From a virus, in the IMG/VR virus record IMGVR_UViG_3300020215_000079, positions 1-44,396 of that record: a stretch of DNA of 44,396 nucleotides. The stretch is one strand, 5' to 3'. The notes beneath the pieces are model-generated. The model did not search any database. It was not told the DNA's origin and saw nothing but the letters and a program-made list of their open reading frames with translations. Shown here in pieces: positions 1 to 44,396 of the stretch. A program made the translations under genes and the position numbers. Numbering within the stretch: the stretch's first letter is position 1; the number at the start of each line of letters is the position of its first letter.

Positions 1-126
1 GTGCTCAAGAACCGCTTCCGGCAGTGGATCGCGACGCTGCGGACCTACGGCAAAGACGTCCTGCTCATCGCGCACGACAAAGAAGACAAAGACGGCGACA
101 CCCGCGTGGTGCGGCCGGACATCGTC
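1..126. repeat. Terminal direct repeat, left copy
   Basis: These 126 bases are identical to 44270-44395; the next base differs (g here, a at the last base of the window). The repeat lies inside one open reading frame and the frame is kept across the join. An overlap of this size is what an assembler leaves when a circular or circularly permuted molecule is written as a line. A true physical terminal repeat cannot be excluded from sequence alone. Confidence 0.95.
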
Positions 127-588
127 GGCGGGTCCTACGGCGAAGTGATGAAGGTCGCGGACTTCGTCGGCTACGTCTACATGGCCGGACGGGATCGCGT
201 CGTGGACTTCAACCCGACGGACCGCTGGATCGGCAAGAACCCCGGCCGCTGGGATGCGTTCAAGATGCCGCCGGTCGGCAAGTGCCAGACGTTCATGGCG
301 GATCTGTTCGCCAAGGGGCGCGAGACGCTGGGCACCATTTCGGAGGCGTCGGCGCTCGTGGCGCAGCAGGTCGAGACGTGGCGCACAAAGATCGCCGAGC
401 TCACCACGGCCGCGCAGTTGAACGAACAGATCCCGCTCATCAAGGCGATCGAGTCGTCGGTGGTGCAGCCGCAGGCGGCCAAGCTCCTGATGGACCGGGG
501 CGCGGCGCTCGGCATCGCGTTCGATGTGCAGCACAAGACGTTCCTGGCACCGAAGGACGAAGTCGCGGCACTGGTCGCGGGTCTGTAG
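1..588 (+). CDS. Sak4-like recombination ATPase, C-terminal part (continues from 43925)
   Basis: This is the 3' part of the gene whose ATG is at 43925; joined across the circular junction it encodes 310 residues. The Walker A and B motifs are in the 5' part. This part opens with LKNRFRQWIATLR, then the core strand LLIAHDKEDKDGD, followed by a variable C-terminal region. The layout fits Sak4-type RecA-fold single-strand annealing ATPases (AAA_24 family), which pair single strands during phage recombination. The GTG at base 1 is an internal valine, not a start. The gene ends with TAG two bases before a RecB-type nuclease, the usual partner of a phage annealing protein. The family call comes from motifs and context. 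Confidence 0.8.
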   Translation: MLKNRFRQWIATLRTYGKDVLLIAHDKEDKDGDTRVVRPDIVGGSYGEVMKVADFVGYVYMAGRDRVVDFNPTDRWIGKNPGRWDAFKMPPVGKCQTFMADLFAKGRETLGTISEASALVAQQVETWRTKIAELTTAAQLNEQIPLIKAIESSVVQPQAAKLLMDRGAALGIAFDVQHKTFLAPKDEVAALVAGL

Positions 589-590
589 CC

Positions 591-1241
591 ATGCGGATCT
601 CGACGACCACCTTAGAGAGCTTCCGGCTGTTCATGGCCGAGGACTGGATGCCCGAGTCCGAGTTGATCGCCACCATCAAGGGCCAGTTCACCGGCAACCA
701 CAAGGTGTGGCTCGGGCAGGCGTTCGGCGCCGTGCTGGAGCATCCGGAGCGGTATCGCGTTAGCGGCGGCTACCGCGTGGCGCATCTGCGCGGCTGTCCG
801 GAGGTCTTCGCGTTCGGCGATGACGTGATGGGGCCGGCGCTGGCACTCATCGATCCGGCGCGCACGGTGTTTGAGGCCAAGGGGCTGAAACGCTACGGCG
901 ATCACGACGTCGTCGCGCGGGCTGATCAACTGGTCGGCGCGGACCTGATCGAAACGAAAACGACGCTGTCGACGTTCGACTTCGACAAGTACGCGCAGTC
1001 CTGCCAGTGGCGGTTCATGCAGGACATTTTTCAGCCGGCGCGGATCACCTATCACGTCTTCTACCTGCACGAGAGCGAGCAGAACGGGACGATCGAGCTC
1101 CGCGGCATCGAATCGTTCCAGTTGTATCCGTATCCGGCGCTGCACCAGGACTGCTGCAATCTGCTGCACCAATTCGAGGCCTACGTGGACGCGCGGCAGC
1201 TGCGGGGCTATCTCGATGCGCGGCAAGTGGAGGCGGCATGA
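591..1241 (+). CDS. RecB-type PD-(D/E)XK exonuclease
   Basis: 216 residues, starting at the ATG two bases after the preceding TAG. The segment ARADQLVGADLIETKTTL carries the nuclease core: Asp112, then Glu121-Thr-Lys123 as the ExK motif, followed by a Q-containing helix (SCQWRFMQDIF) like the QxxxY motif of RecB/Cas4 nucleases. It probably resects DNA 5' ends to give the single strands used by the Sak4-like protein encoded just upstream. The N-terminal half has no motif I recognise. The end overlaps the next gene by four bases (ATGA), so the two are translationally coupled. Confidence 0.75.
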   Translation: MRISTTTLESFRLFMAEDWMPESELIATIKGQFTGNHKVWLGQAFGAVLEHPERYRVSGGYRVAHLRGCPEVFAFGDDVMGPALALIDPARTVFEAKGLKRYGDHDVVARADQLVGADLIETKTTLSTFDFDKYAQSCQWRFMQDIFQPARITYHVFYLHESEQNGTIELRGIESFQLYPYPALHQDCCNLLHQFEAYVDARQLRGYLDARQVEAA

Positions 1242-1501
1242 GCATCGGGGGCGCGTTCAGGTTGTACTCCGACTACTGGCACGGCTATCTGGCCTTCACG
1301 CCGTGCGACGGATCGATGACGTGGCCGGGGGCCGATGCCCGGGAGCACGCGCACGTCTTCAGCTACACCGATGCGTGCTCGATCCTGCTGGATCTGCCGT
1401 CGCCGTGGCTGGTGCGGCTGGTCGATGCCGTCGATCGGACGCCGATGCCGATCCCGGTGAACGCGCAGCTGCCAGCGAAGAAGAAAGGCGTGGCGGCGTG
1501 A
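1238..1501 (+). CDS. Hypothetical protein in recombination cluster
   Basis: 87 residues, starting in an ATGA overlap with the nuclease gene. The sequence is rich in aromatic residues (YSDYWHGYLAF near the N-terminus) and ends in a lysine-rich tail (AKKKGVAA). I do not recognise a family. Its position between a nuclease and a NinB-like gene suggests an accessory recombination role, for example single-strand binding, but no motif supports that. Confidence 0.7.
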   Translation: MSIGGAFRLYSDYWHGYLAFTPCDGSMTWPGADAREHAHVFSYTDACSILLDLPSPWLVRLVDAVDRTPMPIPVNAQLPAKKKGVAA

Positions 1502-1911
1502 GTCCGCGGACGCCCCTGTTGGCGATGGTGAACGCGACCGGGACCGGGCTGACGCTGGATGGTCCGTCCCGCGCCCGGCTCGCGTCGCTGGCGGGCCAGC
1601 GGGTGACGATCGCGCCGGTCACGCGGACGCGCACGAGTGCTCAGAATCGGCGGCACTGGACCTTGATGACCGTCGGCGCCAAATCGTTGTGGGAAGACCC
1701 CGGCGAACGCCAGACGCTGCACGACGAACTGGCGCATCTGTATTTCGGGTTGCCGCCGTGTCCCAAGACCGGCCTGCGGCGGCGGCGGCGGACGCCGCAC
1801 ACCGACACGAAGGAATTCGCCGCGTTCACCGACTGGTGCGTGATGAAGCTCGTCGAGCTCGGGGCGGATCTGTCGGAGTGGGACACGGAAATCGAGCGGG
1901 CGACGGCATGA
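1498..1911 (+). CDS. NinB-like recombination protein (tentative)
   Basis: 137 residues if translation starts at the GTG that overlaps the previous stop (GTGA); an in-frame ATG lies at 1525. The central signature RTSAQNRRHWTLMTVGAK resembles the R-x(4)-QNR-x-W opening helix of NinB/Orf-type phage recombination mediators and of a related family found beside annealing proteins. The C-terminal half (EFAAFTDWCVMKLVELGADL) is helical and acidic. NinB/Orf proteins help load recombinases onto SSB-coated DNA. The match is by pattern only; the arginine run RRRRR near residue 98 could contact nucleic acid. Confidence 0.55.
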   Translation: MSPRTPLLAMVNATGTGLTLDGPSRARLASLAGQRVTIAPVTRTRTSAQNRRHWTLMTVGAKSLWEDPGERQTLHDELAHLYFGLPPCPKTGLRRRRRTPHTDTKEFAAFTDWCVMKLVELGADLSEWDTEIERATA

Positions 1912-2198
1912 GGCGCCGCGGCAAAGTGGACACCAATCAGACAGCGATCGTGGACGCATTCCGGCAGGCGGGCTGGGCAGTGCAGTCCTTAGCCAATGTC
2001 GGCGCTGGGTGTGCCGATCTCCTGGTCGCGCATCCGGCACTCCCGATCGTGCGGTTGATCGAAGTCAAGGCGTCGGGCGGGACGTTGACGCCGGATCAGG
2101 TGCGGTTTCATCAGCAGTTCCCCGTGACGATCGTGCGGTCGGTCGATGAGGCACTGGCGGTGATCACGGGGCGCGACGGCGACACGTTCGGCGGGTAA
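1908..2198 (+). CDS. VRR-NUC-type PD-(D/E)XK nuclease
   Basis: 96 residues starting in an ATGA overlap. The pattern is that of the compact VRR-NUC fold: an N-terminal helix (QTAIVDAFRQAGW), GAGCAD with Asp37 on the first core strand, then RLIEVKASGG with Glu52 and Lys54 as the ExK catalytic pair, and a closing LTPDQVRFHQQF helix. Stand-alone phage members of this size act as structure-specific endonucleases or resolvases. Together with the three upstream genes it completes a recombination set: resection, annealing, mediator, branch cleavage. The nuclease assignment is firm; the substrate is inferred. Confidence 0.8.
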   Translation: MRRRGKVDTNQTAIVDAFRQAGWAVQSLANVGAGCADLLVAHPALPIVRLIEVKASGGTLTPDQVRFHQQFPVTIVRSVDEALAVITGRDGDTFGG

Positions 2199-2206
2199 GA
2201 CGTCTG

Positions 2207-2226
2207 GGGCCGCTGGCTCGCGGCCC
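2207..2226 (+). other. Intergenic hairpin
   Basis: A perfect 7-base-pair stem (GGGCCGC/GCGGCCC) with a 6-base loop lies in the 63-base gap between the VRR-NUC and HNH genes. No T tract follows, so it is not a classical terminator; it could pause transcription or protect an mRNA end. Confidence 0.55.
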
Positions 2227-2261
2227 GCACAACTGGAAGGAACGGAGAGACGGAGGCGTGC

Positions 2262-2672
2262 ATGAGCGATCGCTTCTGGTCGAAGGTTGACAAGTCCGAC
2301 GAGTGCTGGTTGTGGACTGGTTGCGTCACCCGCAACGGTTACGGGCGCTACCCGCTGAACGGCTCGTCTGTCCTCGCGCACCGACACGCCTACGAGATGG
2401 CAGTTGGGCCGATCCCGCGCGGCCTGACCATTGACCATCTGTGTCGAACGAAACGCTGTGTCCGCGTAGAGCACATGGAGTTGGTGACGCTGGCGGAGAA
2501 CATTCGGCGTCGTCCCATCGCCGGAGTGGCCGCTGAGAACGCGCGAAAAACGCACTGTCCGCGCGGGCACGCGCTGACACCAGGCAATCTGCGGGGTGGT
2601 CAGCGGCCTGGCAATCGATCCTGCAAGAAGTGTTGCGCGATCAATGCGATGAGGAGGAAACATGCCGCTTAG
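2262..2672 (+). CDS. HNH endonuclease, homing type
   Basis: 136 residues with a good Shine-Dalgarno (GGAGG, six bases before ATG). The N-terminal part (CWLWTGCVTRNGYGRY) and the core (LAHRHAYEMAVG, then TIDHLCRTKRCVRVEHMELV) are the HNH_3 fold found in free-standing phage homing nucleases. A C-terminal zinc-knuckle-like segment (CPRGHAL ... SCKKCC) probably helps DNA binding. It is preceded by a 63-base gap, unlike its ATGA-coupled neighbours, which fits insertion of a mobile gene. Its stop lies 11 bases inside the next gene, so that gene's start site is kept. Confidence 0.85.
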   Translation: MSDRFWSKVDKSDECWLWTGCVTRNGYGRYPLNGSSVLAHRHAYEMAVGPIPRGLTIDHLCRTKRCVRVEHMELVTLAENIRRRPIAGVAAENARKTHCPRGHALTPGNLRGGQRPGNRSCKKCCAINAMRRKHAA

Positions 2673-3054
2673 GTTGTCAGAGGCGATACGACTCGGCGCG
2701 ATGCTGAAGCCGCAGGGGTCAGGCGCTGACTCAATTCGTTATCGACACGTTACAGCAACGTGCGCGCTTGGAGCGGCCTGCGAGGCCGTCGGCGCGGAGT
2801 ATCGGGAAGCAGGCGCCGATCTCTACGGCGCTGTCAGCGCCCGTTGGCCGTGGGTCACGAGGGCTCTGGAGGCGTTGCCGAACGGAGATCCGTGGCCAAT
2901 GTATTACACGCATCGATCCGTCGCCGATGCGATCTACACGCTCAACGATCACGGCTGGACCCGCGAGCAGATTGCCGATTGGGTGGAGACCCTCGAAGCG
3001 CAGCACGAGCCACTGGCCGATCCCGTGGCCGATCCCCAGCCGGTGACGGTGTAA
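2662..3054 (+). CDS. Conserved phage protein of unknown function
   Basis: 130 residues. A strong Shine-Dalgarno (GAGGAGG at 2651) lies within the end of the HNH gene. The N-terminus LSEAIRLGAMLKPQG followed by TCALGAACEAVG is a pattern I recall from many phage proteins of unknown role. The C-terminal part is helical (WTREQIADWVETLEAQ) with an acidic proline tail. No catalytic motif is visible. Confidence 0.75.
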   Translation: MPLRLSEAIRLGAMLKPQGSGADSIRYRHVTATCALGAACEAVGAEYREAGADLYGAVSARWPWVTRALEALPNGDPWPMYYTHRSVADAIYTLNDHGWTREQIADWVETLEAQHEPLADPVADPQPVTV

Positions 3055-3058
3055 CGCG

Positions 3059-3241
3059 ATGGCCGACTGGCTGCTGACCGTCGTGATCGTGGGTGCGGCA
3101 GTGATCTTCGCGGGCGCGTTCATCGTGGCCTGGGGCCGGATGACACAGGACGTGCTGACGGCCACGCGCGAGCCGGAGACGGAACTGGACGGCGACTGCT
3201 TTCTGGCAGAAGCCAATATGCGGACGCGGAGAGGGTTGTAG
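3059..3241 (+). CDS. Small single-span membrane protein
   Basis: 60 residues. Residues 4-25 (WLLTVVIVGAAVIFAGAFIV) form one hydrophobic span, followed by a charged cytoplasmic-type tail. It begins four bases after the previous stop and ends with TAG directly abutting the next ATG. The function is unknown; phage proteins of this shape in early regions often act on host membrane functions or block superinfection, but nothing here distinguishes these. Confidence 0.6.
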   Translation: MADWLLTVVIVGAAVIFAGAFIVAWGRMTQDVLTATREPETELDGDCFLAEANMRTRRGL

Positions 3242-3559
3242 ATGGCCGAGCAGCACAGTCCGTTGCCGTGGAGGTGGGAGCCGCGCGAGTCGCTGGTCGG
3301 TTATCACGATGCCGTCTTGTTGGCGGCCGATGGGAGCGGCGTTGCGTATCACAGCGCGTCGTGGCCGGTGGACAGCGCCGACGCCGCGTTCATCGTGCGC
3401 TGTGTGAACAGCCATGCCGCGCTGCTGGACGCGTTGAAGGGGCTCGTCAACCACTCGGAGTGCTGCTGCGATGGTCGCCACTGTGACAAAGACTGCATCT
3501 GGTGCGCGGCGAAGGCCGCCATCGCGCTCGCGGAGGCTACCGATCATGGCCATCTCTGA
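3242..3559 (+). CDS. Conserved phage protein of unknown function, Cys-rich
   Basis: 105 residues. The opening HSPLPWRWE and the core DAAFIVRCVNSHAALLDALKGL match a widespread small phage protein pattern of unknown role. A cysteine cluster near the C-terminus (CCCDGRHCDKDCIWC) may bind zinc. It overlaps the following gene by 14 bases. Confidence 0.75.
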   Translation: MAEQHSPLPWRWEPRESLVGYHDAVLLAADGSGVAYHSASWPVDSADAAFIVRCVNSHAALLDALKGLVNHSECCCDGRHCDKDCIWCAAKAAIALAEATDHGHL

Positions 3560-4301
3560 GTTGACCCGCGAGATCGCGATCAAGGTCCGTGACACGGTAG
3601 ACGCTGGTTTGTCGCACGGAGTCGGGCAGCCCATCCCCGGCCAGATGTGCGTGGAAGCCGCCGTGTGTTACGCGTTGGGCTTGCCGCATGGCGACGATCC
3701 GGGGTGCGTGGCACCTGCGTTGCGGCAGCTGAAGATTGGCCTCAACGATCGCTCGTGGTCGTCGCCGCAGGCGCGGGCGCAGGGGCTGCGCCGGCTCGCC
3801 GTCGCGCAGTTGGGGAGCGCGGGCGTACTGGACGAGGCCGTGTTCATCCAGCGCGTGGTGGACATGACGATCCGCAAGGCGGTGCCGGTCGGTTTGCGCG
3901 CGGCGGCGCGGGTGAATCCGGCGTTCGCCGATCGACTGGAGGCCGCAGCCGTACGGTGTGCGACCGAGGGGACGCGCGAGGCGTGCCGTGCAGCCGAAGA
4001 CGTGGCGGCCGACGCGAGACGCGCCGCCGCCTCCGCCGCCGCCGCCGACGCGGCCTACGCCGCCTCCGCCGCCGCCTACTCCGCCGCCCGAGCCGCCGCC
4101 TACTCCGCCGCCCGAGCCGCCGACGCGGCCTCCGCCGCCGCCGACGCGGCCTCCGCCGCCGCCTACTCCGCCGCCGGCGACGCCGCGCGTGACCGCGTGC
4201 TCGCGCAGTACGCGGAATGGGTTGTGGAGATCCTGTGTGACCTTACGGCACCGGGCTGTCAATGGCTCGATCTGGTGCCGCTGGAGGCTAGCCATGGCTG
4301 A
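3546..4301 (+). CDS. Phage protein with alanine-rich low-complexity domain
   Basis: 251 residues from the ATG at 3546, which has GGAGG about ten bases upstream; an upstream in-frame ATG (3471) lacks a ribosome site and lies deep inside the previous gene. The N-terminal half (MCVEAAVCYALGLPHGDDPGC, then SSPQARAQGLRRLAVAQLG) belongs to a conserved phage family of unknown function. Residues about 155-210 are almost only Ala, Ser, Asp, Tyr and Arg in short repeats, probably one long helix. The C-terminal tail resumes a normal sequence. The repeat block is encoded by imperfect tandem GCC-rich units and should vary in length between relatives. Confidence 0.8.
   Translation: MAISELTREIAIKVRDTVDAGLSHGVGQPIPGQMCVEAAVCYALGLPHGDDPGCVAPALRQLKIGLNDRSWSSPQARAQGLRRLAVAQLGSAGVLDEAVFIQRVVDMTIRKAVPVGLRAAARVNPAFADRLEAAAVRCATEGTREACRAAEDVAADARRAAASAAAADAAYAASAAAYSAARAAAYSAARAADAASAAADAASAAAYSAAGDAARDRVLAQYAEWVVEILCDLTAPGCQWLDLVPLEASHG
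4021..4182 (+). repeat. GCC-rich tandem repeat block
   Basis: Coding repeats inside the gene at 3546-4301. A 21-mer beginning GCCGCCTACTCC occurs at 4071 and 4095, and a second 21-mer beginning GCCGACGCGGCC occurs in exact tandem at 4119-4139 and 4140-4160. All repeats are multiples of three, so slippage changes protein length without shifting the frame. Confidence 0.85.
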
Positions 4302-4527
4302 GTCGGTCCAGCGGCTGCTGCGGTTCTTCGCGATCTGGCGCTGCGGGATCGTCGGGACGCCAGACCGCATCGGCCATCGGATTACTTGTCCGTCCGATCG
4401 ACGCAAGGCGATTGCCACCTGGCGCCGGGCGGCGTCGGTCTGGATGAACACGCGGTTTCACGAGGATCGGATCGACGGCTGGAAACCAGCCACGCGCGAG
4501 CGCGTCGTGCGCTTCAAACAGCGGTAA
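4294..4527 (+). CDS. Small basic hypothetical protein
   Basis: 77 residues, starting eight bases before the end of the upstream gene, with GGAGG suitably placed. It is rich in arginine and tryptophan (RLLRFFAIWRCG, RKAIATWRRAASVWM, RERVVRFKQR), so nucleic-acid binding is possible. No family is recognised. Confidence 0.6.
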   Translation: MAESVQRLLRFFAIWRCGIVGTPDRIGHRITCPSDRRKAIATWRRAASVWMNTRFHEDRIDGWKPATRERVVRFKQR

Positions 4528-4546
4528 CGAGAAAAGGAGAGCGTAG

Positions 4547-4948
4547 ATGTACGACAGAAACGATCCCATCGACGAAAAGACCGACATGCCGCAGGCAACC
4601 GTCGGGTCCATTGGCGGTGGTCTGCGCGGTGTAGCGCCGTCAGGATTTCTGCAGCGCGGGGGGCCACTGACCCCGATTGCGCCGATGGCACAGCAGGGCA
4701 ACGGGCGCAGCGAGATCGCGCACCAGCTCGACGCAGGCGAGAAGGCTGGCCATGTCCTGCATCAGCTTGTCGAACTGCTGGAGCAGCGGTTGCGGCCCAT
4801 TCTCTCGGCCCCGCCACCGACCGGCGACGGCGCCGGTAGTCAGCCGATTCATTCGACGCAAATCGGCGAATGCCTTGCCCGCAACAACGCGCTGATCGGC
4901 ACCGGGCTGGAACGGCTCCGCGCCATCATCGATCGGATCGCGCTGTAA
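4547..4948 (+). CDS. Hypothetical protein with helical core
   Basis: 133 residues with a clear AAAAGGAGA ribosome site. The first 60 residues are Gly/Pro-rich and probably disordered. Residues about 68-90 (AGEKAGHVLHQLVELLEQRL) form a likely coiled helix, and another helix closes the protein (LERLRAIIDRI). No enzymatic motif is seen. It is the last gene before a 280-base non-coding structured region. Confidence 0.65.
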   Translation: MYDRNDPIDEKTDMPQATVGSIGGGLRGVAPSGFLQRGGPLTPIAPMAQQGNGRSEIAHQLDAGEKAGHVLHQLVELLEQRLRPILSAPPPTGDGAGSQPIHSTQIGECLARNNALIGTGLERLRAIIDRIAL

Positions 4949-5228
4949 CGAGATTGCCGGCCGGTCAGGGACTCTGGACGGTGCGTTGGTGGCGCCCGGG
5001 TCCTGATCTCAGGCCAGCAGGGGGCCCTGACCACCGGCAATGAGTGGGGGTGCTGTCATGCGGAAGTAGACACGCTCCGAACCCGGACCACAGCGGACCG
5101 CCTGTGGTGGCGCCGCCGCTATGCCGATCAGCGGACGCAGAACGCCGGAAGCCGCGACCCAAACCGCCTGAGGGGCGGGTGCAAGTCGAAGGCGTGACAG
5201 CCGGGAGAGACCGGCGCTGAGCAACCCG
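4949..5228 (+). other. 280-base structured non-coding region
   Basis: No convincing gene lies here, in a genome where most neighbours overlap. The region is full of inverted repeats: the bipartite stem 4953-5041; CCTG-ATCT-CAGG just inside it; ACCACAG/CTGTGGT with an 8-base loop near 5088-5110; CCGCT/AGCGG around 5117-5136; CCGCC/GGCGG around 5166-5180; and CGCCGG/CCGGCG bracketing the last segment up to 5217. This could be a structured RNA, the leader of the HNH gene that starts at 5229, a replication origin, or a degraded group I intron; I see no convincing intron core motif. Confidence 0.55.
4953..5041 (+). repeat. Bipartite 16-base-pair inverted repeat
   Basis: ATTGCCGG (4953-4960) pairs with CCGGCAAT (5034-5041), and GGTCAGGG (4963-4970) pairs with CCCTGACC (5025-5032). 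The two helices are separated only by cc on one side and a on the other. The 54 enclosed bases hold smaller hairpins. Sixteen Watson-Crick pairs with one small internal loop strongly suggest a selected RNA or DNA structure. Confidence 0.8.
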
Positions 5229-5651
5229 ATGGCGCATAAGAGCTTCTTCAAGCACGACATGGAGACGCGGGTCGACGTGCGTCTCAAGGAAGAGGCCGAG
5301 GCCGACAGCACCAAGCGCCGCTGGGACGCCGAGATCGACGCGCGCGATAACAAGACCTGTCGGGCCTGTGGCAAGCGGACGAACCCGGACGAGATCGGGC
5401 TACTCCGGGGGCACCGGGCGCACATCGTCTATGCGAGCGCGGGCGGGTCGATGGAACCACGCAACCGCGTCACGTTGTGCCCGCGCTGTCATCAGGACGA
5501 GCACAAGGATCGGCTGCGGTTCACGCGCGAGGGCGGGCCGTACGTGGGGATCGACGCGAACGAGGGTCTGGAATTCTGGCGGAAGGACGCGCATGGCGAC
5601 TGGTACTTGTTCAAGCGCGAAGTCGCGCCGGGTCAGACGGAGCGCGACTGA
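5229..5651 (+). CDS. HNH endonuclease
   Basis: 140 residues. CRACGKRT ... GHRAHIVYASAGGSMEPRNRVTLCPRCHQDEH is a complete HNH core: two CxxC zinc-binding pairs, the RAHIV strand and the Asn-containing helix ending in HQDEH. The N-terminal 40 residues are charged and helical. It directly follows the structured 280-base region and has a poor ribosome site (AACCCG before ATG). Free-standing HNH genes of this type are usually mobile nicking or cleaving enzymes. The end overlaps the next gene in TGATG. Confidence 0.85.
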   Translation: MAHKSFFKHDMETRVDVRLKEEAEADSTKRRWDAEIDARDNKTCRACGKRTNPDEIGLLRGHRAHIVYASAGGSMEPRNRVTLCPRCHQDEHKDRLRFTREGGPYVGIDANEGLEFWRKDAHGDWYLFKREVAPGQTERD

Positions 5652-5893
5652 TGGCTGACTACGACGTCGTTTGGGACGGCTCCCGTGCTCGAGGCGCCTA
5701 TCTCTTTGCCGAAGAGGAGCGCCAGTACACCGCCCGGCAGCGGCCGTTCCGCAGCACGAAGGAATTGACCGTCGGGGAAGTCATGGAGATCCGCCGGGCG
5801 GTGCGGGCGGGCGGATCACGCGACGCGGTCGCCGCGCGGCATCACGTCTCGGGGGCCACGGTGGATCACCTGGTGCGGACGGCGCCGCGATGA
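5651..5893 (+). CDS. Small HTH-like protein
   Basis: 80 residues starting in a TGATG overlap. Residues about 38-76 (LTVGEVMEIRRAVRAGGSRD, then VAARHHVSGATVDHLVR) look like a helix-turn-helix of the transposase or resolvase kind: a counting helix, a turn and a recognition helix. It may be a small DNA-binding regulator. The N-terminal 35 residues have no recognised motif. Confidence 0.6.
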   Translation: MADYDVVWDGSRARGAYLFAEEERQYTARQRPFRSTKELTVGEVMEIRRAVRAGGSRDAVAARHHVSGATVDHLVRTAPR

Positions 5894-6147
5894 GGCTGGG
5901 CAGCCATCTCGAGGCCCGTGCGCGACGCCTCCGGCAGGCGTTCGTCGACGCCTACGGTGAGGCCGCGGCTACGGTGCGTCAGCAGCAGATCGATCAACTG
6001 CCGGTGGTCGACTGGAAGGGGAAGACGCTGCGGACCTTGCGCTGTCTCGGACCGTATGGGCAGGGGCCGCATACGCAGAACGTACCGGAGTACTTACTGT
6101 GGTCGCTGATCGATCTGCGGGTGTGGCTGTGCCCGTTTCACCGGTAG
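5890..6147 (+). CDS. Hypothetical protein
   Basis: 85 residues in an ATGA overlap with the HTH-like gene. An N-terminal basic helix (HLEARARRLRQAFVDAYGEA) is followed by a compact C-terminal domain (LRTLRCLGPYGQGPH, then LLWSLIDLRVWLCPF). I do not recognise it. It ends with TAG immediately before the GAAC microsatellite. Confidence 0.65.
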   Translation: MRLGSHLEARARRLRQAFVDAYGEAAATVRQQQIDQLPVVDWKGKTLRTLRCLGPYGQGPHTQNVPEYLLWSLIDLRVWLCPFHR

Positions 6148-6152
6148 GAACA

Positions 6153-6224
6153 ATGAACGAACGAACGAACGAACGAACGAACGAACGAACGAACGAACGA
6201 AGCAACGCAGATGCCGATGTGTAG
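6153..6224 (+). CDS. Leader peptide ORF across the GAAC repeat
   Basis: A 23-residue ORF reading M, then NERT units, then SNADADV. It has a plausible ribosome site (AGGA four bases before ATG) and runs into the start of the gene at 6211 in another frame. The distance between the two ATGs is 58 bases; loss of one 4-base unit (54) or gain of two (66) would fuse the leader in frame to the downstream zinc-finger protein. The coding call is inferred from the start site and the repeat arithmetic. Confidence 0.4.
   Translation: MNERTNERTNERTNERSNADADV
6155..6201 (+). repeat. Tetranucleotide microsatellite (GAAC)11.75
   Basis: Eleven perfect GAAC units plus GAA, uninterrupted. Tetranucleotide tracts of this length are rare in phage genomes and are the classical unit of slippage-based phase variation in bacteria such as Haemophilus. 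It occupies the place where the ribosome site of the gene at 6211 would be expected. Confidence 0.95.
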
Positions 6225-6477
6225 CCGTCCGGGGTGCGTCGCGCAGGCCACCGATGGTGACCTGTGCGGGATTCACGCCGCGCGCGTCGGTAAGCCCTGC
6301 TACGCCTGCCACGGCTCCGGCACGCTCAAGCGGGAAGTGGGTCGCAAGTGGATTGACGATCCCTGCGCGGTCTGCGCTGGCACCGGCCTCGCGGATCAAA
6401 AGCTTGCGGCGCCGCGCACCGCGCGCGATGCCGACCCCGTCGACAAGCGCGATCTCATGCGGTTGATGAACGAATGA
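6211..6477 (+). CDS. DnaJ-type zinc-finger protein
   Basis: 88 residues. CSRPGC and CGIH at the N-terminus form one putative zinc site; CYACHGSGTL and CAVCAGTGL are two CxxCxGxG repeats as in the DnaJ cysteine-rich domain. No J domain is present. Phage proteins with such fingers may bind unfolded protein or nucleic acid. There is no Shine-Dalgarno because the GAAC tract precedes the ATG, so expression probably depends on coupling with the leader ORF. The end overlaps the methyltransferase gene (ATGA). Confidence 0.7.
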   Translation: MPMCSRPGCVAQATDGDLCGIHAARVGKPCYACHGSGTLKREVGRKWIDDPCAVCAGTGLADQKLAAPRTARDADPVDKRDLMRLMNE

Positions 6478-6977
6478 ATACCGGCGTCATGTTTTCGCGG
6501 GCGACGGACGAATGGACGACCCCCCGCGACTTCTTCGAGCAGCTGGATCGCGAGTTCTGCTTCGAGATGGATGTCTGCGCCAAAGACGAGGCGACCGCAA
6601 TGATGCTGCCGTGCATCACGCCGGAACAGGACGCGCTCGCGGTGGATTGGTATGAGGCGTTCCACGGTGCCGCCGCCGCAGAGGCGCGTGCCTGTGGTGT
6701 CCAGCCGCCCATTTGCTTCATGAACCCGCCTTACAGCAAGTGCCGCGAGTTCATGGCCAAGGCGAAGGCGGAGTCGCTGAATGGCTGCACGGTGGTCTGT
6801 CTTGTGCCCGCCCGCACGGACACTCGGTGGTGGCACGAGTGGGTCTACTACGGCGACGGCATGTGGTGGCCCGGTGTGGAAGTGCGCTTCGTCAAGGGCC
6901 GGTTGAAGTTTGGCGGCTCGAGCAACTCGGCCCCGTTCCCCTCCGTGGTGATCATCTTTCGGCCGGTGTCCGCATGA
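6474..6977 (+). CDS. Phage DNA N6-adenine methyltransferase
   Basis: 167 residues, a typical length for the phage-type Dam family. WTTPRDFFEQLDREFCFEMD is the characteristic N-terminus, and FMNPPYSKCREF carries the catalytic NPPY motif (Asn84-Pro-Pro-Tyr87). The remainder (VCLVPARTDTRWWHEW, then GRLKFGG) also fits. It transfers a methyl group from S-adenosylmethionine to N6 of adenine in phage DNA, most likely to evade host restriction. No cognate endonuclease gene is beside it. The site specificity cannot be read from the sequence. Confidence 0.88.
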   Translation: MNTGVMFSRATDEWTTPRDFFEQLDREFCFEMDVCAKDEATAMMLPCITPEQDALAVDWYEAFHGAAAAEARACGVQPPICFMNPPYSKCREFMAKAKAESLNGCTVVCLVPARTDTRWWHEWVYYGDGMWWPGVEVRFVKGRLKFGGSSNSAPFPSVVIIFRPVSA

Positions 6978-7237
6978 TCCCAAAGTCTCTGGCCGCCGAA
7001 TCCCCCGCGGACGAACTGACGGCCGATCAGGTGATCGACGCCTTGCAGGGGGCGCTCGTGGTGTCCTCGAAGCAGCCGGATTACCACTTCACGGTGCGCT
7101 CGATCTCGGCGCGGCGCTTCATGTCCCAGGTGATCGTCTACGTGCGCTTCACGGATGGATCGTCTGGGCAGGTACGGATCGCGGTGGATCGGGTGCGTGA
7201 GGTGCGGGACCGATTGACCACGGTGATCGATCGATGA
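6974..7237 (+). CDS. Hypothetical protein
   Basis: 87 residues, ATGA overlap with the methyltransferase gene. An N-terminal helix (LTADQVIDALQGALVV) is followed by beta-like segments (YHFTVRSISARRF, VIVYVRFTDGSSG). No family is recognised; the tight coupling suggests co-expression with the methyltransferase. Confidence 0.65.
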   Translation: MIPKSLAAESPADELTADQVIDALQGALVVSSKQPDYHFTVRSISARRFMSQVIVYVRFTDGSSGQVRIAVDRVREVRDRLTTVIDR

Positions 7238-7410
7238 AACCGAGCGATCTGCTGGCCTATCGCCGCTGGCTCGCGAAGGCGACCTCTCGCCGCGCGCGGA
7301 TTCGAACTTTGCCGCCGCTGCCGCTGCAGATGGCGAAGGTGACGACGACCGACACGAAATCACGACGGAACGGAAGGCGGGACGGTGGCAAAACCGTGGG
7401 CACGAATTGA
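7234..7410 (+). CDS. Small basic protein overlapping the replication gene
   Basis: 58 residues beginning in an ATGA overlap (MKPSDLLAYRRWLAKATSRR...). It is strongly basic and overlaps the start of the replication protein gene by 26 bases in another frame. The coupled start supports translation; its main role may be to deliver ribosomes to the GTG start at 7385. No function is recognised. Confidence 0.5.
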   Translation: MKPSDLLAYRRWLAKATSRRARIRTLPPLPLQMAKVTTTDTKSRRNGRRDGGKTVGTN

Positions 7411-8284
7411 GATCGGGTATCTCAATCACCCGAAGTTCCTGGCCCTTAACGCGAACGCGATTTGTCTCTGGCATGAAGGCAAGAACTACTGCGACTCGCA
7501 CCATACCGACGGGCTCATCCCGAAGGACGCGCTCAAGTCGTTCCGGTTCCGGGGGGCGAAATCCGTGGAGTCGCTATTGAAGTCATGCGGCCAGAAGGGC
7601 GACGGGACGCCATACGCGCCCCTGTGGCATGAGCATCCGGTCGGCTACAAGATGCACGACTACCTCGATTACAACGACTGCCGCGACGCCGTGCTGGCGC
7701 GGATGGCGAAGGCCGACGAGCGGCGCCAAGCCGACGCCGATCGGAAGGCCGAGTGGCGGGCGATGAAGAAGCCTAAGAAGGTGTCACGCAAAATGTCACG
7801 CCGGACATCCGACGGGACAGAAACGTCGCCGTCACGCTCTACAACAGAAACAACACCAGAAACAGAAACACTCTTGAATGTTCCTAAAGAACAGGAACAT
7901 TCCCCCGCGCCGCATCCGGTGAAGGAATTACTCGCGTTCTACGAGCAGCAATTCGAGGCGTTGGTGGGCGAGAAACCAGCTTTTACGGAAGGGCGCGACG
8001 CCGCGATTGCCAAGCGGACCTTGAACCAATTTGGGCCGGACAAGGCCCGCGCATTGCTTCAAGCGTTCTTCGCCAGCGACGATCCGTTCATCCGCCGGTC
8101 CGGTTACGGGCTGAACATCTTCGCCGGCCAGTTGAACAAGTTGATTACCGACCTTCGGTCACGAACTAAACCCGAGGACACGCCGGATGTGCACGGGCAC
8201 GTCCCGCCCTGTAAAACCTTCAGAGAATGCACCGCTAAGGCGATTGCCGAAGGCAAGGCCGCAGCGGCCAAGGTGAGCGCATGA
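7385..8284 (+). CDS. Phage replication protein (DnaD/O-like initiator or helicase loader)
   Basis: 299 residues from GTG. The N-terminal domain (WARIEIGYLNHPKFLALN, CLWHEGKNYC, TDGLIPKDALKSF, then KMHDYLDYNDC) is the winged-helix-type domain shared by many phage replication initiators. A basic, Ser/Thr-rich linker follows (about residues 115-175). The C-terminal domain (FYEQQFEALVGEKPAFTEGR ... RRSGYGLNIFAGQLNKL) resembles DnaD-like or O-like domains that recruit the host helicase. It is the only replication initiator I recognise; the genome appears to use host polymerase, primase and helicase. Confidence 0.75.
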   Translation: MAKPWARIEIGYLNHPKFLALNANAICLWHEGKNYCDSHHTDGLIPKDALKSFRFRGAKSVESLLKSCGQKGDGTPYAPLWHEHPVGYKMHDYLDYNDCRDAVLARMAKADERRQADADRKAEWRAMKKPKKVSRKMSRRTSDGTETSPSRSTTETTPETETLLNVPKEQEHSPAPHPVKELLAFYEQQFEALVGEKPAFTEGRDAAIAKRTLNQFGPDKARALLQAFFASDDPFIRRSGYGLNIFAGQLNKLITDLRSRTKPEDTPDVHGHVPPCKTFRECTAKAIAEGKAAAAKVSA

Positions 8285-8583
8285 AAGGCCATTGGGAGCG
8301 CGTTCGCACGGTCCTCCGGTGTGCGTACGGCTGCGACATCAAGCACGCCGAGTGGGCCTGGTTCGGGCGGTATCCGTTCGTCGTCTGCGAGTCGTGCGCG
8401 GCGAGATACGGCATCCATCGGGAGCCGTTGCCGCCGCCCACGGCGGATCTCGAGCAGTCGGATCTGGTGCCGGCGTCGCCGGACCGACCGAAGTTTACGG
8501 GCATCGGGGAGATTGCCGCCGAGTTTGAGGCGTCTCCTGGGCGCGTGGTGCGCGCCGCTCGGGCCAAGCGGTGGAAGCGATGA
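8281..8583 (+). CDS. Zinc-binding hypothetical protein
   Basis: 100 residues, ATGA overlap. CAYGC and CESCAARYG form a possible four-cysteine zinc site in the first half. The C-terminal part (FTGIGEIAAEFEASPGRVVRAARA) looks like an HTH. A small DNA-binding protein is plausible, but the family is not recognised. Confidence 0.65.
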   Translation: MKGHWERVRTVLRCAYGCDIKHAEWAWFGRYPFVVCESCAARYGIHREPLPPPTADLEQSDLVPASPDRPKFTGIGEIAAEFEASPGRVVRAARAKRWKR

Positions 8584-9008
8584 CAGCCCTGCACCTGTCG
8601 TTGTGGTCGCAGGGACGCATCCTCGAATACTTCTGGCGCATGGTGCGTGAGGACGCCGACCGGATCGAACTCCTGCGACAGCTCGCCACCGTGGTGGTCC
8701 AACGACCGCCCGACTGGTCGCCGGAGGATATCCGCGAGCAGCACGTCCGCGCGCGCCGGCGGCACCACGAGAAGTGCTTTTGCTGTCGGACGGCTGAGCG
8801 GAACCTGTATTGGCATCACGTCATCCTTATTGCCAACGGCGGGGATAACGACCATTTCAATCAGGTCGCGATCTGCCAGCGGTGCCACGCCGCCATCCAC
8901 CCATGGCTCGACGTCGCCGGCGCTGAGCAGGATAAACGCAGATCGTCGTTTACGTCTGTCGCCGAGATGGCCGCCGAGTGCCCGAAGCCGGCCAAGGTGC
9001 GCGAATGA
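8580..9008 (+). CDS. HNH endonuclease
   Basis: 142 residues, ATGA overlap. The core CFCCRTAERNLYWHHVILIA followed by GGDNDHFNQVAICQRCHAAIHPW is a full HNH motif with CxxC pairs and the catalytic WHHV strand. Unlike the other two HNH genes it is tightly coupled on both sides, so it may be a resident phage enzyme and not a recent mobile insertion. It lies far from the terminase, so a packaging role like that of HK97-type HNH proteins is less likely. Confidence 0.85.
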   Translation: MTALHLSLWSQGRILEYFWRMVREDADRIELLRQLATVVVQRPPDWSPEDIREQHVRARRRHHEKCFCCRTAERNLYWHHVILIANGGDNDHFNQVAICQRCHAAIHPWLDVAGAEQDKRRSSFTSVAEMAAECPKPAKVRE

Positions 9009-9265
9009 CCCCCGCGTTTGCCGCGCTCGTCGCGATGGACGGCCAGATCCGGCGGATTCAACAGCAGTTGCGGCAGCCGATCCACGTCTCGCGATCCTCG
9101 GATGGCCTGCGGCACGGGACGATCAGTGCCTACCAGGCCGGGAAGTGCCGCTGTGCGGCCTGTCGGGATGCGAACAATCGCCGGAGTAAGGCGCAGCGGG
9201 CGAAACGCCGCCTCAGGCTCGGGATCTTGCGGGATCGGCGTCGACGGGAATGGCGGGCGGCATGA
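9005..9265 (+). CDS. Small phage protein with HGTxSAYxxGKCRCxxCR motif
   Basis: 86 residues, ATGA overlap. The motif HGTISAYQAGKCRCAACRDA is a recurrent signature of small phage and actinobacterial-type proteins of unknown function; its cysteines could bind zinc. The C-terminus is extremely arginine-rich and probably binds nucleic acid. Confidence 0.7.
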   Translation: MTPAFAALVAMDGQIRRIQQQLRQPIHVSRSSDGLRHGTISAYQAGKCRCAACRDANNRRSKAQRAKRRLRLGILRDRRRREWRAA

Positions 9266-11028
9266 GTCCGGCTGCTGTCGCTGTCGCAGAATGTGTCGAT
9301 ATGACGACGTTGAAGCTCGCTGACAATCTCCGTCTTCCAGCCGATGAAGCGGTCACGCAGAAGTACGGGTTCATCGGCCGCAGCGGGTCTGGGAAAAGCT
9401 ACGCCGCGATGCGCTTGGCGGAATTGTTCCTGAACGCAGGCGCCCAAATCATCGCGCTTGATTGGGTCGGGATCTGGTGGTCGCTCCGACTGGCGGGAAA
9501 CGGAAAGGATGTTGGCTTTCCGAACGTCTACATCTTCGGTGGCGAGCACGCGGACGTTGACCTCCGGCCGGAGAGCGGCGCTCTGATGGCGGATCTCGTC
9601 GTGGACCGGCACATCTCCGTTGTGCTCGACGTGATGCACTTCCGGAAGGCTGACCGGACGCGATTCGCGACCGCATTCGCCGAGCAGTTTTTTCACCGGA
9701 AGAAGACCGCACGGTCGGCCTGTCATCTGTTCATCGAAGAAGCGCAAGCCTACTTGCCGCAAATGGTCCGCGGCGAAGAAGCGCGGATGGTCGGGGTGTT
9801 CGAGGACATCGGCAAGGTCGGGCGCAACTACGGCATCGGGAACTCCCTGATCAGTCAGCGTCCGCAGGCCATCAACAAAGATGTGTTGAATCAGGTCGAA
9901 GTGCTGTTGGCGTTCCAGACGAACGGGCCGCAGGAACGGAAGGCCATCGCCGGATGGACGGCTGAAAACACCACCGCTGGCGCCGCCATGATGCAGGAGT
10001 TACCGAAACTCCGCGTTGGCGATGCCTTGGTGTGGTCGCCTCAGTGGCTCCGGATCGCGGAACAGTTACACATTTCCAAGCGGGAGACATACGACGCCAG
10101 TTCTACGCCGACAGGTGCGGCCAAGGCCATCAAGCCGAAGACGCTGGCGAAGGCGGATCTCGAGCAGTTGGGCGAGCAAATCGCCGCCACCATCGAGAAG
10201 GCCAAGCAGGACGACCCGAAGGAACTGCGGAAGCAGATCGCCGAGTTGCAGAAGCAAGTGAAGGCGGCGGCGACGGCGAAACCGGCCGAAAAATATTCCG
10301 AAATTATTCCCAAGGTCGTCGAGAAGCCGGTTCTGAAGGATGGGCAGATCGCCCGCCTGGAGGCGCTCGAGCACCGCGTCGGCGAATTGTCGACCAAGTT
10401 GTTCGACCTCACCGGCCAGCTTCAGGAGACGTGGAAGGACATCAAGGCGGCAGTCGCGTTAACGCGTCAGCCCCCGCCGGTGGTACGCCCTCAGAACGCT
10501 ACGCCCAAGCCGCACGTTGTCGCCAGTCCGAGGCGGAACGCCCTCAGTGCGCCCTCTGACGGCACGATGGGACGGGTTCACCGCGCCTTCCTGACCGTTC
10601 TCGCGAACCGGCAGGGGAAGCCGACCCGACGCAACCAGCTCGCCGTCTTCAGCGGGTATTCCGCGAAGAGTCGGCATGTGGACAACACCATTAGCAACCT
10701 TCGGACGCTCGGCTTCGTGTCCGGAGGAAGCGATGCGCTCGTGATCACGGACGCTGGACTTTCCGCACTCGGGCCGTGGGACGAACTGCCGACCGGGCAG
10801 GCGCTCATCGATTACTGGATTCGTGAAGCCGGCGCGGCACCCGGGGCCATGTTGAAGGTGCTCGTCGACGTCCACCCGAACACGTTGAGTCGAGACGAGG
10901 TCGCAGAGCGGTCCGGGTATTCCGCCACCAGCCGACACGTCGACAACTCGCTCAGTTATCTGCGAACACTGGAACTGATCGAGGGCGATCGGTACGCCCT
11001 GAAGGCCAGCGATGAACTCTTCAGCTAA
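9262..11028 (+). CDS. HerA/FtsK-like ATPase with C-terminal winged-helix repeats
   Basis: 588 residues from the ATG in the ATGA overlap (an in-frame ATG at 9250 would add four). Walker A is GFIGRSGSGKSY (Lys45) and Walker B HLFIEEAQAYL (near residue 160); QRPQAINKDVLNQVE matches the HerA-type sensor region. Residues about 300-400 form a charged coiled coil. The C-terminus contains two related winged-helix units, each with the pattern SGYSA-x-SRHVDN-x-x-S-x-LRTL. HerA proteins are hexameric DNA translocases, usually partnered with the nuclease NurA or found in defence systems. Here it may be a phage helicase or translocase; no NurA-like gene is adjacent. Confidence 0.75.
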   Translation: MSPAAVAVAECVDMTTLKLADNLRLPADEAVTQKYGFIGRSGSGKSYAAMRLAELFLNAGAQIIALDWVGIWWSLRLAGNGKDVGFPNVYIFGGEHADVDLRPESGALMADLVVDRHISVVLDVMHFRKADRTRFATAFAEQFFHRKKTARSACHLFIEEAQAYLPQMVRGEEARMVGVFEDIGKVGRNYGIGNSLISQRPQAINKDVLNQVEVLLAFQTNGPQERKAIAGWTAENTTAGAAMMQELPKLRVGDALVWSPQWLRIAEQLHISKRETYDASSTPTGAAKAIKPKTLAKADLEQLGEQIAATIEKAKQDDPKELRKQIAELQKQVKAAATAKPAEKYSEIIPKVVEKPVLKDGQIARLEALEHRVGELSTKLFDLTGQLQETWKDIKAAVALTRQPPPVVRPQNATPKPHVVASPRRNALSAPSDGTMGRVHRAFLTVLANRQGKPTRRNQLAVFSGYSAKSRHVDNTISNLRTLGFVSGGSDALVITDAGLSALGPWDELPTGQALIDYWIREAGAAPGAMLKVLVDVHPNTLSRDEVAERSGYSATSRHVDNSLSYLRTLELIEGDRYALKASDELFS

Positions 11029-11102
11029 CGACAAGTCGGCGTCGTCTCGCGTGTCTGTCCCGACCGGCCCGCAGGAGGGACGCGAGCACGTAGAGGAGCC
11101 AT

Positions 11103-11408
11103 ATGGCGAAGCGTAAGCAGGCTGGGGGAAAGTTCGACCGACTGCTCAAGGCGTTCGGGATTACGGTATCCCGCCCGTTGGATCTCGCGGCTCCGATGCG
11201 CGCGGACGTGTCCCGGATCGGCTACGACGAGGAGGGGCTACGGCTCACCATCAGCCTCGGGAGTCCGTATAAGTTCAACGCTGAAGTGCAGTTATCGCGG
11301 GCCGATGCGACGTGGCTCCGCGATCGGTTGACGCAGGAACTGAACGACCCACGGAACGGCAACATGCCGAAGGGTCGCGCGTCCACGGCAGGAGACGTAG
11401 ATGGCTGA
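11103..11408 (+). CDS. Hypothetical protein
   Basis: 101 residues with a GAGGAG ribosome site, following a 74-base gap after the ATPase gene. A basic N-terminus (KRKQAGGKFDRLLKAFG) precedes beta-like segments (LRLTISLGSPYKFNAEVQLS). No family is recognised. It overlaps the next gene by eight bases. Confidence 0.65.
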   Translation: MAKRKQAGGKFDRLLKAFGITVSRPLDLAAPMRADVSRIGYDEEGLRLTISLGSPYKFNAEVQLSRADATWLRDRLTQELNDPRNGNMPKGRASTAGDVDG

Positions 11409-11925
11409 GCAGGAACCGCGACCGTCTGTGGTCGCCGCCTCACCGCCGCAGGAGGAACGCGAGCAACAGACTGCTCTTTCCCGATCACAGGAGACGCCAG
11501 CACAGGCAGAAGAACCGCGACGTTCAACGCGGCTGACAGCCGAGTCAGATTGGATAGATCGGCTCGCGGCCGACATTCGGGAACTGAACCCGGATTATGA
11601 GCACTTCGAGGCTGAAGTCGCGTCGATGATTCGGCGGGCGCTCTCCGCTCCCCTGTCGTCGGCCTCACCGGAGGGGACGGGCCGGTGGTTGCCGATTTCA
11701 GAAGCACCTAAGCGCGATTGGACTGAGGAAGGCGTGCGCGCGCTAGTCGCCGATTCTCGCGGTTGGATCGGTGTCGCGGACCGTGTGTGCGTGTATCCGG
11801 ATGGTTCGATCGGCGGTTTGCTGCCAGCGCATCACGGGCGACTCACCGATTGGGGCATCACGCATTACATGCCTTTACCTCCCGCTCCCCCGGCGGCGAT
11901 CGTCCGAAGGAGTAACCGACGATGA
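11401..11925 (+). CDS. DUF551-domain phage protein
   Basis: 174 residues. The first 50 are polar, Glu/Gln/Pro-rich and probably disordered. Residues 95-165 carry the DUF551 pattern: WLPISEAPKRDW at the start and WGITHYMPLPPAPP at the end, with an intervening beta domain. DUF551 occurs in many phage early genes with no established role. The N-terminal helix (DWIDRLAADIRELNPDY) resembles the small helical partner often fused to DUF551. Confidence 0.7.
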   Translation: MAEQEPRPSVVAASPPQEEREQQTALSRSQETPAQAEEPRRSTRLTAESDWIDRLAADIRELNPDYEHFEAEVASMIRRALSAPLSSASPEGTGRWLPISEAPKRDWTEEGVRALVADSRGWIGVADRVCVYPDGSIGGLLPAHHGRLTDWGITHYMPLPPAPPAAIVRRSNRR

Positions 11926-11950
11926 AGACAGGGACCATCAGGAGCTGTAG

Positions 11951-12226
11951 ATGAGCCGTGTGTGTGCGTTCTTCGGCCACCGCTGGATCTACCAACCGAC
12001 GTCGCTGTCGGATGCCGTGAAGAGGCTTCCGGAGCGATGGTGCAGCCGGTGTCGGCTCGTGCAGCGGCAGTCTCGCATCGTCATTCCAGAGTCGCGGCAG
12101 ATAATCGAAGTCGTCACGCCTAGTGTGGCCCGCGACACCTGGCTTGACGAACCCTCGACCGATCCAGGGCCGGCTCGTACCCCCGCCGCGCCTGGTGGCG
12201 GCGCCCCGCAGGAGTCACCTGAATGA
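11951..12226 (+). CDS. Small zinc-binding phage protein
   Basis: 91 residues. CAFFGHRW at the N-terminus with WCSRCRLVQ at about residue 30 gives a Cys/His set typical of small phage zinc-ribbon proteins. The C-terminal 30 residues are Pro/Gly-rich. It ends in an ATGA overlap. No function is known to me. Confidence 0.65.
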   Translation: MSRVCAFFGHRWIYQPTSLSDAVKRLPERWCSRCRLVQRQSRIVIPESRQIIEVVTPSVARDTWLDEPSTDPGPARTPAAPGGGAPQESPE

Positions 12227-12450
12227 CTGACATGCGACCACTTGGCGTTGGAGACACAGTGAAGGTGCTCCGGGCGGTGCGCCTGCCGGTTGAGGACGTG
12301 ATTGGTGTTGGCGTGATTGAACGCGTGTCTCGTGCCTCGTCTGGCGAGTCGCTGTATTGGGTGCGAGGGTTCGCGTGTGCGCGGACAGAGCGGGAGTTGC
12401 GCCGCTGGACGCTCGATCCGTCCTCTCGTGGCGGCGCGGGTGCGCCATGA
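12223..12450 (+). CDS. Small beta-rich hypothetical protein
   Basis: 75 residues, ATGA overlaps at both ends. The sequence (GVGDTVKVLRAVRLP, GVGVIERVSRAS, LYWVRGFA, then ERELRRW) looks like a small SH3/KOW-like barrel found in several phage proteins. It precedes the cytosine methyltransferase gene and is coupled to it. Confidence 0.65.
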   Translation: MTDMRPLGVGDTVKVLRAVRLPVEDVIGVGVIERVSRASSGESLYWVRGFACARTERELRRWTLDPSSRGGAGAP

Positions 12451-13754
12451 CGGGCGAGCGGATGAACGTTGGTAGCGTCTTCAGCGGGATCGGGGGCTTT
12501 GATGAAGGCTTCCGGCGCGCGGGGTTCGGGATCGCGTGGATGTGCGAGCGGGAGCCGTTCTGTCGGACGGTGCTGGCACGCCATTTCCCCGACGTGCCGT
12601 GCTTTGACGACGTAACGACGCTCGTCAACGCGCCCGAGATCGACGTGCTGGTCGGCGGGTTTCCCTGTCAGGACGTATCGGTCGCGGGGCAGCGGCGCGG
12701 GCTGGCCGGTGAGCGGAGCGGCCTGTTTTACGAATTCATGCGGCTGGTGGATCGGTTCCGTCCGAATGTGGTGGTGCTCGAGAATGTTCCAGGGCTCTTT
12801 TCTTCCCACGGGGGACGCGACTTTTACGCCGTCCTTCAGGCGCTGGCCGAACGCGGGCTTCGACGCAGCTACCGGGTTCTGGACAGCCAATATTTCGGAG
12901 TCCCCCAACGCCGCCGCCGTGTGTTCCTTGTCAGCAGTGCTGGAGGATTCCTCCACCGTCCCGAAGCGATTCTTTTTGAGTCCGCGAGCCGCGTCAGGGA
13001 TTCTGCGAAGGGCGAGCAAGCGCGGGCGCGCGTTGCCGCCTGCCTTAGAGGACGCTCTCACGGCGCTGGCGTCAACGAACCGGGCCGGGGCGGAGAGGAC
13101 GACAGCAACCTCGTGACGTTCGACTGGCAGGCGCTCGGGTCGGACCGTTCGTGGATTCACGACCGGCCCGGTGCGACACGCGGCCTCATGGCAAATAAGA
13201 CGCTGGCGGTCGCGTATACGTTGCGTGAGAACGAACGGAACGCCAGTCAAGGCCCAGCGAACTACATCGCTGCCAGCCTATTGAGTGGTCGGCACGGCTA
13301 CGCGCCTGAGCCGGGAGACGGCATTGTGGTTAACGCGCTGTGTCCGGTGGGCGGTGGGCCGGATGACAACGACGCTCAGGCTGGGCACTTGGTTGCATCG
13401 CCCATCACGGCCAGCGCCGGACACCACGGCCACAGCAGCCCACGAGGCGACGGGCGCGACAATATTATCGCAGCGACGCTGGCTCAGCACATGCGTGGCC
13501 AAACAGACAGTGTAACGGACAACCTGCAAACAGTCCGCGCTGGTGTGCGGCGGCTCACGCCGTTGGAATGCGAGCGTCTCCAAGGCTTCCCCGATGGCTG
13601 GACCTGTCTCTGTGGCGAAGGGCATCGCGGGTCGCAGTATTGCTCCTGTCCGGATACCCCACGCTACAAGGCGCTCGGGAACGCGGTCACGGTGCCGGTG
13701 GCCGAATGGATCGCGCGGCGGCTCATGGCCGCGTGTCAGGAGCGTGTCGCATGA
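12447..13754 (+). CDS. DNA cytosine-5 methyltransferase
   Basis: 435 residues. Canonical motifs appear in order: SVFSGIGGFDEGF (motif I, SAM site), GGFPCQDVSVAG (motif IV, catalytic Cys74), VVLENVPG (VI, Glu112), QRRRRVFLV (VIII), RRLTPLECERLQGFPDGW (IX) and YKALGNAVTVPV (X). About 200 residues separate VIII from IX. This variable target-recognition region contains two similar blocks (ARVAACLRGRSHGAG and YIAASLLSGRHGYAP), as in multispecific phage methyltransferases. It methylates cytosine C5 in phage DNA, probably against host restriction. An ATGA overlap couples it to both neighbours, and there is no restriction partner. Confidence 0.93.
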   Translation: MTGERMNVGSVFSGIGGFDEGFRRAGFGIAWMCEREPFCRTVLARHFPDVPCFDDVTTLVNAPEIDVLVGGFPCQDVSVAGQRRGLAGERSGLFYEFMRLVDRFRPNVVVLENVPGLFSSHGGRDFYAVLQALAERGLRRSYRVLDSQYFGVPQRRRRVFLVSSAGGFLHRPEAILFESASRVRDSAKGEQARARVAACLRGRSHGAGVNEPGRGGEDDSNLVTFDWQALGSDRSWIHDRPGATRGLMANKTLAVAYTLRENERNASQGPANYIAASLLSGRHGYAPEPGDGIVVNALCPVGGGPDDNDAQAGHLVASPITASAGHHGHSSPRGDGRDNIIAATLAQHMRGQTDSVTDNLQTVRAGVRRLTPLECERLQGFPDGWTCLCGEGHRGSQYCSCPDTPRYKALGNAVTVPVAEWIARRLMAACQERVA

Positions 13755-14287
13755 CCGATCACACCCTCTCCCCGGCGGACGGATCGGCGGGGATCGTCAC
13801 AGAAGTAGAGCGGCTGCTGGACGACGTGCGCCGGTATCTGATCACGGTGTACTGCGATAACCGGCTGCTGACCGACGACGACACGGCCCAAGCCTTACCA
13901 CTCGCAGAACGCATCGAAGCTGCCAAGCGATCCCTGCTCGCGGAGATCGCCCGCCGAGATGAACGGGTGCGCGATCTAGAGGTCGAGCGTCTCAATTATG
14001 CGGCGAAGCTCGAAGACGAAGAGCGGCGTCGATGGTATCGCGCACTGGAAGCAGCTGGCCTTCGGAATCTTGAAGGGTTGTCGCCGGAGTCCGTTATCCA
14101 TCGACTCACCGCCCAGCGGGAGGCCCTGTCCCGGCTGGCAACGCAATGGCGCAAGTTGGCAGCCGATTATCGGCAGGATGCCGAGAACGACGATACGCAC
14201 GGCCGTGATGCGGCGCGTGCTGACGTGTTGCAGGTCTGCGCCGATCAACTGACCGAGGCGCTGGCGTCGATCCAGGAGCCGGGATGA
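13751..14287 (+). CDS. Coiled-coil hypothetical protein
   Basis: 178 residues, ATGA overlap. Residues about 50-100 are a strongly charged coiled coil (ERIEAAKRSLLAEIARRDER and following), and a second helical region runs through residues 120-170. No catalytic motif is present. It may act as a scaffold for, or in complex with, another early protein; the function is unknown. Confidence 0.7.
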   Translation: MTDHTLSPADGSAGIVTEVERLLDDVRRYLITVYCDNRLLTDDDTAQALPLAERIEAAKRSLLAEIARRDERVRDLEVERLNYAAKLEDEERRRWYRALEAAGLRNLEGLSPESVIHRLTAQREALSRLATQWRKLAADYRQDAENDDTHGRDAARADVLQVCADQLTEALASIQEPG

Positions 14288-14514
14288 TCGACGACGACGC
14301 CGCCCGACTCGTGGACGCCGCCGAAGCCGAAGCCAAGGCCGCCGTCGATCTCTTGACCGTCAAGGAATACGCCGAGCGCCATCGGCTGCACGTCCAGACG
14401 GTCTACACCGCGATTCGCTACGGACGGATGCGGTATCCGATTGTGCGCGGCACTGCGGGCAAGCGCGCGGCCATCCGCATCGCTGTTCCGCGGGTGTTCC
14501 ACGTGCAAGCATAA
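14284..14514 (+). CDS. HTH excisionase/MerR-like DNA-binding protein
   Basis: 76 residues, ATGA overlap. LLTVKEYAERHRLHVQTVYTAIRYGRM is a helix-turn-helix of the excisionase or DNA-binding-domain-17 type, followed by a basic tail. As the last gene of the early block, just before the spacer leading to the terminase genes, it is a candidate regulator of the early-to-late change. The target is not known. Confidence 0.75.
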   Translation: MIDDDAARLVDAAEAEAKAAVDLLTVKEYAERHRLHVQTVYTAIRYGRMRYPIVRGTAGKRAAIRIAVPRVFHVQA

Positions 14515-14624
14515 AGCTCATAAACACGCTGAATAGACTCGTGCGCTGCTGAGGCGCATCCTACCCAAGTGATTGGTGCGCTCGGGCCAATCAAACCCAT
14601 TCAATCGAATCACACGAATCAAAG
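14515..14624 (+). promoter_or_regulatory. Early-late spacer with inverted and direct repeats
   Basis: This 110-base spacer separates early and late blocks and is more AT-rich than its surroundings. It contains GATTGG (14571-14576) facing CCAATC (14587-14592), and the direct repeat CGAATCA at 14606-14612 and 14615-14621, directly before the small-terminase ATG. No convincing -35/-10 pair is visible. It is a likely site for a late-gene promoter or activator. Confidence 0.45.
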
Positions 14625-15017
14625 ATGCCCCGCGGAGGCGCCCGCCCCGGCGCAGGTCGCAAGAAGAAGCCGCCCGTTGACGCGGCCGCGCTGAATTCGC
14701 CCGCCTCTGAGAACAGCCGGCCTGCGCACCTCTTCAAGCCGGGGCAGTCGGGCAACCCGGGCGGCCGACCCAAAGGCGAGCGCGCCTATCTGCAGAAACG
14801 CTACGGGGAAGACGCGGCAAGTTTGCACGAGCGGCTCGATCGGCTGCTCGATCACGCGAAGACGCCGCCGCATGTGAAGGCGGACATTTTGAAGTTCAAG
14901 TTAGAGCGGCATTCGGGGAAAGCGGCGCAGCCGGTCAATGTGGATGGGCCGATGGTGCCGCTGTTTGCGTTGCCGGCGGGCGTGATGCCGTCGGTCAGTC
15001 AGGAGCGCGGCGAATGA
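14625..15017 (+). CDS. Terminase small-subunit candidate (DUF5681-like)
   Basis: 130 residues. The opening PRGGARPGAGRKKKP and the later HLFKPGQSGNPGGRPKGER are signatures of phage terminase small subunits and the related DUF5681 domain, which recognise packaging DNA. Helices follow (LQKRYGEDAASLHERLDRLL, then KADILKFKLERHSGK). It opens the late operon, three small genes before the large terminase. The role is inferred from motif and position. Confidence 0.7.
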   Translation: MPRGGARPGAGRKKKPPVDAAALNSPASENSRPAHLFKPGQSGNPGGRPKGERAYLQKRYGEDAASLHERLDRLLDHAKTPPHVKADILKFKLERHSGKAAQPVNVDGPMVPLFALPAGVMPSVSQERGE

Positions 15018-15340
15018 TTTTCAGCTTTCGATATCGGGACGGGGTCCGCGGGGTGACGACGAAACACGTCGAGGCGGCCGATCTCAAGACGGCGGACCAC
15101 CTGGCGCAGGCGTGGGTGAACCGCCGGCCGGGGGCGGTGTTCATTCCGAACAGCGTCGAGCCGTTCTGCATCGACGTGGCGGATCTGGCCGTGGTTGTGG
15201 AGCCCGAGCAAGCATCGGTCGCCGGGCCGGTGCCGAGCGGGCCGGAGCAGCGCGAGCGACTGAAGGCGCAGGGCGCGGCGCGGAAGGCTGGGACCGGCGT
15301 GGGGGCGGATGTGCCGCAGACGGAGCGCGTCGGGGCATGA
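15014..15340 (+). CDS. Hypothetical late protein
   Basis: 108 residues, ATGA overlap. The N-terminal half is alpha/beta (FSFRYRDGVRGVTTKHVEAA, then HLAQAWVNRRPGAVF). The C-terminal half is polar and probably disordered (SGPEQRERLKAQGAARKAG). No family is recognised. Confidence 0.65.
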   Translation: MIFSFRYRDGVRGVTTKHVEAADLKTADHLAQAWVNRRPGAVFIPNSVEPFCIDVADLAVVVEPEQASVAGPVPSGPEQRERLKAQGAARKAGTGVGADVPQTERVGA

Positions 15341-15423
15341 CCAGCCTACGCGCGTGGCTGAAATTCCGCTGGTGGCTGATCAGGGTCGCATGGGTCAATC
15401 GCGACTGGCGAGCGGCGCTGTGA
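15337..15423 (+). CDS. Very small basic/tryptophan-rich peptide
   Basis: 28 residues between two coupled overlaps (ATGA at the start, GTGA at the end). It is rich in Trp and Arg (LRAWLKFRWWLIRVAW), with an amphipathic, membrane-active look. Its main purpose may be to couple translation of the flanking genes. Confidence 0.45.
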   Translation: MTSLRAWLKFRWWLIRVAWVNRDWRAAL

Positions 15424-15785
15424 TCCGTCGCGGTGTGATTGCGTGGGAAGTCGCGGAATGTGAACTGTTGCCGCGCGGCTACGGCGTGGCGTGGTGGTAC
15501 GTCCATAAAAAGTCCGCGATCTGCTTGCCGTGTGGTCTGCATCTCATTATTGGTGCGGCCCGAAACGCCTACGTTTGGTTCGTGACGCGCCGCACGCCCG
15601 ATGCGATTGAGCGCGCGTATCGTCTGGGCCTGCAGGATGGGCGTCGGTCTGCTGAGCTGTCGTTCGCGCGGCGGCTTCAGAGCGCGGAGCAAGACGCGTT
15701 TGAGCGAGGGATGCTGGCCGAGCAGTTGTCGGTGGGTATTCGAGAAGAGATTACAGCGTTGCGCGTCGAAATAGGTCACGCGTGA
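15420..15785 (+). CDS. Hypothetical protein
   Basis: 121 residues from the GTG in a GTGA overlap; an ATG at 15390 is possible. Features are ICLPCGLHLIIGAARNAYVW near residue 35, a short hydrophobic stretch, and a C-terminal helical region (SFARRLQSAEQDAFERGMLA). No family is recognised. Confidence 0.55.
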   Translation: MIRRGVIAWEVAECELLPRGYGVAWWYVHKKSAICLPCGLHLIIGAARNAYVWFVTRRTPDAIERAYRLGLQDGRRSAELSFARRLQSAEQDAFERGMLAEQLSVGIREEITALRVEIGHA

Positions 15786-17458
15786 ATGCCCTCGCTCTGG
15801 CGCTGCTCCTGCTGATGCTGGTTGCTCCTGCCGACACGCAGACCATCGGCTGGGCCTCGCCCCAGCAAGAAGCCGCCTTCCGCTACGGCCCGTTCCCGCA
15901 GTGCGGCTCCGGGGGCTTTGGCTCCGGCAAAACCTGGGTCTACTGCACCAAGGGCCTGTGGCTCTCCGACACGTTCCCGAAGAACCGCGGCGTCATCGCC
16001 CGGCGGGTCGCGAAGGAACTACGCGCGACCACGATGGCGACCTTCTACAAGCTGTGCCCGCCGCAGGCCTACCGCTTCGGTCGCCGCAATGATCAGGATG
16101 GTCGGCTCGTCCTGAATAACGGTTCGGAAATCCTCTTCCTGCACTTTGAGAACCCGGAAACGCAGGCCATGCTCCGGGGGCTGGAAATCAACTGGTTCTT
16201 CATCGATCAGGCCGAAGAAGAGCCCGAGACGATGGAAGAGGTCTTCGACATTCTCACGGGCCGCTTGATGCGCTGGGACGTGGCCGACGTGCCGCAGTGG
16301 ATGCTCGACCACGAACGCGCGCACGGCCGCGAGTGGGCCTTCACGCACCCGGAGACGGGCAAGCCCATGCCGCCGCCCTACGCGATGCTGGCGGTCAATC
16401 CGGACATCGAGCTCCATTGGGTCTACCGCCGCTTCCATCCGGACAGCGAGGAGCATTGGGAGAAGAAAATCCCCGAGCTCGAGACGACGACGGGGCAGCC
16501 GACCGGACGCGTGCTCAGCTACCACGATTTGGGCTACCGCCTGTTCGACATTCCCACACTCGACAACCGGTTTCTCAGCACGCAGAACAAGCAGGAACTG
16601 CTGACCAAAGACGATGCCTTCAAACGGCGCTACGTGTTCGGCAAGTGGGGCATTCCGGAAGGCGCGATCCATGTCATTCCGGCCGAGTCGCTGCTCGAGG
16701 GGTCACCTGAACTGCTGGCGTGGCTGCGCACGGCCTGCACGCTGCACCGGTTCCTCGATCACGGCGACAGCTCGCCGACGTGCTGCCTGTGGTTGGCGGT
16801 CGACAAGAACGGGAACTGCTTCTGGTACCGGGAGTACTACCTGCCGAACGGATTGGTGTCCACGCACCGGGAGAACATCACGTACCTGTCGCAGGGCGAG
16901 GTCTACACGCTGAGCCAGGCCGACCCGAGCATCTTTCATCGCCGGCCGAAGCCGGGCGCCATCAAGAGCGATAACAACAAAGAACACGGCGGGTTATGGG
17001 CGGTGAGCGACGAATACAGCGATCGCGCGCTCTTGTCGAAGGAGACCGCGATCGACTGGACGCCGGCGGATAACAACGAGCTCGGCACGCGGAACCGGAT
17101 CAACGAATACCTGCGCGTCGACCCCGAGCGCATCCATCCGTTGACGGGCCAGCGGGGCTCGCCGCGGGTGTTCTTCGTCAAGGCGAACGAGCGCTATCCG
17201 CAGGGCTGCGTGCATGTGATTCGGGAGACGCGGGCGCAGCGGCGCGTCAAGATTGGGACTGATCTCGGCCGACCCATTTTCAGCGACGAGCGCGATCCGC
17301 ACGTGGTCGATCACGCCTACGACCCGTTCCGGTATGGGATGGCGAGCCGGCCGCCGGTGGCACTCGATCCACGGCAGCAGGCGCATGAAGGCACGTTCTT
17401 TGGCGAGCAGCAGCGGCTAGCGAAGTATCTGCGCGCCCAGATGCGGAGGCGCGGATGA
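15782..17458 (+). CDS. terL: Terminase large subunit
   Basis: 558 residues from the GTG in a GTGA overlap, or 547 from ATG 15815. GGFGSGKTW (near residue 48) is Walker A; INWFFIDQAEEEP (near residue 142) is Walker B with the catalytic acids. The C-terminal half (FLDHGDSSPTCCLWLAVDKN, the second acidic cluster near SDNNKEHGG, and DHAYDPFRYG at the end) is the RNase H-like nuclease that cuts concatemers. It pumps DNA through the portal encoded two genes downstream. The first 20 residues are oddly hydrophobic (ALALALLLLMLVAPA), like a signal peptide; the later ATG would remove about half of it. Confidence 0.92.
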   Translation: MNALALALLLLMLVAPADTQTIGWASPQQEAAFRYGPFPQCGSGGFGSGKTWVYCTKGLWLSDTFPKNRGVIARRVAKELRATTMATFYKLCPPQAYRFGRRNDQDGRLVLNNGSEILFLHFENPETQAMLRGLEINWFFIDQAEEEPETMEEVFDILTGRLMRWDVADVPQWMLDHERAHGREWAFTHPETGKPMPPPYAMLAVNPDIELHWVYRRFHPDSEEHWEKKIPELETTTGQPTGRVLSYHDLGYRLFDIPTLDNRFLSTQNKQELLTKDDAFKRRYVFGKWGIPEGAIHVIPAESLLEGSPELLAWLRTACTLHRFLDHGDSSPTCCLWLAVDKNGNCFWYREYYLPNGLVSTHRENITYLSQGEVYTLSQADPSIFHRRPKPGAIKSDNNKEHGGLWAVSDEYSDRALLSKETAIDWTPADNNELGTRNRINEYLRVDPERIHPLTGQRGSPRVFFVKANERYPQGCVHVIRETRAQRRVKIGTDLGRPIFSDERDPHVVDHAYDPFRYGMASRPPVALDPRQQAHEGTFFGEQQRLAKYLRAQMRRRG

Positions 17459-18348
17459 CCATTGTCGTCACCGGCGCCGCCGGGTTCATCGGCTCACACC
17501 TCGTGCCCGCGCTCGAGCAGGCCGGTCACGCGGTGACGCCCATCGACCTCGCCACCAGCCCCACGCATGACATCCGCGACCTCGCCGGCCTGACGGCCGC
17601 GCTACCGAAGACCGCCGATGCCGTGATCCATCTCGCCGCGAAACCCGGCGTCCGGACGTCACTCGACGATCCGGCGGGCGTGACGCACACCAACGTGACG
17701 GGATCGGCGAACGTGCTCGAGTGGGCGCGGCAGGTCGGCTGCCCGCGCGTCATCCTGGCGAGTTCCAGCACCGTCTACGGTAACGGGCCGAATGTCGAAG
17801 ACGCGCGGGTCGCCCCGCTCAGCCCTTACGGGGCCTCCAAAGTGGCGATGGAAGCGATCGGCGAGCAGTACGCCGCGCACTTCGGCCTGACGGTCATCGC
17901 CTTGCGGCTGTTTTCGGTCTATGGACCCCGCCAACGGCCGGATTTGGCGATGGCGAAGGCGGCGGCGTGTTTCTTGGCGGGCGAGCCCTTCCCGGTCTAC
18001 GGCGACGGCTCGGCCGAGCGCGACTACACGCACGTCGACGACGTGGTGCGGGCCTTCCAGTTGGCACTCACGGCCACGCTCACGGGCTGGCAGGTCTTCA
18101 ACATCGGCGCGGGTCGGCCCGTCGTGCTGCTGGACATGCTGCGCATGGTCGCGGAGGCCGCCGGCGTGCCGATGGTCTGCCGATTTGAGCCGGCGCAGGC
18201 GTGTGACAGCGACGCGACGCACGCCACGCCGGAGCGGGCATCTCGCGGACTCGGGTTCGTGGCCGAAGAGGACTTGACGGTCGGTGTCGCCGACTACGTG
18301 ACCTGGGCCCGCGCCCAGCAGCAGGAGATCGATGCCGAAGCCGTCTGA
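17455..18348 (+). CDS. NAD-dependent sugar-nucleotide epimerase/dehydratase
   Basis: 297 residues of an extended SDR-type enzyme. VVTGAAGFIGSHL is the Rossmann NAD site, HLAAKPGVRTS and ASSSTVYG are the central strands with the catalytic Ser/Thr, and SPYGASK gives the Tyr-x3-Lys pair. LRLFSVYGPRQRPD and DYTHVDDVVRAF are the substrate-side motifs seen in UDP-glucuronate and UDP-galactose 4-epimerases. All key residues are present, so it is probably active. It sits between terminase and portal, overlapping both (4 and 17 bases), an unusual place for a metabolic gene. The exact sugar substrate cannot be told. Confidence 0.88.
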   Translation: MTIVVTGAAGFIGSHLVPALEQAGHAVTPIDLATSPTHDIRDLAGLTAALPKTADAVIHLAAKPGVRTSLDDPAGVTHTNVTGSANVLEWARQVGCPRVILASSSTVYGNGPNVEDARVAPLSPYGASKVAMEAIGEQYAAHFGLTVIALRLFSVYGPRQRPDLAMAKAAACFLAGEPFPVYGDGSAERDYTHVDDVVRAFQLALTATLTGWQVFNIGAGRPVVLLDMLRMVAEAAGVPMVCRFEPAQACDSDATHATPERASRGLGFVAEEDLTVGVADYVTWARAQQQEIDAEAV

Positions 18349-20149
18349 AAAAGATCGCGTCGCCAAGCAGTTTCAGCGCATCCGCGCCGCAGACAAAGTC
18401 TTTGACCGCTGGGAGAAAGAGTACGAGTGCGCGCGGCTCATCGAGTACTACTGCGGCAAGCAGACCCCGCGGGGGTTCGTGCCGCCCGATCACAACCCGG
18501 AGTATCGGCCCTACACCGTCAACCTGATCTTCCCGACGATCGAGACGTCGCTGCCGGCGCTGCTCTTCCATCGGCCGCAGGTCAAGATCGAGCCGAAGCC
18601 GCCCTACGGTGACGATCCGCAGACGACGATTGCCGAGCGGGCGAAGCTGTGCGAAGACACGGTACAGACCTTCATTGACGATCCGGCCGTCGCCTTTGCG
18701 GACCATACCAATCTCGCCCTGCTCGACGCCAATTTCCGCTTCGGCCTGGTGGAAGTGGGCTACACGGCCGACTGGCTCGACAACCCGCACGCGGGCAAGC
18801 CGCTCCTGAAGGAGGGCAGCGACGAGCCCCTAAAGGACAAGGGCGGCGCCGACGTGCTGCAGCCCGACAAGATCCCCCAGGCCGAACAGCTGTTCGTCAA
18901 GCGCATCGATCCGGAAACCGTCCGCGTGTCCATTTCGCGCAAGAACATCCTCGCGGAGAACGACTGGATCGGCTACTTCGAGTGGGCCTACGTCGAGGAC
19001 GTGAAGCGCAACCCGAAGTACCGCAACACGCGCGATCTGAAACCCTCCGGCCAGGTCAAGGACGTGCCGACGCCCTCGAGCGACGAGGAACGCGAGCAGC
19101 GGAGCGGCATGGTCAAGCTCTGGAAAATCTGGGATCTGCGCGCGCGCGTCAAGCACGTCCTCGCCGAAGGGCACAGTAAATACCTCGTCGAAGATGAGCC
19201 CTGGACGTACCTGCCGCTGGCCGCCCTGAAGTTCCACGAGATCCCCTCGTCGTGGTATCCGCTGCCGCCGGTGGCGAACTGGATCGGGCCGCAGGACGTC
19301 GTCAACGAAGTGCGCGAATCGCGCCGGGCGCATCGGCGGCGGTTCTATCGGCGCTACACGGTGCGAAACGGCGCGATCGAGGATACCGAGCTCGAGAAGC
19401 TTGAAACGGGCGGCGACGGGGTCATTGCCAAGCACAACGGCGTGCCCAACGAACAGCCCGTGCTGCCGGTGATCGATGCGCCGCTGGGCGGCGACTTCGA
19501 CAAAGACCTGATCGAGGCCAAGGACGACTTCATGCAGGTCTCTGGGGTCGGCGCCGAACAGCGCGGCGCGGCCGATGCCGACACGGCCACCCAGGCCAAC
19601 ATCATCGACGTGCGGACGCGCATTCGGGAATCCGCGTCACGGGTGGAGGTGGCGACCTGGCTCGGCGAAATCTGCCGACTGATGCTGCTGACCATCCGCG
19701 AAAAGATGCAGCTGGAGTTCTGGGTCAAGCGCAATCTCGACGTGATCGCGCAAGACCCAAACGAACTGGGCCGGATTCTCGCAACGTGGCAGCAGGTCAC
19801 GGCCGCCGATCTGGGCGACGGCAATCTGGACGTGAAAGTCGATCTGACCAGCCTGTCGCCGGTCAGCGAAGAGCAGCGCGCGGCGCAGTGGAACCAGATG
19901 CTCGCGCTCATTACCAATCCGTCGCTGGCGCTGATTCTCGGGTTGTCTGAGCCGTTACTGCGGAAGACGCTGAAGTTCTACGGGATCACGTCGCAGGGCG
20001 ACATTACCGAGATCCGGAACGTGCTGCAGCAGATGCTGGCGATGCAGATGGCGAGTCAGGCGGCCGCTGCGGGGGCGAGCGCGTCACCGCCCGCGACGCC
20101 ACCGGGGCAACCAGCGGGCCTGCCGGCGGCGGGAGCAACGGTGCAGTGA
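18332..20149 (+). CDS. Portal protein
   Basis: 605 residues, the size of podovirus-type portals. An N-terminal helical region (FQRIRAADKVFDRWEKEYE) is followed by YRPYTVNLIFPTIETSLPAL, a motif common in such portals, a beta-rich wing (TVRVSISRKNILAENDW) and a long helical stem (DFMQVSGVGAEQRG through IRESASRVEVATWLGEICRL). The C-terminal 40 residues are Ala/Gly/Pro-rich. The protein should form the dodecameric DNA gate of the head. It starts 17 bases inside the epimerase gene, so the two are co-translated. Confidence 0.85.
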   Translation: MPKPSEKDRVAKQFQRIRAADKVFDRWEKEYECARLIEYYCGKQTPRGFVPPDHNPEYRPYTVNLIFPTIETSLPALLFHRPQVKIEPKPPYGDDPQTTIAERAKLCEDTVQTFIDDPAVAFADHTNLALLDANFRFGLVEVGYTADWLDNPHAGKPLLKEGSDEPLKDKGGADVLQPDKIPQAEQLFVKRIDPETVRVSISRKNILAENDWIGYFEWAYVEDVKRNPKYRNTRDLKPSGQVKDVPTPSSDEEREQRSGMVKLWKIWDLRARVKHVLAEGHSKYLVEDEPWTYLPLAALKFHEIPSSWYPLPPVANWIGPQDVVNEVRESRRAHRRRFYRRYTVRNGAIEDTELEKLETGGDGVIAKHNGVPNEQPVLPVIDAPLGGDFDKDLIEAKDDFMQVSGVGAEQRGAADADTATQANIIDVRTRIRESASRVEVATWLGEICRLMLLTIREKMQLEFWVKRNLDVIAQDPNELGRILATWQQVTAADLGDGNLDVKVDLTSLSPVSEEQRAAQWNQMLALITNPSLALILGLSEPLLRKTLKFYGITSQGDITEIRNVLQQMLAMQMASQAAAAGASASPPATPPGQPAGLPAAGATVQ

Positions 20150-20493
20150 GTGGGAGGCAGTGGAACAGGCAGCCGCAATCCGAGAAGGACGCAGAGATTA
20201 TTCTCGCTGTGAAGCAAGGTGTCCCGATTCGCGATGTGGCTCGGGAGCATCGAATGACTCAGCGCGACGTTGAGTTATTGGTCCACCGCGACGACATCCG
20301 CAGTTGGCGGGCCGTTGCTGAGCGACTGGCCTTCCTTCGCCCCAATCGTCACGAAGACATCGCTCGATGGCGCGGCAACCCATACGCTGCACATTTAGTC
20401 GAGCGCGCGGACGATATAGCGACAGAGCGAATAATGACTGAGCGCGCGATCCGACGCCATGAACGTGCGCGGCGAAAGGCCGCCGCGCAGTGA
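20146..20493 (+). CDS. Small HTH-like protein
   Basis: 115 residues from the GTG in a GTGA overlap with the portal gene. Residues about 12-48 (EKDAEIILAVKQGVPIRDVA, then REHRMTQRDVELLV) suggest an HTH. The C-terminus is a basic helix (IRRHERARRKAAAQ). The role in the head region is unknown. Confidence 0.6.
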   Translation: MSGRQWNRQPQSEKDAEIILAVKQGVPIRDVAREHRMTQRDVELLVHRDDIRSWRAVAERLAFLRPNRHEDIARWRGNPYAAHLVERADDIATERIMTERAIRRHERARRKAAAQ

Positions 20494-20897
20494 GCGACAC
20501 AATGTCTGTCACGAACACCTGCGATCGCTGCTACAAGCCGCTCGGCGACGGCGAACACGGCCTCGGCCTGTGCCCGTTTGAGCCGCGGCGCGATGTCATT
20601 CGGCGGGGCGGCTTCGAGCCCTACTTTGACATCGGGCTCGGCGAATACGTGACCGGGTTCGGTGACATCAAAAAACACATGCGCGAGAAGAAGCTCGATT
20701 ACCGGCCGACCGTGCCGAAAGGGTGGCACTCGGAACGGCGCGACAAGATCGAAGCGCGCAAGAAGGCGGCGCGCGAGCAGGCGTGGTTCGATGATCCGCC
20801 TATCGTGCAGCCGCCAGGAACGGTGACGTGCGACGGTGCGCCGGTGGTGCTGTTTGACCACAGGTATCGGCCGTTGCGCCGAAGGATCGGCTTTTGA
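20490..20897 (+). CDS. Zinc-finger phage structural-region protein
   Basis: 135 residues from the GTG in the GTGA overlap (ATG at 20502 possible). A small zinc motif (CDRCYKPLGDGEHGLGLCPFE) leads into GGFEPYFDIGLGEYVTGFGD and IKKHMREKKLDYRP. I recognise this arrangement from small proteins encoded next to portal or capsid genes of environmental phages. Its function is not established; it could bind nucleic acid or assist assembly. Confidence 0.7.
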   Translation: MSDTMSVTNTCDRCYKPLGDGEHGLGLCPFEPRRDVIRRGGFEPYFDIGLGEYVTGFGDIKKHMREKKLDYRPTVPKGWHSERRDKIEARKKAAREQAWFDDPPIVQPPGTVTCDGAPVVLFDHRYRPLRRRIGF

Positions 20898-20974
20898 CGG
20901 CGGCAATTGCCTGGCTGTCGGTGTATCTCGCCGCTCGCTGGGTGACAGGACGGTATGTCGGCCTCGCTCGCTGA
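20894..20974 (+). CDS. Possible small membrane peptide (TTG start)
   Basis: 26 residues from a TTG that overlaps the previous TGA, mirroring the ATGA/GTGA coupling used throughout. TAAIAWLSVYLAARWV is hydrophobic enough for a membrane helix. The weak start codon and short length make it tentative. Confidence 0.3.
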   Translation: MTAAIAWLSVYLAARWVTGRYVGLAR

Positions 20975-21143
20975 AGTCCGCGAACAGACCGAGGCTTTGC
21001 TGGCGATGCTGAAGGTGCGCATCAAGTCGGGCAAATTGATCCTCCACATCGACGAATACCGCGTGCAGCGGGTCGAGACCTCGATCGTGCACCGGCCGCT
21101 GCGCGGCGATGTTGACATGCAAGGTGGAGTCGGCGTAGAGTAA
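20955..21143 (+). CDS. Small helical hypothetical protein
   Basis: 62 residues; AEVREQTEALLAMLKVRIKS is a clear amphipathic helix, followed by a short beta-rich tail. It overlaps the possible 26-residue peptide in another frame. It is the last gene before the terminator preceding the scaffold gene. Confidence 0.5.
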   Translation: MSASLAEVREQTEALLAMLKVRIKSGKLILHIDEYRVQRVETSIVHRPLRGDVDMQGGVGVE

Positions 21144-21206
21144 CGACGCGGCACGGCTCGTGCCCGCACACAAGTTCATACGGCCCGGTCCCTGGGACTG
21201 ATCTCA

Positions 21207-21259
21207 CGCCGGGCGTGTCCTCGCAGCAGCGATGTTGCGAGTGAGGCGCCCGGCGTTTT
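21207..21259 (+). terminator. Rho-independent terminator with compound stem
   Basis: CGCCGGGCG (21207-21215) pairs perfectly with CGCCCGGCG (21247-21255), directly followed by TTTT. Within the loop CTCGCA and TGCGAG pair as a second helix. It lies between the portal-side genes and the scaffold gene and should reduce or end upstream transcription. Confidence 0.75.
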
Positions 21260-21273
21260 GTCGTTCGGGCGCC
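21245..21273 (+). promoter_or_regulatory. Competing hairpin overlapping the terminator
   Basis: GGCGCCCG (21245-21252) pairs perfectly with CGGGCGCC (21266-21273). The left arm is part of the terminator's 3' arm, so the two stems cannot form together. This is the geometry of an attenuator/antiterminator placed just before the scaffold and capsid genes. Confidence 0.55.
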
Positions 21274-21295
21274 AGAAAGCGCGCGGCACCCGAAG

Positions 21296-22279
21296 ATGAC
21301 GACAGCCACGGCCGAACCCCTCACGCTTCAGCAGGCCTTCACCCAGGCGAAGGAGGAGCACTCCGCAGCTGCGGAGCGAGCCCCGTCTGGCGAAGCGAGC
21401 ACTGAGCGCGCGGCGGCGACGGCCCAGCCGGACGAGGCGCAGGCGCAGCCCCCGGCCACGGATAGCGCCGCACCTGAGATCACCGACCTGATCTCCGACG
21501 AGGAGTACTCCGCCCTTCAAACCAAGCACGCGGGCAACACGGACGCCGTGCTCAAAGAGTTGAAAGGCGTCTTCACCAAGAAGACGCAGCAACTCGCCGA
21601 GCAACGGAAAACCGTGGAAGCGCTCGCCGAGTACGCGCCGTTCATTACCGCGCTGCAGAGCGATTCCAAGGCCGCCATCAAGGCGGCGGCGGAACAGCTC
21701 GGGCTCGTGGTCACCGACAAGTCGATCGAGACCACGGCCACGGAGACGGCCACGAAGACCGCCGAAGGCATGGCGGATGACGTGATCGCCGGCTTCAAGC
21801 AGGCGCTCGGGCCGGATCTGGATTTTCTGGCCGACAAGTTGGCTCCCGCCATCCACCAGCTCGTGCAGAACGTCGCGAAAGCGGCGGTCGGCGAGGCGGT
21901 GACGCCGCTGCAGACGCAGCAGCAGACGCTGCTCGACAAGGCGGCGCAGGAGCAAACGGACGCGACACTCAAAGCCTTCACCGACAAGCGCCCCGATTGG
22001 AAGCAGCACGAGCCCGCGATGCTGAAGATCGCCGAGCAGCTGAAACCGAACGGGATGAGCGAGATCGACTACCTCGACACGCTCTACACGCTCGCGACGA
22101 AGGACATCGCCGCTGCCGAAGCCGCCAAGAAAGCGGTGGAGCGCATGACCAAAGCGGCGAAGACGGACGAAGGGAAGAGCCATCCACTGCCGGGCAGTCA
22201 GGTCTCAGTCGCGCGCCCCACGAGTCCAAGCATTCGCGACGCCTTCGAGGCTGCGAAGCGTGGGGAGCGCTGGGAGTAG
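21296..22279 (+). CDS. Capsid scaffolding protein
   Basis: 327 residues, acidic and almost entirely helical, lying between portal and major capsid genes as scaffold genes usually do. The N-terminal 60 residues are Ala/Glu/Pro-rich. Coiled-coil segments run from about 80 to 300 (for example LKGVFTKKTQQLAEQRKTVE and EAAKKAVERMTKAAK). The C-terminus (RDAFEAAKRGERWE) is a typical capsid-binding helix. It directs procapsid assembly and should leave the mature head. The call rests on position and composition; no sequence signature is decisive. Confidence 0.75.
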   Translation: MTTATAEPLTLQQAFTQAKEEHSAAAERAPSGEASTERAAATAQPDEAQAQPPATDSAAPEITDLISDEEYSALQTKHAGNTDAVLKELKGVFTKKTQQLAEQRKTVEALAEYAPFITALQSDSKAAIKAAAEQLGLVVTDKSIETTATETATKTAEGMADDVIAGFKQALGPDLDFLADKLAPAIHQLVQNVAKAAVGEAVTPLQTQQQTLLDKAAQEQTDATLKAFTDKRPDWKQHEPAMLKIAEQLKPNGMSEIDYLDTLYTLATKDIAAAEAAKKAVERMTKAAKTDEGKSHPLPGSQVSVARPTSPSIRDAFEAAKRGERWE

Positions 22280-22283
22280 GTAA

Positions 22284-23333
22284 ATGCCTCCGTCCTCACT
22301 GACGCTCAATTACGATGCGCTGCTCTCGACGACGCTGTTCAACTACCGGCGGAAGTTCGAGGATGCCATCTCGACGGCGAACGCCTTCTATTTCCTGCTG
22401 AAGCGGGAAGGGGCGATCAAGACCAAAGACAACATCGGCGAACGCGCCCAGATCGCGCTGATGTACGAGCTCGGCCAGGCCGACTCCTACAGCGGCTACG
22501 ACCAGCTGGACACCACGCCGATGGACGGCATCACGTCGGCGTTCTTCGACTGGCGGCAGGCCGCCGTGCCGATCGCCATCTCGGGGAAGGAAGAGAAGCA
22601 GAACCGCAGCGAGGCCCAGCTGATCGACCTGCTCGAGGGCAAGACCAAGCAGGCCGAGATGGGCATCGTCGAGTTCTTCAACAAGCGGCTGCTGCAGGGG
22701 GCCGGCGGGACGTCGATCACGTCCGCCTACACGTCCTCGATCAACGGCAGCTCGTTCATCGATCCGCTGCCGAAGCTCGTCGCGTATGACCCGACCGCGT
22801 CGGTCGTGGTCGGCAACATCAACCAGAGCACCTACACCTGGTGGCGGAACAAAACGAAGAATTCGACATCCACTACCTATGCGGGGCTGCGCAAGGATCT
22901 GCGCAATCTCTACAACACGTGCTCGCTCGGCCCCGGCGGCTCGCCCAATCTGCACATCGCGGATCAGGCGGTCTTCGAGGTCTACGTCGCCGCGCTCGAG
23001 GCGATGCACCAGAACCCGTCATACCAGAAGGCGGATCTGCCGTTCGACACGGTCGCGTTCAACGGGCAGCCGGTGGTGCACGACGAGTTCGTGCCCGACG
23101 TCCAGGGCGGCTCGGCGACGCAGTCCACGACCTCGGGCACGTGGTGGATGCTCAACACCAAGTTCTTCGAGGTGCAGGTACAGGCGGACAGCAACTTCGC
23201 GCCGACGCCGTTCCAGAAGCCGGTCGGCCAGGACGCGAAGGTCGCGCACATCCTGTGGATGGGTGCGGCGCTCTGCAGCAATCGGCGCAAGCAGGGCGTG
23301 GCCGGCGGGATCGACACGACCATCGCCTCGTAA
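22284..23333 (+). CDS. Major capsid protein
   Basis: 349 residues with a good ribosome site (GGGAGTAGG). It follows the scaffold gene and has the composition of an HK97-fold capsid protein: few lysine clusters, many aromatic beta segments (FFDWRQAAVPIAISGKEE), a long spine-like helix (LLEGKTKQAEMGIVEFFNKR) and a C-terminal beta domain ending in HILWMGAALCSNRR. The sequence YSGYDQLDTTPMDGITSAFF is a conserved pattern in capsid proteins of uncultured podovirus-like phages. The N-terminus carries no long delta domain, consistent with a separate scaffold. Confidence 0.85.
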   Translation: MPPSSLTLNYDALLSTTLFNYRRKFEDAISTANAFYFLLKREGAIKTKDNIGERAQIALMYELGQADSYSGYDQLDTTPMDGITSAFFDWRQAAVPIAISGKEEKQNRSEAQLIDLLEGKTKQAEMGIVEFFNKRLLQGAGGTSITSAYTSSINGSSFIDPLPKLVAYDPTASVVVGNINQSTYTWWRNKTKNSTSTTYAGLRKDLRNLYNTCSLGPGGSPNLHIADQAVFEVYVAALEAMHQNPSYQKADLPFDTVAFNGQPVVHDEFVPDVQGGSATQSTTSGTWWMLNTKFFEVQVQADSNFAPTPFQKPVGQDAKVAHILWMGAALCSNRRKQGVAGGIDTTIAS

Positions 23334-23381
23334 GGCTCGGACAGATGAAGCGCGCGGCTCTTACTCATTCGGAACGCTGGG

Positions 23382-23401
23382 GCGGGGAGTCATCTCCCCG
23401 C
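23382..23401 (+). other. Hairpin between capsid and decoration genes
   Basis: A perfect 8-base-pair stem (GCGGGGAG/CTCCCCGC) with loop TCAT, without a T tract. It precedes the AAGGAG ribosome site of the next gene by six bases and probably tunes mRNA stability or read-through after the abundant capsid message. Confidence 0.65.
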
Positions 23402-23421
23402 ACGGCAAGGAGCACACGATC

Positions 23422-23877
23422 ATGATGTTCGGGCGCGTCAATCGCACGGGACCGGAAAAGGTCTTCATTGCCGTCATGAACTCGTACTCGACGGCCTCGC
23501 TCACCAACGGGCAGGCGGTGATCTGGGACTTCGCGACCGATGCCGATGGCGTCAGCGTCACCCGTCCCACCGCACGGGCCACCAACGCCGGCATGGCGGC
23601 GGCCGGCATCGTGGCCGAGACCATCGTCGCGGGCGATTACGGTCTCCTGCAGGTCTACGGCTACCACTCGGCGGTGCGGATGCGCACGGTCACCGGCGGC
23701 ACCCCGGCGATCGTCGCGGGTCGGCCGCTCGTCATCAACGTCGCCGGCTCCGTGTTCTGCCTGGAGTCGGTGTCGACGGCGTCGACCGCGATCCTGACGT
23801 TCCCGATCGGCTTCGCGCTCGGGGCGACGTCCGGCTTCACCACGGCGACCAAGGCGGCGTTTATCCGCGCGATGTAG
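23422..23877 (+). CDS. Head decoration/cement protein candidate
   Basis: 151 residues from ATG 23422 (a second ATG follows at once) with AAGGAG nine bases upstream. The protein is beta-rich with many Ala, Thr, Val and Gly (AAAGIVAETIVAGDYGLLQV, then VNVAGSVFCLESVSTAS-like strands) and lacks charged clusters. It directly follows the capsid gene and is flanked by strong hairpins, the arrangement expected of an abundant virion surface protein. No enzymatic motif is seen. Confidence 0.6.
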   Translation: MMFGRVNRTGPEKVFIAVMNSYSTASLTNGQAVIWDFATDADGVSVTRPTARATNAGMAAAGIVAETIVAGDYGLLQVYGYHSAVRMRTVTGGTPAIVAGRPLVINVAGSVFCLESVSTASTAILTFPIGFALGATSGFTTATKAAFIRAM

Positions 23878-23887
23878 ATCGCACGGA

Positions 23888-23914
23888 CGGGGCGGGGGCT
23901 GGTCTCCCGCCCCG
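23888..23914 (+). terminator. Strong GC hairpin after decoration gene
   Basis: CGGGGCGGG (23888-23896) pairs with CCCGCCCCG (23906-23914), loop of nine bases, followed by gtgttt. It resembles the hairpin before the decoration gene in arm sequence and placement (both start GGCGGGG and precede an AAGGAG/GAAGGAG site). It is probably a partial terminator or mRNA stabiliser. Confidence 0.6.
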
Positions 23915-23940
23915 GTGTTTCACGAAGGAGCGCGGCACAG

Positions 23941-24252
23941 ATGGCAGATCGGTTGATCGGCGACGTCATCGAGTACTCGAAACAGGTGCATGGGGTGACG
24001 CACCCCAACGGCAAAGAGCAGCGCTACTACGTCGCGCTGGGCCGGGCCTGTGACTGGATTCTCCGGTGCAAGGACTGTCAGCAGCTCGTCACGAGCGCGG
24101 ACATTGCCAAGCGCGGGAGCTGCGCCTGCGGCAATCGGCGCTTCGCGGAAATCACGATGCTGAGCGAGCAGGAACACGCGTCCATCGTGTCCGGTGCCAT
24201 CGACTTTCCGCATCGCGAGGACTTTCTGCGGGAGTTTGCCCCCTGTGAGTGA
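23941..24252 (+). CDS. Zinc-ribbon hypothetical protein
   Basis: 103 residues with GAAGGAG upstream. CKDCQQLV and CACGNRRF form a four-cysteine ribbon in the middle. The remainder is alpha/beta without recognised motifs. It overlaps the glycosyltransferase gene by eight bases (GTGAGTGA), which couples the two. Confidence 0.65.
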   Translation: MADRLIGDVIEYSKQVHGVTHPNGKEQRYYVALGRACDWILRCKDCQQLVTSADIAKRGSCACGNRRFAEITMLSEQEHASIVSGAIDFPHREDFLREFAPCE

Positions 24253-25687
24253 CCGGCGCCCGCTCATCGTGATCGGCGTGCCCTGCTACGGCACGGTGGC
24301 CCCCGACGTGCTCGAAGACTGGATGGTCTTTGCCTACCACTGCGGGCGGCGGATGCCGGACTACGACTTTCAGCTGGCGATCAAAACGAAGTCGGAGCAG
24401 TTCCGGGCGCGGAACGCCATCGTCGAAGCCGCCCGCCAGGCCAACGCCGACTGGCTGCTGATGCTCGATGACGACATGGTCATCAATCCGCTGCGGGAAA
24501 CGCTCGCGGCGAGCACCGATTACAGCTTTCTGTCGCGGCTGCTGGCGCACGACAAGGACGTCTGCGGCGCGCTCTACTACCAGCGCACCGGTGAGTGCGC
24601 GCCGGTGCTGATGGCGAAGGCGGGGGAGCACGGCTACCGGTTCCTGCGCGACGACGAACTGACCGGGAGGCTGCAGCGCGTCGACGTCGCCGGCGGCGGC
24701 TGTCTGCTCATCAAAATGCGCGTGTTCGACCGGCTGAAGCCGCCCTACTTCGCCCCGGAACACAAGTACGGGACCGACGTGCAGCTGTGTCGCGCGGCGG
24801 CCGAGGCGGGCTTCGAGGTGTGGGCCGATACCTCGATCGAGCTCGGGCACGTGCGAGAAGAGCGCGTGATCGTGACCTCGCGCAACCGGCATCAGTTCCA
24901 GACCTCCGACACGCTGCCTGGCGAAGTCAAGCGGCAGTTTATCGCCAGCGACGTCTACCGGCGATTGGAAGCTGACGCGGCCACGTGGACCGGCTACCGG
25001 GATCTGGACGAGATGCGCGTGTATGCGCAGGCCTTTCTCGGGCATTACGCCGACTGGAAAGCCGCCGGCCGCTCGGATCTCGACTGGTACCGCTCGTTTC
25101 CGAAAGAGCGCGTCTGTCGGCAGCTCTGGTTCAACGTCGAGAGCGCGCACAAGCGCCAGATGACCGAGTTCATCCTGGGCAGCATCAACCATCGGGAGTC
25201 GTTCGACATTCTCGACTTCGGCTGCGGGATTGGCATTCCGGCGTTCACGCTCGCGGAAAAGGGGCACCGCGTCACCGCCTGCGATCTGCGGGACACCGGG
25301 ACGTTCCAGTTCCTGCAGTGGCGCGCCCGCCAGTACAACGTGCCGATCACCTTCCACGGCATTGACGGGGTCACCGATGGCGGCGTGCCGCACTTCGGCG
25401 ATCGCCTGTTCGACATCATCATCGCGATGGACTGCCTGGAACATCTGCCGGATTGGCGGGATCGGCTCGCTCTGCTCGTCCGGCATCTGCGGCCGGGCGG
25501 CGTGCTGTTCGCCAATAACGCCGTCCTCGACGACACGACGCATCCGGAGCACTACGACCTGAAGCCGAAAGACTTTCTCCGGGCGTGCGCGGATCTCGAT
25601 CTCATCGCGCAGAACGCCATCACCTACGTCAAGCGCGCGGCACCATCGGTCGCGGAGTCGCGACCGCAGGAGTTCGCCAATGCCTAA
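24245..25687 (+). CDS. GT-A glycosyltransferase fused to SAM-dependent methyltransferase
   Basis: 480 residues. The N-terminal 220 form a GT-A (GT2-like) domain: LIVIGVPCYGTVAPD, ARNAIVEAARQANADWLLML, then DDDM (Asp75-77, the DxD metal/nucleotide-sugar site), GALYYQRTG and VAGGGCLLIKMRVF. A helical linker follows (about 225-315). The C-terminal domain is a class I methyltransferase: FDILDFGCGIGIPAFTLAEK (SAM loop, near residue 320), ACDLRD with the acidic residue, FDIIIAMDCLEHLPDW and HLRPGGVLFANNAV. It probably transfers a sugar to a virion or cell component and may methylate the product. With the epimerase upstream it forms a small glycan-modifying set within the head operon. Confidence 0.85.
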   Translation: MSDRRPLIVIGVPCYGTVAPDVLEDWMVFAYHCGRRMPDYDFQLAIKTKSEQFRARNAIVEAARQANADWLLMLDDDMVINPLRETLAASTDYSFLSRLLAHDKDVCGALYYQRTGECAPVLMAKAGEHGYRFLRDDELTGRLQRVDVAGGGCLLIKMRVFDRLKPPYFAPEHKYGTDVQLCRAAAEAGFEVWADTSIELGHVREERVIVTSRNRHQFQTSDTLPGEVKRQFIASDVYRRLEADAATWTGYRDLDEMRVYAQAFLGHYADWKAAGRSDLDWYRSFPKERVCRQLWFNVESAHKRQMTEFILGSINHRESFDILDFGCGIGIPAFTLAEKGHRVTACDLRDTGTFQFLQWRARQYNVPITFHGIDGVTDGGVPHFGDRLFDIIIAMDCLEHLPDWRDRLALLVRHLRPGGVLFANNAVLDDTTHPEHYDLKPKDFLRACADLDLIAQNAITYVKRAAPSVAESRPQEFANA

Positions 25688-25952
25688 AGGCCCTGTCACC
25701 GCTCGGGAACTGTTCTACACCACGAATCGGCGCGACGGCACCAAGCGGCTGCTCGATTTCGCACTGGTGAATACGTCGATCGGCGCCCTGGTCGAGTCGC
25801 GCCCGCTGGCGCTCTTCGGCGTCAACAAGATCACCGATGCCGATCCGTACGATCTGCTCGCGTTCGACAAGATTAGCGAGATGAGTGAAGACGAGTTCTA
25901 CCGGCTGCATGGCTCCGGTGGGTTGCAGGTCACGCTCAACCATCACGCGTAA
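25680..25952 (+). CDS. Hypothetical protein after glycosyltransferase
   Basis: 90 residues, overlapping the previous gene by eight bases. Sequence such as RELFYTTNRRDGTKRLLDFA and LLAFDKISEMSEDEFYRLHG gives no recognised fold. It may be a structural or assembly protein; the coupled start points to co-expression with the fused enzyme. Confidence 0.6.
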   Translation: MPKGPVTARELFYTTNRRDGTKRLLDFALVNTSIGALVESRPLALFGVNKITDADPYDLLAFDKISEMSEDEFYRLHGSGGLQVTLNHHA

Positions 25953-26011
25953 CGAGGTTCCCCTGTCCCGGTTGCCGCGCCCGTGGATGAGGGGGCTGCG
26001 AGGGAGCGGGG

Positions 26012-26025
26012 CCGGCATGGGCCGG
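26012..26025 (+). other. Small hairpin in 102-base spacer
   Basis: The spacer 25953-26054 has no gene. CCGGC/GCCGG with loop ATGG stands within a G-rich run, 30 bases before the GGAGA site of the first signal-peptide gene. It resembles the other inter-cistronic hairpins of the head region but is weaker. Confidence 0.35.
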
Positions 26026-26054
26026 TTCTGCTCGTCTCGTTCAACGGAGACACT

Positions 26055-26642
26055 ATGACTCGTCTACTTCCCTGTCTGATCGCGATCCTCGCGTGGGTTG
26101 TCTGGTCCGCGCCGCCGGTGGCGGTCCAAGAATCCTCGAGCGCCCAATATACCGCCGGCGTGACCACCGCCGGCGCGGTGCGTGGCACAGCGGCGATGTG
26201 GCTCGACGGCACAACGATGCGGGCCACCAGTGCCGAGACGCCGTTCCCCGTCACCGTGGAGTGGACGACGGCCAACGGCGACAGCTTGGTGAACGAGACC
26301 GCCGATGCCCACAAGGTGATTCTCACCACGGCGTCGGGGTCCGCCGTCGTGCCGGCGCCGTATCAGGCCAGTTCGGCACCCACGGATCTGGTGGGCGATT
26401 CCGCTACCAGCATCGAAGTCGACGCTGCGAATACCAACCGCGTCGGATGGGCCGCGGTGAACAACTCCACGGCCCGCGTCCATTGCGCGTTTGGTGAGGC
26501 GGCGACGACCACCAATCGCGTGTTCTGGCTCGATCAGCACGACATCTACATCATGCCGTCTCCCGTCTTCACCGGGGCAATCAACTGTATCTGGGCGTCG
26601 GATGCGGGTGGCGACATTGCGGTGACGGAGTTCACGCAGTGA
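26055..26642 (+). CDS. Exported protein with signal peptide (first of three)
   Basis: 195 residues from the ATG with GGAGA upstream. TRLLPCLIAILAWVVWSAPP is a clear N-terminal export signal: one positive charge, a hydrophobic core, and cleavage likely near residues 18-25. The mature part is beta-rich with Thr/Ala/Val repeats and two Cys (VHCAFG, NCIWAS) that could form a disulphide outside the cytoplasm. No enzymatic motif is seen. It overlaps the next exported-protein gene (GTGA). Secreted proteins within a virion operon are unusual; it could be periplasmic, a surface coat, or a virion protein with a misleading N-terminus. Confidence 0.65.
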   Translation: MTRLLPCLIAILAWVVWSAPPVAVQESSSAQYTAGVTTAGAVRGTAAMWLDGTTMRATSAETPFPVTVEWTTANGDSLVNETADAHKVILTTASGSAVVPAPYQASSAPTDLVGDSATSIEVDAANTNRVGWAAVNNSTARVHCAFGEAATTTNRVFWLDQHDIYIMPSPVFTGAINCIWASDAGGDIAVTEFTQ

Positions 26643-27172
26643 TCGCCCTCGTGCGGCTTGTTGTTATCCTGCTGCTGATGGCGGCGCCCGTCGCGGCGCA
26701 ATCCTGGTACGGGATTCAGCGCCGGCCGCTCTATCGGATTCTGACCGTCAACACCACGGCGGCATCGACCGCGGCCGATACCAACGAGACGAATCTCTGG
26801 ACGTACACGCTGCCGGGCGGCACCTTGGGGCGCGACGGACAGCTGTTGCGCATCGCGCTGCGGTGGAGCACGGCCGCGAACGCCAATACCAAGCGCGGTC
26901 GCCTCTACTTCGGCGCCACGGCGGTGCTCGACTCCGGGGCCGTCGCGTTCAACGGGCAGAACCTGATTACGACGGCGTACGTCATTCGGACCGGCGCGAC
27001 GACGCAGACCGCCTTTTCACAGGTGCTCTCGACCGCGAATCAGCTGGGGTCCGGGAGCGCGCCGACTGAAACGCTCGCCAACGACATCACGGTCCGCTTT
27101 TCCTGTCAGAACGGCACCGCCGCGGCGGCGGATTGCACCTTCAATGGCGTCGTGGTTGAAGCGGTTAACTAG
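26639..27172 (+). CDS. Exported protein with signal peptide (second of three)
   Basis: 177 residues from the GTG in a GTGA overlap. IALVRLVVILLLMAAPVAAQ is a textbook signal peptide with an AxA cleavage site near residue 20. The mature protein is a beta-sandwich candidate: LWTYTLPGGTLGRDGQLLRI, LRWSTAANANTKRGRLYFG and ITVRFSCQN resemble phage and lectin-like jelly rolls. Its layout (GQLLRI, LYFG, VLDSG) is like small virion or host-surface binding domains. The end overlaps the glycosidase-like gene by 29 bases. Confidence 0.65.
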   Translation: MIALVRLVVILLLMAAPVAAQSWYGIQRRPLYRILTVNTTAASTAADTNETNLWTYTLPGGTLGRDGQLLRIALRWSTAANANTKRGRLYFGATAVLDSGAVAFNGQNLITTAYVIRTGATTQTAFSQVLSTANQLGSGSAPTETLANDITVRFSCQNGTAAAADCTFNGVVVEAVN

Positions 27173-28262
27173 CGTCGCGCTGCTGGCCGGGCTGCTGGGG
27201 GCGATCCCCGCGTCGGCGCAGTACGCCGACAACGCCGCCTATGTCGCGGCATTTCAGCCCGACATTGAGGCGGTCGCGACGGCCAACGCCAACACTGCCG
27301 AGCACGCCGTGCTGTTCACGTGCCAGTGCGTGCTGTGCCACGGCGACTACATCACCCACGCCTCGGTCACAGATGCGGTGCTGGAGGACTACATCGACGC
27401 CTGCAAAGAGGCGGGCTTTCGCCGGGTCGAGATGAACCCGATCCTCGTGCCGTGGCAGGACACGACCGCGCACGCCGCGACGGTGACGAAGTACACCAAC
27501 GCGGTCGCGTACACGCGCACGCAGGGCTTACAGGTCTCGTTTTCGCTCACCGTCACCAGCGAGGGCGGCTACGCCGACGACCTGACGGAGACGCAGACGT
27601 CGACGACGACCGCGATCACGGAACTCGCGTCCCGCTACACGCCGCACGCGTTCTCGGTCGGGCACGAACCGACGACGATGGTGGCGCGGCTCGGGTTCAG
27701 CATCGGCGCGGCGGCCTTCACGACCTACATCACGACGAACTGCGCGACGCTGGCGACGCACGCCCCAAGCGCCCGGTGCGCGGCGGCGCTTCTGCCGACA
27801 GAAGTCGCGACCTACCTCGGCGGCCTGACCGGGATCGCCGGGCTGCACAAGATCGGGCTGGATCTCTACGGCACCACCGATCCGGCCTCCACGATTACGA
27901 CGATCCGCAACGCCGGCAAGCAGCCCTACATCGCGGAGACGTGGCGGACCGCGGCTGAAGTCGTAGGCGGCACGCTGACCACCGGCGCCGGCGTCGGCAT
28001 CGGCGAAGACGAACTGATGCCGCTGGATCTCGCGTGGGTGCGGGCGATGACGTTGCTCGCGAGCGATCACGCCCTCGAAAGCCTGACGTTTTTCTGGACG
28101 TTCCCGTTTTTCACCTACGCGGTGAGCGGGAACAACAACGCCACGAGCACCACCTATGCGCTCGACGTCGTCGCGGCGGTGACGGCGGGGGCGCGGACGC
28201 CGGTCTACCGTGCGGTGAAAGCGCTCATCGGGCAGTGGGGCTGGACGCGCGGGCGGATGTGA
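27144..28262 (+). CDS. Exported TIM-barrel glycoside hydrolase candidate (third of three)
   Basis: 372 residues. SWLKRLTSVALLAGLLGAIP followed by ASA is a signal peptide cleaved after about residue 25. The mature protein looks like a clan GH-A barrel: ACKEAGFRRVEMNPILVPW (early strand), QGLQVSFSLTV, FSVGHEPTTM with Glu near 173 at the place of the strand-4 acid/base, IGLDLYGTT, and QPYIAETWR with Glu near 264 at the strand-7 nucleophile position. Cellulase-like or galactanase-like families share this pattern. It may degrade capsule or cell-surface glycan from outside the cytoplasm. The assignment is structural inference from spacing, not a recognised subfamily. Confidence 0.6.
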   Translation: MASWLKRLTSVALLAGLLGAIPASAQYADNAAYVAAFQPDIEAVATANANTAEHAVLFTCQCVLCHGDYITHASVTDAVLEDYIDACKEAGFRRVEMNPILVPWQDTTAHAATVTKYTNAVAYTRTQGLQVSFSLTVTSEGGYADDLTETQTSTTTAITELASRYTPHAFSVGHEPTTMVARLGFSIGAAAFTTYITTNCATLATHAPSARCAAALLPTEVATYLGGLTGIAGLHKIGLDLYGTTDPASTITTIRNAGKQPYIAETWRTAAEVVGGTLTTGAGVGIGEDELMPLDLAWVRAMTLLASDHALESLTFFWTFPFFTYAVSGNNNATSTTYALDVVAAVTAGARTPVYRAVKALIGQWGWTRGRM

Positions 28263-28897
28263 TGACCAAGGCCGAGCTCCGCGCCGACGTGTATCGCCGC
28301 CTGGAAGAAGTAACGGGCAGCCCGGTGTACGTGTCGCAGGCCGACGTCGACGACGCCCTCCACGACGGGTATCTGGAGATCTCGGATGCCACGGAATGGC
28401 GCGAGGTCTACCGGACGGTCGATCTCTGTGCCAGCCGGCCCTACTACGACCTGCGGACGCTGTTCGGTGCCGACCTCGTCGTGCTGCGGCCGCTCGGCGC
28501 GTTCCACGAGGACACCAATCGATGGCTCACCCCGATTAGCCCGCGGGATCTGGATGGTGGCTACGCGCGCTGGGAACAAGTGATCGGACCACCGGATCGG
28601 CTGTTCACGCGCGGGCTGTTCTGGATCGCCTACTACCCAGCGATCGGCAGTGACTCCGGCACGGTCAAGCAGTATCTGGCGGTCCTGCCGGACGCGCTCG
28701 ACGACGAGGACGCGCCGGGGTTCGACGAGGACTATCACCCCGCACTCGTGGAATACGCGCTCGCCGAGATCCTGCCGCAAATCGGCGAAGTCACCGCCGC
28801 CGTCGCGGCGTGGGACGCCTACACGGCGTATGAACGCGCCCTCGCGGCGCATATGCAGAACCGCGGATCGGTGGCTCGCCAGCATGGCTATCAGTAA
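28262..28897 (+). CDS. Head-tail connector/adaptor protein
   Basis: 211 residues, TGATG overlap. The N-terminus (TKAELRADVYRRLEEV, then VYVSQADVDDALHDGYLEIS) is the helix pair common in podovirus adaptor proteins that extend the portal. A beta domain and a C-terminal helix (PALVEYALAEILPQIGEVTA) follow. It is probably the first tail-side ring below the portal. The next gene starts with a related helix pair. Confidence 0.65.
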   Translation: MTKAELRADVYRRLEEVTGSPVYVSQADVDDALHDGYLEISDATEWREVYRTVDLCASRPYYDLRTLFGADLVVLRPLGAFHEDTNRWLTPISPRDLDGGYARWEQVIGPPDRLFTRGLFWIAYYPAIGSDSGTVKQYLAVLPDALDDEDAPGFDEDYHPALVEYALAEILPQIGEVTAAVAAWDAYTAYERALAAHMQNRGSVARQHGYQ

Positions 28898-29936
28898 ACG
28901 CGATCTGCGCGTGATGGTCCGCCGGCGGCTCAACGACGCGGATGCGACGTTCTGGAGTGACAGCGAGATCGATCAGTACCTGCTGGCCGGGTATCGCCTC
29001 TGGGCGCGTCGGACGCGCGCGATCTGGGATCTGCACTACGCCGAGAACCTGCCGCGGGGCATGTCCTACACCGCCCCCTTTGAAGCCGACCTCGTGGACT
29101 TCGACTACGGGCAGGCGAACTTCACGGCCGCCTTTGAGCGCCGGCTGTTTCTCGAGGACGAAGGCGACGCCGTCGGGCCGGCAAATCACACGGTGCCCTT
29201 TGAAGCGATCAACGGGCATCTGTCGGACGCGGGCGCGAGCACCGCGATTCCCGCGACCGCCGATCTGCCGCCGACCGTGACCGAGATCGATCGGCCGCTC
29301 TGGGATCAGCGCGCGATCCCGGTGATCACCCCGCGTGAGGCGCAGGCCAGGGATAGCCGCTACGAGCTCACTGAGGGTGAGGTCTACGCGCTCGTGACCG
29401 AGGGGCAGGGCGTGCGCACGATCCGCAAGGTCCGTGTGCCCGCGATGATGGCTGACGCCTACACCGTCGAGGGCAGCTGGGGGATTCTGCGGCGCCCGAC
29501 CGATGTCACCACGGGCACGGTCACCGGTACGTGGGGCTGTCCGCGCCGCCTGCCAGGGCATCACCCGATGGGGTCGGAGGCGTTCGGGCTGCCGCGGCGC
29601 GTCTATCGGGACGGGAAGAACGTGCGCATCGAACACTGGGGCGAAGGCCGCGCGCTTGACACCGACGCGACCCCGCTCGAGGTGCCGGACCGCGCCGCCG
29701 TCGGGTTGCGCGACTACGTGCTGAGTCGGTGCTACCAGAAAGCCGGCCCTGCACAAGACCTGAAGCTGTCGGCGCATTACGAGGCGCGCTGGCAGCGAAG
29801 CGTCACGCGCTGGGCCGCACGCGTGACGGCCCAGCAGCGCAACCGCGTCAGTCGCATGGGCGGCGCGACGGCCGTGCAGCGCAGCGGCCCGCCCCGGCCG
29901 CAACTGCCGTGGACGTTCGGCGTCGTGGTGAGGTGA
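28884..29936 (+). CDS. Second connector-like structural protein
   Basis: 350 residues, overlapping the previous gene by 14 bases. Its first 50 residues (SKRDLRVMVRRRLNDADATF and DQYLLAGYRLWARRTRAIWD) resemble the opening of the previous adaptor, suggesting duplication. A central beta-rich insertion (about 60-240) and a C-terminal helical region (VGLRDYVLSRCYQKAGPAQD, then HYEARWQRSVTRW) follow. It is likely another ring of the tail machine or a nozzle-associated protein. Confidence 0.6.
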   Translation: MAISKRDLRVMVRRRLNDADATFWSDSEIDQYLLAGYRLWARRTRAIWDLHYAENLPRGMSYTAPFEADLVDFDYGQANFTAAFERRLFLEDEGDAVGPANHTVPFEAINGHLSDAGASTAIPATADLPPTVTEIDRPLWDQRAIPVITPREAQARDSRYELTEGEVYALVTEGQGVRTIRKVRVPAMMADAYTVEGSWGILRRPTDVTTGTVTGTWGCPRRLPGHHPMGSEAFGLPRRVYRDGKNVRIEHWGEGRALDTDATPLEVPDRAAVGLRDYVLSRCYQKAGPAQDLKLSAHYEARWQRSVTRWAARVTAQQRNRVSRMGGATAVQRSGPPRPQLPWTFGVVVR

Positions 29937-29940
29937 AGCG

Positions 29941-30354
29941 ATGAGCGTGCCCTACGAAAAAGTGGTCGGCGAGGATCTGAATCTCGGACACGGCACCGTG
30001 TCGGTCACGATGCCGGGCGGCGGGTCCGCGACCGGCAACAAGATCGGGATTCACACCCTGTTGCCCGGCCTCTACAACGTCAAGGACTTCGGCGCGCTGG
30101 GCGACGGGGAGACCGACGACACCGCCGCGATTCAAGCGGCCGTCAACGCTGCGGCCGCAGCCAAGGCAGGGATCTTCTTTCCGCCGACCGCCACGTCGTA
30201 CAAGGTGAACAGCGCGCTCACCAACACCAGTCGCGTCATGTACGTGTTCTGGGGAGAAACCGCAAAGTTTTCCGGGGCCGGGGCGCCGAAATCCAATCTC
30301 GTGCGCCTGGATTATCCGGTCGTGCCGCAGCTGCAGGCGTTTCAGACCTTCTAA
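29941..30354 (+). CDS. Short protein with pectate-lyase-type fold start
   Basis: 137 residues. From about residue 45, YNVKDFGALGDGETDDTAAI and the following AAVNAAAAAKAGIFFPP are the signature of the first coil of right-handed beta-helix tailspikes and pectate-lyase-like enzymes. The normal protein would go on for several hundred residues; this one stops after about 80. It may be a shortened tailspike, an anchor for a separate fibre, or an assembly cap. The first 40 residues (SVPYEKVVGEDLNLGHGTVS) may bind the tail. There is no in-frame continuation after the TAA. Confidence 0.7.
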   Translation: MSVPYEKVVGEDLNLGHGTVSVTMPGGGSATGNKIGIHTLLPGLYNVKDFGALGDGETDDTAAIQAAVNAAAAAKAGIFFPPTATSYKVNSALTNTSRVMYVFWGETAKFSGAGAPKSNLVRLDYPVVPQLQAFQTF

Positions 30355-30366
30355 CGAGAGGACGCG

Positions 30367-30774
30367 ATGGGAGCGACACCGCAATTTCCGAACACGCCGA
30401 AAAACTTCGGCGCCAAGTTCACCAGCGCCGACGGCACGACCGCCAAAGCGCTCGTCACGGCCGGAGCGAACGGGTCGATCGTGGAGGTGATGAGCATCAT
30501 CAGCGATGACACCGCAAATATGTTCGTGTGTCTGCAGCTGTATGACGGCTCGGTCGGCTACGACCTCAACGAGGTGTCGGTGCCCGACGGATCAGGGACG
30601 AACGGGACCGACAAGGCGGTGAATGGGTTGAATATCCAAGACACCCCAGCGTTCGGCAACCGCGAGGACCGCTCGATCTATCTGGCCTCCGGATGGTCGT
30701 TGCGGGCACACATGAAATCCGCAGTCACGGCGGGCAAGACGGTCACCGTCGCCGGCTGCTACGGAGATTTCTAA
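30367..30774 (+). CDS. Virion protein candidate
   Basis: 135 residues with an upstream GAGAGGA site. Beta-rich sequence (AKFTSADGTTAKALVTAGAN, VEVMSIISDDTANMFVCLQL, YLASGWSLRAHMKSAV) is of a kind found in small structural proteins of tailed phages. It ends in a TAATG overlap. The exact role is unknown. Confidence 0.6.
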   Translation: MGATPQFPNTPKNFGAKFTSADGTTAKALVTAGANGSIVEVMSIISDDTANMFVCLQLYDGSVGYDLNEVSVPDGSGTNGTDKAVNGLNIQDTPAFGNREDRSIYLASGWSLRAHMKSAVTAGKTVTVAGCYGDF

Positions 30775-31472
30775 TGCCCCGCGGCGGGTTTCAGGGGATC
30801 GCGTCGCGCCACAGCGACCTTCACCGGCGCGGGCGCGCGTGGGACCCGTTTGTGCTGATGAAAGAGCCGCTCCCGAGCGGCGAAAACCACGAAGGCTGGG
30901 TCGAGTCGTGGAATCCCAACACCCAGCGGAAGGAGCTTCGCCCCCCACACATCGTCTGCGGCGCCGGCGCGCTCGATGCCTCCACCGGCAACATCGCGCT
31001 GACCAATAACGCGTGGGTCGCCCTGTACACGGCGATCCCCGGCGACGGCCTTGGGATGCGCGGGGGGCTCGTCGGGTACCTGCCGAAAGGACGCTGGAAA
31101 CTCACTGGGCGCGTCACGATTGCCACGCCGACCGCCGGCGTCGAGTATCACGTGCGGATTCGACAGGGCACCACGGAGAGCAACCCTGTGACGCAGCCGA
31201 AGATTATCGGTGGCAACCCGATTACGTTGGTCGGCGGTGGACTCAATACCTCGCACAGCACGGCGAACAAGCCGTTTGAAATCCATTTCCACTGTTCGGA
31301 CATTCAGTGCGACATGGCGTGGGGCTACGCCAACGAGGTCTGGGTCGAGGTGTATGCCGAGAACGCGGCATCGGGCGCTGGCGCCGCGCTGGCGTCACAC
31401 ACGCAGTCGGGCAACGGCACGATTTCGCAGTGCACGTTCATGAAGAAAGACGGCCTCTACGGCACGAGCTAA
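30774..31472 (+). CDS. Tail-associated beta-sandwich protein
   Basis: 232 residues, TAATG overlap. The first 60 residues are basic and extended (RGGFQGIASRHSDLHRRGRA). The rest is beta-rich (YLPKGRWKLTGRVTIATPTA, VEYHVRIRQGTTESNPV, FEIHFHCSDIQCDMAWGYAN), resembling a jelly roll. No catalytic motif is seen. It stands directly before the long tail-hub gene and is probably part of the tail tip. Confidence 0.6.
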   Translation: MPRGGFQGIASRHSDLHRRGRAWDPFVLMKEPLPSGENHEGWVESWNPNTQRKELRPPHIVCGAGALDASTGNIALTNNAWVALYTAIPGDGLGMRGGLVGYLPKGRWKLTGRVTIATPTAGVEYHVRIRQGTTESNPVTQPKIIGGNPITLVGGGLNTSHSTANKPFEIHFHCSDIQCDMAWGYANEVWVEVYAENAASGAGAALASHTQSGNGTISQCTFMKKDGLYGTS

Positions 31473-31475
31473 CGC

Positions 31476-33740
31476 ATGAATCAGCTCGCGCGACGCGATT
31501 TCTCCGGCGGCTGGCAGCCGAGCGCCGATGCGGTCAACGCACCGGCGACGGCCCTGCTGCGGGCGGACAATCTCGTCCTCGATGAGCGCGGGGTGCTCGG
31601 CCTCCGTCGGGGGTCCGCGAAAATCAACGGCGTCGCGTTCGCCGACCTCGACGTGCATTCACTGTTCACCGTGAACCTGTCCGGCACGCGCTACCGCATG
31701 GCCGGGGCCAATAACGCGGTGTACGCCAACGGCGCCAGTGTCAGCACCGGGTTTGCCGGTTCGGGGGATATCGCCTTCGGGTCGTATCTCGATCAGATCC
31801 TGATGGCGCGGTCGACCACCAAGCGCAAGTACGACGGCACGACCGTGCGCACGTGGGGCATCGCGGCGCCGTCCGCCGCGCCGACGTTGACGACGCTGGC
31901 GGCAGATAGTGACACGTTTGCCTCGTTCAACTCGGGCGAGTCTGGCCTCGCCTGGACGGAAGACGACGGCACCGGGACCGGCCACGCGGCCGGCTTCGAC
32001 GGCACCGCGAATGGCGCGGTCGTCCTCAATCCGAATGCGACCACTGGCCGCGGCCGGATCACGCGCGACCTCGGCGGCGCGACCGACTTCGCCACCTACT
32101 CAGGCGGTCAGACCGGCACCGACGACGATCAGATTCAGCTCTACATGTATGTGACCGAACCCGAATACCTGATCAATCTGGTGCTCTGGTTCGATGTCGG
32201 GGATGGCTCGTTCCAGCGGGACGTCTACTCCTACATCTTCTTTTTTAACGGGTCGGTCGAGGAAGGCACCAACACACCGCTCAGCGTCGGCTGGAATCTG
32301 CTCTCGGTGCGCCGCGGGGATCTGCTGCGGTGGGCGAATCCGACCGCCGGCACCAATTGGTCCACCGTGCGTGCGGTGCGGCTCACCGTCAATCAGCAGG
32401 TCGGCAGCACGAGCGCCCAGGTGCGGTTCGATCAGTGGCGGATCATCGGCGGGAACCAGCGGCCGCTCACCGGCGTGCAGCGCTACAGGCTCGTGGCGGT
32501 CCGGAACACCGGTACCTACTTTGGCAAGAGCGCCCCATCGGCCGTCAGCGCGGACATCGAAACCACCGCGCAGGGCGTGCGGGCGACAGTCGCCGCCGGG
32601 GTGATTGCCGCGCTCGATACGCAGGTCAACGAGCTGTGGTTGTACCGGGAAAACGACGCGCTCGGGGATTACTACCGCGTGGCCGTGCTCACCGGTGGCC
32701 CGTGGGCCGGCGCGCAGACCATCGACGACATCACCAGCAATGACGCCGCGCTCGAGGCCAATCTGCTGCTCGAAGCGACCAACACGACGCCGCCCGATAA
32801 CATCATTGCGATCGTCGGCCCGCACTATGACCGCGTGCTCTGCCTGACGGCGACGCACGTCTACCCCTCGCAGCCGCGTAATCTCGACAGCTTCGACAGC
32901 GAACAGGTGATCCGCGTCGGCGATGCGTCCGAGACGGCCTACTGGATCGCAAAGGTGCGCGAAGAGCTCTACGTCGGCACCTCGAAAGACATCTACCGCC
33001 TGGTGGGCGACTGGAGCCAGCGGGCCGACGGCACGGTGAACGTCACCAAGATCCCGATGGGGATCGGCGCGCCGCCGATTGCGTCAGCGATCGCGCAGGA
33101 CGGCGACACGCTGATCTACCTGGCCTCCGACGGCTGGCGACAACTCGGGTCCGAGGTGCCGGTCACGAGCGGCGCCGTGGATCTGCTCTACCGCGGCTAC
33201 ACGCGACACGGCGTCTCACCGGTGAATCTGTCGACCGGGCGCTTTAAGGCCGCGCTGACCAAGGGGTGGTTTCAGGCGATTACGCCGGAGGGCGCGAGCA
33301 CGACGAGCAGCACCGTCCTGCACCGCTACGTGCCGGCCCTGCGGCAGTGGTACCGGCACACCTACACGCCGAACTGGCGCTGCATCTACCGGGAACCGGA
33401 CGGGACGCTCATCGCCTCCGACACCGCGGGGTTCGTGTGGACGCTCGACACCGGCACGCAAGACGAGGGCGCCAACATCCCGGTCGTGCTCTGGACGCCC
33501 GTGGATGACAACGGGCAGCCGAACAATCGGAAAGACGGCTGGGAAGCGCGCGTACGCGCGAATACCGGCGGGGCCACGGCCACGGTCGGTGTGCACCTGG
33601 ACGGCTCGGGCAGCACGGCCACGACCTTTGCGGTGGCGGGCTCGGACCTGACGCCGGTCGCGGCCGCGCTCGACGGGATCGCGGCCTTCCGACAGATCCA
33701 GCTGCGCGTGACGGGCAGTTTTTCCACGTTCCTCTGGTAG
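31476..33740 (+). CDS. Tail hub/stabilisation-type protein, ends at in-frame amber
   Basis: 754 residues. The N-terminus (ARRDFSGGWQPSADAVNAPA, DNLVLDERGVLGLRRGS) is typical of podovirus proteins with beta-propeller folds that line the tail nozzle. A carbohydrate-binding-like insertion lies at about 150-330. Propeller repeats follow (YVGTSKDIYRLVGDW, TLIYLASDGWRQLG, GTLIASDTAGFVWTLDT). The last 80 residues (GWEARVRANTGG onward to RVTGSFSTFLW) resemble the repeat units encoded after the TAG at 33738-33740. The same frame stays open for another 404 codons, so the amber seems to interrupt one protein. Confidence 0.8.
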   Translation: MNQLARRDFSGGWQPSADAVNAPATALLRADNLVLDERGVLGLRRGSAKINGVAFADLDVHSLFTVNLSGTRYRMAGANNAVYANGASVSTGFAGSGDIAFGSYLDQILMARSTTKRKYDGTTVRTWGIAAPSAAPTLTTLAADSDTFASFNSGESGLAWTEDDGTGTGHAAGFDGTANGAVVLNPNATTGRGRITRDLGGATDFATYSGGQTGTDDDQIQLYMYVTEPEYLINLVLWFDVGDGSFQRDVYSYIFFFNGSVEEGTNTPLSVGWNLLSVRRGDLLRWANPTAGTNWSTVRAVRLTVNQQVGSTSAQVRFDQWRIIGGNQRPLTGVQRYRLVAVRNTGTYFGKSAPSAVSADIETTAQGVRATVAAGVIAALDTQVNELWLYRENDALGDYYRVAVLTGGPWAGAQTIDDITSNDAALEANLLLEATNTTPPDNIIAIVGPHYDRVLCLTATHVYPSQPRNLDSFDSEQVIRVGDASETAYWIAKVREELYVGTSKDIYRLVGDWSQRADGTVNVTKIPMGIGAPPIASAIAQDGDTLIYLASDGWRQLGSEVPVTSGAVDLLYRGYTRHGVSPVNLSTGRFKAALTKGWFQAITPEGASTTSSTVLHRYVPALRQWYRHTYTPNWRCIYREPDGTLIASDTAGFVWTLDTGTQDEGANIPVVLWTPVDDNGQPNNRKDGWEARVRANTGGATATVGVHLDGSGSTATTFAVAGSDLTPVAAALDGIAAFRQIQLRVTGSFSTFLW

Positions 33741-34955
33741 GACTTCACGGTCACGTATCGCGAACGACCCCCGATCGTGGTGTATGCGGAACCGAAGCCC
33801 GAAGCCCGCGGGACGCGGCGCAAGCGGTACACCGGCCTACGGATCACCATCGACACCCTGGCCGGTCCGGCCACGGTGATCCCGGTGGTCGATGACCTGG
33901 ATCAGCCGAGCCACACCATCAACACGAGCGACGTGCTCTCACGCGCGATGACGTTTCAGAACGTCGTCGGCCGCGACCTGTGGGCCAAGATCAGCAAGCC
34001 GACCGGGTTCGAGTTCTACGCCATTGATCCGATCGTCGTGTCGGAGATGCCGCCCATTCAGCAGGGGTTGTTCCCCGACACGAATGGCGGGTATCCGTTC
34101 CGCAAGCGGATCATCGGGCTCCGGCTCCGTGTCTGCACGCTCGGCGCGACGATCCAGTTCACCCCGGTGGTCGACGGGGTCTCGCTGACCGCGTTCACGG
34201 CCCAGACCGGCACCAACGAACCCGACGAAATTCTGCACTACTTCACGACCCAGCAGATTGCCACCGACGTCGCGTTTGGGACGAACGGTGACATCGAGCT
34301 CTACGAGTTTGAGCCGATCGTGCAGCAGAAGTTCCCGCAACCCGTGCGCCTGCGCATCCCCGACACCAACGCCGGTACGCCCGGGCCGAAGCAGATCACC
34401 GGCCTGCGGATTCGCGCCTGCACGCTCGGCAGCACGCGGACGTTCATCCCGATTCTCGACGGGGTCAATCAGACGGCGTTCACGGCCACGACCGATGCCA
34501 ACGAACCCGACGAGATCGTGCACTCGTTCAGCAGCCCGCAGCTGGCGACGGACGTCGCGTTTACGGTGGACGGCAATGTCGAGCTCTACGACTGGGCACC
34601 GCTCGTCGATGCCACGTTGCCGCTGGGGCGGACGCTCTGGGATTCCGGGCCGATCGATCTCGGCACGCGGGCGGTGTGGCTGCGCCTGGTGACGTTCAAG
34701 GCCAAGCTGACCGGCACCCTGACGGTGACGCCCTACGTCGACGACGTGGCGCAGACCCCGATCACGGTGAGTGCGCGCAGCGGCCATCCGATTACGACCT
34801 ATGACGCCGTGCTGGCGCGGACGGTGCGCGGCCGGCAGGTCCGGTTCGTCTTCTCGGCGTCGAGTGCCTTTTATCTCTACTGGCTCGAGCCGCGGTATCG
34901 GGTCACCGGTCACGAAACGGAACTGGCGAAAACGCGCGTGGAGGTGGCGGCCTAA
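33741..34955 (+). CDS. C-terminal continuation of tail protein: four repeat domains
   Basis: In frame with the previous gene after one TAG; the first possible independent starts are GTG 33777 and 33780, both without a ribosome site. The segment has four units of about 80 residues, each with a GLRIRACTLGSTRTFIPILD-like opening strand pair and closing in a strand such as VELYDWAPLV, IELYEFEPIV or FYLYWLEPRY. The sequence straddling the amber (FSTFLW, stop, DFTVTYRERPP) matches the closing strand of such a unit. Read through, the whole protein would have 1159 residues counting the amber position. If translated separately, it would be a tail-tip or fibre adaptor lacking the start of one strand. 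Confidence 0.7.
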   Translation, partial: DFTVTYRERPPIVVYAEPKPEARGTRRKRYTGLRITIDTLAGPATVIPVVDDLDQPSHTINTSDVLSRAMTFQNVVGRDLWAKISKPTGFEFYAIDPIVVSEMPPIQQGLFPDTNGGYPFRKRIIGLRLRVCTLGATIQFTPVVDGVSLTAFTAQTGTNEPDEILHYFTTQQIATDVAFGTNGDIELYEFEPIVQQKFPQPVRLRIPDTNAGTPGPKQITGLRIRACTLGSTRTFIPILDGVNQTAFTATTDANEPDEIVHSFSSPQLATDVAFTVDGNVELYDWAPLVDATLPLGRTLWDSGPIDLGTRAVWLRLVTFKAKLTGTLTVTPYVDDVAQTPITVSARSGHPITTYDAVLARTVRGRQVRFVFSASSAFYLYWLEPRYRVTGHETELAKTRVEVAA

Positions 34956-35884
34956 TGCTGACTCCCTCCGCCCTCACGTTGCCGGAGGTGCAGCGGGCGT
35001 TCCGTGACGTCGACGCGCTCGTGTCGGCGCTCGGGCAGACCACGCCGTACGACTGGAAACGGCGGCGGCTGATCAACCTGCTCGATGGCACCGGCGCGCA
35101 GGATGCCGCGACAGTAGGCCAGTTGGACGCCGCGATCGCCGCGCTCCGCGACGAACTGACGGAGGACGAGGACGCCGAGGGGCCGTTGATCGACGGGCCG
35201 ATCCGCGTGGGGGCGTTCGCGCAGCGTGGGGCGGCGACGGCGCACAAGAGCGAGCTGTTCGTGGCCTCCGATCGAACCTACGTCACGTGGGTGAGCACCG
35301 GGGCCGTCTGGCAGTACCTCGCTGGGATGCAGCGCGGGCTGATTGCGGCGATCACGACCGGCCTGACCACCAACGATGCCGGCTATCTCTACTACGCGAC
35401 GGACTTCGCGCGCGCCTATCGGTGGACGGGATCGGCGTGGGAAGACGCGCCCGGCGCACCCGCCCGCGGGCAGATCGTCTACTTCCCGGTCACGCTCCAT
35501 GCCGACTTCGCACCGGGCACCGGCTGGCAGCTCTGCGACGGCACCGCCGGGGTGACGCGCTCGACGCCGACCGGGGGCACCACGACGGTGACCGTACCGG
35601 ATCTCACGACCGATAGTCGATTTCTGCGGTCCGTGGCTGGGGCAACCGGCGGCACCGGGGGCAGCGCGACGACGCACACGCACGCGGTGAATCCGCCGAA
35701 TACCACGAGCGGCACCCCGTCGAACACGACCACGGTGCAAGCCGGCGCCGGCGCCACCGTCGCCAGTGACGGGCACACGCACGACACCGACATTGCGTCC
35801 TTCACCAGCGGCGCGCCGAGCGGCTCGGGGGGCGATGACGCCTTGCCGCCCTACTACAACGCACGTCCGTACATGAGGCTCTGA
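34955..35884 (+). CDS. Tail fibre/collar-type receptor-binding candidate
   Basis: 309 residues, TAATG overlap. An N-terminal helical anchor (SALTLPEVQRAFRDVDALVS) precedes a central domain (about 90-170) and a tail-collar domain: GTGWQLCDGTAG, VTVPDLTTDSRFLRSV, then GGTGGSATTHTHAV. The HTHAV and DGHTHDTD histidines recall the metal-binding HxH of collar-type short fibres. The end PPYYNARPYMRL is the usual closing motif of this family. It is the best receptor-binding candidate in the genome. Confidence 0.75.
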   Translation: MLTPSALTLPEVQRAFRDVDALVSALGQTTPYDWKRRRLINLLDGTGAQDAATVGQLDAAIAALRDELTEDEDAEGPLIDGPIRVGAFAQRGAATAHKSELFVASDRTYVTWVSTGAVWQYLAGMQRGLIAAITTGLTTNDAGYLYYATDFARAYRWTGSAWEDAPGAPARGQIVYFPVTLHADFAPGTGWQLCDGTAGVTRSTPTGGTTTVTVPDLTTDSRFLRSVAGATGGTGGSATTHTHAVNPPNTTSGTPSNTTTVQAGAGATVASDGHTHDTDIASFTSGAPSGSGGDDALPPYYNARPYMRL

Positions 35885-35887
35885 CCT

Positions 35888-36511
35888 ATGCCGCTCCCGC
35901 TCTTGCCGTTGGCCCTCTCGGGCATCTCCTTTCTCGGTGGCGCGCTGAACAACCGCGCGCGGCAGACCACGTCCACCACGACGCAGGCGCTCTCCCCTGA
36001 GGCACAGGGGCTGAACACGCTCCTGATGGACACGATCCGCCAGCGTCTGGCGGGCAGTGCCGATCTCTCCGGCTACCGCACGCAGGAGACGCAAAACATC
36101 AACCGCACGTTTGGGAACGCGCAGACGGCGCTCAATGCCGATCTCACGGCCCGCGGGTTGAGTGATTCGCCGGTGGCGGGGGCGGCGATCTCGCGGTTCC
36201 AGGGCGCGCGCGCCGGCTCGATCGCCCAACTCGTGAACAGTCTCCCCCTGCTGCAGCGCGACATGCAGCAGCAGGATCTCGGGCTGGGGAGTCACCTGAT
36301 GGCGCTGCAGCCGCGCACCACGACTACGACCGGGACGCAGCCCGGCAACATGCTGGGCGGCGGGTTCTCGGATCTCGGCTCGATGCTCGGGTATCTGGTG
36401 GGTCAAGGACAGTTCGGCGGGGCCGGGGGCGCTGGACCGACGGTCGGTCGGCGCGCCTGGGCACCGGGGATCACGCCGTGGCGGCCGCCGTCGCCGGGAT
36501 TGGTAGGGTAG
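35888..36511 (+). CDS. Internal virion/ejection protein candidate (first of three)
   Basis: 207 residues. A hydrophobic N-terminus (LPLLPLALSGISFLGGALNN) is followed by Gln/Thr-rich helices (SPEAQGLNTLLMDTIRQRLA, TFGNAQTALNADLTARGLSD) and a Gly-rich end. Small helical proteins of this sort precede two larger ones in the ejection trio of P22-like phages, where they enter the cell with the DNA. Assignment is by position and composition. Confidence 0.6.
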   Translation: MPLPLLPLALSGISFLGGALNNRARQTTSTTTQALSPEAQGLNTLLMDTIRQRLAGSADLSGYRTQETQNINRTFGNAQTALNADLTARGLSDSPVAGAAISRFQGARAGSIAQLVNSLPLLQRDMQQQDLGLGSHLMALQPRTTTTTGTQPGNMLGGGFSDLGSMLGYLVGQGQFGGAGGAGPTVGRRAWAPGITPWRPPSPGLVG

Positions 36512-36515
36512 GCCC

Positions 36516-37859
36516 GTGAACGGATTCGCTGAGAACTTTCTGCGCGGGCTGGAAGCGGGCACGCAGCAGCGTCGCCAGAAAGAGCAGGACGCGAAAGACG
36601 AGGAACTGCGCAAGCTCCAAATCGATGCGCTGAAGCACCAGCAGAAGCAGATTGAGCTCGAGGGTCGCTGGAAGGTCTTTGAGCGACAGCGCGCCGGCGC
36701 GAAGGAAGCGGCCGCCGCACACGAAGGGCAGTCGATCAACGACCTTGTCAAAACGATGGTGTCACCGATGGGTGCGCCCACGCCGCCGCCTGGCATGGCG
36801 CCGTCGGCCGCGCCACCAGCGGCCCCGTTTGGCGCTGGGCAAGGGGTCTCCGCGCGTCCGATCACGGCAGTCAACGAAGTGGGGCTGCCGGTGCAGGCCA
36901 CCGAAGCGCGGAAGACATTCGAGATCCCCGGCTCACAGGAGTTTGGGGTGCCCGGCTACTCCGTGACGCCGAAGTCGATAGAAGAGGTCATGGCGGCCGC
37001 GATGCGCGCGAAGCTGATGGAGCCGACCAAGCTGGGCGCTGGGGAAACGCTCACGGTTCCGCTGACGGGGCAGGTGGTCGCGCAGGGCGCGCCGAAGCCG
37101 CGCAACTTCCAGTCGAAGAACGTCCAGGCGCAGGGCTTTACCGGCATGGCGAACTTTGACCCGGAGACCGGCCAGTACTTCGCGCCCGGCAGCGATCAGC
37201 CGCTGCAGAACGTCAAAGACGCGCCGCCGCAGGTCGATCCGACACTCGCCGCGATCCGCGACGCGCAATTGGCCGTATTGCAGCAGAACGCCGGCCAGCT
37301 GTCGCCCATGCAACAGAGTTGGGCGAAATCGCTGTCTGATGACTTCGCTCGCGACTCCAAGGACTACGTCGTGCGCGCGCAGGCGTACCAGACGATCAAG
37401 ACCGCGGCAAGCGACCCGTCGGCGGCCGGCGATCTCGTAATGATCTTCTCGTTCATGAAGCAGAACGATCCTGGGTCGACGGTGCGAGAAGGCGAGCAGG
37501 CTACGGCGCAGAACGCGGCTGGCGTGCCAGAGCAGATCCGGAACATCTACAACCAACTGCTGACCGGTGAGCGGCTGACGCCGGAGCAGCGCAAGGATTT
37601 CCTGAAGCAGTCGGAAAATCAGTTTCTGCAGGCGCAGAAGCGCCAGCGCGGGATCAATGACGTCTATCGGCGCCGCGCGGAAGCGATGCGCGTACCGGCC
37701 AATCTCGTGGTCATGGACTTCGATCAGATGTTCGGGCTTGAGAACGTCGGCGGGATGCAGGGCATGGTGCCGATGAAAGCGCCGGACGGACGGGATCTGC
37801 TGGTGCCTGGCGATCAGGTCGACGAAGCCAAGCGCCGCGGCGCGACTGTGGTGCAGTGA
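36516..37859 (+). CDS. Internal virion/ejection protein candidate (second of three)
   Basis: 447 residues from GTG. An N-terminal coiled coil (GTQQRRQKEQDAKDEELRKL, then QKQIELEGRWKVFERQ) is followed by a Pro/Ala-rich hinge (about 85-115) and long helical, Gln-rich stretches (QLAVLQQNAGQLSPMQQSWA). No enzymatic motif is seen. Its place between two similar helical proteins and upstream of the lysis genes fits an ejection protein. Confidence 0.65.
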   Translation: MNGFAENFLRGLEAGTQQRRQKEQDAKDEELRKLQIDALKHQQKQIELEGRWKVFERQRAGAKEAAAAHEGQSINDLVKTMVSPMGAPTPPPGMAPSAAPPAAPFGAGQGVSARPITAVNEVGLPVQATEARKTFEIPGSQEFGVPGYSVTPKSIEEVMAAAMRAKLMEPTKLGAGETLTVPLTGQVVAQGAPKPRNFQSKNVQAQGFTGMANFDPETGQYFAPGSDQPLQNVKDAPPQVDPTLAAIRDAQLAVLQQNAGQLSPMQQSWAKSLSDDFARDSKDYVVRAQAYQTIKTAASDPSAAGDLVMIFSFMKQNDPGSTVREGEQATAQNAAGVPEQIRNIYNQLLTGERLTPEQRKDFLKQSENQFLQAQKRQRGINDVYRRRAEAMRVPANLVVMDFDQMFGLENVGGMQGMVPMKAPDGRDLLVPGDQVDEAKRRGATVVQ

Positions 37860-39808
37860 TGCCGGATTGGTTCGATCAGTTCGCGGCGCAACCGAATAAG
37901 ACGACGGGCGATTGGTTTAGCCAGTTCGCGCTCGGGGCCGCACGCACCACTGGGGTAGGTGCGCATACATGGGAAGGTGTCAAAGCCGCTGTTGAGACAG
38001 TGAATCCGCTGCCGATGCTCAAGGCGGCGAACACCTCGGTGGCCGAGGCGCTCCAGACGACGCTCAGCGGTGATCCCGTCGGCGCGGTGAAGGGACTGGC
38101 GGAGGACGTTGGCGGTGTGGCGCAGGGCATCGGGGCCGAGAATCAGCGGCTCTACGACGAAGCGCGCGAGGCCTTCGCGCAGGGCGACGTGATGACCGGG
38201 ATCACCAAGGCGGCCAAGTACGTCCTCAACGGTATCCCCGGCCTCGGCTCGACGCTTGACCAAGCGACCCAGGATCTCCATGAAGGCGAAATCGGGCGCG
38301 GCATTGGTCGTTCGGTTGGGCTCGGCGCATCGCTCGGCGTGCCGGTTGCCGCGAAGCGCGTCGGCAACATTCGGCTTCCCGCGCCTGCGCAGAATACCAA
38401 CGCCGCCGAACGCGCGGCCGTGGCGTTCGGCCAACGTGAAGGCATTCCGATTGACGCCGCTACGGCCACCGGCAACCGGTTCATTCGTAACACGCAGGCG
38501 ATGACCGACCGCTCACCGTTGGGCAGCGTGGTGGCGGAACGTGCTGAGCAGACGTCGGCCGATGCGTTCCGGCAAGTTGGGGAACGGCTCGCCGGCCGCA
38601 CCAATCCGAGCCGCGGCGGCGGACCCGGTCCGGCGGTCTCACCGGAGCAGGCTGGGCAGGGCGTCCGCGATGCTGTGCAGACGCGCGTTCGCGACTTCCA
38701 TGCTCAGGCCACGACCGCATACGACAAGCTGCGGGCGATTGAAGCCGATCCGGCGAACCTGCGGACCATCACGACGCAGCAGCCTGGGCGCGTGGCCGGC
38801 GGCGGGTCGATTACGGTGCCGGTGACCGAACAGATGGCGCTGCCGGTGGATATGCGGCCCGTCAAGACGGCCCTCCGACCGATCTTCGATCGGCTCAATC
38901 GGCAGCTGCCGCTGACGATCAAGCGGAGTTCACCAGGCTTCACGGCGATCGAAAACATCATCAACGGCAAAGACTTCGCCCCGCTCTCCGTCGCCGATGC
39001 CGATCTCGGGGCCATTAAGGCGATCGGTCGTGGCGCCGATTTGCCTGAGCTCCGCGATGCGAGTCAGGGATTGGCCGCTGCGGCGGTGAAATCGCTGGAT
39101 GAAGCGGTTCGCGCCACGGCTCTGAGTGCTGGGCGGCCGGCGTTCGATGCACTCTTAGAAGGACGGCGCGCGACGGTCGCGAAGCACGCTGCAGGCGATC
39201 TGCTTCGGCGCCTGCGCGAAGAACCGGTGCAGGTCTTCAATCAGGCGACCTGGCAGAAGGACGCCGGGATCGAGCGTCTCCGTGAGATCGCGCAGCACGC
39301 ACCAGCCGAAATGCCGAAGCTCGGGCGAGCCTATTTGGATGACTTGCTCGGCACGGCGACGGCGGAAGGCAGTTTCGGCCGGACGCAGGGCATCTGGCAG
39401 AAGTGGCAGAACCTTGGACCGGAAACGAAAAAACTGCTGTTCCGCAATTCATCGCTTATCAAGGATTTGGATCACTTCTTCCTGCTGGCAAAGAAGGCCG
39501 CTGAGAGTCCGAATCCGAGCGGGACGGCACTGACTGCGGCCTCGTGGGCGACGGGCGTCGGGCTCATTATTACGAGCCCAACGACAGGCATCCCGCTGGT
39601 GCTGTCATCGGGCGCCGTGTCGAAGTTGTTGCGCTCTCCGCGCGTGGTCAAGGCGCTGACGCACGGGATGCAGGTAAAGCTTGGGAATAAGGCCGCAGCA
39701 ACGGCGGCGGCGAGTGAGATTCTGACGCTGGCGCGTCAGCAAGGGGTGCGGGCGTTGCCGCTGGCTGCGGAAGACCGAGAAGGTGAAGCAGCAACGCCAG
39801 CGCGATGA
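37856..39808 (+). CDS. Large internal virion/ejection protein candidate (third of three)
   Basis: 650 residues from the GTG in a GTGA overlap, or from the ATG one codon on. Mostly helical and Ala-rich; an N-terminal WFDQFAAQPN and WFSQFALG repeat is followed by amphipathic regions (DVGGVAQGIGAENQRLYDEA). A Gly/Ile/Leu-rich stretch near residues 565-595 (ATGVGLIITSPTTGIPLVLS) could insert into a membrane. No lysozyme or transglycosylase motif is recognised. Its last 160 bases are overlapped by a minus-strand gene. Confidence 0.65.
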   Translation: MMPDWFDQFAAQPNKTTGDWFSQFALGAARTTGVGAHTWEGVKAAVETVNPLPMLKAANTSVAEALQTTLSGDPVGAVKGLAEDVGGVAQGIGAENQRLYDEAREAFAQGDVMTGITKAAKYVLNGIPGLGSTLDQATQDLHEGEIGRGIGRSVGLGASLGVPVAAKRVGNIRLPAPAQNTNAAERAAVAFGQREGIPIDAATATGNRFIRNTQAMTDRSPLGSVVAERAEQTSADAFRQVGERLAGRTNPSRGGGPGPAVSPEQAGQGVRDAVQTRVRDFHAQATTAYDKLRAIEADPANLRTITTQQPGRVAGGGSITVPVTEQMALPVDMRPVKTALRPIFDRLNRQLPLTIKRSSPGFTAIENIINGKDFAPLSVADADLGAIKAIGRGADLPELRDASQGLAAAAVKSLDEAVRATALSAGRPAFDALLEGRRATVAKHAAGDLLRRLREEPVQVFNQATWQKDAGIERLREIAQHAPAEMPKLGRAYLDDLLGTATAEGSFGRTQGIWQKWQNLGPETKKLLFRNSSLIKDLDHFFLLAKKAAESPNPSGTALTAASWATGVGLIITSPTTGIPLVLSSGAVSKLLRSPRVVKALTHGMQVKLGNKAAATAAASEILTLARQQGVRALPLAAEDREGEAATPAR

Positions 39809-39887
39809 GCGAGAGCAGGAACACCACGGCGAGGTAGAAACCGGTTTCGATGAGGGAGTCGACGTAGCGCTGTCGCCAGCGATCCAT
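39648..39887 (-). CDS. Minus-strand membrane protein (second of pair)
   Basis: 79 residues. A charged N-terminus (MDRWRQRYVDSLIETG) precedes one strong membrane span (FYLAVVFLLSLIALALLLHL) and a Pro/Ala/Ser-rich tail that would lie outside the cytoplasm. It starts in a TAATG overlap with the stop of the gene at 39887-40033, which supports real translation. The tail region overlaps the end of the plus-strand ejection gene by 161 bases. The shape is compatible with a holin, an inner-membrane spanin-like protein or a superinfection-exclusion protein; no lipobox partner is seen. Confidence 0.55.
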   Translation of the reverse strand: MDRWRQRYVDSLIETGFYLAVVFLLSLIALALLLHLLGLPQPAATPAPLADAPASESHSPPPLLRPYSQALPASRASAP

Positions 39888-40033
39888 TAACAGGACCGGA
39901 CGGCTAAGACGATGAGCACGACCGCCCAGAACACCATGTAATACGCGATCGTGTGATGAAGTCGCGTCACGTCACGTTGGAGGGCGACGAGGGCGGCTTC
40001 GATGCGAGCCAAGTCGTCAGGCGTGACAGCCAC
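39887..40033 (-). CDS. Minus-strand coiled-coil/TM protein (first of pair)
   Basis: 48 residues from GTG (TTG at 40039 would add two). Reading MAVTPDDLARIEAALVALQR, it has an N-terminal amphipathic helix, then a C-terminal span (YYMVFWAVVLIVLAV). The arrangement resembles XhlA-type holin-associated proteins. Its TAA overlaps the ATG of the next minus-strand gene, so the two form a small operon. A stop codon lies just upstream in frame, so the start is well bounded; no Shine-Dalgarno is evident. Confidence 0.5.
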   Translation of the reverse strand: MAVTPDDLARIEAALVALQRDVTRLHHTIAYYMVFWAVVLIVLAVRSC

Positions 40034-40090
40034 TGGCAATTTGTAAGTGTACTACCGTTCTGCGAGCGCGGCAGATCGGGAACACGGGGG

Positions 40091-40345
40091 ATGGATGGGC
40101 CATCACGATACTCGCCACTAGATCACGCTTCCGCGGAACGGCTGGCCGCCGCCGTCGCGCCGCACCTGAAGAACGGCAACGGGAAGTGGTTCGACCGGGT
40201 TGTCACCTGGGGCATCGGCATCCTGCTCGCCTGGGGTGCGCTCCAGATGGACGTTGCGGTCCTGAAGTCCCGCGTCGACAGTCAGGATGAACTGCTGCGC
40301 GAAATGCGGCAGGACATCAAGACGTTGCTGCAGCGGGTGCGGTGA
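40091..40345 (+). CDS. Holin-like membrane protein with C-terminal coiled coil
   Basis: 84 residues from the ATG preceded by a GGGGG tract. One span (VVTWGIGILLAWGALQMDVA) in the middle is followed by a coiled coil (LKSRVDSQDELLREMRQDIK). It is coupled (TGATG) to the endolysin gene, which makes it the best holin or holin-partner candidate. Its membrane topology is the mirror image of the minus-strand 48-residue protein. Confidence 0.6.
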   Translation: MDGPSRYSPLDHASAERLAAAVAPHLKNGNGKWFDRVVTWGIGILLAWGALQMDVAVLKSRVDSQDELLREMRQDIKTLLQRVR

Positions 40346-40782
40346 TGACGCTCTACGGCCTCGCACAGCGCTTCGTCGGCGAACTCCGCGAACTCACCGG
40401 CGACAGCCACGATCCGTTCATTCAGTGGTGCTTCACCAAGTGCGGCTACGGACCGGAGACCCCGGACGAAACGCCGTGGTGCTCGGCGTTCGTCAATGGG
40501 GTCGCGTGGCTGGCGCGGTTGCCCCGCTCGAAATCGGCGGCGGCGCGCTCGTGGCTCACCGTGGGGATCGCCATCGACACGCTGCGGACTGCCCAGGTCG
40601 GCGACGTGGTGATCCTCAAGCGCGGCACGAATCCAATGCAGGGGCATGTCGGCTTCTACGCGGGCGGGTATGACCCGACGACGGGATCGTTTGCGCTGCT
40701 CGGCGGCAATCAGGGGAATGCGGTGACGGTGGCGACGTTCAAAGAAGCCGACGTGCTCGGCATCCGGAGGCTCACGGTATGA
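40345..40782 (+). CDS. Endolysin, TIGR02594-type (NlpC/CHAP-like)
   Basis: 145 residues from ATG (a GTG one codon earlier is possible). TPWCSAFVNGVAWLA holds the catalytic Cys, AARSWL and QVGDVVILKRG follow, and GHVGFYAG supplies the His; LGGNQGNAVTV is the closing motif. This is the pattern of TIGR02594 peptidases found as phage endolysins, which cut peptidoglycan cross-bridges or stems. No signal peptide is present, so release needs a holin. It is coupled on both sides to small membrane-protein genes. Confidence 0.85.
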   Translation: MTLYGLAQRFVGELRELTGDSHDPFIQWCFTKCGYGPETPDETPWCSAFVNGVAWLARLPRSKSAAARSWLTVGIAIDTLRTAQVGDVVILKRGTNPMQGHVGFYAGGYDPTTGSFALLGGNQGNAVTVATFKEADVLGIRRLTV

Positions 40783-40970
40783 AGTCGAAAAACATTTTTC
40801 TCTCGAAGACATTCTGGATCAACGCGGTCGGCGTCGCGTCCCTGCTGGTGCCGGGACTGCCGATCAACGCCGAGACACTCGGCCTAGTGCTCGCGGGCCT
40901 GAACGTCGCCAATCGGCTCCTGACGAATGGGCCGGTACACGTCCTGAAGGACGCAGCGAGCGAGCCATGA
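40779..40970 (+). CDS. Holin-like small membrane protein
   Basis: 63 residues, ATGA overlap with the endolysin gene. Two hydrophobic segments (FWINAVGVASLLVPGLPI and TLGLVLAGLNVANRLL) after a basic N-terminus (KSKNIFLSK) fit small phage holin-like proteins located beside endolysins. Which of the candidates is the true holin cannot be decided. Confidence 0.6.
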   Translation: MKSKNIFLSKTFWINAVGVASLLVPGLPINAETLGLVLAGLNVANRLLTNGPVHVLKDAASEP

Positions 40971-41173
40971 AAGACGACTGCCCGATCTGCGGCGCGCCGG
41001 CGTCGCACCGGGAGCATCTCTCCGATGGCTGGCAGTTCTGCAACGGCTGCGGGCGCTGTCTCTGGTACGACGAGCACGGAACGGTGCTGCGGACGCAGCC
41101 GACGAACCACGCGCCCACGCGCCCGCCGCGACCGTTCAATGTGCCGCGCGTCGCGGTCGGTGCCCAGCCGTGA
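40967..41173 (+). CDS. Zinc-ribbon protein
   Basis: 68 residues, ATGA overlap. CPICGAP and FCNGCGRC make a clear CxxC...CxxC ribbon; the tail is basic and Pro-rich. Function in the lysis region is unknown. The next gene encodes another zinc ribbon, suggesting a duplicated pair. Confidence 0.65.
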   Translation: MKDDCPICGAPASHREHLSDGWQFCNGCGRCLWYDEHGTVLRTQPTNHAPTRPPRPFNVPRVAVGAQP

Positions 41174-41361
41174 CGCTGCCTGAGTGCCCCTTCTGCGATG
41201 CCGACAACACGCTGACGCCAGTGGCCAGCGACGGCAAGGGCGTCATCGTTGCGGAGTGTTCCTGCTGCTCGCGACGCTGCCGCGTGAACGCCGAGGGCGT
41301 GATCGTCTGGCCGGTGAAGGTCGAGACGGACGTATCCGGCAATCTGATCGACGGGCCGTGA
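41170..41361 (+). CDS. Zinc-ribbon protein
   Basis: 63 residues from the GTG in a GTGA overlap. CPFCDADN and CSCCSRRC make a ribbon of the Lar or C4 type, followed by short beta strands. Phage Lar-like ribbons can alter host restriction, but no further motif supports that here. Confidence 0.6.
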   Translation: MTLPECPFCDADNTLTPVASDGKGVIVAECSCCSRRCRVNAEGVIVWPVKVETDVSGNLIDGP

Positions 41362-41364
41362 GCC

Positions 41365-41748
41365 GTGCCGTTAATTCGCGACGACGACGATCCACGCCTG
41401 CCGGTCGCGGTCATGCTCGTGCTGGGCGTCACGCTGGCGTGTCTGCTGCTCGAGCCGGTCACGGTCACGGTCGAAAGCGGCTACTTCGTATTCGAGCCGG
41501 CCTGGATTCGTCTCCGGGTGCGCGTCGAACCCGAGGCCGAGAATCGCGGGCTGACGGTGGCGCTGCACGGTGACGACTACGACACCAGCAGCTATGAACA
41601 ACTCGACGGCGACCACGCGCCGCGGACGCGCTGGGTGACCTTCAAGGACGTGCCGGCCGGTGTCTACACCGTCACTGCGATCGTGGAGCGGGCCGAGGGG
41701 CGCCCGTGGCGCGCGACGGCAGGGGTGACGGTGATGGGTCGGCAGTAA
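41365..41748 (+). CDS. Membrane-anchored beta-domain protein
   Basis: 127 residues from GTG. One span near the N-terminus (PVAVMLVLGVTLACLLLEPV) is followed by an extracytoplasmic Ig-like domain (VTVESGYFVFEPAWIRLRVR, then RWVTFKDVPAGVYTVTAIVE). It is the last gene of the rightward late block. A role at the cell envelope during lysis or in host exclusion is possible. Confidence 0.6.
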   Translation: MPLIRDDDDPRLPVAVMLVLGVTLACLLLEPVTVTVESGYFVFEPAWIRLRVRVEPEAENRGLTVALHGDDYDTSSYEQLDGDHAPRTRWVTFKDVPAGVYTVTAIVERAEGRPWRATAGVTVMGRQ

Positions 41749-41755
41749 GTTGGCT

Positions 41756-41822
41756 CGTGCGCGGTCCCTGATCCGCTGGAACCGGCGGCCCTAGACGCCG
41801 AGGATTGGGGCGACCGCGCACG
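41756..41822. repeat. 11-base-pair inverted repeat
   Basis: CGTGCGCGGTC (41756-41766) is the exact reverse complement of GACCGCGCACG (41812-41822). The 45 enclosed bases hold smaller stems (for example CCGC/GCGG). It begins eight bases after the last late gene and could be a structured 3' end or RNA. Confidence 0.75.
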
Positions 41823-41841
41823 GGCCACCCGTACAGACAAC

Positions 41842-41861
41842 GGGCCGGGTTGCCCCGGCCC
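41842..41861 (+). terminator. Terminator-type hairpin after late operon
   Basis: GGGCCGGG (41842-41849) pairs perfectly with CCCGGCCC (41854-41861), loop TTGC. Only a weak T stretch follows (ctt, then cttt further on). It stands about 95 bases after the last rightward gene and likely ends late transcription. Confidence 0.65.
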
Positions 41862-42057
41862 CTTGCCGTCCTTTGGGTGTCGTAGCTCAGTGTCGCTGCT
41901 GGCTGCTGGTCTGTGCTGGTCAGAGTGTAGCAGACAGTCCGCTTGTGTCCTACGTGCACGCTTTTCGTGCGCGCCTTACGCCTTGTGTGCTGGCGTGGTG
42001 TGCAGAGCTGTGCTAGTTTGACGGCCCTATACCTCTCCCCAAGGTCGGAGGCGGCGT

Positions 42058-42255
42058 ATGGACCGTGCAGCGGCGGCGTCGGACTCTGGCAGGCCGGTCA
42101 TGTTTGACCCGGATGTCTTCGTGCTCCTGCGGTCGTATCGTGACTGCGATGTGTATCGGCGTCGGACGCTGGTGATGCTGGCCGCCATTTTCGCTGCGAG
42201 TTCACAGCGTCGCGAAGCGCCCCCACCATCCGCGCCCGCAGATCCGGATCTTTGA
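42058..42255 (+). CDS. Small hypothetical protein overlapping repressor tail
   Basis: 65 residues with a good GGAGG seven bases before the ATG. The central part (VFVLLRSYRDCDVYRRRTLV, then MLAAIFAASSQRR) is helical. Its 3' 158 bases run antisense to the end of the repressor gene, so convergent transcription would interfere. The ribosome site is the main argument for it. Confidence 0.4.
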   Translation: MDRAAAASDSGRPVMFDPDVFVLLRSYRDCDVYRRRTLVMLAAIFAASSQRREAPPPSAPADPDL

Positions 42256-42670
42256 TCTGCCGTAAGAGGTAGCCGTACTCGCGGGCCTCCTGTTCCTCGG
42301 GGAGCAATCCGCCGAAGTAGTCGAATAATCTCAGGACGGTGGCGCGCACTTCCCGCGGCCAGTCGCGCCACTGCTGGATGATGCGCTGCTCGGCAATCGA
42401 CAACTCCATCAGCCGCGACCGCTCAGATTTCACCAGTTCTGCCGGCGACATGCCGAGGTAGTCGGCGATCACGTCCAGTCTGGCGAGCGCGCCCTGTTGG
42501 GCGGCGTGGCCGTTCAACATTTCGTGCAACGTCGATTTTGTGACGCCGAGCTTGTCCGCGAGACCCTTCTGGGTTCGGCGCAAGGCCATCGGCTTGTCGC
42601 GGTCCTCGTCCAGTCGGTCGGCGATCCGGCGCTTGAGGCGCACGACGGGGGAGTCGTAGCGGGTCGGCAC
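42098..42670 (-). CDS. CI-like HTH repressor
   Basis: 190 residues from the GTG at 42670, which has AGGAG about ten bases upstream; a longer version from TTG 42748 would cover the operator region and is unlikely. RRTQKGLADKLGVTKSTLHE and the following NGHAAQQGALARLDVIADYL are a Xre-type helix-turn-helix. The C-terminal half (WPREVRATVLRLFDYFGGLL) is helical and shows no LexA-type Ser/Lys protease motif, so induction by RecA-driven self-cleavage is not expected. It is transcribed away from a Cro-like gene with operators between them. Confidence 0.8.
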   Translation of the reverse strand: MPTRYDSPVVRLKRRIADRLDEDRDKPMALRRTQKGLADKLGVTKSTLHEMLNGHAAQQGALARLDVIADYLGMSPAELVKSERSRLMELSIAEQRIIQQWRDWPREVRATVLRLFDYFGGLLPEEQEAREYGYLLRQIKDPDLRARMVGALRDAVNSQRKWRPASPASDADTHRSHDTTAGARRHPGQT

Positions 42671-42703
42671 GGTTCCGGGCTCTCCTGTACCACAGGCCGT
42701 CAG

Positions 42704-42764
42704 CGCCCAATAGAAAAGTTCGGGTTGTCCGAATTTGCCTATTGACAAGCGAAACTATTGGGCG
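42704..42764. promoter_or_regulatory. 10-base-pair inverted repeat framing the switch
   Basis: CGCCCAATAG (42704-42713) is the exact reverse complement of CTATTGGGCG (42755-42764). The left arm lies in front of the repressor start and the right arm in the spacer of the Cro-like promoter; a perfect operator and the -35 box lie between. It may bind a second regulator or bring two dimers together. Confidence 0.7.
42719..42733. promoter_or_regulatory. Operator site A (perfect)
   Basis: TTCGG-GTTGT-CCGAA: perfect 5-base arms with a 5-base spacer, preceded by AAAAG exactly as in site D at 43106. It lies between the divergent repressor and Cro-like genes, next to the -35 box at 42742. Confidence 0.75.
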
Positions 42765-42770
42765 TATCGT
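42742..42770 (+). promoter_or_regulatory. Promoter of Cro-like gene (leaderless)
   Basis: TTGACA (42742-42747), 17-base spacer, TATCGT (42765-42770). The predicted transcription start, six to seven bases downstream, coincides with the GTG at 42777, and no Shine-Dalgarno exists, so the mRNA is probably leaderless. Confidence 0.75.
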
Positions 42771-42776
42771 TCGCGT

Positions 42777-43046
42777 GTGGTTAGGAAATCCCGAACCCCA
42801 AAGCCGTGTGAGTCGCTTCAGGAATGGATGGAGAAGACCGGGACGAACGGTCGCCAGCTGCTCGCGTTGCTGCGCGAGCGCGGGGAAACGATGAGTGAGG
42901 GGCACTTGTCGAACATCCTGAAAGGCTCCCGGCGGTGTTCGTTACGCAAGGCGATCGTGCTGAACGAGATCACGGGCGTCTCGATCCGGGCCATTGCACA
43001 ATGGCCGAAGGTTCGGGAAACCCAAACTTCTCGGTCGGCCGCCTGA
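42777..43046 (+). CDS. Cro-like HTH regulator
   Basis: 89 residues from GTG 42777. Residues about 14-65 contain an HTH (LQEWMEKTGTNGRQLLALLR, then MSEGHLSNILKGSRRCSLRK). It is divergent from the CI-like repressor and starts at the predicted transcription start. It presumably competes for the TTCGG-N5-CCGAA sites. The gene itself contains two imperfect sites, one at its 5' end (42781) and one at its 3' end (43012). The role is inferred from layout. Confidence 0.75.
   Translation: MVRKSRTPKPCESLQEWMEKTGTNGRQLLALLRERGETMSEGHLSNILKGSRRCSLRKAIVLNEITGVSIRAIAQWPKVRETQTSRSAA
42781..42795. promoter_or_regulatory. Operator-like site B (one mismatch)
   Basis: TTAGG-AAATC-CCGAA, one base from the consensus of sites A and D. 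It covers codons 2-7 of the Cro-like gene, just after the predicted transcription start, where a bound repressor would block elongation. Confidence 0.5.
43012..43026. promoter_or_regulatory. Operator-like site C (one mismatch)
   Basis: TTCGG-GAAAC-CCAAA, one base from consensus, in the last codons of the Cro-like gene, flanked by further partial symmetry (GAAGG ... ACTTC). Confidence 0.45.
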
Positions 43047-43083
43047 CTTTAGGGTGGCAAATGCGCCAGAAACTTTGCAGGTC

Positions 43084-43136
43084 GCATAAGATGCATTGTG
43101 AAAAGTTCGGTATTTCCGAAGTTTGCATAATGCATT
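43084..43136. repeat. Direct repeats flanking operator D
   Basis: GCATAAGATGCATT (43084-43097) and GCATAATGCATT (43125-43136) flank operator D. Each contains the palindrome ATGCAT. They lie in the most AT-rich stretch of the genome and may be sites for a second regulator. Confidence 0.6.
43106..43120. promoter_or_regulatory. Operator site D (perfect)
   Basis: TTCGG-TATTT-CCGAA with the same AAAAG left flank as site A. It ends two bases before the -35 hexamer of the predicted early promoter, a suitable place to repress the whole early operon. Confidence 0.75.
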
Positions 43137-43152
43137 TCCCCATCACTATACC
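43123..43152 (+). promoter_or_regulatory. Predicted early promoter
   Basis: TTGCAT (43123-43128), 18-base spacer, TATACC (43147-43152), 21 bases before the ATG at 43174. A moderate match; position and adjacent operator support it. It would drive the early genes through the contig junction. Confidence 0.5.
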
Positions 43153-43173
43153 CGCAGCGTCGGCGGCTTAGCC

Positions 43174-43500
43174 ATGCCGTTTCCGATGCTGCTGTGGGCC
43201 TTCGGCGATCAACTGTTCGAGCGCCAGCCGTTCCCGTCGGAGCGTGGCGAGCGCCCGCCGCACGCGCGCCAGCTGGACGCGCAGGCGTACGCGCCCGATC
43301 TGCTGCATGTGGAACGAGTCGAACCGGCCTACGGGGATTTTTACGGCCGCTGTTCGTGTGGCGCGATCTCGCTGCCCTACTGGTCCGCCGAGGCGGCGCA
43401 GGCCTGGCGGTGTCCGCGCGAGGCTGCCGAGTGCGAAGTGGATCACGCGCGACGGCGGTGGAACCAGCGCGTGTTCGATGCGGCGGGGGTGCGGCCCTAA
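43174..43500 (+). CDS. First early gene, zinc-binding hypothetical protein
   Basis: 108 residues from ATG 43174. RCSCGAISLPYWSAEAAQAW followed by CPREAAEC suggests a small zinc-binding segment in the C-terminal half; the N-terminal part is Pro/Arg-rich (ERQPFPSERGERPPHARQLD). Family unknown. As the first gene after the predicted early promoter it may act on the host or on transcription. Confidence 0.65.
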   Translation: MPFPMLLWAFGDQLFERQPFPSERGERPPHARQLDAQAYAPDLLHVERVEPAYGDFYGRCSCGAISLPYWSAEAAQAWRCPREAAECEVDHARRRWNQRVFDAAGVRP

Positions 43501-43504
43501 CGCC

Positions 43505-43858
43505 ATGAGCAGCTCCAAAGGTAGTGCGGCGCTCGACACCGTGCCACTGCGGAATTTGAAGCACGGCGAGGCGCGGGGCGAAACCGAGCGTCAGAAAGTG
43601 GCGGAGCCCGCCGGCGCGATGGTGGAAGCGGCGATGCGGCGCGCGAAGCTCGAGCCGAAGGAACTGGCGGCGTTCATGGGCATCAGCGTCTCGGTCTTGC
43701 AGCGCGGGTTCAAGGATCAGGAGTCGATTTCCTGGCAGCGGATCAAGGCCGTGCCACACAGGAAGTTTCAGCGGGCGCTCTTGGCGGTGCAGGCCGAAGA
43801 GGACAGCGGCGTCGTGACCACGTTGATGATCGCGATCCCGCAGGAAAAGGCGAGCTAA
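43505..43858 (+). CDS. CII-like HTH regulator candidate
   Basis: 117 residues. RRAKLEPKELAAFMGISVSV followed by LQRGFKDQESISWQRIKAVP is a helix-turn-helix resembling Xre/CII regulators. The C-terminal part (FQRALLAVQAEEDSG) is helical. As the second early gene it could act as a CII-like activator of the repressor promoter or as an early regulator. Only the DNA-binding fold is supported by sequence. Confidence 0.65.
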   Translation: MSSSKGSAALDTVPLRNLKHGEARGETERQKVAEPAGAMVEAAMRRAKLEPKELAAFMGISVSVLQRGFKDQESISWQRIKAVPHRKFQRALLAVQAEEDSGVVTTLMIAIPQEKAS

Positions 43859-43867
43859 CAACACGAA

Positions 43868-43890
43868 GGCCGGTGCTGCGAACACCGGCC
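43868..43890 (+). terminator. Hairpin before Sak4-like gene
   Basis: GGCCGGTG (43868-43875) pairs perfectly with CACCGGCC (43883-43890), loop CTGCGAA, without a T tract. It separates the two regulatory genes from the recombination cluster, the place where lambdoid phages carry an early terminator needing antitermination. No antiterminator gene is recognised. Confidence 0.6.
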
Positions 43891-43924
43891 AGACATCGCA
43901 GCGCGACGGAGGCGCTACAACGTC

Positions 43925-44396
43925 ATGCGGATCATAAAGGCAACCGAACCAATTCTGGTAGCCCATCCCGTGTTTCTGCTGTTCGGGCAGCCGGGCATCG
44001 GCAAATCCTCGCTCGGCTACTCGGCCACGGACCCGCTCACGCTGGACTTTGACAAGGGCGCGCATCGGGCCGCGAACCGGCGCGACACGCTCGCGATCGA
44101 GTCCTGGGCGGACGTAATCGAACTGATGGAGGCGCGCGCCGCGCTCGACCCCTACGCCACGATCGTCGTCGACACGGTTGGCCGCTGTCTCGATCTGATG
44201 ACGGCGGACATCATCCGCGAAACGCCGAAGCTCGGGCCGGGCGGCAATCTCAGTCAGCAGGGCTGGGGCGTGCTCAAGAACCGCTTCCGGCAGTGGATCG
44301 CGACGCTGCGGACCTACGGCAAAGACGTCCTGCTCATCGCGCACGACAAAGAAGACAAAGACGGCGACACCCGCGTGGTGCGGCCGGACATCGTCA
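43925..44396 (+). CDS. Sak4-like recombination ATPase, N-terminal part (continues at 1)
   Basis: Starts at ATG 43925 and runs off the window; the frame continues at base 1 and ends at 588, giving 310 residues. VFLLFGQPGIGKSSLGYS is Walker A (Lys27), LDFDKGAHRAANRRD is a conserved strand-helix typical of Sak4/AAA_24 proteins, and ATIVVDTVGRCLDLM is Walker B. Sak4 proteins are RecA-like annealing proteins that usually work with SSB. GGAGG (about 43909) lies upstream. A plain DnaB-like or RecA function is less likely given the size. Confidence 0.82.
   Translation, partial: MRIIKATEPILVAHPVFLLFGQPGIGKSSLGYSATDPLTLDFDKGAHRAANRRDTLAIESWADVIELMEARAALDPYATIVVDTVGRCLDLMTADIIRETPKLGPGGNLSQQGWGVLKNRFRQWIATLRTYGKDVLLIAHDKEDKDGDTRVVRPDIV
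44270..44395. repeat. Terminal direct repeat, right copy
   Basis: Identical to 1-126. The final base of the window (44396, a) differs from base 127 (g). See the left copy. Confidence 0.95.

Follow-up and report, generated by a model that had tools for sequence, protein, structure and literature searches.

An in-frame amber codon in the first nozzle domain of a predicted podovirus tail protein

The nozzle protein gp17 of phage SU10 comprises a platform, a seven-bladed beta-propeller and four C-terminal nozzle domains, which straighten and thereby lengthen the tail (PMC9509320). Phages in which TAG is recoded (genetic code table 15) form a second point of reference for an amber codon inside a late gene, and 52% of them encode suppressor tRNAs (PMC11210395). 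A third is provided by selected prokaryotic genes, in which in-frame stops are frequent, mostly short-lived and probably without functional recoding; they are commonest in the mobilome category (PMC7918605).

The window analysed here, the whole 44,396 nucleotides of IMG/VR virus record IMGVR_UViG_3300020215_000079, carries a putative nozzle gene whose reading frame is interrupted by one TAG. The stop is most likely an ordinary chance event and not a mechanism that yields two proteins. The features of the locus are listed in Table 1.

Table 1. Features of the predicted nozzle gene and its neighbours (positions within the window)
Feature	Position	Strand	Evidence or remark
Tail adaptor protein	28034..28897	+	Pfam SU10_adaptor, E 4.4e-12
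Predicted tail-nozzle gene frame, 1159 codons plus TAA, one TAG inside	31476..34955	+	Translation, relatives, Foldseek
Predicted N-terminal part: head-closure Hc3-like start and beta-propeller-like core	31476..33476	+	PHROG 8040, E 1.3e-4; Foldseek to GP4, T7 gp12, P22 gp10, SU10
Predicted nozzle domain 1 (beta-sandwich), amber in closing strand	33477..33788	+	AlphaFold model of residues 655-1159, strands 14-117
In-frame TAG, codon 755	33738..33740	+	Alignment; Tyr in 4 of 9 aligned relatives
Predicted nozzle domain 2	33819..34049	+	AlphaFold model; repeat scores
Predicted nozzle domain 3	34104..34331	+	AlphaFold model; R3-R4 z 44
Predicted nozzle domain 4	34389..34643	+	AlphaFold model; repeat scores
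Predicted nozzle domain 5, last domain, likewise last in aligned relatives	34674..34904	+	AlphaFold model; alignment of relatives
Next gene, tail-fibre-like, weak YadA-stalk match	34955..35884	+	Own strong ribosome site

The predicted nozzle protein and its surroundings

The gene lies downstream of the portal gene (18332-20149) and of the SU10-type adaptor gene, and the latter marks the surroundings as a podovirus tail operon. The major capsid protein gene (22284-23333) has only distant relatives among annotated phages, for example Mx8 and BUCT555. No homologues of the nozzle protein itself were found in annotated phage records, nor any near match at the DNA level, and a sequence match to the SU10 nozzle was likewise not found. 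The N-terminal part weakly matches the head-closure family Hc3. When the AlphaFold model of the whole frame was compared with the PDB by Foldseek, the best phage matches were GP4, T7 gp12, cyanophage A4, Kp9, P22 gp10 and PhiM1, followed later by SU10 (7z4b), with low TM-scores and a low-confidence model (pLDDT 55). The core fold of a nozzle or hub protein is thus recognisable at this low pLDDT and these low TM-scores. Taken together, the gene product is predicted to be a podovirus tail-nozzle protein of the T7 gp12, SU10 gp17 or P22 gp10 type.

The C-terminal part, residues 655-1159, was modelled at a pLDDT of 77 as five consecutive beta-sandwich domains, and fold searches with this array returned generic beta-sandwich matches only. 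In the predicted plan of the protein, five beta-sandwich nozzle domains accordingly follow a beta-propeller-like core. Codon 755 corresponds to residue 101 of this model and falls within a strand at 99-117 (753-771 of the whole protein) with a pLDDT of about 85, which would put the amber in the closing strand of the first nozzle domain. The initial annotation had reached a similar picture by aligning the residues around the stop with the closing strands of four following repeats. That alignment holds for the later repeats, with a z of 8.9 for R2-R5 and domains 3 and 4 being near-duplicates (z 44); the first repeat is weaker by sequence alone (R1-R4 z 5.4, R1-R2 z 0.2) but is backed by the predicted structure.

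The number of C-terminal nozzle domains varies among the aligned relatives (L002, L003, L013, L014, L016, L021, L022, L023 and L026), most of which have two; three are present in L021 and L022, and five in L003 and the window. This variation in number (2, 3 or 5) within the phage family is the only mildly new point of the analysis, and the range from two to five hints that the length of the tail extension evolves by domain duplication.

The head and tail genes include one for a methyltransferase-domain protein (24194-25687; Pfam Methyltransf_23 and others) that is kept in the relatives G002 and L013. A C-5 cytosine DNA methylase gene (12357-13754; PF00145, E 2.2e-55) is kept in G001 at about 50% identity. 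In the nearest relative (L007, record G001), the terminase large-subunit gene (930-4589) forms one frame of 1219 aa with two insertions that look intein-like by eye, one inside the P-loop and one near the C-terminus. Each opens with C and closes with HN, followed by S or C. The first insertion, which encloses a 187-aa open reading frame on the opposite strand, is missing from the terminase gene of the window. At 1344-2130 of L010 (record G002), a group I intron (Rfam RF00028, 64 bits), with an HNH-like open reading frame on the opposite strand, splits the major capsid gene, which is uninterrupted in the window.

The amber codon and the state of the gene in relatives

As first proposed from the sequence, the frame runs for 754 residues, meets a single TAG, and continues in the same frame for 404 open codons to a TAA, with no second stop on the way. 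None of 2000 base shuffles of this downstream stretch remained open (mean of about 9.6 stops per shuffle), so its openness is not due to chance.

Nine related viral contigs, 27-70% identical over the best aligned segment, each carry the gene as one open frame of 793-1167 aa. In a wider search of 31 records, most of them reached via the capsid gene, at least 12 sequences span codon 755, and none contains a stop inside the gene; the lone stop reported, a TGA in G027, is the natural gene end. At the position of the amber, tyrosine is found in L003, L021, L022 and L023, and R, L, S or H in the other aligned relatives. The nearest of them, L003, has the codon TAC, one base from amber; it is 70% identical, and records that lie very near the window may be missing from what the searches cover. 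When viral contigs were searched with degenerate DNA from the region of the stop, L003 alone was recovered, and two queries for prophage copies in GTDB genomes recovered none. Of all the sequences found, this contig alone thus carries the amber, and the alignments point to a single uninterrupted chain as the family-wide and ancestral state. The view of one tail protein with a lone amber inside a folded unit is upheld by the uninterrupted relatives and by the predicted strand at codon 755.

Both halves of the frame look alike in composition and constraint. Third-position GC is 0.873 before and 0.876 after the stop, and dN/dS against L003 is 0.248 before and 0.230 after. Changes were assigned to the window and to L003 in ratios of 61:66 upstream and 13:7 downstream, which is no difference (Fisher p 0.23). 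These values, in which dN/dS and relative rate alike span the long time since the window and L003 separated, show equal purifying selection on both sides. An old truncation with relaxed downstream selection was rejected, as no sign of it is seen in either measure. Comparisons of this kind exclude an old truncation, and they read the same for a recent mutation, an artefact or read-through.

Origin of the amber codon

The amber is very probably a single-base nonsense change in one contig, a judgement that covers a real recent allele and an error in the assembled sequence jointly. One tyrosine-type codon would have become TAG by a single substitution, either in the phage (or in the assembled subpopulation) or in the assembly. 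Across 15 genes of this genome, 1071 codons lie one base from TAG, and 61% of the one-base routes to a stop lead to it; when a nonsense change arises here, an amber is therefore what one would expect, and no special cause has to be invoked for it. Each of the two variants meets an objection. Stops make up about 3% of single-base changes in these genes; they should therefore be rare in a contig that contains few errors, and this weighs against an error if the assembly is good. A successful real allele is made less likely by the harm that a nonsense change would usually do in a gene for a structural tail protein. Rare events are to be expected among contigs picked by a scan for oddities, as this one was. 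If the change is real, most chains would end inside nozzle domain 1, lacking its end and the whole of domains 2-5 and thus having none of the five nozzle domains complete; in a host that does not suppress ambers, the tail would then be defective or altered. That the change is recent, and how it would affect the tail, is inferred. The gene that follows need not depend on reading past the amber, because it has its own strong ribosome site.

Of the three explanations originally offered, a recent mutation or assembly error fits best, and regulated read-through found no positive support. According to the latter, most chains would end at the amber and a minor form of 1159 residues would bear the five nozzle domains. 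The shared frame, the purifying selection on the downstream codons and a break close to where a modular C-terminal array begins would all suit such a mechanism. Against it, the stop is absent from every relative, at least 12 of which have a sense codon there, and the nearest ones simply have a tyrosine at this position. The stop is also predicted to lie within a strand, not between domains, so that the last domain of the short form would be incomplete. A minor long form moreover ill suits the model of SU10, in which a hexamer of the nozzle protein builds the tail extension with its C-terminal nozzle domains (PMC9509320). An RNA fold that stimulates read-through was rejected, since the downstream RNA folds more weakly than its shuffles (z +0.66 and +1.19; nested folds only). 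Programmed read-through is hence regarded as very unlikely. A very low probability is likewise given to the amber being a real, maintained switch, by which most nozzle chains stop after the propeller, a minority read through, and virions carry mixed nozzles with few extended arms. Were the stop both real and maintained, it would represent a tail component of a DNA phage whose two lengths depend on how efficiently translation terminates.

It is similarly improbable that the host of the phage is amber-suppressing or recoded, so that TAG is read there as an amino acid. Such a host would allow the phage to tolerate an in-frame TAG, but TAG serves as an ordinary stop elsewhere in this genome, as the initial annotation had supposed. 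It ends 3 of the 17 genes checked, in two cases where relatives end too. For the gene that ends at 22279, the alignment runs to the final codon of its counterpart in the nearest relative, G001, which ends there in TAA; at 23877, both relatives end at the same place, also with TAG. Full recoding of TAG, already doubted at the outset, was rejected on these grounds. Many in-frame TAG codons and avoidance of TAG as a terminator, the pattern of table 15, were looked for, and one in-frame TAG was found. The record, which may be incomplete, contains no tRNA gene of any kind and hence no suppressor tRNA. Despite the many codons one step from TAG, none of the other genes that have relatives showed an interruption, and the lack of a second in-frame amber makes a suppressor host unlikely.

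Production of two separate proteins, the downstream part being started at GTG 33777 or 33780 or by re-initiation, is the least credible reading and was rejected, because these in-frame codons 36-39 bases past the stop lack a ribosome site, the split would cut a predicted domain, and every relative makes one fused chain. The earlier reading that no ribosome site precedes the two GTG codons agrees with their Shine-Dalgarno pairing of 0.1 and -1.3 kcal/mol, respectively, which amounts to none (many genes here reach -5 to -14), and the next in-frame GTG with any such pairing lies more than 130 bases past the amber.

With the single-base change as the preferred reading, a more general caution follows: a lone in-frame stop in one assembled virus contig, with all relatives intact, is best treated as a point change as long as no reads or siblings prove the contrary.

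Comparison with known systems

The closest parallel to the stop itself is the sporadic in-frame stop of prokaryotic genes (PMC7918605), with which it shares a single nonsense codon, intact orthologues and purifying selection on both sides; it differs in being known from one virus contig only. With the amber-recoded phages of table 15 (PMC11210395), the locus has in common an in-frame TAG in a late structural gene, whereas here there is one TAG only, no suppressor tRNA is encoded, and TAG is still a stop. The nozzle or hub proteins T7 gp12, P22 gp10 and that of GP4 resemble the predicted protein in their core fold and in the head-closure Hc3 match (PHROG 8040), but the protein described here is longer and carries a repeated C-terminal domain array. 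Compared with SU10 gp17, it has five nozzle domains instead of four, lacks a sequence match, and bears an amber in domain 1, in this copy only. It resembles SU10 gp17 in the predicted succession of a propeller-like core and a chain of beta-sandwich domains, in the SU10-type adaptor gene of its operon, and in the Foldseek match to 7z4b.
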